Source: Mesostigma viride (lineage: Eukaryota; Streptophyta; Mesostigmatophyceae; Mesostigmatales; Mesostigmataceae). From it: 64,000 bases of DNA. The DNA is taken from positions 3,531,108 to 3,595,107 of the forward strand of contig RPFO01000026.1 in NCBI GenBank assembly GCA_009746045.1, in the 5' to 3' direction. Made by a program: the position numbers and the translations under genes. Shown piece after piece: positions 1 through 64,000 of the stretch (position 1 is its first letter; every line of letters begins with the position of its first letter). The notes under the pieces are model-generated. The model was not told the DNA's origin, made no database searches, and saw only the letters and a program-made list of their open reading frames with translations.

Positions 1-74
1 CCAAGCAATTCATTGCTCACAGCATACAGTGTTCTCAAGCAATATATCACGTCGTTCATTTCTCATTCCTAACT
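1..74 (+). repeat. 3' end of the copia-I 5' LTR
   Basis: Nearly identical to 5935-6008, with one T missing in a T run. A third piece of the same LTR end lies at 7581-7618. All three share the run up to CCTAACT and then diverge, which places the LTR end there. The rest of this LTR is outside the window. Confidence 0.8.
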
Positions 75-1363
75 TGAATTTTATAAACGCTCTTCAGCAA
101 CATCAAACTCAACAACGGTTCAAACCGGCACTGGAAAAAAAAAGAAAAGAAAAGAAAAGAAAAGAGAAAAAGAAACTCTATCTTGGGGACGACGATGATG
201 ATCAGCGTCGTCCGCCAGACAACAGGGCACCGGCTGATGTCGGTGCGCCTGCATGCAATAACAACAAAACAAAAAGAAGACAAAGAAAAAGAAAACAAAA
301 GAACAACCATGACAATACCAGCCAGGTGGAGGGTCCGGCTGCCACGAGGCAGTCCGAACAACCCCCCTCCCCTGTGCGCCAGCCGGTGGCGGAGCCGGTT
401 CCCCTACGGGGCACCGACCAACCCTCTTCCCCGGCGGCTGCGACAGCAGCACCCACTGCTGGAGCAGCCATGGCGGCGGCAATGCGGCAGGAAAACAACC
501 CCCCAGGAGGCACCGGCCCCGCGCCGGCCCCTGGGGCTTCCAGCGTAAGCAAGTCCGTTGCTTTCTTTCCTCATGCATGCTCTGATATAATGCTCAAGAG
601 CGGTGGCTATCTTTTCAACATATCATAACCAAACAGAAAGCTATCGCTGCAGCATGAGGAGCATAGAAACGCTCCAGCTGTTATGTGATAAAAGCACTCC
701 TGGCCTATCCCCATCGCCGGCGGTGGGCGGCCTGGGCTGGACGGCATATGCAAACGAGACAAGTATCTCCGTCCACCCCAACGTGACTTATCTGAATGAA
801 TGTCATGTCTTTTGAACGCAAATCTCCCCATTTTATTTGGGATGAGTGTAAGGGTATTGTTGCTTTCTTGGCAGCACAGCCTCTACCCTCTAGGGAGACT
901 GTTGATCCTCTCTATGTCAGGGCTGAGGGCCCTTAATCAAACCCACTGCTGTCAACTCCCTAGACATGGAGCTTGCCCAGCCGCCGCACATCATCAATAA
1001 CGCATGCAGTAGTGGCAGAAGCCATTACCAAACGCATGTACTTGCGGGTAAAGACATGGCTGGTGCTAACGCTCAAGCAGCACCGGGAGGCAATAACAAG
1101 AAACACTAACAGAAAACAAACAAACAAACAAAACTGTTACCAAACCATGGTTGGTGTTGAGGCAGCACAGATGCTGTCCTCTCACTGCAAACAAACAAAC
1201 GAAACTGTTACCAAACCATGGTTGGTGTTGAGGCAGCACAGCTTCTGTCCTCTCATTACAAGCAAACAAACGAAAATGCTACCAAACCATGGTGGGTTTT
1301 GAGGCAGCAAAGATACTGTCCTCTCAATCAATACAATGAACAAACAAGAAAAGCTGCGATTAA
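75..1363 (+). other. copia-I leader and gag region, no intact gag recognised
   Basis: Lies between the 5' LTR and the zinc knuckle, where gag is expected. Short open stretches encode Lys/Arg-rich (about 130-310) and Pro/Ala-rich (about 330-540) peptides, but no gag domain can be recognised. At 1126-1340 a sequence of about 80 bases containing AAACCATGGTTGG is repeated three times, with CAAACAAACAAA tracts between copies. I infer a decayed gag; nothing firmer can be supported. Confidence 0.4.
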
Positions 1364-1633
1364 TTAATTAACAATAACAATACCAACAACAGGCCCTCAC
1401 AGGGCAATAACAACAACAACAACAACAACAACAACAATAATAGGCAACCTGGCAACCCTGGAAGGGTCAGGTGCCTGAGGTGCTTCCAGACGGGGCACAG
1501 CCGCAACCAGTGCAACCACAACCCTACACTGGTCAACAATGTGGATCTCTGCCCAGGCTGCCACTACACGAGGCACAACCTGGCCAGCTCCAGGCAGCCG
1601 TTGCAACAGGCCTCGCTACCCAAATCAATGTGA
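1364..1633 (+). pseudogene. copia-I gag C-terminus with CCHC zinc knuckle
   Basis: This open stretch encodes an Asn-rich run from an (AAC)n tract, followed by a zinc knuckle of form C-x2-C-x4-H-x4-C (CLRCFQTGHSRNQC, bases 1472-1513). A second Cys/His cluster, CPGCHYTRH, follows. CCHC knuckles bind RNA in retrotransposon Gag nucleocapsids. It ends at a TGA at 1631-1633, and the next segment continues in another frame. No start codon is visible because the frame opens after a stop at 1361. Confidence 0.7.
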
Positions 1634-1635
1634 GT

Positions 1636-2720
1636 TCTCTCACCTTGCTTACTCTGAGGATGATGATCTCATTACCATTGGGGATGGCAGCCAGGGCATA
1701 ATTGATTTTGAGGCAGCAACCTTACTGTCCTCCCAACACCCTGTACTGGAACCTTACATAAAAGCACTAACCCCTACTGTTGACAACTCCATAGATATCA
1801 AGGAGCTTGCTCATCAGCTGCTGCCTAGCCATGGGTCATGAAACAGTGGCTGAGGAACTGGCCAGACGGCTGGGGGGTAGTAGCATGGGAAAACAACTCA
1901 GGAATGCAGTAAAACTGGCTAGACAACACTGTCAAGAATGTCAGTTAACAGCCCCAAACCTAAAAAATGGCATACTGCAACTCCTTCCACCACTAGGGGC
2001 ATGATAGTGGGGGATGTGATGCACATCAACAAAGATGTCCAACCCTACCTGATCCTAAAAGACTCATGGTCCAGGTTCACAGTAATGGAACCCCTACCTG
2101 GCATGTCTGCAGGGCAGCTACGTGTTGCACTCATGATTGCTTTACCCAGATTCTACCCAGTTGACAGAATTTTGCTTGATCAACAATTTTCTTGTCTGAC
2201 TGACCTGGAAGGGTGTGAAGCAATAGAGATTGCTGGGCTGGAAGATCATGAGGGTCAGGGGGTCATTGAAAGAACCATCAGATCTGTCAAAACCCTACTA
2301 GCCAAAATCCTTCCAAGGATGCTACTTCAGGGGTCTACTGTGACAGGGCACTCTGGTGTCATGAAATGTGCACAACCCTAAACATGAGACCTGTCTTGCA
2401 TGCCAAGTGGGGTGAAGTAATCCCAGCAGGCCTGCAGGCAGGTGTATATCCCCCAGAGGTGATAGCACTGTACAACACTGCACGTGCACAAACCTCAGCA
2501 AAACTGGCAGAAAAAGATAAAACCCATCCCAGGCCAGTATTCCAAAAAGGTGATCAAGTTCTCTATTACAAGGAAAACAGCTTTGGTAAGGTTGGAACTT
2601 GGCTAGGTCCAGTTACCATCCGTGGATTTACCAAAAACAGCAAGACCGTGGAGGTCAAGCACAATATCAATGGGAAGCGTCACAGGGTGAGCTGTCATAG
2701 AATTAAGAAGTATTATTCTC
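1636..2720 (+). pseudogene. copia-I integrase (HHCC, DDE core and C-terminal domain), frameshifted
   Basis: Joins element cDNA to the host chromosome. An HHCC-like zinc module spans about 1800-1960, with a His pair near GHETVAEEL and Cys pair in HCQEC. The catalytic core spans about 2001-2365: first Asp in VGDVMHI, second in RILLDQQF, Glu in GQGVIERTIRS. A C-terminal SH3-like stretch (KGDQVLYYKE through RVSCHRIKKYY) ends near 2720. Frame changes occur near 1831, at the G4 run 1996-1999 and at the G4 run 2330-2333. All three catalytic acidic residues are still readable, so it was once functional. The protease-like domain follows it rather than preceding it. Confidence 0.8.
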
Positions 2721-3742
2721 CCATGGCAGACGTGCCTGGGGAAGAGTCTTTAAGCATGGACTCACTACTTCTATCTGGCAACTCCAGCATGCCCAGCAGT
2801 AGCCCTGAGCCACCAATTACTGCTGTTGACAGCACCACAGCACCCTCTGTGAACCCTTCCACCCTCAGTGAAGCCAGGCCCACTTCACAACCTGGGGATT
2901 GCTTAACCAGGCACGAGGTAGCTGGGTTGGAAGCATTAGCTCAGCCCCAAGGCACCAAATTGTCTGCCAACCCTCCCGCTCTGAGGTCAAGATTGGCAGT
3001 CGCCTTGCAAGCATTACACAGGTCACATAAGCAACAAGCTGCTGTGGCCGAAGGGTTGGCAAAAGTCTCAGCTGTGTGCACTAGTCAGGACCCCTGGACC
3101 CTGGCAATAGACACTCAGGCACAGGTCAGTGTGATCAGTGCACAAGCCATCCCTGGTCTTGAGATTGCACCTTCATTTTGGGCACGGGTGCAGGATTTCT
3201 CAGGCCAAAGCTCACTGGATGTAGTGGGACAGGTGATGCTCCCTATACTTGGTATTCAGACACCCTTCCAGGTGGTGGAGGGGTACTCTGGTAACACCTT
3301 GTTGGGGGAACCTTTTGTATCCTATCCTGGGGTGCTTATCTCAGCTAATGAGCTCAGTGTCACAGGGGTGGGTGCAGTTCCTCTGGACCACTTTAAAATC
3401 CCTCTCTCCAGTATTGTCCCTGGTATGGATGCTGTCATCAAGGCAGTCAACACTCAGTATGCACCAGGGGAGATCCCTGATCTGGACAAGTTAGTGCACA
3501 GCCAGTTCCTCCATCCCTCAGCCTTTGGGCTGGGTAAGTGGGACATAGCCATGCACTCACCCCACCAAATCTCCCACGTCATACAAGAATGCAAAACACA
3601 AAAAGGGTTTACCAAGTGGCTGATGGCCATTGTCCACCAAGCCAGGCAGGAATGGGTCCTGCCCAACCCCAAAAACCCTCAATACAAACCTCCTGTCACC
3701 CCTTCATGGGACGTGCCAGAGGAGCCAAAAAGCTCAGATTAA
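2721..3742 (+). pseudogene. copia-I retroviral-type aspartic protease-like domain and linker
   Basis: Open in the same frame as the integrase C-terminus. After a Ser/Pro-rich linker (to about 3080) comes LAIDTQAQVSVI, matching the flap-Asp start of retroviral proteases, then G-rich strands (PILGIQTPFQVVEGY) and the closing TLLGEPFV, equivalent to the ILGxDFL motif. The catalytic Asp and Thr are present, but the invariant Gly of D-T/S-G is Gln. The same position is Asn in copia-II. Known family members need that Gly, so activity is doubtful or the chemistry differs. The frame ends at 3742 just after an A5 run (3727-3731). Confidence 0.6.
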
Positions 3743-4320
3743 AATTTGTTCTCAAACAAAAACCACAAAAAGTGGGCTCCCCAATCTTCCATGCCAGACC
3801 ATGTGTCACAGAATTAAAGGGGACATCCACACTGCCAAAAGGGGAAACCTACACACCTGGGCTGCAACAAACCTCACTCAGGATCATGCTCTCCCTATTC
3901 CTCCACAACCTCAATGCAGGCCAAGACTATGTCTGCAAAGCCACTGACATTAAAAGGGCCTTCCTCAGGGGGGACCCAGAAAAGGCTGAATCTGTGTGGA
4001 AAGGGAAGGTGTACGTGGTAGACACCCCAGCTGTGTGGAAACCTTATATTGATGAGCCCCACCTTATCATCAACATTGGGGTGGAAGGGCTTGTCAGTGC
4101 CCCAAAAATTTTCAGAGACTCAGCAGAGGAAGTATTCAAAAAGCTCAAGGCCACGTATGATGACCTGGACCCATGCTTTTTTGTTGTACCCACCCCCTCT
4201 GGACTGCTGTTCTTTGTGTGGCATGGAGATGACCAACTCATTTGTGGGCCTAGAGCTGAGGTGGAAAATTTATTCAGCAGGTCCAGGAATCATATGAGAT
4301 TGGCAAACAGGTGGAATTGA
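3735..4320 (+). pseudogene. copia-I reverse transcriptase, fingers and palm
   Basis: Copies element RNA into DNA. Palm motif A appears as TDIKRAFLRGD, equivalent to copia DVKTAFLNG. The segment PTPSGLLFFVWHGDDQLICG carries the catalytic pair as HGDD instead of the usual YVDD. GVEGLVSAPKIF corresponds to the copia LYGLKQAPRAW segment. The frame is entered after the A5 run at 3727-3731 and lost at the A4 run at 4265-4268; the true product then continues in the next segment. Confidence 0.75.
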
Positions 4321-5151
4321 GCACAACCCCCATCCAGTTCTGTGGCATCATGTTGCAGCTGCACAGGCAGCCAGATCAATGGGTCTGCTCTCTCTCTCCT
4401 CCTGCAGAATATATCAAGATTGTCTAGATCTGCTGCATCACACCTGCCTCCCCTTACACATGTGTGCCACTGTTCAGGGCAAACTGGGGTGGTGGTCAGC
4501 CATCTGTGGGGCTCCCTTAGCTGTCATCAGCAGGGTCACCCATGATGTTCTAGTCAAAATCAAATGCAGTCACATCAGGAAGTTGATCATGACTGTCCCC
4601 CCCTCATCCTCCATGGCCTGAATCTGATGGAAGACATCCACATCCAATGTGTCATGGACAGCTCCATGGAGAGCAGAACAATCAATCAGATGGGGGCACG
4701 GGAATCAGGGCTGTTTTTTCTCACCAACAGGTCAGATTACATGTCCCTCACTTCCTGGTACAGCAGGCTACACCGCAGAAAACCTGGCAGCAGCAACTCA
4801 GCTGAATGTCGTGCTGTGGTGTCTGCTGCATTGCATGCTCGTTCCCTGCAGCACATGCTCACCTGGCTACAAACCCAGGCAGGCAGCACATGCAATGTCA
4901 TCTCACATCTCTATACTGACAGCCAATCTGTGATCAGTTTTCTAACCAAGAAATCTGTTTCTGCTGCTGTCCACACTGACTTGGATTGGGTGATCCTCAA
5001 ACAGGAGGCCACCTATTTTTCCAGCTGGACTCATGTGGATGATGAGGACAACCCAGCAGACGCTCTCACGAAGCTGCGGGATGCTGCTGGCCAACAGTAC
5101 CAGCTCCTCTTCCAGAACATGAACCCCTATGATATCAGAGTCAGTGTTTGA
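4266..5151 (+). pseudogene. copia-I RT thumb and RNase H
   Basis: The RT thumb continues with QVQESYEIGKQVEL and QFCGIMLQ, like the copia YFLG region. RNase H follows from about 4640: Asp in VMDSSMESR, Glu in SSNSAECRAVVSA, Asp in YTDSQSVISF and the terminal DEDNPADALTKL (copia DILTK box). The stop is TGA at 5149-5151. Further frame changes sit near 4422 and at the C7 run 4597-4603. RNase H degrades the RNA strand of the hybrid during reverse transcription. Confidence 0.75.
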
Positions 5152-5475
5152 ATAAATGACTGGCCATAGCACAGTACACAACCACCACACCCCCTTACCA
5201 CAGCGATAGCTGCTGGGCGCCATAAAATTCAACACATTCGTTGTGGGGTGTGAGTGCTGGCTAGGTCAGATTTGTATCCATTTGCAGCTTGAGGACACAA
5301 GCTTTGTATCCACTTACTTAATGTGTGCTCCAATAACTGGCCAAACCAGCCAGCTGTGTACACCTTATTTAATGTGCAATATAACACCTGGCCAGAACAG
5401 CCAGCTGTAACCAACCTGGCTCAACCAGCCATGTCTCTTTTGTACCCCTAATCAACTTAAAAACAATAACAATAA
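5152..5475 (+). other. copia-I 3' untranslated region
   Basis: Non-coding stretch between the pol stop and the 3' LTR. It contains three imperfect repeats built around CTGGCCA...CCAGCCAGCTGT (about 5330-5435). The A-rich segment just before 5476 could serve as the plus-strand primer region, though it is not a clean polypurine tract. Confidence 0.4.
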
Positions 5476-6009
5476 TGTTGGGGGTGCAGACCTGCATTAA
5501 GAAATAAATAATAAAACAATACTGGAGTTAGTCTCCATGCTTTGCTGTAGACTAAGTCTCAAAGGCATTGTGAATACAACGTATGAATAAGCCTTGTAAA
5601 CCTACGTTGGTATGTGAATATAAATACCACGTGGGCTATGCAGATAGGAATGCTAGTCGAGTCGCATACGTTTCCCTAGATAGGTACTTTGGGTACTGGG
5701 GTACGTGACAGATGTCAGTACCCAGTATACGTAGTGTCCTGTCATTGGACGGTACTAGAGTATCCTAGATAGGGACCGTACTGCAGCGTGCATTGATCTG
5801 TGATCACACGATGCAGTGACTAGACTGCTACCTGTCATCGTGCGGCCTCGGGCCAACGGTCTGCACCCAACGGTCACTGGCGGCGCAGCCAGTGAGAGGA
5901 ACGTTGATAAAGGGTAAACCTATTTTCTAATGAACCAAGCAATTCATTGCTCACAGCATACAGTGTTCTCAAGCAATATATCACGTCGTTCATTTCTCAT
6001 TTCCTAACT
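5476..6009 (+). repeat. copia-I 3' LTR
   Basis: Starts TGTTGGGGG after an A-rich stretch and ends in the block shared with positions 1-75 (CCTAACT). TGTTGG...CCTAACT is a near-palindromic LTR terminus. TATAAATA at about 5621 is a plausible promoter element. The start is inferred, because only the last 75 bases can be compared with a partner in this window. Confidence 0.65.
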
Positions 6010-6366
6010 TCCACCACCGTCACCTCCACCTCCACGTACCCTCCTTGCCTCCACCTCCACTGCCGCCTCCACCTCCACCGCCGACATTGAAAACCCAGCT
6101 CCACGACATCGACCAGCGCCTCCACGACCACGCCATCAATCGCCATCGAATGCTTGCAAAACACCGCAGGCATCACCACCCAGGCGGTGAAGGACATCGC
6201 TGCCCAGCCGGCATCTGCTGGCCCGGCCAGCGATGCTCCTCCCATGCACCCAGACCTGGGCGGACCTGCTCAAGCACCACTCCACCACCACCACCTCCAC
6301 CATCGCGGCACAGCTCAAGCAACAAGCCCTCGACCTCCGCGAGGAGGCCCAGACCGCACCCAGTGA
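6010..6366 (+). pseudogene. gag-like coiled-coil fragment, partner of 13233-14056
   Basis: After a Pro/Thr-rich (CCACCT)-type stretch the translation includes TQLHDIDQRL and, in the next frame, LQNTAGITTQAVKDIAAQ followed by an Ala/Pro-rich tail. The minus strand at 13233-13560 encodes the close relative LQNTAGLTAQAVKDIAAK. Two diverged copies of one protein-coding repeat are therefore present. The domain is not one I can name; a retroelement gag or ORF1 protein is my inference from its repetition and its position beside LTR debris. Confidence 0.5.
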
Positions 6367-7580
6367 GCGCAGCACTATACTTTTCGTCCGAGGGTAGTAA
6401 AAAGGATCCGAGGCGTAAATTACGAGGTCTTATCTTACTACCTAGATACGAGGCGTGAGATCCAACGCCGTAATCATTACTACCTATCATCCTACGTAGT
6501 AATTTTACTAGCCGTAAGTAAGAGTAACGTTACGACTGCACATCTTTGGTAGTACATTACCGACAGAGTAAATTACCGCGACGGGTCTTGGTTGGTAATC
6601 TACCACCTGTAGATTAGGTGCCAGTGATCCGATGCTGTAAGATACGTTTCAGTAAGTTACTTCGGGGATCTTTGCCTGTACACGGCCAGATGGATAATTA
6701 TATTGTAATGGAGAAGTGGGAGAACGTGCGTGTCTATTAGCAAATGCAGCGAAATATAAAAATGTAGTTATCAGCCTTTTTCGCCTATTCAGCAGTTGTC
6801 GTTGTCGGCCGTTGTCATTAAGCGGCTATAGATTATGTGTGCTGGGGCCGGTGAAAAGACGCTAGCAAAGTTCGTCTGAATGGCGTCCAATAGAGGGGAT
6901 TTTATTCTTAGTGGATTGTTGGACGAGGAGAAGGCGAGGTTGCTGGCGGAGAATGCGAAAGAGCAGAGGGAAGCAGCGGAAGCCGTGCGTGGAAGATGAG
7001 GTAACGGGATGGAGTGTGGGCCCTGGCTTCTGGTTATGAAATGATGGCGGTTGCAGGCCAGCCGTGCTCGCTGGTAATGGGTGCGTGGTGTTGAAATCCA
7101 AGTTCTGCGCGTATTCTGTTTTTTGGTCAATGATTGAAGGGATGTCGCCTTGTTTTATTTTTGTGCATCTGCGTCCCGTCGTGACTGCCTCGTCATGGAC
7201 GCCCAGGGGTAGAAGTTCGAACGAGGGAATGATTTTTCAAACGCCTGGATATGTTATGATAGTACGAATAAATGGTAATGGGTAGAGGCGGCCAAAATTT
7301 TGTTGGAAGTGTGCCAACGCCGCACATACGACTTGAACAACCCTAGGTATCTTAGGAAAAGGAAACACGGATACGTCGGAGTGGAGGAAGAGGAAGACGA
7401 TGACGATGGTGAAGACGGAGAGGTTTACAATGGAGGCCTTGAGAATGGGGAGACATTGAATCAGGAGAGCAGGGTAGCGGTGAGTGGCCCGTCATGAATT
7501 ACATTGTGGTTGCAGTTGTTAGCGAGGCGTGTTGATTGCTTCTTGCCGCGGGTAATCGCTAGCGCGCATAACCTTCTTTA
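6367..7580. other. unassigned, with two possible small coding pieces
   Basis: No gene can be firmly assigned. An ATG ORF at 6881-7000 gives a 39-residue Glu/Ala-rich, helix-prone peptide ending just before GTAACG. A second open stretch (about 7286-7497) encodes an acidic peptide (EEEEDDDDGED) followed by GTGAGT, a good splice-donor match. These could be exons of a spliced gene, but phases do not join cleanly at the obvious sites. Confidence 0.3.
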
Positions 7581-7618
7581 AAGCAATATATCACGTCGTT
7601 CATTTCTCATTCCTAACT
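7581..7618 (+). repeat. copia-I LTR-end fragment
   Basis: Thirty-eight bases identical to the last part of the copia-I LTR (compare 37-74), ending in CCTAACT. It abuts the interior of an unrelated LTR element, so it marks a recombination or truncation junction. Confidence 0.7.
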
Positions 7619-8045
7619 GGTGGGGCACGTGGTGACGCCTCCCAAGGTGGCTCCAGCGGAGGGGAGTGTCTTTCTTAATCTGGTGGCGCCCGATATTGTA
7701 GGGGCCCGGACGGTGTCGATCAACGATGATCACGTGCGTATGGAGGTTTTCATGATGGGGGTGCACTTTGTTCGAGAGCACCGTTGTGGGGTGGTGGATC
7801 GGTCGGCGCTGACACTCCTATTCACCCATCCCCAGTACCTCGCTGGGTTCCTGTCTCTGTGGCCCAGAGGGTCGTGGGTGGAGCTGTCCAGGCTGGGTCG
7901 GCAGAAGGTGTCCCCCTACCAAGTGGCTTTTGAGTGTGACCTGTGTTCGCACCCTGGGATGATGACTTCACAGATGACCCACGCGGGGCGTAGGGCCCTC
8001 ACTGAAGTCCTGTCGCAGCGACGTGCCACTAGCGGCGGACGCTAG
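7617..8045 (+). pseudogene. C-terminal remnant of a retroelement ORF upstream of LTR-B
   Basis: About 142 codons open without an ATG near the start, because the frame begins at the copia-I LTR junction; it is the tail of a longer ORF. The translation has no domain I recognise; it contains a CDLCSHP dipeptide cysteine pair and ends TAG. It is followed by about 220 bases of untranslated DNA, a purine tract and LTR-B. By position it would be the end of pol, an extra 3' ORF or an integrase tail. Confidence 0.45.
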
Positions 8046-8247
8046 AGTGGTTAGAATAGTTTTTCGTGACGGATAGCGGATTGATCCAGTCACCATCAGA
8101 GTCTTACTACTACGTCAGAGTTGGTCCTGTGTATCAACTTCTAGAGGAACTGGCATTACTAACCTGCGGGTGAACCGAGGTTGGGACATAGTACTCTTAT
8201 AGTAGCGTTGTTTTTCCAATCTCACTTGTACGGTAGGGACTACCGAC

Positions 8248-8265
8248 CCCATGGGGGGGGAGGAG
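8248..8265 (+). promoter_or_regulatory. polypurine tract of the LTR-B element
   Basis: The run ATGGGGGGGGAGGAG lies directly before TGTTACGTCCC, the LTR-B start. Purine tracts at this position prime plus-strand DNA synthesis in LTR elements and set the element orientation here as plus. Confidence 0.7.
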
Positions 8266-11200
8266 TGTTACGTCCCTGCCCTTTTGGTCGGACGTAACAA
8301 TGGAATAAATTACTAAGGCTGTTTGGTCTATTGGACTTGGGTTTTATGGACCTTGGCTATTGGGTGAATTGGACTAGTTATTTTGGTCCTAGGTTGTCCT
8401 TTTAGGGGCCGGCGCTGTGGCGCCGCGCCAGTTCTGAGTCCGTCAGTAGTTCTAGGCGTGGATCCTATAGTTGAGGGTCGATGTCGGCCCGGATCCTACG
8501 TGGAATGAGTGACTCGGATTGTTCTAGGGAAATTGGCGTGTATCTGCGCCGCAACCAACCTAGGTTAAATTGGTCCGAGGACGAGAGTCTCGTCCTCTTG
8601 GTTTAATGAATGATAAGTGCGAATACGCCTACACATTGAGCCCGGGGCAATTATCCATTTGTAATTGGTATTGCTAGCCAATATAAGTGTGTACTAATTA
8701 GCTTGGCATCAAGCCGTGATGCCAGATATCTCACGACTCACGTCGTGAAGCGCAATCGGGGTTCTTTGAACGGAGTTTCTTCTACTATACGTGAATGCGG
8801 GAACAAGAGGCCGCTGGATGAGCGGCTTATAGGTCGTATGTAGTGTTTACTCGTAGCTGTTTGGCTAGAGCTTTTGTGATTAGTAGATGCAATATAGTGC
8901 ATGGTTGAAAAATGAATTGCATAAAATGTGCGTTCCGCGCTTGGGTTGATTATACCCGGGCGGAACGGGGCGTGAGGTGCAGTGCCCCTGAAAAGAACAA
9001 CCTACGCATTATTTAATACTAGCCGTGCAGATTCGGGATATTCTACCCCCGGTCTGTACGGTTAGCGTCTTACTAGCATCCACTAAACATAAGGGTTTAA
9101 TGACGTCATTTAGCTAGGGATAAGGGAGGTTTTGCGACTAAAAGCCGCTCTGGCTGGTTTTGTCGGCCTCTTTCTTTGCTCGTTGTCGTTGCGGCGGCAG
9201 CCGCAGCTATGGGTGCTGCGGAGCAAAATCCCAAAAGCACTGGTTGCACTGGCCACTTGGCCAGTGGTGAGACTTCCAGTTGTTAACCGGCCAGGCGTAG
9301 TTCCTCGCCTGGTTAACTAAAAGAAAAGAAAATGATTACCTCCGGTCCGCACCTTTTCCCCAGCTTGGGGTCTTTGGTGGGCCGGATGCCGTGACAGGTG
9401 CTCAACTGTCGCTTGGTCGGCCCAGTGCGCGAGCTGGTGCTCCGTACCTGGGGATGCTTGCACCCCGGGTTGGAGCCGGATGGCTGGCACTGGCGACCCG
9501 TGTCTCGGTCCGCGGCCTGCGGCTTTTTCTTCGGAAATTGCTGCTGGCCAGCAAACTTTGCAATTGCCTTCCGCCGAGGGGGGGTGGTTGGGGCTGGGGA
9601 CGGCGATGGGAAAAGCGCCTAAGCTAGAAATTTTTTCCCCACGCATAGAAACCTCGGGGGGAATGCGGTCTTGGCTGAACGGACTCTCGTTCAGCCAGGT
9701 GCCTGGGGCTGTGGCCTCGGGCATCCGGGCTGGCGGGGCCTGGGCTAGGTCCACGTTTTTTCTCGAAGCACCCCGGGTCTATGGGGAGACGGCCATAGCG
9801 GTACCGACTCGGGGCCCCGAGAGGGGTCTTGATAGGCTGGCCGTGCGCAATCGCAGTGCAAATGCGCTGGGCCTTTCTGGGCCTGGCCATGCATCCACAG
9901 CCGCCGGGCACACGCCTCCCGATGTGGGGGGGCTCCCGTTTTGCGGCAGGGCGGTCACTTGTGACAACGAGCAAGGTGGAGTGCGGCTTCAAGGGAAAGC
10001 CAGGGCGGGGGTGATTGGGCAACGTACTTCATGAAGGGCCTTGAACGGCGTGCCTCCGGGCATGTCAATTAGTGTCACATGTATGCTTCCACTTATTGTT
10101 TTAATGAAGATGCTGGTTTTTGTGGGAGCTACGTGGGACATGAATCGGGGTTCTTTGAACGGAGTTTCTTCTATACGTGAATGCGGGAACAAGAGGCCGC
10201 TGGATGAGCGGCTTATAGGTCGTAGTGTTTACTCGTAGCTGTTTGGCTAGAGCTTTTGTGATTAGTAGATGCAATATAGTGCATGGTTGAAAAATGAATT
10301 AAATAAAATGTGCGTTCCGCGCTTGGGTTGATTATACCCGGGCGGAACGGGGCGTGAGGTGCAGTGCCCCTGAAAAGAACAACCTACGCATTATTTAATA
10401 CTAGCCGTGCAGATTCGGGATATTCTACCCCCGGTCTGTACGGTTAGCGTCTTACTAGCATCCACTAAACATAAGGGTTTAATGACGTCATTTAGCTAGG
10501 GATAATAAGGGAGGTTTTGCGACTAAAAGCCGCTCTGGCTGGTTTTGTCGGCCTCTTTCTTTGCTCCCCACCCACCCACCCGTGTCTTGGTTGCCTCTAG
10601 GGCCACGTACTTCATGAAGGGCCTTGAACGGCGTGCCTCCGGGCATGTCAATTAGTGTCACATGTATGCTTCCACTTATTGTTTTAATGAAGATGCTGGT
10701 TTTTGTGGGAGCTACGTGGGACATGAATCGGGGTTCTTTGAACGGAGTTTCTTCTATACGTGAATGCGGGAACAAGAGGCCGCTGGATGAGCGGCTTATA
10801 GGTCGTAGTGTTTACTCGTAGCTGTTTGGCTAGAGCTTTTGTCAATGGTTGAAAAATGAATTAAATAAAATGTGCGTTCCGCGCTTGGGTTGATTATACC
10901 CGGGCGGAACGGGGCGTGAGGTGCAGTGCCCCTGAAAAGAACAACCTACGCATTATTTAATACTAGCCGTGCAGATTCGGGATATTCTACCCCCGGTCTG
11001 TACGGTTAGCGTCTTACTAGCATCCACTAAACATAAGGGTTTAATGACGTCATTTAGCTAGGGATAATAAGGGAGGTTTTGCGACTAAAAGCCGCTCTGG
11101 CTGGTTTTGTCGGCCTCTTTCTTTGCTCCCCACCCACCCACCCGTGTCTTGGTTGCCTCTAGGGCCACGTACTTCATGAAGGGCCTTGAACGGCGTGCCT

Positions 11201-11384
11201 CCGGGCATGTCAATTAGTGTCACATGTATGCTTCCACTTATTGTTTTAATGAAGATGCTGGTTTTTGTGGGAGCTACGTGGGACATGAACCTACTTTAGG
11301 CTATCTTGAATTATTCCTAATTCCGGCGAGAAGGGTCTTTCGCTACGTAGCTCAGGCTAGGTGTGTCTGGGCAGGGACGTAACA
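8266..11384 (+). repeat. LTR-B, 3' LTR split by a 2.5-kb insertion
   Basis: Bases 8266-8755 and 11290-11384 together match the solo LTR at 31225-31812 in inverse orientation. They begin TGTTACGTCCC and end GGGACGTAACA, a perfect terminal inverted repeat with TG...CA ends. The intact copy runs GCGCAA-CCTAC without interruption, whereas here 2,534 bases lie between GCGCAA and CCTAC. The upstream flank holds the polypurine tract and a truncated ORF of the same element. Confidence 0.8.
8756..11289 (+). repeat. tandem-repeat insertion inside LTR-B
   Basis: Three head-to-tail units each start TCGGGGTTCTTTG and end GGGACATGAA: 8756-10144, 10145-10727 (583 bp) and 10728-11289 (562 bp, about 20 bases shorter in the middle). 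The first unit carries about 840 extra bases (9182-10021) where the others have about 40. Each unit contains hairpins such as GCCGCT-GGATG-AGCGGC. Short ORFs are shared between units but look incidental. No transposase is present. No clear terminal inverted repeats were found. Confidence 0.75.
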
Positions 11385-13245
11385 CACGGTGCGCGCACCC
11401 CTTGCGGAAGTGGCCATGACGACTGCTTTTAGACGAAACGTGCTTTTAGACGAAACGTGACAAATCTGGCCCGCGGAAAGCAGAAAAAATGCTCGATTGT
11501 TGGAGAAAATTAGTTACTGATTCTAATTTATGGTGGGATGGTTGCGATCTATAATGTCGCAGGCTTTTTTTCTTTGCCATCGGCAGGGGGGGTCCGGCCT
11601 GAATTTCTGTCGGGATGAATAAGTATGTATAATGGATGCCTGCCGGTGTGATTGTCGATTGTTGCCAGTTTTGATGGTCGTAAGGAAAGCTAGTTTAATG
11701 ACGTTTCTAAAGCCGTAAAAATTCCCGCTGTTATCTTTACCTTTCCCGTCATTTTGCGGTAAGATAACATTAGGCCTGCGCGATGCGCGCCCAACCTCTC
11801 CATGAAAGGGTGGCCTTTCTGGTGCGCCTGGGCACGAATAGATGCCCGTTATGGTACGTTCTTGTATTAAACGTCTTAATCTAGCGTTTTCCTGCTTTCT
11901 TAGCTCGTTGAGCGTAAGCTTTTTGCCTTCTTTCCGGCCAGATGCTGCAAGGAAGTTGCGGGTCCTGGCGCTGCATCGCTGGATTCCTGGATGTCTTTTA
12001 GCAAGTTCGTCTGTGACGTGGCTGGCTTTCTGCAGCGCGTGGCCCGCAACCTGTCGGGAAGGTGCAATGCTTTTATTTCCATGCTTCTCTGAAATTTCTT
12101 TTGCTTAATAGACAGTTATGTTCGAGGAAATTCACGCGGTCTTCCTAAGCAGCGGCATCATTTTCCCCAGACACTGACGAGCTGGCACCTGTCTCCTAAA
12201 GAAAGTGGCTCGTGCTTGTTAGAAAGGAGGCAGTGTGCATTTTGCGGGACACAATGCTTTGGTGGCACATGCGTCAGGTAGGTTGTTCCAATGGTCTCTT
12301 CACCTTTCCCACTGAGTAAATGATAGCCTTTGTCATGCTAACCAGAGCAGCTAGCCACAGGTTGGCTGGATAAAAAGTCAGCTTATTTTCTCTTTATATA
12401 CTGCGTGTGTGGTCCTCCACGTACGTGTCCGGCTTGTTGGGCATTTTGGAAGAGGGTTTTTAATGTGTTGTTGGGTGGAACAACTTGGTTGTTGGCACAA
12501 AATCACACATTATTAGCCTGAGATAGGCATTACATATGCTGCTCAGGCGCGTCGTCCTACCAGCCTTGTTGTTAAGGGTAGACTCACAAGGCTGGCTGTG
12601 CCGATGGAGGGGTGGGGCGTATGACGCTCCGGACATCCTCCCCACACTCCGTGATCAAAGTGGGCATGTTTTTGGGTGTCCAGGGTAGCAAAACAGATGT
12701 CATTTTGGCTCAGCACTAGCTCAATTCTCTTTTAGCGTCTACCCAGGTGGCATCACAGGAAAATCAATAACTTGAGCTACGCTTGTCAGAATGAGCTCAA
12801 ACTTTGGGGTTGTGTTTCCCCCCACTCAGTGGAATTTCACATGTATGGATGACCCCATTCGATGTGTCGATGATTTGATTTATTTTTTTTGGCTCAAAAA
12901 AGTACCCATTTTGCGGGGAAATTAATAACTCAAACAAACGTGATTATTTTGACCATGTGAATAGCCCAGATTTTTTAGAAGTGGGGGAACTTTGCAGGAA
13001 TGTATGGGCAGGTCATTTGGATAAGTGGTTTGTCTTGGGCAAAATATCTCATATATAGCGTCTTTTTCTATTTTTAGCTCGCCACCGGTGCGTGGTTGGG
13101 AGTAGTACCCCCAACAAGTGGTGGCATGAATGTCCAAACATCATATTTATGGTACTCAATCATTACTAGATGGTTCCCAAGTGCATTGGAACTGATATTC
13201 AGTTTTTCAGGCTTTTGGACGTGCGAGTCCCCTTAATTAAGCATG
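11385..13245 (+). repeat. dispersed repeat R1, copy 1
   Basis: Aligns along its whole length with 42478-44315 at clearly diverged but continuous similarity. It begins at GGTGCGCGCACC (a perfect 12-base palindrome) and ends near CCCCTTAATT. Shared landmarks are TTTCTATTTTTAGCTC, a quasi-palindrome around GTAGTACCCCC and a CAAGTGGTGG box. A 71-codon minus-strand ORF (12922-13137) has a 71-codon counterpart in copy 2. No known transposon protein is recognisable. Confidence 0.65.
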
Positions 13246-14056
13246 TCCGCCAAGGTCATGATGGGAGGAGCATCGCCGGCCAGGCCAGCAGGGGCTGGCT
13301 TGGCGGCAATGTCCTTCACCGCCTGGGCGGTGAGGCCTGCGGTGTTCTGCAGGACCTCGATAGCGATGGCATTGTCCGTCGACGCTGGTCGATGTCGCGG
13401 AGCTGGGCGGTGATGGCGTCGGAGGTGGGGGTGGTACGTGGCGGTGGAGGAGGCGAGGAGGGTGGAGGTGGCGGTGGAGATGGTGGAGAGGAGGTGGAAG
13501 CTCGGCAGCCAGCGTGCTGCCCATGGCCGCCACATCTGCAGCAATGGGGGCCACGTGCTGCTCGAGGGCCTCAGGACTTGAGGAGTGAGCGGATGGAGGA
13601 TTCGGTTAACCTGGGTTAAGGTGGTGGTGAGGGGCGTGGGGGGCCAAAGCTCCTCGAGGGAGCGGCCAAGGAGGGAGAAAAGGACGCGTTGCTGAAGGCA
13701 TGGGGGCGGCGGCATTTGAGGATGGGGTCGAAGGTGTGGGTGCGTCTCTGGAAAGAATCGGTGAGGCGGCCCTGATGGAAGAGTTGCTTGCACATCTCGA
13801 GAAGCGAGGCATACGATCCGAAAAACACGTAGCTCAGGATCTTGTCGGGGTTGAGCTTGTCAAAAAAGCCGGGCTGGCTGGCGTCAAAGTCGAACGCTTC
13901 CCAGGTCGGCTCGGCAGGGCGACTGCGCTTGGGTTCAGGCGACGCTGCTGGTGAGGCGAGCCCGAGAGGGGGCTGGGCGACCACTAGAGCTTGGCTAGTG
14001 GCGCCGCTGCCTTCTGGGCCGGTGGGCGAAAGCCGGAGCTGCAGACGTATTTTCAT
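13233..14056 (-). pseudogene. gag-like gene remnant, frameshifted
   Basis: Reading the minus strand, an N-terminal Pro/Ser-rich part is followed by a well-ordered stretch (AFDFDASQPGFFDKLN, then DKILSYVFFGSYASLLEMC), then a Pro-rich middle, and finally LQNTAGLTAQAVKDIAAK, which is shared with 6010-6366. At least two frame changes interrupt it. The arrangement resembles a retroelement gag or ORF1 protein, but I cannot assign it to a named family. Confidence 0.5.
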
Positions 14057-14286
14057 TGCTGAGCGCAGCCGCCAGGCTGCGTTGCGTCGAGAGGCGTTTG
14101 CTCATCGTGTATTGCGTAACAGCTGCGGAAAATTACATCAGCATGTGCGTCGTAGAAAGACGCGTCGATTGTGATATTCACGGCTAAATTCGGTGCTCAA
14201 ACGTGAAAGTTATGAGCTCCGCCGTCAGCCATGGCTACCTTGTGGCTCGTGACAACCAGGACCTAGATTAATTAATTAATTAATTA
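14057..14286. other. short spacer with TTAATTAA tract
   Basis: No gene seen. It ends in a run of TTAA/TAAT repeats (14268-14288) immediately outside the terminal inverted repeat. Confidence 0.4.
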
Positions 14287-15438
14287 ATAGACACGTGACT
14301 GCGTCACGTGAGCATAAGTCCTCAGTGGGAGGGGAACATGGGATGGAATGGATGGTATAAGCTATCTAGGTCCTAGTTACAGGGGTGTGGGCACCGCGGC
14401 CCGAGTCGCTATGAATGCCATACTTGGTCACACGCGGAGCCCCCACAGGCTTGGGGGTGGTCTCCTTCATCACTACTTGCCATCTATCCTTGCGCACCAT
14501 CTGCCTCCATATTACAGACAAACCAGGAGGCTGCCCGGGGGTGAGCCCGTCACGTCTAGTGTAGCACATGTCCATGCCGAGTCTATCACGAAAAGTCCAC
14601 GGGTGGCGGCCCGTGCCGCGCGCGGCCGGGGGCACGCCAGGTGAGGACATATCGCCCAGGCTGGGCGGGCTTGGTGCCAGCTAGTCTATCTGATGTATCT
14701 ACCTGATCTGTGCGGGCCAGGTGCCCGGCTAGGCCCAGGCGCCTGTGCCTAATAATGTGGGAAACATAGGGCAAATCAGCGTACAAATCCTCATTACTAA
14801 TGTGCAAACCAAGGGGGATGTTAAGGGCCTGGCGCAGCATCTTGGTGACGGTGCCGTCGAGTCGTTGCTCCAGCTCCTGCGTCAGTGTCCAGTGTCCACG
14901 TCTCGGCGCCGTAGGTCAGGATCGTCAGAATGACGACCTTGAAGAGGTCACGCTTGACGATCCGGGGTAGGGCGGGGTTGCTCCACCAGCGGCGGTGGTC
15001 ATGGAGGTGCGCCCACGCCATGCCGATCCGTGTCGTCATGTCGTCCTCGCAGTTGGGAAGCCAACTGCCGAACAGCTTGAAGCGGCCTGAAGGAGGGTAG
15101 TTGACCTCGGCATCGTCTAAGAGGCGGAGTGTGGGTGGGGGCCCTGCCATGCCGAGGGCCAGGGCCTCCGTTTTGGGGCTGATTTCTAGACCAACCGCCC
15201 GAGCCTCGAGCGCCAGGCAGTCCAGCCAAAGTTGGGCAGACTCCGGCTTCTCGATTAGCGTGATGTCGTCGGCATAAATGAGGTCAGCTAGTAAATTCTG
15301 CTGGTTAGTCGGCCCCCCTTCCCCAAGCTCGTTCGTGATCGCTACGCCCTAGGACCTAGATAGCTTACACCATCCATTCCATCCCATGTTTCCCTCCCAC
15401 TGAGGACTTATGCTCACGTGACGTAGTCACGTGTCTAT
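14287..15438. mobile_element. TIR element enclosing a LINE fragment
   Basis: Bases 14287-14376 and 15349-15438 are inverted copies with about three mismatches in 90. They run from a palindromic outer end (CACGTGAC-TGC-GTCACGTG) to an inner end at CTAGGTCCTAG. The roughly 970 bases between them are LINE reverse-transcriptase sequence from edge to edge. The flanks are TTAA-rich, so a target duplication cannot be delimited. No transposase is present, so the element would be non-autonomous. Confidence 0.65.
14385..15348 (-). pseudogene. LINE (non-LTR retrotransposon) RT C-terminal fragment
   Basis: On the minus strand the translation starts inside RT with NLLADLIYADDITLIE (catalytic YADD, about 15275). 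It continues with GLEISPKTE, then FKLFGSWLPNCEDD, RIGMAWAHLHDHRRWW and LTYGAETWTL, the classic LINE thumb region. RHRRLGLAGHLAR follows, then a tail WRQMVRKDRWQVVM near 14440. At least two frameshifts are present and the 5' half is missing. The tail resembles the fragment at 32040-32180. Confidence 0.8.
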
Positions 15439-16977
15439 TCATTAATTAACTAATCTATAGGTCAAAACGTTGAAAATAGGTGTTGTATAAGTTATACAGC
15501 GTCAAACATGCATCAAACATCATGACTGGATGACCTAATATGACTGAATCAGGCAGCCATAGCCAAAGCATCATCCACTCTCACAACGTGTTGAGCACAT
15601 GCCTCGTGGGAAGGGAGGTGCATGCTGGGTTTTCATTCCATAACGCACGCAATACTGAAAGAAAGAGGCACGTGTAATGAAAGGCTTGATTAGGTTGAGT
15701 GATCCGTGAGCGTACATGCAGGCAAAGATGACGCTGGAATGCATGCTAGCAAATGGTGGCAGGATGCTAACAACACATGATTATACACCATGATTATGGG
15801 CACCTAGCTGATCTTCTTGCACAATTAATTAATTAATCAACGCAGTATAAACCATCAACATCCAATCCTCACGATATATGCACGGCTTGACGACGTATAC
15901 AGCACCTAAATACTGCACAACTGCAACCTGCTATGGCTGACATGCAAGCAACGTCGAGTAGGATGGCGGTCTTAGAGAGGCTGGGCAGAGGTTGGTAGAA
16001 ACAAGTGGAAAACTGGCAGAAACTAGGTAGAAACACGATATACTTACGCCTGCAAGCACTATTGAGCCGGTGGCAGATCGAGGCCATTTCCAGGAAAATA
16101 CAGCATACCGTAGCAATAGCCACGGTCACGCCTTACGCTATTTGCAGGCACCATCATGCCCGGAGCTACCCAATAAAAGTCTGCACAAATCTCGGTTTAG
16201 CCGAGCGTCCGGGCGTTCGGAATGAATAAACATGTGTTAAGAAGTCGAAACACCATGGAAATACCAAGCATGGTGCCGCAGCAGACCCGAGTCTTGACGT
16301 AATAATATGTATGCCGGTTTCCAGGGTTTCCGCATGAAAGTTGGGTGAGAAACTGGAAAAAACTACGTTTCCTTTGCCCCAGTACCTCAATAAACTCGTA
16401 GAAACCTAATTATCAACCTTTGAACGCATCATCATGGTCGCGCCACCCAACAGCCACTGAAATTCGCGCGAAAACTGGCGAGATCTACCTGCCGCCATCG
16501 CCGTCGTCTTCACCTTCGTCCCGCGAAAATGCCTGATTTCAGTGGTACATATTTGTTTGCAGCTGTCACCAAAAAAATACCAAAAATACCAGGATTTTTT
16601 CTTGAATTCTATGAGATGTTTCTGACCTGTATTAAGTTAAGTATAGTTAAGTTTCAGACCAAAAATCGCATGTTTAATAGGCTTGCCGCGTGTCAGATTA
16701 CATACAACGCGATACATCGCGTTCTAACCCTACAACGCGATGTATCGCGTTGTAAAAAAATATGGGTTAAGGTAGACGGTAGTATGCTGAGCCATACACG
16801 GTGCATGCTACGAAGGCCATGCTAGGTGGCTAGGCCATACAGCATTGCCGTCAGAAAGCAACAAACGTGAAAACGCTAGCTGCCCAAATCTGAGGTTCCG
16901 CGGAACACAGCCTGTTCACGTCATACAGCATGTTCACGTCAACATGATTCACGCAATCACCCTACTAGATCTGAACC
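15439..16977. other. unassigned AT-rich DNA
   Basis: No convincing gene. It contains a TTAATTAATTAA tract near 15825, and short ORFs here show no recognisable domain. The palindrome pair at 16704-16757 is listed separately. Confidence 0.4.
16704..16757. repeat. two tandem hairpins, ACAACGCGAT-AC/GT-ATCGCGTT
   Basis: Two copies about 35 bases apart. The second has perfect 10-base arms (ACAACGCGAT / ATCGCGTTGT) with a 2-base centre. The first is the same with AC in the centre and one mismatch at its end. Confidence 0.7.
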
Positions 16978-17265
16978 TTGCTCCTCACCTTCGACACCAT
17001 GGCGGATAAGATGGAGTTCCTCAAGTGTCGCAAGCGGCTTGGGGGGACCGCCTACACGCTGGACGACGACTTGACCTTGACGCAGCAACAACGGCGATGG
17101 GAGTTATGGCCGACCTACCTCCAGCTTCGGCAGACGGCGGGGCAGAAGCCGGTCTACTGGAAGGGGGCCGGGACATCTACGTCGCCCACAAGCCCTGGCA
17201 GGCGACCCCTGCAACCCCAGCCACCCCAGCCACCCCAGCCTAGGGAATATATAGCAGTAGTGTAG
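16978..17265 (+). pseudogene. retrotransposon ORF1-like fragment
   Basis: The translation contains FDTMADKMEFLKCRKRL, a Thr-Ala-Tyr and Asp-rich turn (LDDDLTLTQQQRR), then KPVYWKG and, one frame on, RDIYVAHKPWQ. This spacing of an ADK helix, DDDLT loop and terminal basic strand resembles the C-terminal part of ORF1-type nucleic-acid chaperones of non-LTR elements. The frame break falls at a G5 run (17163-17167). The family assignment is tentative. Confidence 0.4.
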
Positions 17266-18204
17266 ACTAGAAAGCTTAGTGACGTGGCCATGTATGCCTA
17301 CGTGATGGGCCCACACCCGCCCTTGCAATAGCCGTAGCAATGTCGAGTCATGCTTTGCCCATGCAGGGAGTTACTCCCTGCTGAGAGGCCATGTGTACCC
17401 TAGCTATAGCCTAGCCACATACCTTCCACCCCATATGTCATGCAGGCCTTCTAGGCCCTCTCCTCAAGCCCCCCCTGGGTGCCTGTGCTTGTTTAGGAGG
17501 CATGAACCATCATGGAGGTGCAGGTGCACCTAGTGCACCCAGAGCAGGTGATAGTTGTACATCCTACACCTGCAGGTTGTCGCCCTGATTGTATTACAAA
17601 CCCATAGATGCCCCTTTCTCAGGGCTATGTGTTACATATGCTCCCCACGGAGCTATGATTTTAATTAATTAATTAATCTGAACCTACTCGTATACACCGC
17701 CCGCATTGGTAGGAATACTAAATAATTATGAGGCTGGGCGCCGGCCAGCTGCAAACGATAAATAAAACAAAAGAATTTTAATTAACTAATTCCCGAGTGT
17801 ACTGACCTGTAGTTTTTGAAACTACCAAACAAATAAAGAAAGTGTAAATAAATTGTTTGACTGCCAAGAGCGCTTCTTTTGCGGTAAAAAACAAAGAAAT
17901 ATTAAATCTCTGGCTGAAAAATGTGCTTTTACTAGCCGTAATAGCAGTGCATCCGGCTGGGTTATACAAAACAAACAAAGAATTATTAAATTTCGCAGCC
18001 GGTTTAACGGTTGTTCGGTAACCAAACAAACAAACTAATAATTAATTAATTGGGCGGACACAGTAGCACTTTCAACCAATAAAATGCTAATGTCTAATTC
18101 CGAAGGGCCTTTTGGCTGAACTGAATTAAAACTACCAATGCGGGCGGTGTAGTATTCCCATGAGGAGCCACACCTGTGACACCCACACAAACAAGTACTA
18201 ATGG
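17266..18204. other. unassigned, AT-rich, with a short dispersed repeat
   Basis: No gene seen. About 17525-17680 (including TGCCCC...CTCAGGG and CTCCCCACGGAG) resembles 31820-31935 and 32283-32335, so it belongs to a small dispersed repeat family. TTAATTAATTAATTAA tracts occur at about 17659, 17778 and 18040. Confidence 0.45.
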
Positions 18205-19242
18205 TCATGCTAATGGGCGTTCGCACCATCGCACCACCAAAGTCGAATTATGCGGCACCCAATTCGGATCATTCACCGCCGCGTCGGGTTCCCGCAACGA
18301 CCTCAGATCCGCCTCCTGCACAAACAGTGGCGTGTGCAGTGTGAGCTGGTTCCGATTCCCCGCCGCCAACCACTCGTCGAACGGATAGCACTCCGCCTCC
18401 CCCTTGGCCTGCCTTCCCCCCTTGACCACGACCGGGCCGTTCGCACGGATCTGCGCGAATATCCGCTCGGCGCCCTTACGATGATACAGCAGTGCTTGGG
18501 TGCCCCAGACGAGCCCGCCTGGACGATATATCGTGTATTCGTTACTACTCGCCCCCAAATTCAGCGTCATGAGCGGCCTGTCAAATTTGCACCGCTCGTA
18601 ATTGAGCCGGCCCAGATTCAGCACATCCCACGGCTGCAACTGTGGCGCTGCCTGGACCAGCTTCTCGATCAGCTCCTGGATCACCCCCAAGTCCACCACC
18701 GCGCCCCCAAACACAGCCGCGTCATCCTCCAATACCAGCAGAAAATCCGCCCTGCTGTGCTCGAGGAAGAACCGGATCATGCGCGCGTGGCCCAGAAACA
18801 CAGCCGCATCCTCGTACCGATGCATTGCGCGCGAACGGAAGCCCTCATACTGGCGGAAGCGCTTCGCACACTTCCAGACCCGGTAATATTCGCCGGCCCC
18901 AGAGAAAGGATCGAACGCCATCGGGGCCGGGAAGGCAACGCGGTGGACATCAGGCATGCCGATGGCCTGCGCCAACCAGCGCGCACGGTCCAGGCGCACG
19001 GGGGCCGTTAGCACGAGTGGCACCAAGGTGAGGCCGGAGCCTGGGAGGGTCACCAACTGGGGCTCCCAGTCCACGTGGGTGAAAGGCAACAGCAGCGGCG
19101 CACGGATGGCCCCATTTCTGGGCGACTCGTTGGTAAGGGAGTGCGCGGGAGGCAGCACAAGCGCGGACAGCGCGAGTGCCAGCAGCAAGGGGGCCCAGTA
19201 GGAAGGGAACATGGCGGGGGGTGACTTGGGTCGTCGATGCAA
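18205..19242 (-). CDS. GT25-like glycosyltransferase, secretory pathway
   Basis: An intact 345-codon, GC-rich, intronless ORF and the only host-type gene clearly visible. An N-terminal hydrophobic stretch (PLLLALALSALVL, about residues 18-30) is a signal peptide or signal anchor, so the enzyme probably acts in the ER or Golgi lumen. The core contains FLLVLEDDAAVF near residue 170, the LEDD metal-binding motif of GT25-type transferases, then WDVLNLGR, an RKGAERIF helix and PFDEWLAAG, in the order seen in that family. Sugar donor and acceptor cannot be told. The ATG 30 bases downstream (19212) puts the hydrophobic stretch closer to the start and is an equally good start. It is immediately followed on its 5' side by a long minisatellite. 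Confidence 0.65.
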   Translation of the reverse strand: MHRRPKSPPAMFPSYWAPLLLALALSALVLPPAHSLTNESPRNGAIRAPLLLPFTHVDWEPQLVTLPGSGLTLVPLVLTAPVRLDRARWLAQAIGMPDVHRVAFPAPMAFDPFSGAGEYYRVWKCAKRFRQYEGFRSRAMHRYEDAAVFLGHARMIRFFLEHSRADFLLVLEDDAAVFGGAVVDLGVIQELIEKLVQAAPQLQPWDVLNLGRLNYERCKFDRPLMTLNLGASSNEYTIYRPGGLVWGTQALLYHRKGAERIFAQIRANGPVVVKGGRQAKGEAECYPFDEWLAAGNRNQLTLHTPLFVQEADLRSLREPDAAVNDPNWVPHNSTLVVRWCERPLA

Positions 19243-19316
19243 TGCCCGTGATGTTGGTCGTGGGTGCCCTATGACTTCGGAGATCGGTACCCCGTGAGCC
19301 TCCCAGTTAAGGCACC

Positions 19317-19640
19317 TTGGTGAATGGACGAATGGACGAATGGACGAACGGACGAACGGACGAACGGACGAACGGACGAACGGGACGAACGGACGAACGG
19401 GACGAACGGACGAAAGGACGAAAGGACGAACGGACGAACGGACGAACGGACGAATGGACGAATGGACGAACGGACGAACGGACGAATGGACGAACGGACG
19501 AACGGACGAACGGACGAATGGACGAATGGACGAATGGACGAATGGACGAATGGACGAATGGACGAATGGACGAATGGACGAATGGACGAATGGACGAATG
19601 GACGAATGGACGAATGGACGAATGGACGAATGGACGGGTG
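19317..19640. repeat. 8-bp minisatellite (GAATGGAC / GAACGGAC)
   Basis: About 40 copies of an 8-base unit, GAAYGGAC with occasional GAAAGGAC and GGGACGAAC variants. The left half mixes variants; the right half is a homogeneous GAATGGAC run. The long ORFs it produces in three frames (repeated DEWTNGRM) are repeat artefacts. Confidence 0.95.
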
Positions 19641-19693
19641 ATAAATGGGCGATAAAGTGGGCGAATGAAGGGGTGACAAGTGGATTAAGGCTT

Positions 19694-19993
19694 GGATAGA
19701 TGGATGGATGGATGGATGGATGGATGGATGGATGGATGGATGGATGGATGGATGGATGGATGGATGGATGGATGGATGGATGGATGGATGGATGGATGGA
19801 TGGATGGGTGGGTGGGTGGGTGGGTGGGTGGGTGGGTGGGTGGGTGGGTGGGTGGGTGGGTGGGTGGGTGGGTGGGTGGGTGGGTGGGTGGGTGGGTGGG
19901 TGGGTGGGTGGGTGGGTGGGTGGGTGGGTGGGTGGGTGGGTGGGTGGATGGATGGATGGATGGATGGATGGATGGATGGATGGATGGATGGAT
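19694..19993. repeat. sandwich microsatellite (GGAT)n-(GGGT)n-(GGAT)n
   Basis: A GATG tetranucleotide run to about 19806, then about 35 GGGT units to about 19945, then GATG units again to 19993. The three blocks stay in the same 4-base register. Confidence 0.95.
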
Positions 19994-20560
19994 TAATACA
20001 GTGATAGCGGCAACAGAGGCGGCCGGTCGAATCAACCTCTTCTGGTTTGGTGGCCTGCAGGGGATGTCACGCGTGGGTGAGAGCAAGGGGATGCGTCGGC
20101 ACGTCATGCCACGTGGCACGCATTCGGTCAACGAGACAGTTCAAGGGTTAGTCATGGTGCATGGGGGGTCCATGGTAGCCGGGGGTCCATTGTTGCTGGG
20201 GGTCCACTGAAGCTGGGGGGCCATGGTAGCCAGGTCATGCAGTTCATAGAGAGCAGCTCAACACACACAGATCTGCCCAGCTCTGCTGTGCTCATCTCGC
20301 GGCAACACGCCGAAAGGCCGTAGGCATGTCCCGCGCGCAGCCAAGGTCGTCAGGGCAACGATTGCGAGGAGAGGACATCTGACCCTGTGGCGCCTGGTGC
20401 CCCTGATACCATGCAGGGACAGAAAGGAAGGCCTGGGTCATGGGATGCCTGGGCTACAGGGGGGCTCCTCGAAGGTGCTTAAGGGGGCTTCCTGGGCTCA
20501 AGTATATATTCAACAGAGTCTGGGGGGGGCATCCTTGCTCTCAACACACCGGCTACTATC
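19994..20560. other. unassigned
   Basis: No gene seen. Around 20155-20235 the phrase TAGCCGGGGGTCCA / GGGGGTCCA is repeated loosely three times. Confidence 0.4.
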
Positions 20561-20562
20561 GA

Positions 20563-20770
20563 AGCCCACACTATACGTTACAGTGCAATAACCATGCGCA
20601 TAGCCTGAACGAGCTTCCCAAGGCAGCTCGAAGCCCACAATGTATGTGAGAATTAGATAACCATACACATAGCCTGAACGAGCTTCCCAAGGCAGCTCGA
20701 AGCCCACAATGTATGTGAGAATCAGACAACCATACGCATAGCCTGAACGAGCTTTCCAAGGCAGCCCACT
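20563..20770. repeat. 69-bp tandem repeat, three copies
   Basis: Units contain AACGAGCTTCCCAAGGCAGC and CCATACRCATAGCCTG. Because 69 is a multiple of three, an ORF on the minus strand reads through as a 23-residue repeat, probably by chance. Confidence 0.85.
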
Positions 20771-20861
20771 CATGTCGTGAGCTCTGCTACCAGACCAAAA
20801 GGAAAAGGCGGTGTGCGTAGATACACGCAAGGTTCCCTGCGCCCAACCGCGCCTCAACCGC

Positions 20862-21095
20862 AACCTGCACCTACCCGCAACCTGCACCTACCCGCAACCT
20901 GCCCCCACACACAACCTGCCCCAACACGCAACCTGCCCCTACACACAACCTGCCCCCACATGCAACCTGCCCCAACACACAACCTGCCCCCACACGCAAC
21001 CTGCCCCCACCCGCAACCTGCCCCTACACACAACCTGCCCCAACACGCAACCTGCCCCCACATGCAACCTGCCCCCACATGCAACCTGCCCCTCC
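20862..21095. repeat. 17-bp minisatellite (AACCTGCCCCYACACRC)
   Basis: About fourteen copies of a 17-base unit beginning with AACCTGC. As 17 is not a multiple of three, all three frames give the same 17-residue peptide pattern, explaining the overlapping ORFs. Confidence 0.9.
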
Positions 21096-22830
21096 ACAAT
21101 ATATTCATCATGGGTATTTTCGGTAGCATGGCTCCAGGAACCAGTATCATGTCCCACAGTAATTACACTTGAATGGTACGGACAGCCGCTCGGGCCAAAT
21201 GCCGATCGAATGCTCGAGGAGGGGCGGCGAGTCCAAGGCTTCCCACAGCACGACTCCGCACCTATGGTACAGTACTAGAGGTACGGGATAGAGTGCACGC
21301 CAGATTGTAGGATGGAGGCATCAAGGTGCCATGAAGTAGGGGCCTCAGAAGCCCACAGGGTAAACTGCGTCCGCGGGTAGTATCTTGTTATTGCTATCAT
21401 GTATGGCACTCAGGTGGCTCGGCCAAGGAAACAGCGGATACATGTGCGGCCAAGGAAACGACAGATTCAGGCATGGCCCTGCACGCTTTTGAAATCATTA
21501 TCCCACGAGCAAGCGAACTGCATGTATTGTCCCTAGCGGTAAGGACAGGACTACTGACCTGTAGGCTGACAAACGCTGCGCAGGTATCAGGCAGATCGGG
21601 TTGCAAAAGGTGAGCAGAGGCAGCAGCTTAAGAGTTCTTGTATGCTTCAGAAAACGAGAGGCGCACGGAGAAGCGACGAATGCGAGGGCTGCACGCGCAG
21701 AAGAGAGCCAACCCAGGGATGCAAAGGCCAATCAATTCAAGGAAAAGAGTGAAGGTTGTCAAAGCGAAAGTCAACCGATTTAAGACTGAAGGTTGTTAAC
21801 GCGTAAACAGAACAAGGCAGGAAAAGAATGAAGGTTGCTGACGCTGCAGGTAGGGATAGAAAGCAGCCAACCCAGGGACGCAAAACATTCCAGGAAGCAA
21901 TAACCCTAAACCCTCAAGCAGGAAAAGACCAAAGTATAATATCGAAGTTGCAGGTAGGGACAAAAGCAGTCAACACAGGGAGTCCCCTCAGGAGCTGCAG
22001 ACCCAAGGAGTCCAGCACCCTTCTTTACCGTTTGAAGTTTGTATATAGGGTCTACATTGAAGTTTCTACATAGGGTCTCTAACAAATTGTTTACACCAAT
22101 TGCTTTTTCTTACTCCCTTAATCAGGACTCAGGTGCTTACCTACTCGTGGTGTGGGTGTGTTATGGAATATATAAGATAACACCTATGCAGTATGTTCAA
22201 TCAAACAATAGTAGCAGTTCACGCCTTATGATCAGCTTGCTACAAGGACACTACTTTTACTACTGGCATGCGCTGCCATTGGAACATCAGTGCAATAACC
22301 GCCATTCAAGACCCACGATCCAGTTAGCGGCGCTAGCCCGATAAATACCCATGGCTTCATGAGCACCAAAACTAGCCTAGCGGCAGTGGCGGCGAACCTG
22401 GATGCTCATCCTACCTTTAGGCGCCGCCGAAATGCTGAGTGTCGCTGCTCTCTCGTGTCTTCGCTGCGTTCCAAGTATTCAAACTTTCGCTTGCCACGGC
22501 GCAGTCTGCGAATGGCCGTTCCACTGAGTTCGCGGAAATTGCTATAAATATTACCACCTTGGCATCAGGGGTATGGAAAGCACATGAGCTGTGGTGGGCA
22601 CTGCCCGCGAGGCGCGAGCGTGTTGGCAGCTAAACGAAACGAGGGAGCGTCCGTCATACGTCGTGTCAAATCCAAGATTCTCGTTGTCCTCGGTGTCAAT
22701 GTGCACGACCTTCCCTCGCTTGCCGATCCGGGGTGAGTTGTAAACTCATGAGTTGCAAAAAAAAAATCTAGCCATGCCAGGGCCATGCTTGAGCATGTTC
22801 TCAGTCAGGTAAGCGGGGGTGGAAGCCTGC
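21096..22830. other. unassigned
   Basis: No gene is supported. Several 60-100-codon ORFs exist, but none shows a recognisable motif. An imperfect duplication (CAGGTAGGGAYARAAGCAG, near 21846 and 21949) is present. Confidence 0.35.
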
Positions 22831-22903
22831 CGAAGGTATCTCAGATTTCGGATCTTCCGTGGACTTATTTTTCTTTGCCAATAACTGTTTTTTATGATAT
22901 ACG
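22831..22903 (+). repeat. short dispersed repeat, matches 26385-26462
   Basis: GAAGGTATCTCAG...GTGGACTTATTTT...CTTTGCC-ATAAC...TGTTTTT is shared with 26385-26462 at about 80 percent. This repeat directly follows SINE copy A at the second site. Confidence 0.7.
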
Positions 22904-24825
22904 AAGGCAAAATGAAAAAAGTTAAAACGTTAGCCTCCGACAATCTGGAGCGTACGATGATGGATCCAACGGCCGCGATAAACCCGCTAAGTTAGCGGCT
23001 CGGGTCGTCCGTCCAAAATACTACACATAAACAACCAATACAAAACAAGCAAACTACGGAAAACAAACGGCCTTCGGCCCCAACGGTCACAAATCCAACG
23101 GAAACGACCCGAAATCGATAACACCACCGAAACGACGCAGCCGCAGGCCACGCCGCCGGACGAAAAACAAAGTGACGTGCTCCGCGAGCAATTTGCTGGC
23201 TGGCGATGGCAGGAAACGTACGCTAGAAAATTGGGATGGGGAATGCGCAGCCATGGTTTTCTACGTCAAAATTTTATGTTTGAAGAGCAAGTACGAAATT
23301 TTCTGAGCTGGAGGTGCGTCAACGGAGTGATACCTGCGTGGGAGAGGCCCGCGTCGCTATGGCGACCTGGAAATGGAATGTCGTTGTAGATTTAGGTATT
23401 GTAGTATCATGCTTAATTGCTTTACGTACTGGGTGCCTAGTAAAATCAGTTTGCTGTTCGTGGAAGGCGTGGGGCCGACGAGTTTCTGGTGTCATCATAT
23501 TGGAAAGAACGCTGGATTTTTTGCCACGGGACGTAACTGGCGATGCCGATGGTGAGGCGTACTACCTACCGGGGTACTACCTGCTCTCTTTCTGATGCAT
23601 TTTCATGGTTGCGTTCTTTCCATTTCGCCGAATCCACCTAGTCGCAGCAAAGACATAGCGTAGCGTTGTGTTTTATTTTCTTAGCCGTGCAGGACGCCAT
23701 CTTCATGGTCCTTCAAATGTCCTGTGTGAACGTCCGTTGCCCAAGGATCTGTGATGCTTTTTTCTGGAATATACTGGGCTTGGAAAGCCCCTCTGGATGC
23801 TTGCCTGGTCACGGGTTTGGGGCGTCATTTACATTCATGGTGCTTTCTGCGTAAGCTGACTTGCTTCGCACGTGGATTTTCACTGGACTGAAGAGCGCGT
23901 CTGCTAGCATGTTTACGTGGTGTATAAGGTGATCAATCAACCATTTGTTTATAGAAGGTGTGACAATAGAAGGTGTGTTATATATTTCTTCATCAAGCAT
24001 GCCAAAAGTAATCTCCACTCGCTTACAACCTGAATTTTGCTTTGCTGGGTCTGCTGTGTTTGTGTCTCACTATCCCCTTGGTTGATCGCTATCCCCTTGG
24101 TTGATCAACCAGGTGCTTTTTGGTGGCAGCGGGGCCATATACTCTTCTTGGCGTTTTTCATCCATGGCATGTCAACCAACGCATGCATGCCAGCCCCTAA
24201 ACAAGAAAACACTAAGTCACCAAAGAATGGAATTCAGGGGATGGTCATGAGCAGGGTAACAGCAGCATTAATTATTAAATGGGCATGATGTCAACAGGAA
24301 AACACTAAGTCACGTGAGGAAAGTCTTTTTATGATCCCAAACAGCCTAGACGTGGCCATGTGCCAAATTAATTTGTGTAGTCCGCGCATTTCCGGCGCAA
24401 GTCGCCGGCCGGACCTTGTGACAGTGCCAGAATTATTATTAACATTGCATGACTTTTGTAGGTAGAAAAATGTCTGTGGAGACGCTGTGCGTCGCGCTTA
24501 AATATTTTAATATAATTTTAATGAAAAGTTTGAAATGTTTCGTAAACCTTACCTAAGCTTAGCCGCTAGGCGGCTAAGCTTAGCCAAACCACATGTGCAC
24601 ATCGATATAGTCTCAAAAAAAAAAAATCTCATTGGCGGTTTGGTGAAGGTTTGGTACCCACGTGACGCAGTCTACGTGATAGTAATTATCAGGAGGGGTG
24701 GCATCCAGCCAAGGGTCCGCGGTCACAAAAACCACCACCGCCGGACAAGAATGCTCTTCTCTCCCGCCCGATTACTCTCCCACCGATGTACGACCGTCAG
24801 ATGTGTGAATCCAACGGACCGACGG
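22904..24825. other. unassigned; ATCCCCTTGGTTGATC duplication
   Basis: No gene is supported. CTATCCCCTTGGTTGATC occurs twice in direct tandem at about 24070-24105. TAAGCTTAGCCGC-TAGGCGGCTAAGCTTA at about 24554-24583 is a 13-base-arm palindrome. At 24640-24690, TTTGGTACCCACGTGACGCAG and CTACGTGATAGTAATTAT recur at 26470-26520. Confidence 0.4.
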
Positions 24826-24970
24826 ACAGGTACAACCGAAAACCGCAAAGAGTTATCCGAAAACCGCAAAGAGTTATCCGAAAACCGCAAAGAGTTATCC
24901 GAAAACCGCAAAGAGTTATCCGAAAAACCGCAAAGAGTTATCCGAAAAACCGCAAAGAGTTATCCGAAAG
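24826..24970. repeat. 21/22-bp tandem repeat, about six copies
   Basis: The unit CCGAAAACCGCAAAGAGTTAT is repeated; the last copies have five A instead of four in the A run. Short ORFs reading ENRKELS are artefacts of the repeat. Confidence 0.9.
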
Positions 24971-26238
24971 TGAACCCGCATAGACATACCGTATAGATGG
25001 ATCCGACAAGTAGTGGTAGCCGAAAAACCGCTTAGTGGTAGCCGAATAGCCCAGTCCAGTGGCCCGACAGGCGACATGCTGCATGCTGCATGCTGTCGAA
25101 TCGCCTGTAGTACCGCACATGCTACATGGACCTTGCTGCGGCGCGCCAGGAGGATTTGGAGCCGTCGGATGGGGAGGAGGTGCCCCAACGCAAGGGGCGA
25201 CGAGAAAACGGGAATAAATAGGGCGCACACCGTAGGTTGTGTAGGTGATGTTGTCGGGCGTAATGTACGAGAACTACTGGTCTTGAAATAAAATGCGTCC
25301 TGGGAGGCCGCCGGCCGGACTGGTCCACTCTGTACATTTAGTGTTTGCTAGCGTCCGCGTTCCTCCGGCAGGCTGCCGGCCGGGCTGGTCCATATTTTTC
25401 ATTTTTGTGGTCGACTTTAAATGTTTGCTAGCATCCCAAACGTTAAGTCCCTGTCAAATATAACCTTAATAAAAACCTTTGTGCACATCGATCGCCCGAT
25501 AACGCAGTCCAAAAGCAACCAAATATCGTTTGGCCGGGCCCGCGGTCCAACCATGACGCGTGGACCGCAACCGGCACCCAACGCTGCTGGTACCACGGTA
25601 GCGTCCAGGACCATGGTACCCGCCGGCCGCCGCCGGCAAGCCCGAGAGCCGGTACCATGGTTACCCCCTCGGACTCCTATTTGCGGTAACAATCCCTACT
25701 ACACACTAAACTGAACTTTCTAAGACTATTCTGCTCTCTCCGTACTCCATTATTCTGCCACGTGGCAACAACCCTAAAAACAAACCCACAATCCCACATG
25801 ATGCACACGCCTGACGCACACATGATGCACATGATGACGTGGCATGCGCCTGATGGTTCAAGTGACTTCGCACGTGGCGGCCAGGAAAATCCACGTGGCA
25901 GGCACAGGTACCGTACCTACAACATTATCCACGTGGCATACTTCTACTGGTCCATAGGCTACCACGGTCCTGAGCCAACCCGGCGTGACGTACAGCCCTA
26001 GTCTTACATTTAACACGTGGCAGATTTCTACTGGCCTGTAGTAAACCACGGTTCTGATCACCCAGGGCCCACGAACCGCCACCGGCAAGTTTTTGACCCT
26101 CAAACCCCGCGGTTAACCATGGGCCCCGCGAAAATCCACCACCGTCGGCCCCTGGGACAACCCTCTCCGGTACCGCGGTTCCAGGAAATTTTGCCTGGGC
26201 ATGCCACCCCTCCTGTAATTATCTATATTATTAATTAA
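24971..26238. other. unassigned, with CACGTGG boxes
   Basis: No gene seen. The core CACGTGG occurs repeatedly between 25758 and 26030 at irregular spacing, typically followed by CA. These resemble plant G-box cores, but the regularity may simply reflect a degenerate repeat. Confidence 0.35.
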
Positions 26239-26383
26239 TTAGGTAGTTGACTCCCACGCCGCTAATTAATTAAGTTGTCGGTCTAGTCGCGAAATCCGAT
26301 CATGCAAGAGCTCCTGTGTTCGAATCCAGTATCGTACCAAGAAATCTCGTTGTCCAGTGTCCAGTAGGGTTGGCAAAATCACT
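26239..26383 (+). mobile_element. tRNA-derived SINE, copy A
   Basis: Contains GGTCTAGTCGCG, close to the A box of tRNA-Pro (TGGTCTAGTGG), and 35-40 bases later TGTTCGAATCC, a B-box match; GCAAGAG precedes the B box as in a tRNA anticodon/variable region. About 80 percent identical to copy B. The segment after the B box (GTCCAGTAGGGTTGGCAAAATCACT) is shared, so the repeat is longer than a tRNA. Confidence 0.55.
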
Positions 26384-26532
26384 CCGAAGGTATCTCAGTT
26401 TTTGGATAAGTCTTACGTGGACTTATTTTGCTTTGCCGATAACAGCTGTTTTTAATGATATTATTGTTGGTTTGGTGAAGGTTGGTACCCACGTGACGCA
26501 GTCTACGTGATAGTAATTATTATTAATTAGTT

Positions 26533-26675
26533 GGGTAGTTCACTCCCACGCCGCTAATTAATTAAGTAGTTGGTCTAGTCGCGAAATCCCATTATGCAAG
26601 AGGTCCTGTGTTCGAATCCAGTATCGTACGAACAAATCTCGCTGTCCAGTGTCCAGTAGGGTTGGCAAAATCACT
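26533..26675 (+). mobile_element. tRNA-derived SINE, copy B
   Basis: TTGGTCTAGTCGCG (A-box-like), GCAAGAGGTCCTGTGTTCGAATCC (tRNA-like arm with B box), then the same tail as copy A. Internal RNA polymerase III promoters of this type drive SINE transcription. The T-stem is degenerate, so this is not a functional tRNA gene. Confidence 0.55.
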
Positions 26676-27655
26676 ATCTCCCTACATATGAAAGACCATG
26701 TAAAAGATACATGTAAAGAAGATGTATATAACACTATACTCATACTATATTCTGTATTTAGTGGTGTATATCGGGGCCAAAATACCATGACTACCATTAT
26801 ATGACACGTGTCACCATGCCACAGGCCACTCGCCTCGATCGCCTGTCTCCGGCCATCTCGCGGCCACTCGGCCACTAGCGCCCTGCGACTGGCGCTGCCA
26901 CCTAGCGCCTGGTGCCTGGTGTTTTGGCGCGGCGCTTACCACATACTGTATAACTACTGGACTGGGGTATATATACTGGGGTCGTTGGGACCTCATCCAG
27001 TGTATTTGACCAACCTTACTGTATAGTGTCCAGTGTCCTGCACGACCTTATCACTACAATACGGTTCGTAGGAGACGCGAAATGAGTGAGAATGTTACCC
27101 GAGCGGTAACGAGGATTCGCACCGTTGATTTTAACATATGTTTCTTTTTTTGCGCCATTTGGCGAGCATCGACTGGAGCCTGAACCTAGCGGGGGGAATC
27201 GTGCGGGGGAATCTTGCGGGGGAATCTTGCGGGGAAAAATTCCGAACGTGAATTTAGCGAAGTCCTACTACATTTTGCTTGGGTACACGGTACTACAGTT
27301 TCGTCACTGAAAATTTTCTGTAGTTGCGTTGGTGTTTCGTACGTTCCGCTGAAATTTTCGTGATCAGTGCCCAGATCACAATTTGATCCGGGCGCAAAAT
27401 GATTGGCTGTACGGTACGAACCAAAAACGAAATTTTAGTAAATAAGTTCCGCAGCGCTTGCTGAATTTGCCCCGGAAGCCCGGGGGCACTTTCCCCGCTG
27501 AAAAAGGTGTCCGCGGAAGCGTATTGTAGTGATCTCGCTTGAGTGGGAAACTGGGAATCAAAAACAACAACAGTTAGTCAACAAACCGTCGCTTGCGTGT
27601 CACCAAGGCCAACATTCGTGGCCTAGTGGAAAGTCGGTGTGGTGTGGCAGTCCTG
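26676..27655. other. unassigned
   Basis: No gene supported. GGGGGAATC is repeated three times near 27195-27230. TATATATACTGGGG near 26970 is a fragment without further context. Confidence 0.35.
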
Positions 27656-27965
27656 TGGCTCTGGCAACTACCCGTTGTCTCACTACCGTGAGACAACGGC
27701 GCGCTGGGAACTTATATCTGTCTCACCGAGTGAGACAACGGCTAGCTGGGAACTAATATCTGTCTCACCGAGTGAGACAACGGCGCGCTGGGAACTTCTA
27801 TCTGTCTCACTTGAGTGAGACGACGGCGAGCTGGGAACTACCCGTTGTTTCACTCGAGGGAGACAACGACGCGCTGGGAACTAATATCTGTCTCACTAGA
27901 GTATGACAACGAAGCGCTGGGAACTACCCGTTGTCTCACTCGAGGGAGACAACGGCGGGCTGCTA
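27656..27965 (+). repeat. hairpin satellite H, array 1
   Basis: About seven units of roughly 43 bases. Each has GCGCTGGGAACTA then a palindrome, TGTCTCACTCGAGTGAGACA or variants, then AACG. Units alternate between an ATATCTGTCTCAC and an ACCCGTTGTCTCAC left arm. The same satellite lies in the opposite orientation at 33995-34560. Confidence 0.9.
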
Positions 27966-29400
27966 ATGCTGACGCCCAGGGAAAATGGGAAAACAAAGGC
28001 GATTCATCTTCAAATAATGGCCGTGAGCGGTGCCATTGCATGCCGGTGGCAACTTCATGCCTAGAGTCTGAAAAGAATGCGAACTTCGATTTCGGCGCAG
28101 AAAGAGGGACAGTGCGGTGTGCTTTCAGGGTGCTTTGTACAATGTCGATAGGTGTATCGTTAGAAGCCTGCCATCGAGGCCGGTTTGAATGGAAGACAGT
28201 GACATGCATTGAGGTATCTGATTACCGGCGCCGCAAAATTCACGTGCATGGTTCTTTGCATATCTCTTAAAGTACTTCGCGTCAGATGTAGCGATGTCAA
28301 TTAGAATCTGCTGCAGTAGCATGGCAGTAGCCTTGCTGGCACAACATCATCGTTACTGACTTGTTTGCAAGACGTAGCTCCTAAGGCAATAAAATGGGTA
28401 ACTTCATGGAACGGCAGCCATGACAGGTAAGTGCGAAATAGACTTGCATTACTGCTTTCATTGAAGAGCGCTATGTCAACCGTTAAGGTTGTAGCTTGCG
28501 GTAACCCTCTGCTGCCGTGGGGAGCTTCATTCCTGATTTTAACCCTCATGACGGTGGTTTTGTCGGTACTAGGGTTGTGCCTACCTAGCTGCATCTTTAA
28601 TCTACTCAGTTAAGGTAGCATGACTCTTGTGTCCACGGTTACTCCTATGCACCTCTTTGCGGCCCCACGTTCAACTTCCACTACTTACTACTACACACAT
28701 CCTCTCGTGTATCTTGTTCTAGACTGAGGTCAATGCTCTCACCAGCGTATGCCAATGGCACTAAATGATCTACTAGGTTGTTTGACAAGCTCAAGCACCG
28801 CAACCACTTCAAGACTGGTAAATATTATGGCAGTATAATGTTTGTCATGTCAGCGGTGTTTTGGTATGTGCAATCTGCACTACTTATTATTCAACGGCAT
28901 GTTGGAAGTTTCTTGTTGTAAGTTACCATGCTTCCCCCCTAATTACACATATGAATGAGACAACATGTGTCAATTCTTTTCTTCAGGAGATGGTGAACAC
29001 CGCCAATGCAGAATGGGTCCACGCTAACGATCGCTAGCATTGTGGGGAGGGAAGAACCCTCAGGCTCCGGGAGAGACCTTTATACTCTCCCAAACCAGCG
29101 CCTCCTAAATGAGTTCCATGCCTATCTGTGGCTGGCCTTTCGACCACAGGGAAGCTCTACTGTGCATCTGCTGCTTCAAGGCTTTATTGCACCCACAGCA
29201 CTTGCTAGACTCCCCTAGTGAGCACATGTGGCCTGCCTTGAACCCGTGGCCTGCCTTTCAGGCAATGAGAGAAGGGAGTGTACTTTGCCCTCCTCAGTTG
29301 ATGTGCATGATCCAGTTAGTTATAGAGTTATCTGGCCTGCCTTAGGATTAGTTAGTATAGTCTCTAGATAGATAGCATAGAACCGGTAGGACTGCTTGCC
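27966..29400. other. unassigned
   Basis: No recognisable gene. Several 60-150-codon ORFs lack motifs. The beginning (CCCAGGGAAAATGGGAAAAC) resembles the reverse complement of the flank of array 2 near 33950. Confidence 0.35.
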
Positions 29401-29404
29401 CGCA

Positions 29405-30254
29405 TCCCTCCCTCCCTCCCTCCCTCCCTCCCTCCCTCCCTCCCTCCCTCCCTCCCTCCCTCCCTCCCTCCCTCCCTCCTCCCTCCCTCCCTCCCTCCTC
29501 CCTCCCTCCCTCCCTCCCTCCCTCCCTCCCCTCCCTCCCTCCCTCCTCCTCCCTCCCTCCCTCCCTCCCTCCCTCCCTCCCTCCCTCCCTCCCTCCTCCC
29601 TCCCTCCTCCCTCCCTCCCTCCCTCCCTCCCTCCCTCCTCCCTCCCTCCCTCCCTCCCTCCCTCCCTCCCTCCCTCCCTCCCTCCCTCCCTCCCTCCCTC
29701 CCTCCCTCCCTCCCTCCTCCCTCCCTCCCTCCCTCCCTCCCTCCCTCCCTCCCTCCCTCCCTCCCTCCTCCCTCCCTCCCTCCCTCCCTCCTCCCTCCCT
29801 CCCTCCCTCCCTCCCTCCTCCCTCCCTCCCTCCCTCCCTCCCTCCCTCCCTCCCTCCCTCCCTCCCTCCCTCCCTCCCTCCCTCCCTCCCTCCCTCCCTC
29901 CTCCCTCCTCCCTCCCTCCCTCCCTCCCTCCCTCCCTCCCTCCCTCCCTCCCTCCCTCCCTCCCTCCCTCCCTCCCTCCCTCCCTCCCTCCCTCCCTCCC
30001 TCCCTCCCTCCCTCCCTCCCTCCCTCCCTCCCTCCTCCTCCCTCCTCCCTCCCTCCCTCCCTCCCTCCCTCCCTCCCTCCCTCCCTCCCTCCCTCCCTCC
30101 CTCCCTCCCTCCCTCCCTCCCTCCCTCCCTCCCTCCCTCCCTCCCTCCCTCCCTCCCTCCCTCCTCCCTCCCTCCCTCCCTCCCTCCCTCCCTCCCTCCC
30201 TCCCTCCCTCCTCCCTCCCTCCCTCCCTCCCTCCCTCCCTCCCTCCCTCCCTCC
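29405..30254. repeat. 850-nt (CCCT)n polypyrimidine microsatellite
   Basis: Almost uninterrupted CCCT tetranucleotides with scattered CCT and CCCCT slips; there are no purines on the plus strand across about 850 bases. ORFs of up to 372 codons on either strand (PPSL / GREG repeats) are artefacts. Confidence 0.98.
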
Positions 30255-31219
30255 ATCTCACGTGACGCATCCACACAGACTTATGCTCACGTGACGATCC
30301 ATCCATCAGCACGACCCCAACGGGATTAATTTTATTAATATATGTGATAATTGTTGTCTCCTTGATAAGTGATAGTTGCAAAGATAGTTGGAGATTGGAG
30401 TTGCTTTTATTGTTGCCAGTGTCTGAGTGTGGAGACACAATACAATGCGCCAGCCTAAATTAATTTAATTTCATTTATAATTAATTGTACATGCAGTCCC
30501 GTTGGGGAGCACCCTTGAAGATGCCTACGGTTCTAACGGGTACTCGTATAGGGGGCAGGGCAGTTCGCATCCATGCAGCAGGTGATGCGCATCTTTCCTA
30601 CTGCATGGGGGAGGCTTGTTGTTGGCCTACACTAGATCAACCGGATGCCATGCTTGCGGCCGGTAGATTAGCAAGGCCAGGCCGCCTCCTCCATCATCCT
30701 AAGGGTTAAATTAACGCAGCTCAGCTCCCCAACGGGACTGCGTGACTAATCAGTAATGACCACAATTTGAGCATGCTCAGTGCTTTGAGGCACATGCTTG
30801 ATTGAAAAAATGCATCGGAACCACAATGGGCCTGCGCTGACCAGTTGTCTCATTGATGTTCATGACTATATCAAAGAGACAACCAGCTACAATTGCGCGC
30901 ATATCATTAATAAATAAAAGGAAACATCACCACGTGACATTTGCAGCTTGCGCCCAATTCTGTAATTAATTAGTCTTGTGTCCCCATTGGGGGACCACGG
31001 AGCACTGAATTCCCTGCGAGTGGACGTCATGCAAGCTAGCTAGTCGAGAGCGGCCTCCCTCCTCCTTGTGTTTGATTATAAAAGGAACCATCATAGTATT
31101 GATCATAGTATTGGTACCCATGTCCTAGCTCTTGTATAGCCATGATGATCTTCCTCCCCCGTGCCAGGATCCCCCCCCTTAGGCGGGTTGAACCTGAGAC
31201 AGCATGGTGGTGCGGGTGC
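30255..31219. other. unassigned; contains a TIR-like motif
   Basis: ACTTATGCTCACGTGACG at about 30280-30297 matches the terminal inverted repeats of the 14.3-15.4 kb element, with a second CACGTGACG 25-30 bases before it. No gene was identified in the rest. A CCCGTTGGGGAGC block near 30497 resembles the CTCCCAACGGAG repeat at 31918. Confidence 0.4.
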
Positions 31220-31224
31220 CCTGG

Positions 31225-31812
31225 TGTTACGTCCCAGCCCAGACACACCTAGCCTGAGCTACGTAGCGAAAGACCCTCGATCCTTGCCGGAATTAGGAAT
31301 AATTCAAGGTAGCATAATGTAGGTTGCGCTTCACGACGTGAGTCGTGAGATATCTGGCATCACGGCTTGATACCAAGCTAAGTTGTACACACTTATAATG
31401 GCTAGCAAGACCAATTACAAATGGATAATTGCCCCGGGCTCAATGTGTAGGCGTATTCGCACTTATCATTCATCAAACCAAGAGGACGAGACTCTCGTCC
31501 TCGGACTAATTTAACCTAGGTTGGTTGCGGCGCAGATACAACGCCAAATCCCACCGGACAATCCAAGTCACTCATTCCGCGTAGGATCCGGGCCGACATC
31601 GACCCCCAACTACAGGATCCACGCCTAGAACTATAGACAGACCCAGAACTGGCGCGGCGCCACGGCTCCGGCCCCTAAAAGGTCAACCTAGGACCAAAAT
31701 AACTAGTCCAATTCACACAATAGTCAATATTCATACAACCCAGTACAACGGCCACAAGGCCTTAGTAATTTATTCCATTGTTACGTCCGACTAAAAGGGC
31801 CGGGACGTAACA
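31225..31812 (-). repeat. solo LTR-B with CCTGG target duplication
   Basis: A complete 588-bp LTR: TGTTACGTCCC at one end, GGGACGTAACA at the other, flanked on both sides by CCTGG (31220-31224 and 31813-31817). Read on the minus strand it matches the LTR at 8266-11384 outside the latter's insertion. A solo LTR with target duplication is the product of recombination between the LTRs of an integrated element. Confidence 0.9.
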
Positions 31813-31817
31813 CCTGG

Positions 31818-32039
31818 TGCACCTAGAGCACGGGTAGCTTACATTCCCACCCTTGCATGAAGTAGCCTAGGATGTATTAAAAGCCATATGCCCCTTCTCA
31901 GGGATATGTGCTACATTGACTCCCAACGGAGTGATGTTGACAATTAATTGGTACCCACGTGCAACACAGTCACATGCTTATTATAACTAATCATGCACAC
32001 ATCATGTCACGAACTACGTACAGATCGATGTTGCTGGAG
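31818..32039. repeat. dispersed repeat shared with 17525-17680
   Basis: GTGCACCTAG, TGCCCCTTCTCAGGG, ATATGTGCTACAT and CTCCCAACGGAG appear in the same order as at 17525-17680, and the last two again at 32290-32330. No coding content. Confidence 0.55.
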
Positions 32040-32180
32040 GACCTACTGGTCCCAGCCCAGTTTGAATACCGCATCCACTCTCTCTCCCTTCTCTGGACTG
32101 CCATGCAGAACAAGACGCGGTGGAAGAGGATTGTCAAGGCTCACACGCCCGACCCTGTGGGCAAACCACCTCCCCCCAAT
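32040..32180 (+). pseudogene. LINE ORF2 3' tail fragment
   Basis: Translates as LSLLWTAMQNKTRWKRIVKA and then TPDPVGKPP before a TAG. This parallels the tail of the LINE fragment at 14.4 kb (W..M..K.RW...V...TP.PVG.P). Only the last 45 or so codons are present. Confidence 0.5.
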
Positions 32181-32785
32181 TAGCGGAGGAGGCGTTTTGA
32201 TGAGTAGGGTAGTTAGGATTTTTCTAGACTAGCTAGATTAGAGTTAGGTTAGTTCCATTACGCGGCTCCTTCCATCCCACCCCACCATCAAGGAATATGT
32301 GCTACCTGATCTCCCAACGGAGGCATGTTATAATTTAATGCACACATCTAGACAAGTGAGGCAATCAATAGATATACATGTCAAGAAAACGCGGACAAGA
32401 TAACGGCAGGCTCGAGCTACCATGGTCCGGATTCTTACGATTTCAGGCCTGCGCTGGTTGTCTCCTTTATGTCAGCACCTTCCTGAGGGCTTCGCTCCTG
32501 TTTTCTCCCCACGGGCCCCGCGGCCCGTTGCTAGCCAGGGTAGAAGTCCGCAGGTGGAGGTTATTGCCCCTGAGGATTGCCGCTGCACTAACGCCTCGTT
32601 TGCCATTACAGTAGAGCTAGGACAGCTCACATGTATGAGGATTATATCCCCATCTAGTGACAATTAATGGTTGGGGCATGATGCACACGATATTTGTCCG
32701 TTTGTTTACACTTTTGTGTAATTATTTTTCTAATGAGATTAGCGTAGTACTACGTGGCATGCTTATGCGCATGACACGCAAGTAC
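32181..32785. other. unassigned
   Basis: No gene supported. A GC-richer stretch at 32400-32600 gives short ORFs in two frames without motifs. Confidence 0.35.
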
Positions 32786-32787
32786 TG

Positions 32788-32838
<51 letters not shown>

Positions 32839-33233
32839 CACTCACTCGCTCGCCCGCCGCCCGCCCGCCCGCCCGCCCGCCCGCCCGCCCGCCCCGCCCG
32901 CCCGCCCGCCCGCCGCCCGCCCGCCCCCCCCCCCCCCCCCCCCGCCCACACACACACCCACACCCACCCACCCACACCACCACCCCCACCCACCCACCCA
33001 CCCACCCACCCACCCACCCACCCACCCACCCACCCACCCACCCACCCACCCACCCACCCACCCACCCACCCACCCACCCACCCACCCACCCACCCACCCA
33101 CCCACCCACTCACTCACTCACTCACTCACTCACTCACTCACTCACTCACTCACTCACTCACTCACTCACTCACTCACTCACTCACTCACTCACTCACTTG
33201 CTTACTTGCTTACTTACTTACTTACTTACTTGG
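32786..33233. repeat. compound sandwich microsatellite
   Basis: Ordered blocks: (CTTA)n, a few CTCA/CTCG, (CCCG)n, an 18-base C run (about 32926-32943), (CCCA)n for about 165 bases, (CTCA)n for about 90 bases, then CTTG/CTTA. The outer blocks mirror each other. ORFs reading GGWV are artefacts. Confidence 0.95.
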
Positions 33234-33994
33234 TCATTGATAGATATGAAAAACAGGCCTGCAAAATAGAAAAATACAATACATTACATGACAGACCATG
33301 TTTGTGAACATTACAGCGAATCTCTGGCAGGCGCGTTAGAGTAGGCCCAGCCTGGAACCCTGCATGCCAATCTACACTTAGTGGGTCCGCTTTACTTGGC
33401 CTCCCTCACCCTCCTGTGCCGATAGAAAGTTGACCGCGGCACACCTACTGGACCAAGCGGCTGGCCCAAGCCCGCAACAACGTTGGCATTGCTCGGGGCG
33501 CTGGGATTGGCGGCATTGCCGCCGCTTGGCAAGGCACCCGGAACAATTGGCAAGCCGTGCAGCGTGGACGCAACACCAGGCCACAGCCCTCCAGCACTCC
33601 CTTCAGGACCCAACCTGCCAGCCCCAGGCGCACTGAGGAAAGGTGGGCAGGTAGGCAGAGGAGGCTCCCGCTGGGTCACGCTGCCGTATGCCTCCGCCAC
33701 ACCTTGTGGGATCGCAAAGAGCTCACGCTGGGTCAACGGATAGCTCGGCCCAATGCCAACTTGCTGCTCCTCCCTCACCCTCCTGTGCCGACACCAAGGC
33801 GATTGCAGCTATTGGGAGGACCAATCGGCCCAAGAAAGAGCCGGCTCTACCGAACGCCATGGCCGAGACGTCGCTTGTTTTTCGTTGATCAAGTCACACC
33901 GGCTCTTTTCTCCCATTTCTGGTGAAATGGGTGTTAGTTTATTTTCTCCCATTTCCTGGTATTTTTCTGCGCTGCCAACTGCCAAGCGTCGCTT
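33234..33994. other. weak coding candidate on the minus strand
   Basis: A 128-codon Gly/Pro/Ala-rich frame (33392-33778, minus) ends in STFYRHRRVREAK. A related stretch with GPIGPPNS lies just upstream on the same strand, so the 33.4 and 33.8 kb parts look like two diverged copies of one repeat (both have GGAGGGTGAGGGAGG on the minus strand). No family recognised; probably not a gene. Confidence 0.3.
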
Positions 33995-34560
33995 GCTCCG
34001 CGCATCGTTGTCTCACTCGGGTGAGACAGATATTAGTTCCCAGCGCGCCGTTGTCTCAGCGTAGCGTGTTCAAGTGAGACAACGGGTAGTTCCCAGCTAG
34101 CCGTTGTGTCAAGGTAGTGAGACAACGGGTAGTTCCCAGCGCTTCGTTGTCTTACTCAAGTGAGACAGATATTAGTTCCCAGCGCGTCGTTGTCTCACTC
34201 TAGTGAGACAGATATTAGTTCCCAGCGCGTCGTTGTCTCACTCTAGTGAGACAACGGGTAGTTTCCAGCGCGTCGTTGTTTCACTCAAGTGAGACAGATA
34301 TTAGTTCCCAGCGCGTCGTTGTCTCACTCTAGTGAGACAGATATTAGTTCCCAGCGCTTCGTTGTCTCACTTGAGTGAGACAACGGGTACTTCCTACAGC
34401 GTCGTTGTCTCACCCTAGTGAGACAGATATTAGTTCCCAGCGCGTCGTTGGCTCACTTGAGTGAGACAACGGGTAGTTTCCAGCGCGTCGTTGTCTCACT
34501 CTAGTGAGACAGATATTAGTTCCCAGCGCTTCGTTGTCTCACTCGGGGTAGTTCCCGGCG
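33995..34560 (-). repeat. hairpin satellite H, array 2 (inverted relative to array 1)
   Basis: About thirteen units of roughly 43 bases with the same palindrome (CTCACTCGAGTGAG and variants) and the same two alternating arms as 27656-27965, in reverse complement. Confidence 0.9.
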
Positions 34561-36420
34561 CGCCGATTTCTCACTCCCCTTCCTCCGCCCCCCGGTGCCA
34601 CTTGCTAATTCCCCCAAACTGCCACGTCACAATTCCCGGCTTGCCTAAAGGTACCATGGTCCAACGGGACCGACGTGCATGAAAAATATTGACGCGCACG
34701 GCTATGGCGGTGCACACACCTGACTGGTACGAGAGAATAGCTTGACATAATGGACTCAAATTTTGTAGGCATGATTTTTAAGTCATAAAAACGTTATACC
34801 CCTAGCCATGGAACGTTTGAAGATGCGTAGATGGGTCTCGGGGTGCTGGTAGGCGCAGCAAATCATGTTAGCGGCCAGGCGGTGACAGTGCGAGTGCTGC
34901 ATGTTGCTAGGCGGAAAATTTCGAGATATTTGCGCATGGATAAACGTTTGACGTTGTTCCCAACCAGATTTGCTAGAACTGGCAGCCAGGAAAGGCTCGA
35001 GGCTACGTCCATGAATCGGGCGTTCTGGCTCCCGCAGGAAAGGTAATCTGCTGTTCCGACCTGGTACGTTCTAGCCTCCTAGCGTGTTCCGTTAACCGTA
35101 TATGGTTGTATTATTGTTTCTAACTAATATCAGGGTTATAATCGAGGGCTTGTGATTGTCATTTTGTTGTTTTGCTGCCTCTACGCATCGGCTTGTCATG
35201 GTTGTGGAATACCATCAGGTCAAGCAGATTTTAGACCATGTTTGGTCGCTGTTAGCTGAGGCTGCAACGGAAATAGCGTGATAACGGTTGGTATTGGTTA
35301 GTAATATGGTAAATGTGATTACCCAGTGCTTTTCCTGGCTCAAACATCCCGAGAAAAGTTCTTTTCTGACCAGTTTTAGGCATGGCTTCTTGTTTTGCTG
35401 GCCAACGCCCACCTCCTTATTTTGCATCCATGGCATGTGACAAACATGGAGATGCCCAATACCTGTCTGCATTGAAGCATTACCAACTTGTTCCTTTTGT
35501 TTTCTTTATTGTTGCAAAGAACGTGGAGGTGTTTTGTCATTCATTGGGTGCGTTAGTGATGTAGCTCCTTGCCACCCCTTTGACGCGCGCTTGAGGCCTT
35601 GATTAATGAGCCTTTCACCTATTTTTTAACATGGTCAAGTGTGTCTTATATGCTGGCTTATCTCAGGTTCCACGCTGGGCCAGTGGCTGGCCTCGACGAC
35701 GACGCCCGCCGCCAGCGTGCCATGCAGCCCCTGTCAGCCCGCAGCCCGGCTGGCCGCGTGTGGGCTGAGGCCAATGGCCGCACGACCCGCATGCTGGCAG
35801 CTGGCACCCAGCTGACAGGGCCTCGTAGGAGGCAGTATCTGCGCACCCAGAAGCGCGATCTGTAGTTTGGCATACAGCTAGCCAGGTAGCCTAATTGACA
35901 GTTAGCTACACCCTTGGCTAGTCATGCGCAATATATACCGCGCGCGCTAGTGCCATTTTGGCCCCTTGTGGCATGTTGGCATGTGTTATATGGCATGGTC
36001 TCTTGTTTTATCACCTGGGTATGGTGCATTATGCCCATTTGGGCATCCCTTGTTGTTTCATGCCAATTGGAATAAAGTTTTGTGTTGTTATGCTACCATT
36101 TATACCCCTGCCAGCTGGCACCGTTATAACGGTGCCAGCTGGCTTCGGCCATTTTGTAGCTAGCGTTCACAGTTTTGTGACATTTCATGTATTGAATGCA
36201 TTGATGGCATGTCTATGATTATAATCAACTGCCTTTCAAAGGCCAGGGCCAACTGATTTGTGTAAATGGTCGATAATGCATTATATATGTCTCCAACCCC
36301 ATGTGCACTGTACCCCCCTGAGGGGGGTGCTATTTTTAGCAGGTGTAGGGCATGGATATGTGACCAACCAAATTTCCCAAACATTATTTGATATAAAAGC
36401 ATGCTTGGTTCCAAGGGTGG
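34561..36420. other. unassigned; possible single exon at 35665-35865
   Basis: Mostly no gene. At 35665-35865 a GC-rich island after an acceptor-like TTATCTCAG encodes an Arg/Ala-rich peptide (DDDARRQRAMQPLSARSPAG) ending TAG at 35863-35865. This could be a terminal exon, but no partner exons were found. Confidence 0.3.
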
Positions 36421-36429
36421 GCCAGAAAA

Positions 36430-36640
36430 TGTTATTTGGCTAGTTACTCTCAGGCGCACAAAGATACCCAAACTCAGTCCGTTCTCGTGGTTCGAGTTGA
36501 CACAGTTGAAGGACATGACACCCCAAAAGGGCACTTTTCTGGAAACCATACCTAGGCATGTGATAAAAATCCAGTTATGATGGGGGACCATAAATATGAT
36601 CAAAATTTTTTTTTCCAACCACTTGGGGGGGTACTACCCC
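36430..36640 (-). repeat. dispersed repeat R1, copy 3 (partial, degenerate)
   Basis: Read on the minus strand, GGGGGGTAGTACCCCCCCAAGTGG is followed by TATTTATGGTCCCC, matching the landmark segment of R1 copies 1 and 2 (GTAGTACCCCCAACAAGTGG, then TTTATGGTCCCC). Similarity fades further out. Confidence 0.5.
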
Positions 36641-36645
36641 CCACC

Positions 36646-37349
36646 TGTAACAACCAAATGTTACATCCAAAGTTTTCCTACTGTTGATCTTACTTTGAGT
36701 TCTTTGGGACAATTATTTAGAAAAAGTTATGAGGCTTCGAAGTATGATTAGTATTGGGCCTGCTGAGACTTGTCGAATTATTGTTCTACCCTCATTGGTC
36801 GTGGCCTGATCCACGTGGGGTACTTTGAATGGCCTAGTTCAGCCAGTTATAGATTCTCTTTAAGACTTTTGTACCTGGTGGATTTTGTTCCCGGTCACGG
36901 AGATTCTGTAGTGCTGGCCTTGTGTTGTTTTGTGAATTTAGAGGACAGGATCTTACCTTGAGTGCTTCCTCGCATTTGATTGGTCCTTACGGATTAGGAT
37001 TGAGCTGACTCTGCATGCACGATGACCTTTATCCTGTTTGTGGAGGTCGTGAAGGGAAGCTTACGTGGGAACCAAACCTATGGTGTAATTCAAGGAATTC
37101 CTTGTTTCATCAAGCAATCAGCCCTTGCTCAAAGTCAACTATTACTCTAACAGATAGTTGACTTGGAAACAACTTGTCTGTTGTGTCTAACAAGGGAAGG
37201 GACTCAATCCCTCAACTGTTGGAATTTCCATCTTCATTGCTGCTCTGGACGTGAAGTTATCTGTCAAGACTCTAACCCAGGTATAAAGATCTTTTCACAC
37301 TAATGCTTATACTGAGGCTGTTGCAAACACAACATTTTTAGTCGTTACA
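36646..37349 (+). repeat. orphan 5' LTR (LTR-C)
   Basis: Begins TGTAACAACC and ends GTCGTTACA (TGTAAC/GTTACA terminal inverted repeat), directly followed by a primer-binding-site match. No second copy was found downstream within the window, so the element is truncated or its 3' LTR is diverged beyond recognition. Confidence 0.6.
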
Positions 37350-37363
37350 TTGGTATCGGAGGT
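37350..37363 (+). promoter_or_regulatory. primer-binding site complementary to tRNA-iMet
   Basis: TTGGTATCGGAGG is close to the plant retrotransposon site TGGTATCAGAGC and lies exactly after the LTR end, where minus-strand synthesis would be primed. Confidence 0.6.
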
Positions 37364-38380
37364 TTCTACCTAGGTGTTGGTGGTCTTGATAGTTTTAGTT
37401 CACGTTTAACAATGAAATTCATGCCCGACCCAGAGAGGATACGTAATGCTGTGCGCTCGGACAGTTCCCAGAGTGTGACTCATCCTGATGTGACAGTCTT
37501 GCTCTGAGAACTGCCTGGAGCTCATAAGTTTCTAACGTTTCCCTAGTACGGCATGCGCGACGCATGGAGGGATGAGTAACCCGGAGACACAACCACCGGA
37601 ACTAAGCAGGAGCGTTGAAGCTGCAACCACATCTTTAGCAGATCGGCGACCTACCGGTGATGAAAGGGTTTTTGCATCTACTCCCAGACGTCAACTATTT
37701 GGAGATACCACTTTAAGGTCTGCTTCACGCAGATATTCGCTGTCCGTCGGCCCAAAGTCTCTGCCTAGCTCCAAACATCTTTATATATTAGCATTACGCA
37801 AGTGTTGCTACGTTTCGAGCAGGGCAATGCGGAGTGTTGGTCCCGTAGCTCAGCAGGTCCGGCTACAGAATCCTGCTAGGAGCTGTTTTTTTTTCCTGCA
37901 GGCTCTGTTTTCGGCCAGGCTGACATGGCGCTACGGGTTATCATGGCTGAGCCGACGCACTGTTGCTGCCGACGGCACCTATCACCCGGTTTCCGGGTTG
38001 CGGCTGCACGCACGACCACCACCGCGACCGCCTGACGACGTCGCCGTCTCAGGTTGTTTTTTCCCGGTGCTGCTTTTTTTTGACGACATTGTTACGGTGT
38101 GGCTCAGGTTACACCTCGTGTCTTTTGAGGGTGGCTCCGGATGAGCGGACAGTAGGGATTCATGGCTGCCTTTTTTTTTTACGCAAGGTTCCTTTTGCAC
38201 TCACTTGCAAATCTTTCAGGATCCTTTTCTTCCGTGCATGGGCAGCCTACCATTGCTGTTTAAGGACTGTGGCACGTCCTTAATTCACGCGTCGCCAAAC
38301 ATTTGTTTCAGTTGTGGGGGAAACTCTTCCTTTTCTTGTTGAGCATCATGACAGTGGAGGCGTTCTAGGTTGAGCTTTGG
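37364..38380 (+). pseudogene. possible gag start of the LTR-C element
   Basis: An ATG ORF at 37411 gives about 30 codons. A second at 37572-38144 (190 codons) begins MSNPETQPPELSRSVEAA and has a plausible Ser/Arg-rich gag-like N-terminus for about 60 residues, then loses any coherent character, with poly-Phe stretches from T runs suggesting a frame error. By position it would be gag. No diagnostic motif is present. Confidence 0.35.
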
Positions 38381-41300
38381 TTCCTTCCACGGTATGGTGG
38401 TTTGGTTTTGGTGGGGAGGAGAACAACGGCATCTTTGTTGTTCCCACTATCATCATGGTACTATGGGTAGGGCGAGCTCCCTAGGAGTTGTCCAGATTGG
38501 TGGCAGCTACGTCTGGTTACCCTGAGCAATTTTTTGCGGGGGAGTGGACATCATGGATGTCTGCAATGTAATTTCCAGACGGCATCACACATGCCAGGGC
38601 AGTCTGGGCAGAACAACAGCATTTACGGGGTTTCCACTATCATACTTGGACAGCTGTGTCTAGTTACCCTGAGAAAATTTCTGCGGGGGAGTGGATATCC
38701 CAGGTCTGCAAAAGGGTTGCCAGATGCTATCATGGAGGCATATGGCATGGTAGATGCCACCACATCAGGGGACATCGGGATACCTGCAGTGGGTTGTCCC
38801 CTAGAGGGTATCACACGTGCACCCATGAGTTGCCAGGGGTCTCTTGCATGGGTTGCCCACTTGCCAGACGGTGTCCTTTGACACATGTTCCCAGAGGGGG
38901 TGGACCACTTGCTTGACAACGTCCCTTTACAAGTGGGGTGTGGGTCACTTGCCAGTTGGGGCCCTTACCTGCGCCAGACCATTGACCACGCATTTACTTC
39001 TCCGAGGACATGATGGTTACCACTGCTTGTTGGCAGATGGTCCCTGTTGGGCCTAGGTGGTGCACTAGGACAGCAAGTATGGACACCAGGGCTGCTGTCA
39101 TAGTTCTTATCTGTGAATATATCTGATATAGTTCTCAGATCAGAATTTTTGACACTGGTCAAGGCGCTTTTAGGCCCATTCTCTTGACTTTTGGGCAGTT
39201 GTGCTGGCTGTTGGATCACCTCAGGCCCTTGTCACTCCTTAGGCTTAGGAGTTCTGGCTACCTGGCACTTGGTAGTAGCCATGTTAGAGTCTGCTGTCTT
39301 GACAGGTTGGCAGTCTGTGGTTTGCCTACTCGGCAGTTTTTCTGAGTGCCATAGTGAAGGGTGCTGGCTCCTTCTTGCAGCTGATTGACGTTCAGTCCGG
39401 GAAGTTGACAGCATGTGGTCATTCTTCCAAGCAGCTTCTGGAGCCAGGCTCATTGGTGTCCATTCCAGGCCTCCTTAAAGCAGCTTAGTCACTTCCCCAT
39501 AGCGTTACCGACGCAAGCAGCTAGTCTTGGTTGTCCAGTCAGGCAACAGCTGTGTTGGATACCCACATGTGGGGGTGGTCCAACGCTGATTGGGCGTGGT
39601 GGCAGTAGCCTATTGGGGGTTTGAGGCCAGTGGGGGATTGGTAACTTGTCTCTGGCGGGCATGGTGCATGGAGGCGACGTTGGAGAGTATCCTGCATGGT
39701 GGTGGACTAGTGCTGTTGGTGGTGACTGCAAGCACTCAATGGTGGAGACTTCATCAAGCACTGCATGGTGGCCGCTGGGACTCTGGTGACTTGGGGACGC
39801 CCAAGTGACGCGTATCTGTAATTCTGGTGCCTGCTCCTGACGCTGTGTTGAGTCCTGCCTGCTGGTGGACATCAAGCCAGCCGTGTGCAGATGAGTAACC
39901 TCCTACCCTTGCTTTGCCCTGCTATGGACTTATCCTTGCTTGCATGGTGCCAGGATGGCTTGTTGTCTTGATAGTACACCATCCGCCCTTGAGCTGATTG
40001 CTTGCACAGCATGATGGTTGTATGAATAGGACTGCTTGCACGGGGGGTCTGGCATCATGTTTGCATGGGTAGGATGTCCTTGTGGGTTGGATGATGGGCG
40101 GGATCAACAGAGCTACAACTGTGGGGCCGGCTGGAATCTTTGGCATGACAGTGATGACAATGGTGCCCACTCCGTTGACTCTTAATTGAGGAATTGGACT
40201 ACTTGGTGCTGGGGGGGGGGCTCACATGAGCTTAGAGGTGTGGGTTTGTTGAGGGACCCATTCAGCCCTCTATCACCCTTACAACCTGCCTCATGTGCAT
40301 CAGTATCCGTGGTACACTGACATTAATACCATTTGGCAGTCTACGTGGTCCACGGACATGGATACTACTTTCCATGCTTTGACTAGGGGGACATTGTTCA
40401 GTCTACTTGCTAGGGCCCTGCCAAGCTGAGGGTGTATCTGTTTGATGACTGATGGCCTCATCCAGCATATACCCTTACGCTGCCCTACTTGTGCAACCTT
40501 GTCTTGGGCTCCTTCGATCCTAATGCCCACATTACCTTGCATGGTAGTGCAACCTGGATGGTTGCGGGGAGTGATGTTGTTGCTGGGGGCCCTGCCAAGC
40601 TTGAGCACATCAGCTGGCTGATTGGTGATTGCTTTCAGTCTGCTCTCAAGCTGCCCGGTATGCAACTCCGTCTTGGACACTTTGCTGTAGTGCCTGTTGC
40701 GTCCAAGCCTAATTAATTAGGTTCCTTTAGTGGACAGTCGGCGCAACAATTTGAAATAGGCGAAGTCTTAGTGTTCGACTATTTAGGACTATTTGTAGAG
40801 CCGGTTCATACGGCGTTGTACTTGCTATTCAGTGGTTTTGTAGTACTTTCGGTACTTTGGTTTATCTGTAGGTGCGCAGCATGTCAATGTGCGTGGACCT
40901 AGTATAAGTCGTTTTGGGTCGTACGGTCAATTCGTGTGAACCGTAGCGCCCTAGAGATCTCGGTTGACCATGCGTCCAAGCAGTGCTGCTTGGCACTGCT
41001 TGGCAACGCCGTGAGACGCCAAGGTTAATAGTGTGTGGGAACGTTCACCATTGTTACCCCCGGAATGAATGAAATGAATTGAGTTAATCTCTTTCTTTCC
41101 GGCTGGGTCACGCCCGCGGGTTTAGGAAATGCATGGTCCTGAATTCCTGTCGTAAATGCTACATGTACCTCGGGAGGCATTAGCCACGCTTCCCTATAGA
41201 GGTTGTCTCACCGCAGGCTATAACCGGCCAGGGTCAACTGCGCCAGGTTAATTATGTTAGATTAGTTATCGTCCATACTAGTCATGGTGTGGATTGCGTA

Positions 41301-41954
41301 GATTAATATAGCGACCACTGTTCATAATGGTCTATTATGAATCAGGTGTAGATCTTTCGCAGCCGGCAGTCAGCCGGGATGTAAAACTGGACTCGGAGGA
41401 ATCCACCTGAGTCGCAGAGGTAAATAAGCGCTGTTTATAAGTTTCTAAAACAATCGTAATGTCACATCGCAGACTTGCCACCTTGCGATTGTGCGTATGT
41501 CGTGACCTACACTCTAGAGGTCATGACCCAGATTCCTGTCAGGAACGGATTTTTTTTCACAAATTTAATTTTTTCTTGAGGCGGTAGGTCGATTTTCAAT
41601 TGCCCTTGCCGAAGAGGGGTTATGGGTTCGGTAGTTATTGAGTAAGTCCGGCAATCGGCATCGAGAACCTATAGCGGGTCCATAATCCCCCTATAGTCGA
41701 CTTTTTAGTGGGGCGGGGTGCTGGCGAGCGTCCGAGGGAATATCCTCATCATCGGCGACCTCTTTTACTTCGGCAGCGTCCATGGGCACGACACCCGGCA
41801 GTCAGCTGGGGGAGTCGAAGACACAGGTATGCCCGGAGCAGGATTGTTCATTATGATAGAACGCTCCTTCGGCCATTGCTGTCGAAATTTTAGTTTTTCC
41901 TAGACTTGAATTTCTATCAGTAGTATATATATGCAGCCCTACCCAGTAGTGTTT
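38381..41954. other. unassigned, low-complexity GT-rich with a diverged duplication
   Basis: No gene recognised in about 3.5 kb. Around 38430-38720 a segment of roughly 175 bases (AGAACAACRGCAT, TTCCACTATCAT, TAGTTACCCTGAG, GCGGGGGAGTGG) is present twice in tandem, diverged. The 40.7-41.7 kb stretch has isolated CGG-rich boxes but no LTR or ORF that I can support. Confidence 0.35.
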
Positions 41955-42290
41955 CTTTTAGGGTTGCAGCCCTTCCAGGCTGTAGCCCCCTTTTCTTTTT
42001 GTCATGCTGCAGCCCTTCCAGGCTGTAGCCCATTTTTGTGCTGCAGCCCTTACATGTTGTAGCCCATTGTGGTGCTGCAGCCCTTACAGGCTGTAGCCCC
42101 CTTTGTGTGTGTGTGTGTGCTGCAGCCCTTCCAGGCTGTAGCCCATTTTTGCGTTGCAGCCCTTCCCGGCTGTAGCCCATTTTGGCGTTGCAGCCCTTCC
42201 CGGCTGTAGCCCATTTAGCGTTGCAGTCCTTCCAGGCTGTAGCCCAAGTGTTTCTTTTAGTGGCAGCCCTTATAGGCTGTAGCCCCTAGC
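41955..42290. repeat. CTGCAGCCC tandem repeat with hairpins
   Basis: About nine copies of GCAGCCCTTCCAGGCTGTAGCCC separated by spacers of 5-25 bases; CAGCC...GGCTG in each unit can pair. A (GT)n run interrupts one spacer. Confidence 0.85.
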
Positions 42291-42477
42291 AGCAATAGTG
42301 TACACTGTGGCTTGCTCCTTAATCTACGGAGCACGCTGAACAGGTCATTCGTGGGTACGGGTGGGGGAGGCAGGTCTTGCCACTCTTGTTCAGGCAGAAG
42401 AGTTAAGGGGACGGTCCCGGCGCGAATATTTTTGGCGCCGAAAAATTCGCGGTACCCGTCCGTACCGTGAAAAAGTG
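42291..42477. other. short unassigned spacer before R1 copy 2
   Basis: Contains CGCGGTACCCGTCCGTACCGTG, an imperfect palindrome, just ahead of the R1 start. Confidence 0.35.
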
Positions 42478-44315
42478 GTGCACGGTGCGCGCACCCCTAC
42501 CGGAGCTGGCCATGGCGACGTGCTTTCAGGCAGAGTAGAAAAAGATAGCTCGCGGAATGCAGAGAAACTGAGCGAATCTTAAAGACGATGAGTAAATGAT
42601 ACTACTACGTAGCGGAGTTCGCGTTTTTTGCAGTGTCGATGATTTTATTGATGACCATCGCCACGGGGGTCCAATCTGATGTTTTCGTCGAGAGGAATAA
42701 ATTAGAATGCACGCTGGCGGCGGTGATTGTCAGGTTTTATGGGCTTTACCTAGCGTCAAGGATGCGTTTAAATTGTTATTGGTAAGGCTTTAAAAAATTT
42801 GCTGGGTTTCGGCAAGAATTTTCCGTCATGATCGGTAAGACACTCTCCAGGCTCGCGGGATGCGCGTCTTATTATTCCATGGAAGGTTGTTCTTTCTTGC
42901 GCCGCTGGGCGAAGGACAATTCCGGTTATGGTACGATGGTGTGATCAACGTGACCCTATGAATGTTTCGCTTTCTTTATGGGTTATCAACGCAAGCTTTC
43001 GGCTTTTTTCCGTGCAGTTAGCGCCAGGTATAATGCCATTCCGTGCTGCGCATCGCCAGATTCCTGGCACCTTTCAGTGGTTTTTATGTACGTTGCATGG
43101 CTGGGACGTGTCAAAGCGTGACCGTGGCATATCGTCGAGTTGTCAGGGATTTGCTGAGTGGTTTCTTGGAAGGAGATTGCTAACAGCACTCAGTTTTGTG
43201 TGAATATTGACGCGGCCTTTCTTAGCAGAGGCTTCATTGTGGTTAGAGGCTCACAAGCTTGAGTTTGTTTCTTGGCAAACAATTGCGCTGGAAAGAAAGG
43301 TGGCAGTGGTTTTTCTGAGGGGCATACTGCATGGGTGGAACTGCACGTAGGTAGGGGTTATCGTTGTCTTGTTGGCCTTTCTCCTACTAAAATGGGAGAG
43401 CCCTCATTCATATGCTAGCAAGGCAAGGTAACCATGGTGAGAAGCCTTGGCAATCAGCATGTATGATAATTCTGCTTTCTCTGTGAACTGTCTGTTGTTA
43501 CCCTTGTTGGGCAATCAGTGGATATGGCTTTCTAGGGTGTGTTTGAGCTTGGTTTTGGGATGATGCCCACACCATAAACCTGGAATATGCTTTAGAAGTG
43601 TCGGCTAGGCAATGATGTAGAGCTACCTGCCTCATTGTTGTGCACACACGCAACAGGTTGCCCGTGTCGAGGTAAGGCAAGGGCACATGACGTGCCCAGC
43701 CACCTCCTTGTACATTGTGGTCGAATTGGGCATGGTCAGGAGCCTTTTGGATGGCATAGGAAGTGTTAGTGTGCCTTAATACTCACTAATGCCTTCCTTA
43801 GCGTCTGCACAGGTGGCCAACTGCCAAAATTAATAACTGCTACAGCTTAGCTCAGAATGCCACCAAACTTTGACAGTGCCTTCTATGGTCATGACAGAAT
43901 TTGACTATTACTTTTTAGGCCTAATTGATGTGTTATGAGTGTGTATGGGGACGCCCCGGCCGCCTAAAAAAGCGTATTTTTGGCCCAAAAATTAATAACT
44001 CAAAGGGATGTGCTGATTTTGTTGATCCAATAAGGTAGAAACCATGTCCCATGACATTTTTATATGGGTATCACTTTTTTCATGCAACTGGTTCTCCCAC
44101 TGTTCTGGGCAAGATGTGCCCCGGACAGCGTTTTTTTCTATTTTTAGCTCATAGCCGGTGTATGGCTGGGGGTAGTACCCCCAACAAGTGGTGGTATGCA
44201 TGCCCAAACATCATGTTTATGGTCCCCAAACATCATTCAGTGGTTGTCAGTTGCATTTCTGTAGTTATTAGGGGGCTTCAGTTTTGATACATTTCCATGG
44301 GACCCTCCCCTTAAT
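42478..44315 (+). repeat. dispersed repeat R1, copy 2
   Basis: Co-linear with 11385-13245: same start palindrome GGTGCGCGCACC, same internal order, GTTATGGTACG, TTTCTATTTTTAGCTCATAGC, the GGGGGTAGTACCCCC quasi-palindrome and CAAGTGGTGG, and the same end (CCCCTTAATT). A 71-codon minus-strand ORF at 43992-44207 corresponds to the one in copy 1. Confidence 0.65.
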
Positions 44316-45650
44316 TCTTATGCACACGGCACTCCTGGGTCACTAGGAGCCACTTGTACCACTCTATGACCTTCACCACCACCTTTGCCTTCTGCCCCAA
44401 CCCTCCTCTCACCTGGGTCATCAGTGTAGAGGGTACAAGGAGGGCAACAATTGTTGGATGCACTACGTAGCTGTGACAACAGGTAGTCATATCTGTTGCA
44501 TGCGCGAGTGGTGACGCGCAGTAGTAGCTACTTTGGTTGGCTGCTGCACTGTTACAGGTGGTCACACTTGTTCTTTTCCTTCATTGGGTTGTTTTATTTT
44601 CTTTAGGTGCTGGTAGTCATGCCAGTATCTTGGAGACAGGCAGGTAGTAGCCAGTCTGGCTAGCTGCTGCGCTGTCACGGGTGGTCACACCTGTCCTTCT
44701 TCTTTCTTTTGTTGTTTGGTTATTTCCATATGCTGCTAGTCATGCCAGTATGTTGACACTGTGTCCCTGTGGTTGTAGCCGTTAGCTGCCTGTACCATGC
44801 TAGCTGCCTGTACCTCCTTTGCAGGGGCCAGGATGGCTGCCTATGCTCACCTTATAGGTGCTATAGTGACAATTGCTATCTTTAGTAGCATCGTCCCTTG
44901 TAGTCTTTAGTGACTGCAATATTCTAGCAATATTTGTATCAGCTGTGACAGCAGCTAGTAATAGCTGTGTTGTCTAGGTTGCTCTTATTTGCTACTAGAC
45001 ATCGCAATTAGGGATACCCTCATGGCTATTGCTGTCTCTTTGTTGTGATTAATTAGTTAGAGTGACAGTTGTTGCAACAGTTAGTCATAGCTGGTGCCAT
45101 CATGAGTATTTTGTCTCTTTTGCTTCTTTTGGTTCCTGTGTATATGGCCCTCACGGCCGTCCATGTGAAGTGCATCAACACTTTACCTCTTTTGTTTCCT
45201 TAGTGGTTGTCGCCGGCGTTCCACCGGCTTGTTCCTTTGTGCATCATGTCCACTGATCTTCAAGCGTCGGCCTGTTTGGCAAGGGTACTTTATGTTTCTT
45301 ACCTTTGACGTATCTATGCGACGTGGTTGTTTCAGGATGATGCGCTTGGTTGTTGTAGCTCGGGTACCTTACTTTTCCTTCCAGTCAGGGAGGGTTCTAT
45401 CAGCATATGCTTTGCAACCTTCCTAGTTGCAGATTTCACTTTGCTGAAATGCATGCTGTTGTGGACGTTCATGATGGACATCATTTCCCACGTGTGGATC
45501 CTACAGGGTTCCCAGTACTCCTGTCATGCACACTTGTCTCCTCGTACTTTTTCCTTCCAGTCAGGGAGGGTTACGTCGCCACAATGTGCAACCTTCTTAG
45601 TTGCAGGTTTTAGGCAATGGAGCGCTTAGCTGCATGACGGGCCTGGTGTC
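44316..45650. other. unassigned, with two tandem duplications
   Basis: GGTGGTCACAC...TGTTC with CTGCTAGTCATGCCAGTAT-type sequence is duplicated about 120 bases apart (44540-44760). TTTTCCTTCCAGTCAGGGAG...TAGTTGCAG is duplicated about 170 bases apart (45375-45610). No gene recognised. Confidence 0.4.
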
Positions 45651-45779
45651 GCGTCTGCGTGCCACAACCTCCGGCGCCACCATGCGGCTGGCCACTCAGC
45701 TTTGGTAAAACCCAAATGAGCTGAGCTGACGTGCCTGCCTTAACTGCATGCCCTGTGGGGTGGGCGAGGACCTGTCCCA
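45651..45779 (-). repeat. truncated gypsy LTR end, head-to-tail with the complete LTR
   Basis: About 130 bases matching 47043-47178 (the U3 start of the gypsy LTR on the minus strand), followed by ATGAT/ATTG and then the complete LTR. Even the 4-5 bases beyond the LTR edge (CATGATT) match the internal side of the complete LTR. Confidence 0.75.
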
Positions 45780-45783
45780 TGAT

Positions 45784-47178
45784 TGACGAAAAGAGGGCTC
45801 TCAGCCGAGGACAAGGAATTACTGTCCCTCGTGCCTGATGACCACCTTCTTGATCCCCTTGTGTACCGTCGCGTGCCGCGTTTGAATATCCTTGCTGGGG
45901 CGTTAGCTAGACGCTCCAACTACTCTAATTGCGACAATATGATGGTGCAAGAGGGTGCTTTTGCCTCCCCTGCTATAGAACAATGCTTTCACAACACACA
46001 CTTTGCACAGCCTGATGATGAAGCCGCACATGCGGAATTTATTGAGAAAGTTAATACAATTACAACACGTTGATAGTCTCAATATCGATGCACTCCATGC
46101 TCACGAGCCCGCAGTTAGGCAGCGCTCCATGACATGCTACCGGCCTTGCTCCCAAGGAAAGGGAGAAACACGAAGGCCACTAACGAGAGACTCGAAGAGA
46201 CTACACGCTGCGTGAGAGTCCTCTTCGACTATGAACCAAACCATTCGTCATGCCACACGCATGACACACGCCACACTTGTCAGTCCAGCCAGGAATGCCA
46301 AAACTATCTTGCTGCCTGAACCATGCAAATAGAAACCGCATTCCAGTTGCCGTCCTGGCTTTCTACCACACATGCCAACAAAAGCAGGAAGGCATCCCGA
46401 CAAATCTAAATTGCTACCCTGTTGCCGATCTCATCTCCTAGAGGCTCCGGCATTTCTGTCCCTGGGAATGTCCGGCATTGAGTCACGTCCACCAAGGTCG
46501 AAGCATAATATCCTTCAGACAATCTGCACGCTCACACCTTGCGTGTGAGTGGCCCAGCAAACATTGCGTCTAATCGTTCCTTTCTAGAAGAAATCCCTTT
46601 GTAGGGCTGCCAGCGATTTCGCATTCATTCCAGCGATCTGGCTCCGCACCGCAAATTGTCCTTTTCCATTTTCTGTCCAGTCCTCATAACGTTGACCCGC
46701 TATTCTACACCACAAAGACACCTGGCCTGTCAATAGCCTCGGCGCTGTTGAAGTCCAGCAGTCCAGCTCAGCTCAGCTCCAGCTGTCCACTAACACGCGT
46801 ATGATCCTCTCGACGCTGCGCACTTGTGCTGCCGTCCGCTCAAGTCAGTGCTGCGCGCCCAGCTGTGCCTGGCCCGGCGCGCGCGCACGTACACTTTCGT
46901 CCGCTCTTATGCTGCAAGTGCTAGTGTCCCCCCCGGTCACTAGCCTTTGTCGAAAATGCGTAGAAAACAAATTCCTTGCGCACGTCACCGGTCTTGTGCA
47001 TAGTGGGCGCCCGGATGACATAGCTCGCGTCCGTGACAGCTGTCGCGTCTGCGTGCCACAATCTCCGGCGCCACCATGGCGGCTGGCCACTCAGCTTAAT
47101 TTGGTAAAACCCAAATGAGCTGAGCTGACGTGCCTGCCTTAACTGCATGCCCTGTGGGGTGGGCGAGGACCTGTCCCA
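45784..47178 (-). repeat. gypsy 3' LTR (left, complete, 1395 bp)
   Basis: On the minus strand it runs TGGGACAGG...CGTCA (TG...CA). Its first half on the plus strand is the same as 63491-64000. It is preceded on the element side by a G-rich polypurine tract. It carries a roughly 95-codon plus-strand frame (from about 45783) that is also open in the right LTR, but this has no ATG near its start. Confidence 0.85.
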
Positions 47179-47180
47179 TG

Positions 47181-47199
47181 ATTCCCCCCCTCGCTGGCG
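47181..47199 (-). promoter_or_regulatory. gypsy polypurine tract
   Basis: On the minus strand GCGAGGGGGGGAATCA immediately precedes the LTR start TGGGACAGG. It is the expected primer for plus-strand synthesis. Confidence 0.75.
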
Positions 47200-47209
47200 A
47201 CCGGCCCCA

Positions 47210-48165
47210 TCACGAAGACAGCGATCGTACCAAGACAAGGGCAGCGGTGACCGCAGTCAAGCTGCGGGAGGTAAACTGCGCAGCGGTGCACACTGGACAA
47301 AACCAATCCCCCTCCGGAATGCTGGTGACCACTGGCTGCAAGCACTGCATGTGCCAACCACAGTTACACTGATCACACAATAACATGGACTCCGCCTGAT
47401 CGACCCGGTGACAAACCTGACACTGGGCGTCCTTGACTCGGCGAGACGTGTGCGGTTGGAGGTCGTGGACCAAATTGGGCAGCGAGCAGGGACTGAGATT
47501 GCTGAGGTTGTCAGTCGTACGGCTCCCGTCGGCGCCCTCCAAAATTGCCACTCCCGATGGTTTGATAGCCACAATGCGCAAAATGGTGGGCCCCGCCTCC
47601 ACATCCAAAGTGTGCTTCAGCTGAGTGCGCAGGAAAACATACTGCCCTGGCCTAAACCGCAGCTGGCGAGCCATGTATGCGCCCCCCCGGCGCTGAGCGT
47701 AGCGCAGGGAGTCCCTGTGCTGAGCAATGAACAAGTTGTTCATCGCGATGGGCATGACCTTCTTAAAAGTCTCTGCCCTGGCCAGCACCTCAACCAAAAA
47801 TTGCTGAGCGTTGTCGAAGGCCATGGGTTCGGGGTGCGCAACCTGTGCCTCCGTAGGCAAAAGAGGATTACGCCCGAACAGAAGGAAATACGGGGAGAAG
47901 GTAGCGAGAGACTCCTGGGGAGACATGCGATAACCCATGGCAATCCATGCCAACTCGCGATCCCACCTGGCCGACTCCGGCACCTGCAGGCTCCACTTGC
48001 GCAGCGCCTGCTTGACGGTCTGCACCAATCTCTCAGCCAAACCATTGGCCTGAGGATGCTCCCGAGAAGTGCGACGGTGATCAATAAGACATCCATCCAG
48101 CAACTCCTGGAACTCACCCCTGAACTCACCACCCTGGTCCGTGACTACCTCCGCGGGAGCCCCAA
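47210..48165 (-). pseudogene. gypsy integrase C-terminal half with PHD finger
   Basis: Continues the integrase after a frame break at 48160-48163. It has the second catalytic Asp in VVTDQGGEF and the Glu in HPQANGLAERLVQT, then the usual gypsy tail (SPYFLLFGRNPLLP) and a GPY/F-like region (RPGQYVFLRTQLKHTL, TILRIVAIKPSG). The last 60 residues form a textbook PHD finger: CQVC, then LLCDQC, GWHMQC and WFCPVC, giving C4-H-C3. PHD fingers read histone H3 tails, so it could steer integration or polyprotein complexes to particular chromatin, the role chromodomains have in chromoviruses. Ends at TGA. Confidence 0.85.
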
Positions 48166-48731
48166 ACCTGGTATGATGTCCGCAAAATGCTTCGCTGTGG
48201 TAGCGGCATGCTTGTCAGCAATGGGGATCAACTCAACCCATTTGCTAAAGCTCTCCACGCATACCATGACATAGAGGTTGCCGTCAGGGCTCTCCTGAAA
48301 CGGCCCGCACAGATCGACGTGCCAGCGATAAAACAAGCCCTTGATGGGAAGCGACATCAGCTCCTTGGCACCATGATCTGCGCTAAAGTTAGCCTTGGTT
48401 CGAGCACACGGGACACAGCTGGCCACTACCTGGGCCACCGTGTGTCGCATGTTATTCCACCAATAGCTGGTCCGTACGAGGCTGAGCGTGCGATTGCCAC
48501 CCAAGTGACCATACCGCTCGTGGTACGCCTGCACTATAGCAACGCGCTTGTCAGGCGGTGGGACGACCACCCTACGCTTGCCCAACAGCTTGTACAAAAC
48601 CCCATCTTCCCAACCATAGGTTGCAGCCCTGTGCTGCACCCTGTTCAACTCCGTCGCCTTCTGAGCAGGAGTCCAATCGACTGGAGTAGGAGTCAAGACA
48701 GCACCCTGCACTTGCTCCAAACTCGACCATC
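48145..48731 (-). pseudogene. gypsy integrase zinc module and first half of core
   Basis: HERYGHLGGNRTL with CVPCARTK forms the H2C2 zinc-binding module that precedes gypsy integrase cores. WHVDLCGPF carries the first catalytic Asp, followed by SFSKWVELIPIADK. The frame is entered after an A3 run (48719-48721, plus strand) and ends at a stop just after the C4 run 48160-48163. Confidence 0.85.
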
Positions 48732-49974
48732 TAGCCAGATATCAGCGGTGTAGCAATCAGCAAGAGAGCTACGCGCTAAGAGAGCCTGCACAGCGATCAG
48801 CTGCTGCAGAGAAGGATCAATGTCAAAGGACAGAGACCTACCCTCTTCCATAGCGCACACAGCTTTGGATGGCGTGAATGGAGACGGCCGCACCGGGTCG
48901 TCGCTGATGCCGAAGTCCGCCACAGAGTACTCGACACTGCGCCACCACGCCTCCTCCTCATCGTCGGCCGCATACCCAGCAGCGTTCACAAAGACCACAG
49001 AACCAGACGAGCCCTCGGCACCCATGGCCCGGGCTCCAGTGTGGTCAACAGTGGTAGGCATGGCGTATCGGGATAGCACATCGGCGTTGACATGGTCCTT
49101 GCCGGCCCGATGCACAATGGTCATGTGGTACTCCTGGATAATCATGGCCCATCGGGCGAGCTTACCCGTCAGGTTGGTGTTGGTCATTAGCCACTGAAGC
49201 GGCTGGTGGTCTGTCACCAGAGTAAACACGCGCCCAAATAAATACGGGCGAAAGTGCTTGATGGCCCACACCACAGCCAGTGCCTCCCCCTCATAGGAAG
49301 AATACCGGCTCTCCGCTGGGTTGTTGCTGCGACTAGCATAAGCAATAACGTGCTCGCGCCCATCACCATCCTTTTGCGCCAAGACCGCACCCAGTCCTAC
49401 CTTGGACCAGTCGGTATATAACACAAATGGCAAAGCATAGTCAGGGGCGCGCAGAATCGGTGCCGACGTGAGCTCCTGCTTGATTGTCTCGATGGCGCGT
49501 TGCTGTGCGGGACCCCACGCCCACACGCACCCCTTCTTGAGTAACTCGGTCAAGGGCTTCACCTTGCTGCTGAAGTTCTCAATGTAACCTCGGTAATAGC
49601 CAGCCAAACCCAAATACGCCCGCACCCCTGAGACATCCGTGGGTACGGCGGCCTGCGCAATGGATTCGACCTTGGCGGCATCAGGCGTCCGGCCACCCGG
49701 CACAATCTGATGACCAAGGAATGAGAGGGTCCGCTGGGCGAACTTGCACTTCTCAGGGTGCAGCCGCATATTATGCTCCTCGAGAGCCAAGCGAACCTGC
49801 TCCAAGTGCGCCAGGTGCTCCTCAAATGTCGCGCTAAAGACGATTACATCATCAATGTAACAAGCGGCGAAAGGAAGACCTGCAAGCACTTTGTCCATAG
49901 CTCGTTGGAAAACAGCACTAGCGTTGCGGTGCCCAAAGGGCATGCGCACCCACTCATACAAATTGCCGCCCCCC
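48693..49974 (-). pseudogene. gypsy RT palm/thumb and RNase H
   Basis: Begins after the frame break in the C6 run 49969-49974. LYEWVRMPFGHRNA and CYIDDVIVFS (catalytic YIDD) complete RT, followed by LSFLGHQIV and the connection domain. RNase H follows: Asp in LYTDWSKVGLGAVLAQ, Glu in SYEGEALAVVWAIKHF, Asp in VTDHQPLQWL and HRAGKDHVNADVLSR. All catalytic residues of both enzymes are visible. A linker of about 90 residues precedes the integrase. Confidence 0.9.
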
Positions 49975-51285
49975 AGAATGCAAGCTTCCGCTGATCCTCC
50001 GGCGCAACTGCGATCTGATGAAAGCCGCTACGCAGGTCCAGCGAGGACACAAACTTCACATGAGGAGATATCTTATCCAGGACATCATCCACACGTGGCA
50101 TGGGGTAACGGTCCACGGGTGTGTGTGCATTCAGCAACCGCAGATCGGTGGCCATGCGCATACCCGTCCATGCCCCGGTGATAGCGTCCTTCTTGGGCGC
50201 AACGACAACGGCAGCAGCATAGCTGGAGGAAGATTGCCTGATGATACCGGCATCCTCTAACTCCTTGCATTGCTCGGCTACAAAATCCAACTCGGCCTGA
50301 CTCAGGCGATGCTGGCGTCGGAACAAAGGAGTGTCAGTGTCCAATGGAACACGCATGGTCCCACCATTGAAACACCCCAGTTCATCACTTGTGAAAGCGA
50401 AGGCCCCCCTTGCAGTGCCTAGCCACTTTAGCATGGCTGAGCGCTGCGCATCAGAAAGGTGTTCGCCAATAGCCCAGGGGTGCGTATCCGCGGGATCACC
50501 CACAGCTACCGCATGTGCCTCAAGATGCGGCGCCCTAGCCGCATCGTCGTGGAACAAGGAAAAGGCTGCCACACCTGGTGTGACACCCACCGCCGGAGCC
50601 TCGCGTGCCGCACGGTGTATTACCCGATGCAGCGTGGGCTCGCCGGCCAGCACGGTGCTGGTCAGCAGGGCGGTCATGAGAATGATAGTCCACACCTGTC
50701 GCAGACGCCACCCCCATGCTGATGAAGTCCCCGTCGCTGCAGGGCGCTTCAGTTTGGCTGCGCGCGCCTCAACCTGCTGAGGCGGATTGGCTGGGGACGC
50801 CCCCCCAGACTGGCGCACGGCAACCGATGCAAGCAGCACATACCCGACCTGCAACACCGACATAGCCTGGCCTATCAAAGACCAGCGCTCACTCTCGAGC
50901 ACGCCCGGCAGCGCCGAGGCCCCGACATGAAAACCCATGCTGGCCTCACGAAATTCTGCGGGTGGCTGCACCAACAGACCGGTGGTAGTGTCCCAAACGA
51001 GACCCTTACCCCGATCACGGTATGCTGTCGACCCTTGGTAACTGACCAGGGTCGGCAGTGCACACATGGGGCTCCCGACCCGGTTGACGCGTGCATACGG
51101 TGGGCGATCCTCGCTATCCACCTTCTGCGTGACTAGGTGGGAAGGCAATGCTACCTCCGCAGACACACTCGGATGCTGCCTTGCTACGGCCCCAAGACCG
51201 CCTGCACACCGGTCGCACACGCCACGTTGGTCCAATAGGCACGCAAACGATGCGTGAGCCCACCCAGCCCTGCGTTGTCACACAC
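49969..51285 (-). pseudogene. gypsy methyltransferase C-terminus, TM segment and RT fingers
   Basis: The frame overlaps the upstream ORF by about 100 bases. Its first 140 residues supply the end of the C5 methyltransferase: a target-recognition-like stretch, then FREASMGFHVG (motif IX-like) and SLIGQAMSVLQVGYVLLASV (motif X-like). A hydrophobic helix, WTIILMTALLTSTVLA (about residues 181-198), follows. RT starts near residue 290: YPMPRVDDVLD, then motif A FVSSLDLRSGFHQIAV. The frame breaks at the C6 run 49969-49974. Confidence 0.85.
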
Positions 51286-51792
51286 GATGGGCTCCCCCAG
51301 GAGTGCCACGATTGTAGCCCAGTCCTCCCGCACCGCCTGATGTGGGCTGTCACCCGCCACAACGTTCTCAAACAGATACGCAGGCGGATGGGGCTGACGC
51401 GACTGCAACAGTCCCACCACACGCAACAGTTCCCAGAACAGCGCGCTACGCGGATCGGCTAGCCCCCGCCCTTGCCCTGCCTGGCTCAGGCCCTGGCACT
51501 CCCAACCCGCAATTACCAAGTCGATGGCATGATGCCTGCGCAACAACTGCTGCACCTGCACCTCACCGATGGCTCGGATATCTTGAGGACATTCCCCAAA
51601 CGGGTCACGCCATGCTGATGGCGGAAACTGCGCGGGATACTCTCGCGACAACACGCCACAGTGACTGAAGTACACCTGACGCGCCTTGTGCGATGGCTCT
51701 ACCGCGATGAGTTTACGGCACACGCCGCCTGCGGCCAAAAAGCCTGCAATGCCCCCTCCGATCCCCGCAAACAGTTCCAACACTACCGCACC
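50810..51792 (-). pseudogene. C5 cytosine-DNA methyltransferase domain within the gypsy polyprotein
   Basis: Transfers a methyl group from S-adenosylmethionine to cytosine C5. Motif I is LELFAGIGGGIAGF at about residue 768 of the first frame. Motif II-like LIAVEP follows. Motif IV, VIAGWECQGLSQAG, has the catalytic Cys but WEC in place of PPC. Motif VI is YLFENVV; motif VIII is THRLRAYWTN. Motifs IX and X lie in the second frame after a one-base break at 51190-51193. Total about 320 residues, normal for a compact C5 methyltransferase. It sits between protease and RT, a place where gypsy elements normally have nothing. Confidence 0.88.
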
Positions 51793-54110
51793 CTTGGCAA
51801 AATCAGGGGCCTGCGGTAAGATTGCAGCAGAAAAATTACCTTGGGCCTCCGAGACACCCGGTTGCACCAAAGTGAGGCCATGGCTGGCCATCTGAGGAAT
51901 GGTGACGACGGCTTCAGTCACCCGCTTGCGCATAGCCAGCTGCCGCGTGGACGTCACAGCATCCAGCGACCACTGCGTGCGCATCTTGGCAATGCTCGCC
52001 GTTGGCTGAGGCAGCACCGTCCGATGCTTGTCCCACGCCGATGAGCCCGCCGCCCGTACCTCCACCATGCTGACCTCCACCACGCCCGCAGCCGCTGAAG
52101 GGTTGAGGCGTGCAGCCCCGGCTGAAGAACTGAAGCATGAGACCGGCACACTGGCCCGCTTCAGGCCAGCCCCATCCCAATCAGGGATGTAAGATGCCTC
52201 CTCCGCCCTATAGTCCACCTGAACCATGGCGCGAGCAAGGACATCCACCCCGAGTAGTGCGGAATATCCACACTTGTTGACCACCAGCGCATACGCGGAC
52301 ACGGTGGTCATGCTAGAGGCGCGCAACGGATTGAAAATCACGTTGACTTTAACCGCCGTCATAGCGTACGGCTTACTAGCCGGACCCTGCCAACCTGACA
52401 CAGACACGGGGCTTTCCACTAAGCCACCGTTCTCGTAGGTCAGGTTCAGCATGGTGGCCAAGTCTGTGCTGATGACTAGCGGCTGAGCACCGCTATCAAG
52501 CTTGACTGCGCCAACCAACGGACATGTCACCATGTCGCTCCATACATCTCCACAGGCTCCAACTGCTTGGAACGCTATGGACGGCTCACCATTGGGGTAT
52601 GGAACCACCGTGGGAACCTGGGGAACTGCACTAGTGCGCTGCTGGCTACTTGTGCTGACCACTCCCGCTTGCACCACGGGCACTGCGGCTTCTACCGGCT
52701 GACGCCCGTAGGTGACGGACTCAGAATTGCGCAAGGTGCGCACATCATGCCCATCTGCGAACAACTGGATCTCGGACACAACCGACCCCAGCCACTCAAC
52801 CCCCTTCTGCCCGAAGGTGTCGACCACCTGCCGTGCTGAAAACATGGGTACGTCCACAATGAACGGCATTGGGTACACAGGCGCCAATCGCCTACGCTGC
52901 TCCAGCCCAGCAGGGTTCGCATGCTCAAAAGCAGATTGCACCCCAGCCAGCGGCATGGAAAAGGACGCGGGCAACTGCCCGGCAGGCAACATGGGTGCCT
53001 GCTGAAAAGAAAGCGGGCTGCGTGCCTGCTTGCCTTTGGTAGCCTCCGCAGCGTTGATCTCGACGTCACCCGGCATGGGCGCCCAGAATGGGTCCTCCCG
53101 GTACACCGTCGCGAATTGGTTGGGGGGCGCCGTCGCCTCCTCACCATGCTTGATGGCAGCCACCTGGGCTTCCATCGAGTCGGTCTTGCCCGCCATCTCG
53201 GCGAAGTGGACCGTCTTGATGCCCGCGGCTGGACACTTGTTCATCAGGTGCCACTTCGTGTCTGCCCCATGCGGCTTCGTGCAGCGGCTTGGACACTCGC
53301 GACTAAGGTGCCCATCCTTGTCGCAAAGGTAACATTTACCGCGTGACGGGGTGGGTGCGCCCAGCGCGCCTTGCACGCCCTGCGCCTCCTGAGTCCCATC
53401 CGATGTCGGCGGACGACCGCCTCCGCCTCGACCACCACCGCGACCCCGACCACCGTAGCCACTGCCGCCGCCACCACGACTGACACCGCCGCTGCCACCC
53501 TGACCGCCACCGCCGCTGCCCCCGTGACCGGCGTTGCCACCACCCTGAGTGCCGACATATTCACCGCGCCCCGCACCAGGCAGCCGCTGGCCACCCTTGA
53601 CCGCGATGGCCTTCTCCATCTCAGCCATCTTCTTGCGCATCTCAGCCAGCTCAGACGAGATACCCTTCTCGCCTTCCGCACGCTTCCTGAGCAGCCGCTT
53701 GAATGCTGCACAGAGAGTCACCAAAGTCCACTCCCCACCGGGCGGCTCCGGAAGATCGATGGCCAGCAGGGGCACTGCACTCCGCCATAACCGGCAAGCC
53801 TTGGTCTGCGTATAATCAGGCACTTTGCCCGCAAACGCGAGGAGCCGGTCAAGGGAGAAAGCCGGATCCTCACCCTCGGCGACGGTGAACGCTCCATTCC
53901 ATTCCGCGATGGCCTTGACGTGCTCAACTGGGTACTCCAGCCGCAGTTGCTGCCACAGCTGCTCTGCCGGGTCGACATCGAAGATGATCGAGTCGAGATC
54001 CGGTGTGCCCATGTCCGTGAGCGCAAACCAGATGTCCGTGCGATGACACCGGTCCACGAGCGCTCGGTAATGCTGGACCAAAACCTGGACCTTCTTCTTG
54101 GTCAGGTCAT
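51184..54110 (-). pseudogene. gypsy gag C-terminus, zinc knuckle, protease and start of methyltransferase
   Basis: A 965-codon open frame. Residues 1-130 are a helical gag region; 170-225 are Gly/Arg-rich (RGG-like, RNA-binding). A CCHC knuckle, CYLCDKDGHLSREC, lies at residues 250-263 (53293-53334). The aspartic protease starts around KLDSGAQPLVIS (Asp codon at 52495-52497), with a canonical DSG. LLGVDVL follows about 100 residues later as the closing motif. The methyltransferase begins at about residue 766. The first Met in this frame is not a real start: the frame is entered after the A6 run at 54113-54118. Confidence 0.85.
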
Positions 54111-54505
54111 GGAAAAAAGGTGAATAAAATCCATCACCATCTCATGGCGAAGAGGATACCCCGAGGCATAACGATAAGTGTTACAATGAGCTCGGAAGAG
54201 CTCATAGGCTTCCTCTAAAGTCGCACCCGTGCCTGCTGAGGTGAACTTCTCGCGAAGCTCCACCTTGGGCAGCGATGGCACACGAGTGGATTCGCCATGC
54301 ACGCCGTACGGCATGCGGTGGGGTCGCTGGACGTCGTCGCCCTCACCCCATGGTATGCTGGCTAGCTCCCGATCGACTTGGCCCCAGCCGAAGTCTGACC
54401 GAGTGCCGCCAAGCCTGGGCCGCCCTGCGGTGCCACCCAACGGCGTTGCTGCCGCCGTCATGGGTGGCCGACCTGTGCTAAACAAGCCACCTGATGCTCC
54501 CCCCC
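54102..54505 (-). pseudogene. gypsy gag middle segment
   Basis: About 127 codons containing LEEAYELFRAHCNTYRYASGYP and then HEMVMDFIHLF, a helical capsid-like stretch. It is joined upstream at the C7 run (54499-54505) and downstream at the A6 run (54113-54118), both one-base breaks. Confidence 0.7.
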
Positions 54506-55146
54506 TGGGGGCTGCACCATACCCGCCGCGCCACGATAACGTGCCTTGGTTGGGTGCCCGTAGGTTCCCCCCAGCGTATAAGATGCGTCGGCAGTCGACC
54601 GGGTGCCTACCCGACCGACGTTCGGCTGCAGCTCGTCATCCTGCGCCATTTCCCCGTCGCCCCGCCGTTGACCGCTTGGTCCGACGCGTGGCTGACTGGG
54701 CTCAACGTTGCGTAGTGGACCTGTCCCACTGCGCTCTTCGTCGAAGTGTCCACGTTGGTCGCGCAGCGCCTCATGTCGCCGCGCTTCCTCGGCAGCGGCC
54801 TCCTCGTCCGCAGCCTGCCTGGCCTCAGCGTCGCGTTGGGCCGCAGCTTGGCAGGCGCGTGCAGCTTCCGTGGTTGCCTCCGCCTGCCGCCGTTGCTCAG
54901 CGCGCTCCGTAGCACGTCTCGCTTCAGCCGTAGATTCCGCGCGCTCCAAAGCAAGTCGCACAGTTTCTTCAACAAGCGTCGCCTGTTGCGATAACTGCGT
55001 CGCTTGCTGAGCTCGGAGTGCCGCCAGCTCTGCCGCTTGCTCTTGCAGCAGGCGCAGCACTTGGGTAAGAGCACCACCGTCCCCTGCCGAAGAAAGGGAA
55101 GGCGCTCCATTACCTAACAAAGCGGTGTCCGCACTAGTGCCGAGAC
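54458..55146 (-). pseudogene. gypsy gag N-terminal coiled coil (proximal to nested insertion)
   Basis: GTSADTALLGNGAPSL, then a long Glu/Ala/Gln/Arg heptad-like coiled coil (LRLLQEQAAELAALRAQQAT to about 54740). It is severed at 55146 by copia-II. The first codons of gag are found on the other side of the insertion at 63131-63332 in a frame that joins exactly once the duplicated GAGAC is counted only once. Confidence 0.85.
55142..55146. other. target-site duplication of copia-II, left copy
   Basis: GAGAC, repeated at 63126-63130 on the far side of the element. A 5-bp duplication is typical for LTR-retrotransposon integrases. Confidence 0.9.
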
Positions 55147-55800
55147 AGTTAGCATATTGGGGCACCAATGTGCTAGATGGATGCAGGTTGAGGAGACCTT
55201 TCCAACGCCGTGTCAACCGCCTAGAACAGACAAGGGACTAGAAAGTTATCAAGTCCCGAAGTACTGCCGACCGGTGGGCGAGGGCGGGGCACACTCAGGG
55301 CATAGTGGACAGGACACGTGGCAGGCCGTGCCTGCACAGGCTTAGCCTGTACTCTCACGTGACTGGGACACAGTGTACTGAGGGCTCAACGGTACTGTGG
55401 CTAGTAGAAGCCAGTAAACAGCCAGCAGGTCTGCAAGGATGTAAGTCCTTGCAGGACTGTGGCAGGTCCTGTGCTGTCCTAGACACAGGATAGCCAGAGA
55501 TTCCTGTATGCTGCCTGCAACGAGGATGCAGGGCAGCGATACGAGGCTCTGGCAATGTAGCGTTGCCCAGCGTTGCTCATGACCGAGGAACAAGGATGGA
55601 ACGAGGTTGCATATAGCTCGGGGCTCAACGAGGCAACGAGCGTCTTCACACACGAACCTTGGTCGTCACGACGAGTGGCGAGCCTATCGAGGGTCGTAGG
55701 CCTGGTGTGAGGATAAAGGTTGCTAGCCAGCAGCCTAGGGTCATTCCAGCCGGCAAGGACCAGGAGCTCACAAGCTCTGCTGACGAGTTGCTGCGCAAAT
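55147..55800 (+). repeat. copia-II 5' LTR
   Basis: Direct repeat of 62472-63125 at a constant offset of 7,325 bases, with no mismatch noticed. A CTTGCAGGACT / GTCTGCAAGGATGTAAG hairpin-prone region lies in the middle (about 55430-55460). Confidence 0.92.
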
Positions 55801-55823
55801 CGTACTATTGCTTCCACGCTTTC

Positions 55824-56960
55824 ATGTCTGGTTCATCGTCAAGCAGCCACGGTGCTGGTGAGGCGAACGAGCAGAGAGACGCGCAAGCGTTTTTCCCCTA
55901 CCGCAACCAAGTAAACGCTCCAACATTCGTGCAAGCGGCCTACGTAGCGAGGCACTTGGCAGAAGAGGGGTGGGTGGCGGTGAGTGGGGGAGGCAACAGG
56001 CCAGCGGCGGCGGACCCGATTATTCAACGGGCTCGCGTCGTGATTTCTCCAGGTGAGACGGGGCGAGTGGCGGTGGAAGAGTTGGTGCGCCTACGAGACG
56101 CGCTAGCTGAAACTGCTAATCGTGTGGAGGTCGCTTATCAGGGCGCCCATATAACACTTGCCGGTCTCGACCTAGCCAGGGAGGCGCTTAGCCAGATTGT
56201 GGCAACAGCGCTCGGCAGCACCCGGCTGTTTAACCACTGGGTGGCGACAGCGGTGCTAGGAGAGGGGGTACCAGACGCCGACATCATCCGGAACGCGCGT
56301 GCTCGGGAGACGGTAAATCCTTGGAGCACGGCAGAGGTGTTTGCCCAAACCATTGAGAATCTTGTTGCTGTCCTTTTGCAAGAGTCGAGAGGGTACGCAG
56401 ACAGGTTTTATATTACCACGCAGCCTTTCGGGGTATACTCAAGGCTTGATACACCGAGGCCGGAAACCACCACTGCGTGGGGTCCGGAGGTGGAGATTGT
56501 CGCAGGGGTCGAGAAGACGCCTGAAGACGTCCACTTTGAGTGGACTGACAAGCCAGAGGGCTCCGTAAAGCGCTCAGCCCAGCAGATAAACGAGGGCGAC
56601 GGCACTACCGAGACCTACGAGGCAAGGCAGAGAGCTGATCTGCATATACCTCGTGAGGCGACTCACGAGTACGACCGTTACGGCCGAGGCGAGCAGAACG
56701 AGCTGGTCGGCGGCGGTAAGCGGTGGTTGCGCAATCTTGCTTGGCATCGCAACCCAGGCGAGACACAACATCCAGTCGAACGCAAGGAAGACGGGCGACC
56801 TGTGACCTGCGTGCTGGGAGAGTTTAACCCAGACCTCCAGATTGTCGCAGAGGCAGCAGCAGCCACATCGGTTGCTGAGGGTGTTGAGCAGCGTCCAGAC
56901 CGTGAGGAGGGGCAGGCGAGTGCAAGCCAGGAGGCGGCCTCGTCTGGAGTAAGTGCGTGA
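55824..56960 (+). CDS. copia-II ORF1, unknown protein of about 378 residues
   Basis: The first ATG lies 24 bases after the 5' LTR (MSGSSSSSHGAGEANEQRD). The frame is open further upstream into the LTR, but only with non-ATG codons. The protein is acidic and Ala/Glu-rich with predicted helices (VEELVRLRDALAETANRVEV, LDLAREALSQIVATALGS) and no motif I recognise. It ends TGA-GCC-TGA, and the same frame then stays open into gag. It could be a capsid-type or accessory protein; the base composition is more GC-rich than that of gag and pol. Confidence 0.6.
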   Translation: MSGSSSSSHGAGEANEQRDAQAFFPYRNQVNAPTFVQAAYVARHLAEEGWVAVSGGGNRPAAADPIIQRARVVISPGETGRVAVEELVRLRDALAETANRVEVAYQGAHITLAGLDLAREALSQIVATALGSTRLFNHWVATAVLGEGVPDADIIRNARARETVNPWSTAEVFAQTIENLVAVLLQESRGYADRFYITTQPFGVYSRLDTPRPETTTAWGPEVEIVAGVEKTPEDVHFEWTDKPEGSVKRSAQQINEGDGTTETYEARQRADLHIPREATHEYDRYGRGEQNELVGGGKRWLRNLAWHRNPGETQHPVERKEDGRPVTCVLGEFNPDLQIVAEAAAATSVAEGVEQRPDREEGQASASQEAASSGVSA

Positions 56961-57014
56961 GCCTGAGTGGGTTCCAGCGGCCATATCTGCGTGTGTTTTC
57001 TGTGGTATTCTATA

Positions 57015-58364
57015 ATGCTTCGTAACACGCGCGGGGGCGGCAGCGGGAGCGGGGCGGGAGCGGGGGATGGCGGGGGTGAGGCAAGGGCAGACACGGGAAG
57101 CCCCGCCAACGTCGTGCCAGAGGGACAGGCAATCCCAACGGCAGAGGGCGTCAATGGCAGGAGGGCGTCCAACCGGAAGAGGAAAGAGGTGGCACAAGGG
57201 GAGGAGCGTGCAGGGTGGCCAACCGACGGCGTGGTGCTGACGGGGGAGGGCCAGAATGATGCTGAACGGCAAGCACCTGGTAAGAGACCATGTGTGCCTC
57301 CGTCTGGTGTTCCTGCAGCTCATGTTCCTGCGCCATTAGCACCAGTAGGAGCTGCTGTCATTGGCAGTGACCCTCGTGCTTTGCCTGGAACTAGACCTCA
57401 TATGAGTGCTGTGGCTGTGATGAATGGCCAGAAGCCTCTCAAGCCTCCTGTGGGACAGGAAGAGCTAGACAAGTGGTTGGAGGATATGGAGCTAGTTTCA
57501 TGCTCTGTAGATCCCACTGTCAACCTTGTGCAGGTATTCCACACATCCACGACTAATAGGGATTCAAGTGAGAGGGTGAGGGACAAGGCTAGGCAGGCTG
57601 TCAAGGACAAGCTGACTTGGTCTCAGTTCCTAGAGGGCCTACGTCAGGAGTTTTCTGATAAGGTACTCAACCTCACTAATCACTATAAGCTCAGCTATGA
57701 TACCTTTGAGATCAAGGGCACAATAGCTGAGGAGCTGCAGCGGCTCACACGCATCAGGGAGAAGGGGGCCAAGCATGGCTTCAATCTGACTGATAGAGCA
57801 GTGGCAGATTACTTCCTGGATCGCATGGGGCTGAGTGTGGATGGGAGAAATGCAGCTAGGATGTTTGCTGATCAGACAGATGGGACGTGGCCAGCCTTGC
57901 AAAAGGTTATTTTCAATATCCGTCCATCTGACAATGCTGCTTGTAAGGCAATCCAGGTAACTGGTGCCCCTTCAGCCTCCGCTCATCAGGTCCATGGTGA
58001 CGCCCCTGGGCAGGGTGCTCAGGGAGAAACCAGACCTAGTAGGCGTCAGAGGGCTAACAGGCGCAGGCAGAATGGTAACCAGGGTGGCAAGGGCCAGCAG
58101 CAGGGATCCAAAGGCAAGGGTCAGCAGCAGGCTGGTGGTCACCAGGGTGGTCAGCAGAACAAGGGTGGCCAAGGGCAAGGCAAGAGCCAGGGCCAAGGCA
58201 CCCAGGCCAGTCAGAGCAGCCAGAACCAGGGTGGCCTGAAGAAGGCTGCTGCTGGGAAGGATGATAAGTGCTTTGGATGTGGCAGGACGGGTCATTGGCG
58301 ACGTGACTGCCCAGACCAGGCCAAGTCTGCTGGAGCAGGTTCTGGCCAGGTGGGTAAGCCATGA
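57015..58364 (+). CDS. copia-II Gag with CCHC zinc knuckle
   Basis: ATG at 57015 (MLRNTRGGGSGSG). After a Gly/Pro-rich N-terminus, residues about 140-320 form a copia-like gag capsid region (KWLEDMELVSCSVDPTVNLV, then LTWSQFLEGLRQEFSDKV). A Gln/Gly/Lys-rich linker follows, then the knuckle CFGCGRTGHWRRDC near the C-terminus. It packages element RNA into virus-like particles. It ends TGA at 58362-58364; pol resumes in the same frame after two codons, suggesting readthrough. Confidence 0.85.
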   Translation: MLRNTRGGGSGSGAGAGDGGGEARADTGSPANVVPEGQAIPTAEGVNGRRASNRKRKEVAQGEERAGWPTDGVVLTGEGQNDAERQAPGKRPCVPPSGVPAAHVPAPLAPVGAAVIGSDPRALPGTRPHMSAVAVMNGQKPLKPPVGQEELDKWLEDMELVSCSVDPTVNLVQVFHTSTTNRDSSERVRDKARQAVKDKLTWSQFLEGLRQEFSDKVLNLTNHYKLSYDTFEIKGTIAEELQRLTRIREKGAKHGFNLTDRAVADYFLDRMGLSVDGRNAARMFADQTDGTWPALQKVIFNIRPSDNAACKAIQVTGAPSASAHQVHGDAPGQGAQGETRPSRRQRANRRRQNGNQGGKGQQQGSKGKGQQQAGGHQGGQQNKGGQGQGKSQGQGTQASQSSQNQGGLKKAAAGKDDKCFGCGRTGHWRRDCPDQAKSAGAGSGQVGKP

Positions 58365-58370
58365 CTTGAG

Positions 58371-61300
58371 ATGTTGTCCCCTGTAAATAGTCAATCACCC
58401 CTAGTGGGACGAACAGTTGTACATAGTAATGGGGGTGTCCCTCTTGTACAGCAGCAAGGGGTTGGGAATGATGAGGTGCTTCCACTCAATGATTGCAATA
58501 ACGCTGCTGCAGCAGTGGAATTCCCTGTGCCTGTGGCAGGTGCAGGGTCTCCAGTTGTTGGGGTTGACTCTGGGAGTCAAGCCGCCAGACTGGAAGGACC
58601 TGCAGCTTCTGTGGGAACCGGGGCTGGCTCTGGGAGCCGAGCTACCTTGGAGGAGGTCCCTGGAACAAGAGAACAGCAGGTGGGTCGTGCTATCCCAAGC
58701 ACACAGTCTTTGTCACGTTCCTCTCTGTGCAGCCAGGCTGACAGGGGGTTGAGCTATGCTCAGGCTGGAAACACACTACACCATATCTTTGGTCACTCTA
58801 AGCAGGCAGAGATGTTTGCTTGGAAGATTGGCAAGGAGCCTTTGCTAGAGGCCTGCAGTGCAGCTGCTCAGAATTGTGTCTGTCAGGAGAATGCTGTTCG
58901 CCTTCACAGGGTAACCTATTACTATGACGGTGTGGCAGTCTCTCCCCTGGCATTGCAGTTTGGTATGCTATCACAGGACGTGGTGGCAGCCTGCCTGAAG
59001 AAGGCAGACAGGGTGTTTTCCAGATTGAGGCGTAAGGACAAGGGTTGGAAAATGCTGAGGCCCCAGGTGGGACTGAGGGTCAGGATGTGGAAGGAACCGT
59101 CATTACCAGGCAAGCGTGGCAAGTGGCAAGATGGGCAGGTAACCCATGTTGAGGAAGCTAACCATTCTTGTCTGGTGGCTTTGGAGAGTAATCCCAAGCA
59201 CGTGTACAGGCTATCCTGGGCTCACGTCAAGGAGAGAAGGCCAACTGCAATCTGGCCTGAAGACGGCCCTGATCCTCCCTTGGAGGGAGATGAGCAGGAT
59301 GAGAGCCAGGCAGCAGATGCTAACCCACCATGCTTGGATTATGGTCTGTCCTGGATGGATGAGGGTGAGCAGGAGTCTGCTGAGACGTCTGTCACAAGGC
59401 CAGAGGTGGCCAGGGCTGCACCACAGTCCAGGGGGCTGCTTATGGCGGACATCATTCGAGCTCTGCAGAACAGCAAGCGTGATCCCAAGGTATCTAAGCT
59501 CACGGGATGGGGGTCATGTGGGGCACCAGCACTAGAAGTGGATACCAACTCACAGGTGTCCATTCTAAGGGTAGAGGATGCTGCAGGCTTGCAGTGGTCA
59601 TCCCCTAGCTGCCTAGCTGTGTCTGATTTCTCTGGGAATGTGTCCATGAAGATCTTGGGAGAAGTGAGTGTGCCTATCCTGGGGGTGCCCACCACGTTCA
59701 GTGTGGTTGAAGGGTATCAGGGGCCTGCCATTCTAGGACAGAACTTCTTGTGCTTACCAGGGGTGAGGATATCCTCTGAGGAGCTAGCATTAGAAGGGCA
59801 GGGCCGCCTTCCCTTGCAGAGATATCGCTACTCCCAGGGTCTTAGTGTGGCTGTAAGGGCTGTGAGGGGTCTAGAGGCAGAGGGTCCTGATACAAAGGAG
59901 CCCATTGCTGGGGACCTGCTGATCCTCCCTACTACGTTTGACCCACGTGAGTTGGGTGTGCAGAGGTACCAGATCCCAGGAACGAGTCCTGTACCTTGGC
60001 GCAAGCTAGTGGAGATGATGCAAAGCCCCAAGATGGCTAAGGCATGGACTCTTGGCTTTGTTGCTTCTGGGCATGAGTGGATAGTTGCCAACTGTGCAGA
60101 GCCTGTGGATGTCCTCCCTGAGGATCACCAGCTGCTCAGATTGATGTTTGTCCTCAAGCTCAAGGAGGTAGATGGCGTGCAGGTGCCACATGTCAGACCA
60201 GTTGTGACTGAGTACCATGGCACTGGACAGTTAGCAGATGAGGAGCTTTACACACCAGGGATGCTGCATGATACATGGAGGATTTTGTTGTGCATTTACT
60301 TGTCTTTTCTGCAGAAGGGGATACCCTATAGCTCTGTGTTGGTAGATTTCAAGAGGGCTTTTCTTAAGGGTGATCAGCAGGAAGCACAGGATACTTGGCG
60401 CACAATACCCCCTTTCTTTGTTAAGGTGCCTGCAGTGTGGAGGGCAGAGCTGAAGACGAGGTATTTGAGGATTCTCAAAGGCGTAGAAGGCCTTAGATCG
60501 AGTCCCATCATCTGGAGGAAGAGCTTGGAGAAGTACCTCAGGTCTGTCTGTGGTCTCTCAGTCTCTCCAGTTGATCCTTGTCTGTTTCAGGGTAGCTATG
60601 AGGGGCTGCCAGCGTTTGCCTCCCTGCATGGTGATGATCTGCATCTCCTGGGCCATCCCACTTGGCAAGAGTTGACTCTGGCCAGGATCCAGAAACGGTT
60701 TGAACTGGGTAAGATCCAGTACATGGTTGAGAATGAGCCCATGGTGTTTTGTGGAATGCAGGCGACCTTGGTCCAACAGCAGGGTACATGGTCCATCCAG
60801 CTGGAGGGTGGTAAGGATTATCCTCAGCAGATCATAGATGCCTTGCAGGAGCCCATCACCCAGGCCAGATGTGCAACAATACGAGGTATGTTGGCATGGC
60901 TGGCCAGCATTTGTGCTCCTGACCTGTTGGTCCTGAGTCGGTTGACCGATTCCCAACTGGTTGAGGTGGGTGCTGAGAGAGTGGTAGAGGCTGTTCGCAT
61001 GTCTCCCCCTCTCATGCTGGGTCCTTTGGATTTGTACAGGCCTTTTGACATGATGCTCTATGTGGACAGTTCTATGGATAGTAGGAAGGTCACAGAGGTC
61101 AGGGGCCGTGCAGCAGCATTAATATCCCTGGTGCAGGAACAGTCCTCTCTGGTCTGCTGGTACAGTCGGTTGCAAAACAGGGTAACTCCCAGCAGTGACA
61201 TTGCTGAGTGCAGGGCAATCTGTGAAGGGCTTCATACTGCTCTTTACTTGAGGGAGCTATTTTACCAGCTATGTCAAGTGGCTTCCTGTCGGTTGCAGAT

Positions 61301-61538
61301 GCACACACTGGTAAGAACTGACAGCATGGGCATGGTGCAGTTTGTGCACAGGCAGCTGGCCAGGAGCAGGGACCTTGATTATTTGTTGCTCAAGGAAATG
61401 TCTTGCTTAGCTAACATTGAACATGTGGCTGGCGTGGACAACCCTGCAGATGCTCTCACCAAGCTGGAGGAGAAGGCTGAGCTGCAATACCCTTTGCTTC
61501 GTGGGCTCATGGCCTCCAAGGGGGGAGGGCCAGAGTAG
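58371..61538 (+). CDS. copia-II Pol: protease-like, RT and RNase H, integrase core missing
   Basis: ATG start and TAG stop; 1055 codons uninterrupted. After a low-complexity start, HHIFGHSKQ with CVCQE (residues about 138-173) matches the integrase HHCC module. Copia-I has about 130 residues of catalytic core next, but here the text jumps to the integrase C-terminal domain (LRPQVGLRVRMWKE to AHVKERRP). EVDTNSQVSIL starts the protease-like domain (Gly replaced by Asn), closing with AILGQNFL. RT has LVDFKRAFLKGD and SLHGDDLHLLG. RNase H has VDSSMDSR, SSDIAECRAI, RTDSMGMVQF and VDNPADALTKL. Confidence 0.88.
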   Translation: MLSPVNSQSPLVGRTVVHSNGGVPLVQQQGVGNDEVLPLNDCNNAAAAVEFPVPVAGAGSPVVGVDSGSQAARLEGPAASVGTGAGSGSRATLEEVPGTREQQVGRAIPSTQSLSRSSLCSQADRGLSYAQAGNTLHHIFGHSKQAEMFAWKIGKEPLLEACSAAAQNCVCQENAVRLHRVTYYYDGVAVSPLALQFGMLSQDVVAACLKKADRVFSRLRRKDKGWKMLRPQVGLRVRMWKEPSLPGKRGKWQDGQVTHVEEANHSCLVALESNPKHVYRLSWAHVKERRPTAIWPEDGPDPPLEGDEQDESQAADANPPCLDYGLSWMDEGEQESAETSVTRPEVARAAPQSRGLLMADIIRALQNSKRDPKVSKLTGWGSCGAPALEVDTNSQVSILRVEDAAGLQWSSPSCLAVSDFSGNVSMKILGEVSVPILGVPTTFSVVEGYQGPAILGQNFLCLPGVRISSEELALEGQGRLPLQRYRYSQGLSVAVRAVRGLEAEGPDTKEPIAGDLLILPTTFDPRELGVQRYQIPGTSPVPWRKLVEMMQSPKMAKAWTLGFVASGHEWIVANCAEPVDVLPEDHQLLRLMFVLKLKEVDGVQVPHVRPVVTEYHGTGQLADEELYTPGMLHDTWRILLCIYLSFLQKGIPYSSVLVDFKRAFLKGDQQEAQDTWRTIPPFFVKVPAVWRAELKTRYLRILKGVEGLRSSPIIWRKSLEKYLRSVCGLSVSPVDPCLFQGSYEGLPAFASLHGDDLHLLGHPTWQELTLARIQKRFELGKIQYMVENEPMVFCGMQATLVQQQGTWSIQLEGGKDYPQQIIDALQEPITQARCATIRGMLAWLASICAPDLLVLSRLTDSQLVEVGAERVVEAVRMSPPLMLGPLDLYRPFDMMLYVDSSMDSRKVTEVRGRAAALISLVQEQSSLVCWYSRLQNRVTPSSDIAECRAICEGLHTALYLRELFYQLCQVASCRLQMHTLVRTDSMGMVQFVHRQLARSRDLDYLLLKEMSCLANIEHVAGVDNPADALTKLEEKAELQYPLLRGLMASKGGGPE

Positions 61539-62471
61539 ACCAAACAGCCTTGCTCTAGGTGGGAGGCATCCCAGTGGGCTGGGCAGCCACGTGGTGGCTG
61601 ACAGCAGGTCCTTCAGAGTTCAGACACACTCTGCTGGACAGGGGTCAGGGTGGAGTCACTCCCCTGGCTGAGAATTTCGCCTGGCTCTGTCATGGAGCTG
61701 CAGAAGAGTCTTAAGGACTTTGTAATGGGCCTTGGGTCTTCATGGAATGGACCCTGCAAGGGCAGCCCAAGTGTTGGCTCTAACAGGTTGCTGTACATTT
61801 GTATATATTCTCTGTAACCAACCTGTTGCATGCTAATAAAATCCCTGGTTGTGTGACCATGTTGGACGTGGTTGCCAGGGGCCTCACTATGGGTTATACT
61901 CCTTTATAATAAAACATAATCTTGTTATTGTCATGTTTTGTTGTTTGTGATGCTCAGTTCCAGGAGCTGATCCAAACCTGGAGGATGGGGTGGGGTTCGA
62001 TTCCCCAGCTGACCTCAGCCTGGCATGTATGAATCCTGAGTGAGACTCAGTGAGGACATGGGCTCCCCATGTGTTGGCTAACATTTGTCAGGGCTCTCTC
62101 AGTCTTTGGAAGGATTTAAAAGATAAAGGAGGCTCCGTGGCGGGCGCCATATGAACGGGCGCCTGTGATAACTGGATGACCAGGAACTCACAATAGTACG
62201 TTCATGGACTCCTCTATCCAAACTCCTCTGACTAAGTGAAGACCTAACTTTAATCTACACCAGGTTCCCAAAGAAAGGGTTGGGATGTCATGTGGGTCAG
62301 AGGGCAACCTTTGAACCAATGAGCAGGCCTAGCTAATATTTGGAGGCACCTCAGGTTCCAAAAGAAAAGGCAGGTCTGGTCTCTGGGAGGGATCAGATGT
62401 CTAAAGGCTTGTGGGGACAGTGGCTGATAGGTTCTCAGGCTGGTCCAAGCTCCAAAACAAGAAAGGGTTGG
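61539..62471 (+). other. copia-II 3' untranslated region
   Basis: About 930 bases between the pol stop and the 3' LTR with no ORF of note. An AAAGAAAGGGTTGG motif occurs at about 62270 and again as AACAAGAAAGGGTTGG right before the 3' LTR, where the latter is the likely polypurine tract. AATAAA-like signals occur at 61836 and 61910. GCGGGCGCC...GGGCGCC around 62136-62163 can form a hairpin. Confidence 0.5.
61943..62015 (+). other. tRNA-like sequence inside copia-II
   Basis: A perfect T-arm (TGGGG-TTCGATT-CCCCA, 61991-62007) and a D-arm-like hairpin (GCTC-AGTTCCAG-GAGC, 61952-61967) at tRNA spacing. The acceptor strands do not pair and U33 is absent, so it is not a functional tRNA. It may be a SINE head carried in the element. 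Confidence 0.35.
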
Positions 62472-63125
62472 AGTTAGCATATTGGGGCACCAATGTGCTA
62501 GATGGATGCAGGTTGAGGAGACCTTTCCAACGCCGTGTCAACCGCCTAGAACAGACAAGGGACTAGAAAGTTATCAAGTCCCGAAGTACTGCCGACCGGT
62601 GGGCGAGGGCGGGGCACACTCAGGGCATAGTGGACAGGACACGTGGCAGGCCGTGCCTGCACAGGCTTAGCCTGTACTCTCACGTGACTGGGACACAGTG
62701 TACTGAGGGCTCAACGGTACTGTGGCTAGTAGAAGCCAGTAAACAGCCAGCAGGTCTGCAAGGATGTAAGTCCTTGCAGGACTGTGGCAGGTCCTGTGCT
62801 GTCCTAGACACAGGATAGCCAGAGATTCCTGTATGCTGCCTGCAACGAGGATGCAGGGCAGCGATACGAGGCTCTGGCAATGTAGCGTTGCCCAGCGTTG
62901 CTCATGACCGAGGAACAAGGATGGAACGAGGTTGCATATAGCTCGGGGCTCAACGAGGCAACGAGCGTCTTCACACACGAACCTTGGTCGTCACGACGAG
63001 TGGCGAGCCTATCGAGGGTCGTAGGCCTGGTGTGAGGATAAAGGTTGCTAGCCAGCAGCCTAGGGTCATTCCAGCCGGCAAGGACCAGGAGCTCACAAGC
63101 TCTGCTGACGAGTTGCTGCGCAAAT
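62472..63125 (+). repeat. copia-II 3' LTR
   Basis: Matches 55147-55800 base for base as far as I compared. It is followed by the GAGAC target duplication. Confidence 0.92.
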
Positions 63126-63130
63126 GAGAC
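63126..63130. other. target-site duplication of copia-II, right copy
   Basis: GAGAC, matching 55142-55146. Confidence 0.9.
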
Positions 63131-63332
63131 GACCGCTGAGCGGGTCAGTTGCTTGACCGCCCGTAGCTGCCGGCGCTGACCCACCACTGCCTGATGCTGT
63201 GGGGTCAGTTCCTGACATGTTGATGGTGGTATCGACCCTGGAGAGCTCCTGCCCGTCGGTGTCGACGCCCGTGTTGGCACAGCCTGCGTGGCTTGCCAAA
63301 AACGCTGTGACCGACCTAGTGTGATATGACAT
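63131..63332 (-). pseudogene. gypsy gag N-terminus (distal to nested insertion)
   Basis: The ATG at 63330-63332 (minus) begins MSYHTRSVTAFLASHAGCAN, then DPTASGSGGSAPAATGGQ and DPLSGR. On removing copia-II and one GAGAC, the frame runs straight into GTSADTALLGN at 55146. It is the start codon region of the methyltransferase-bearing polyprotein. About 160 bases of leader separate it from the 5' LTR. Confidence 0.8.
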
Positions 63333-63490
63333 AAACTGCCACAACCACTACCAAGTAGCAACGGTCTAATCTGAAAGACTTAATGGTTGATCAGGCCACT
63401 ATGTGTGCTAGTCTTCCCCAGAAAACTGCACACCGTCTCTCTTTGCTGAAATGAAAATGTTCCTTTGCAGATGGAGTTAGTCTCTTCGAG

Positions 63491-64000
63491 TGACGAAAAG
63501 AGGGCTCTCAGCCGAGGACAAGGAACTGTCCCTCGTGCCTGATGACCACCTTCTTGATCCCCTTGTGTACCGTCGCGTGCCGCGTTTGAATATCCTTGCT
63601 GGGGCGTTAGCTAGACGCTCCAACTACTCTAATTGCGACAATATGATGGTGCAAGAGGGTGCTTTTGCCTCCCCTGCTATAGAACAATGCTTTCACAACA
63701 CACACTTTGCACAGCCTGATGATGAAGCCGCACATGCGGAATTTATTGAGAAAGTTAATACAATTACAACACGTTGATAGTCTCAATATCGATGCACTCC
63801 ATGCTCACGAGCCCGCAGTTAGGCAGCGCTCCATGACATGCTACCGGCCTTGCTCCCAAGGAAAGGGAGAAACACGAAGGCCACTAACGAGAGACTCGAA
63901 GAGACTACACGCTGCGTGAGAGTCCTCTTCGACTATGAACCAAACCATTCGTCATGCCACACGCATGACACACGCCATACTTGTCAGTGCAGCCAGGAAT
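63491..64000 (-). repeat. gypsy 5' LTR (right, truncated by window end)
   Basis: TGACGAAAAGAGG onward matches 45784-46296. Differences seen: a 3-base indel (AAGGAATTACTG versus AAGGAACTG) and two substitutions near the end. The rest of the LTR lies beyond the window. Confidence 0.9.

Follow-up and report, generated by a model that had tools for sequence, protein, structure and literature searches.

A Ty3/gypsy element of Mesostigma viride with a DNMT3-type methyltransferase and an integrase PHD finger, and its relatives in other streptophytes

The closest described system is KnitGypsy-Dnmt3 of Klebsormidium nitens, where the Pol polyprotein of a Gypsy element includes a DNMT3 (de Mendoza et al., 2018; PMC5890265). 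Two further retrotransposon-embedded C5 methyltransferases were described in Symbiodinium, SymbioDIRS-Dnmt3, where the DNMT3 lies in Pol in two domain orders, and SymbioLINE-Dnmt; these belong to DIRS (tyrosine recombinase) and LINE elements and not to gypsy, and these cases were termed independent acquisitions (PMC5890265). In yeast assays the DIRS-type enzymes methylated CG and KnitGypsy-Dnmt3 gave no methylation, a result that the authors called inconclusive (PMC5890265). A first-pass annotation of the DNA analyzed here had cited this report for dinoflagellates and charophyte algae, and the Mesostigma element is of the kind that it describes. In the consulted portion of another paper, DNMT3s in LTR and DIRS elements are given one sentence, in which the LTR ones are called Copia (PMC12344493).

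Here we looked at a 64,000-nucleotide stretch of Mesostigma viride DNA (the window), in which a Ty3/gypsy element with direct LTRs occupies the minus strand from 45.8 to 64 kb. The 3' LTR (45784..47178, minus strand, 1395 bp) has a purine-rich tract ahead of it, and the 5' LTR (63491..64000, minus strand) is partial, since it runs off the window end; the pair, 63488-64000 against 45781-46296, is 98.8% identical over 516 columns, with 3 mismatches and 1 gap. The domains follow one another as gag with a zinc knuckle, protease, methyltransferase, RT, RNase H, integrase and PHD finger, and the Pfam matches of RT, RNase H, H2C2, rve integrase, zinc knuckle and PHD all lie on the strand of the methyltransferase. 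Both the order of RT, RNase H and integrase, with gypsy-type domains, and the direct LTRs place the element in Ty3/gypsy. It resembles KnitGypsy-Dnmt3 in having a DNMT3 inside a Gypsy Pol polyprotein in a charophyte host, yet the repeats of the latter are DIRS-like whereas ours are plain direct LTRs in the same orientation, and the consulted portion of that account, with which we compared by description, mentions no PHD finger (PMC5890265). As the DIRS-like repeat arrangement is absent, we regard the Mesostigma element as alike in kind and do not file it as KnitGypsy-Dnmt3. What is new here, next to the gypsy DNMT3 elements known since 2018, is the PHD-bearing integrase, the plain LTRs and the wider streptophyte range. 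In the literature searched, largely open-access main texts seen partly in excerpt, DNMT and PHD did not occur together in any gypsy element, and neither the wide streptophyte range nor the second position of the domain (see below) was described. The consulted portions of the Mesostigma genome account, where 5mC is reported, mostly in CG, hold no methyltransferase-bearing element (PMC6947507), and those of PMC6338049, PMC6453930 and PMC9998398 hold nothing on a methyltransferase-PHD gypsy lineage.

The gag zinc knuckle (CCHC; 53287..53340, minus strand) scores 22.5 bits against Pfam zf-CCHC (cut-off 20.8), and the aspartic protease region lies at 52200..52520 (minus strand, limits approximate). 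No Pfam profile matched the window protease itself, which was called from the DSGAQP motif in the ORF and from a tblastn alignment to P0031, a relative whose protease is recognised by Pfam. The RT core (49704..50197, minus strand, two frames) is supported by RVT_1 and by tblastn to P0031 and to a second relative, P0028, and RNase H (49128..49442, minus strand) by Pfam RT_RNaseH at 1.8e-39. The integrase (47423..48651, minus strand, two frames) comprises an H2C2 zinc finger (5.5e-18), a catalytic core (rve 1.9e-4, below cut-off) and a C-terminal part, with further support from tblastn to P0031 and a local match to L051, a family element on a contig with a bacterial title. The rve match and the RT half in the 49844-51277 frame fall under the Pfam cut-off because they are split by frame breaks. 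The stretch from protease to PHD is made of five overlapping ORFs, that is, it has four frame breaks, which prevent translation of this copy into a single protein; the gypsy part before 54141 is spread over further frames, with no Pfam match there. The breaks reflect either decay of the copy or indel errors in the assembly. We read the element as a damaged Mesostigma copy of an old Ty3/gypsy lineage with methyltransferase and PHD; this reading forms part of the joint explanation discussed below, to which we give about even confidence.

A younger copia-like element (55147..63125, plus strand) sits inside the gypsy element and splits it. Its LTRs (55147-55800 and 62472-63125) are 654 bp each and 100% identical, and a GAGAC duplication flanks it on both sides. 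A TGA closes the nested gag ORF (56967-58364), after which the frame continues as a second ORF (58365-61538) with a weak Pfam RVT_2 match (0.0017); no integrase match was obtained for the nested ORFs in the Pfam scan. Next to the gypsy 3' LTR, 138 bp (45647-45784) are 96% identical to the start of the same LTR (47041-47183) and represent a second, truncated LTR start in tandem with it.

The DNMT3-type C5-cytosine methyltransferase (50819..51798, minus strand, two frames) was identified by Pfam, a family profile and its residues. In the 985-aa frame 51184-54141, residues 787-927 have a significant match to Pfam DNA_methylase (E 2.1e-11, 44.3 bits, cut-off 22), and a family profile of 358 positions, built from 7 relatives, is matched by this frame at positions 8-205 and by frame 49844-51277 at positions 223-347, which indicates a full-length domain with one frame break near 51.19 kb. 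The first-pass annotation had claimed a C5 methyltransferase within a Ty3/gypsy polyprotein, with a Pfam search as its check, and these matches bear it out; the position that it gave, between a DSG protease and RT on one strand of an LTR element, agrees with the ORFs, Pfam and tblastn. The family profile finds DNMT3A/3B best (9.7e-27), and a structure search placed the predicted structure of a relative closest to DNMT3B/3A. The likeness to the DNMT3A/DNMT3B catalytic domain lies in this best profile and fold match and in a motif order, I to X, that is not rearranged; the difference is that identity in the structure matches is 20-25%, and no PWWP or ADD was matched by Pfam in the window frames scanned. 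The Mesostigma protein P0001 alone gives weaker and less specific matches (DRM-type 4onj at 0.0013, HaeIII at 0.005, no DNMT3A row). The identity and family of the domain are firm as far as sequence goes. That it methylates RNA, e.g., genomic RNA or primer, rather than DNA appears very improbable: an unusual Glu before the catalytic Cys would fit it, and RNA methylation has been suggested for LINE-type enzymes (PMC5890265), yet both profile and fold are nearest to DNMT3, and the RNA enzyme DNMT2 matches the profile far lower (2.7e-8 and weaker).

The motifs listed in the first-pass annotation stood in part. The window domain has the catalytic Cys, the ENV Glu and the HRxR residues, which are kept nearly throughout the family rows; the residue ahead of the Cys, however, is Glu and not Pro in this copy, as in 16 of 63 rows, and in motif IX an Ala stands in place of the Arg shared by 58 of 63 rows. 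One explanation is that the domain has weak or no catalytic activity in the Mesostigma branch, where it would have been kept as a structural or DNA-binding part. These two replacements, the long Mesostigma branch (see below) and the inactivity of KnitGypsy-Dnmt3 in yeast, inconclusive as it was judged (PMC5890265), speak for it. We consider it unlikely, because Cys, Glu and HRxR are retained here and nearly everywhere else and because the Glu variant recurs in several branches of the tree. In the target-recognition part (~51080-51100, minus strand), 63 of 64 rows retain the Asn that aligns with DNMT3A N838, and the Arg two residues before it, which we take to be DNMT3A R836, is present in only 4 of 63 rows, Mesostigma included, so that the sequence preference may differ among members.

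A search with the domain of P0002 returned 40 proteins (9 from Marchantia polymorpha, 3 from Closterium, 1 from Sphagnum fallax, 1 from Mesostigma and 26 unlabelled), and a profile search added 76, including 2 more from Closterium and P0087, the weakest rows being DRM and bacterial enzymes; both searches scored just the 8000 candidates sharing most words. The id prefix of P0087 is presumably that of Spirogloea muscicola. Host DNMT3 genes as such were not among the matches of these searches, nor was any protein labelled as K. nitens. Gypsy-type polyproteins with a related methyltransferase carry Marchantia, Closterium and Sphagnum labels, and many more come from metagenomes. Where an element has a named host it is a streptophyte, as a taxonomy check confirmed for Mesostigma, Closterium and Spirogloea, with two exceptions in title, P0044 and L051, which bear bacterial MAG titles and are, we think, stray contigs in bacterial bins. 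L051 (1-9285) is titled as a Synechococcales (cyanobacterium) MAG contig and has the same 127 bases at its two ends, which would fit a collapsed repeat or a circle; it is probably a stray eukaryotic repeat contig. A recent bacterial or viral origin was considered and rejected: the viral_contigs scan gave 50 loci (best E 1e-12, 32% identity), and the genome_contigs scan gave 7, in both cases distant enzymes apart from L051 (46% identity, E 4e-87).

By analyzing these relatives we can address how the domain came into this copy. P0001 has the methyltransferase with one residue different and a reading frame that stays open past the break of the window, and many relatives carry the domain in polyproteins bearing retroelement domains. 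The idea that this copy gained a host methyltransferase gene by a one-off or recent insertion, which the first-pass annotation had named as the finding that would overturn its claim, is contradicted by both observations and has a negligible probability, even if the copy is frame-broken. Relatives of the same layout in other algae and in liverworts point instead to an old lineage. P0031 (2358 aa, single frame) and L051 share the Mesostigma order, PHD included, and P0028 shares it with no PHD match. P0033 and P0035 have a second layout, RT, RNase H, methyltransferase, integrase and PHD, as does P0034 by local matches. In P0038 (Sphagnum) and P0040 (Closterium) the motif IV stretch is missing from the protein as listed.

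For the methyltransferase tree, 72 rows were assembled and 46 kept, after 4 short and 4 non-family rows had been dropped and 18 metagenome rows thinned out by eye; the outgroup consists of three rows, human DNMT3A and two of bacterial type. One branch sets the Marchantia rows apart, and the same holds for the Closterium rows, the Mesostigma rows and the RT-RH-MT-IN layout; the deep forks stay open, the split between the family and the three outgroup rows has support 94/93, below the level at which the tool gives a star, and the Mesostigma domain sits on a long branch (path ~2.1 from the rest). In an RT tree of 14 rows, where Ty3 was the sole gypsy element with no methyltransferase domain, the RT-RH-MT-IN layout is again one clade and the deep forks are again open; RT-RH of L051, to whose RT the window RT is kin, is closest in PDB to Ty3 (1.7e-73). 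RT and methyltransferase distances agree (Mantel r 0.64, 11 shared elements, 2 of 5000 permutations as high), and of the 9 inner branches in the matching methyltransferase tree (12 rows) only one carries a star. Trees and distances fit a single capture, after which the domain would have changed its place in the polyprotein, and transfer of whole elements may also be compatible with them. Several independent DNMT3 captures by gypsy elements are possible, given the two positions of the domain, the open deep forks with a three-row outgroup and the distance of the Mesostigma domain, but the single RT-RH-MT-IN clade in both trees and the agreement of the two sets of distances make us doubt them. 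The methyltransferase is more identical than gag in 9 of 9 close pairs and more than the protease stretch in 7 of 9; the pairs were hand-chosen and some have members in common.

The second domain of interest is the PHD finger at the integrase end (47288..47422, minus strand; Pfam PHD 1.2e-9, 38.4 bits, cut-off 24). It has the zinc-binding pattern and matched 102 PDB sequences at E up to 0.001, the closest being BAZ2B (6.5e-16), Lid/KDM5, BAZ2A, CHD4, ATXR5 and WSTF. Several of these read unmodified H3K4; for the PHD of the element this analogy is a lead only. The finger had been noticed on first reading as an addition of this copy. It is real, yet not peculiar to the copy, since a PHD follows the integrase in 8 of the 9 entries, window included, whose integrase match reaches the query end, P0028 being the sole exception. 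The transmembrane helix noticed together with it did not hold as a family feature: the best 19-residue mean Kyte-Doolittle value is a borderline 1.56 in the window and 0.13 to 1.14, thus weaker, in all 4 relatives compared, and a conserved helix was rejected. In Tf1/Sushi and Tcn1 chromoviruses the integrase carries a chromodomain where the Mesostigma integrase ends in a PHD finger, and the nine window proteins scanned had no Pfam chromodomain match up to E 0.001. Ginger1 DNA transposons have a gypsy-like integrase with extra C-terminal domains, once a PHD, but have no RT, and no methyltransferase is mentioned in the portion consulted (PMC2836005).

Another question is at which level the methyltransferase is produced. 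In L051 the gag-PR-MTase frame stops at UAG, followed by CAA-UCA, and RT-RH-IN-PHD continues in the same frame; UAG-CARYYA is a type I readthrough motif (PMC5382211), and the junction, in the DNA of this one element, suggests readthrough. In 15 unlabelled relatives (P0002-P0016) the protein ends 104-163 residues past motif X, several sharing nearly the same last residues with L051. If readthrough occurs in the branch of L051, the methyltransferase would be made there at the gag level. P0031 and P0028 run from methyltransferase to RT uninterrupted, and window frame 49844-51277 has no stop codon between the two.

The element may also be self-primed. Directly after the 5' LTR lies a putative primer binding site of 13 nt (63478..63490, minus strand), which is perfectly complementary to a site in both LTRs, at 46203 and, in the 5' copy, at 63907; none of 20000 random window 13-mers complemented the LTR so. 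Tf1/Sushi, Tcn1 and the copia TAR lineage are reported to prime themselves (PMC6317226), and the matching site is a likeness of the Mesostigma element to the chromoviruses among them. It would predict an RNA start near 46203; AATAAA occurs at 46043, 160 bases past this start, and no TATA box was matched anywhere in the LTR. No comparable site was recognised in L051, whose LTR limits are undefined.

A mechanism that fits these data, to which we give a probability of roughly 0.5, is that an old Ty3/gypsy lineage uses a particle-borne DNMT3-type writer and an integrase PHD reader to place its copies in tolerated chromatin. The methyltransferase would enter the virus-like particle together with RT, in the branch of L051 on the abundant gag-side product made ahead of the leaky stop, and would methylate the newly made cDNA or the fresh insertion; the integrase PHD finger would steer insertion by reading the histone H3 tail, so that writer and reader jointly place the new copy in tolerated, pre-marked chromatin. 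Comparison of sequences could show the domains and their order, the catalytic residues across the family and distances that agree between methyltransferase and RT; the activity of the enzyme and its role for the element are inferred. Counting against the mechanism are the yeast result for KnitGypsy-Dnmt3, the Glu and Ala changes, the frame breaks, P0028 with no PHD, and a CpG observed/expected ratio of 0.86 for the gypsy body, compared with 0.40 for the nested copia body and 0.70 across window 1-45500, by which the gypsy element bears no mark of long CG methylation. A wider version is more tentative: one early capture would have coupled a DNMT3 writer and an integrase PHD reader in streptophyte gypsy elements, persisting from Mesostigma to liverworts and mosses, marking their own cDNA or target and choosing chromatin by the histone tail. 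Another hypothesis is that the target of the enzyme is the host genome or competing elements and not the cDNA of its own element, with a shift in the silencing state of the host as the result. The same domain evidence serves it, and effects on the host methylome were discussed for Symbiodinium (PMC5890265), but fusion to gag-protease or to RT-integrase points to the particle and K. nitens, which carries such elements, has a plant-like methylome (PMC5890265), which leaves it rather improbable.

The wider version, if true, would describe a retrotransposon that determines its own epigenetic state from the moment it arises, and the recurring pair of methyltransferase and integrase PHD suggests that integration targeting is linked to methylation. 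Cytosine methylation is a main host weapon against retrotransposons, and elements that keep a methyltransferase under evident constraint are therefore a direct test of why they do so. With members in Marchantia, a genetic model plant, this question would be open to experiment.

Elsewhere in the window, arrays of 43-bp units with an inverted motif lie at 27661-27962 and 33997-34546, in opposite orientations and 6 kb apart, and long microsatellite blocks occur at 19322-19993, 29405-30254 and 32783-33232, one of them ~850 bp of TCCC.
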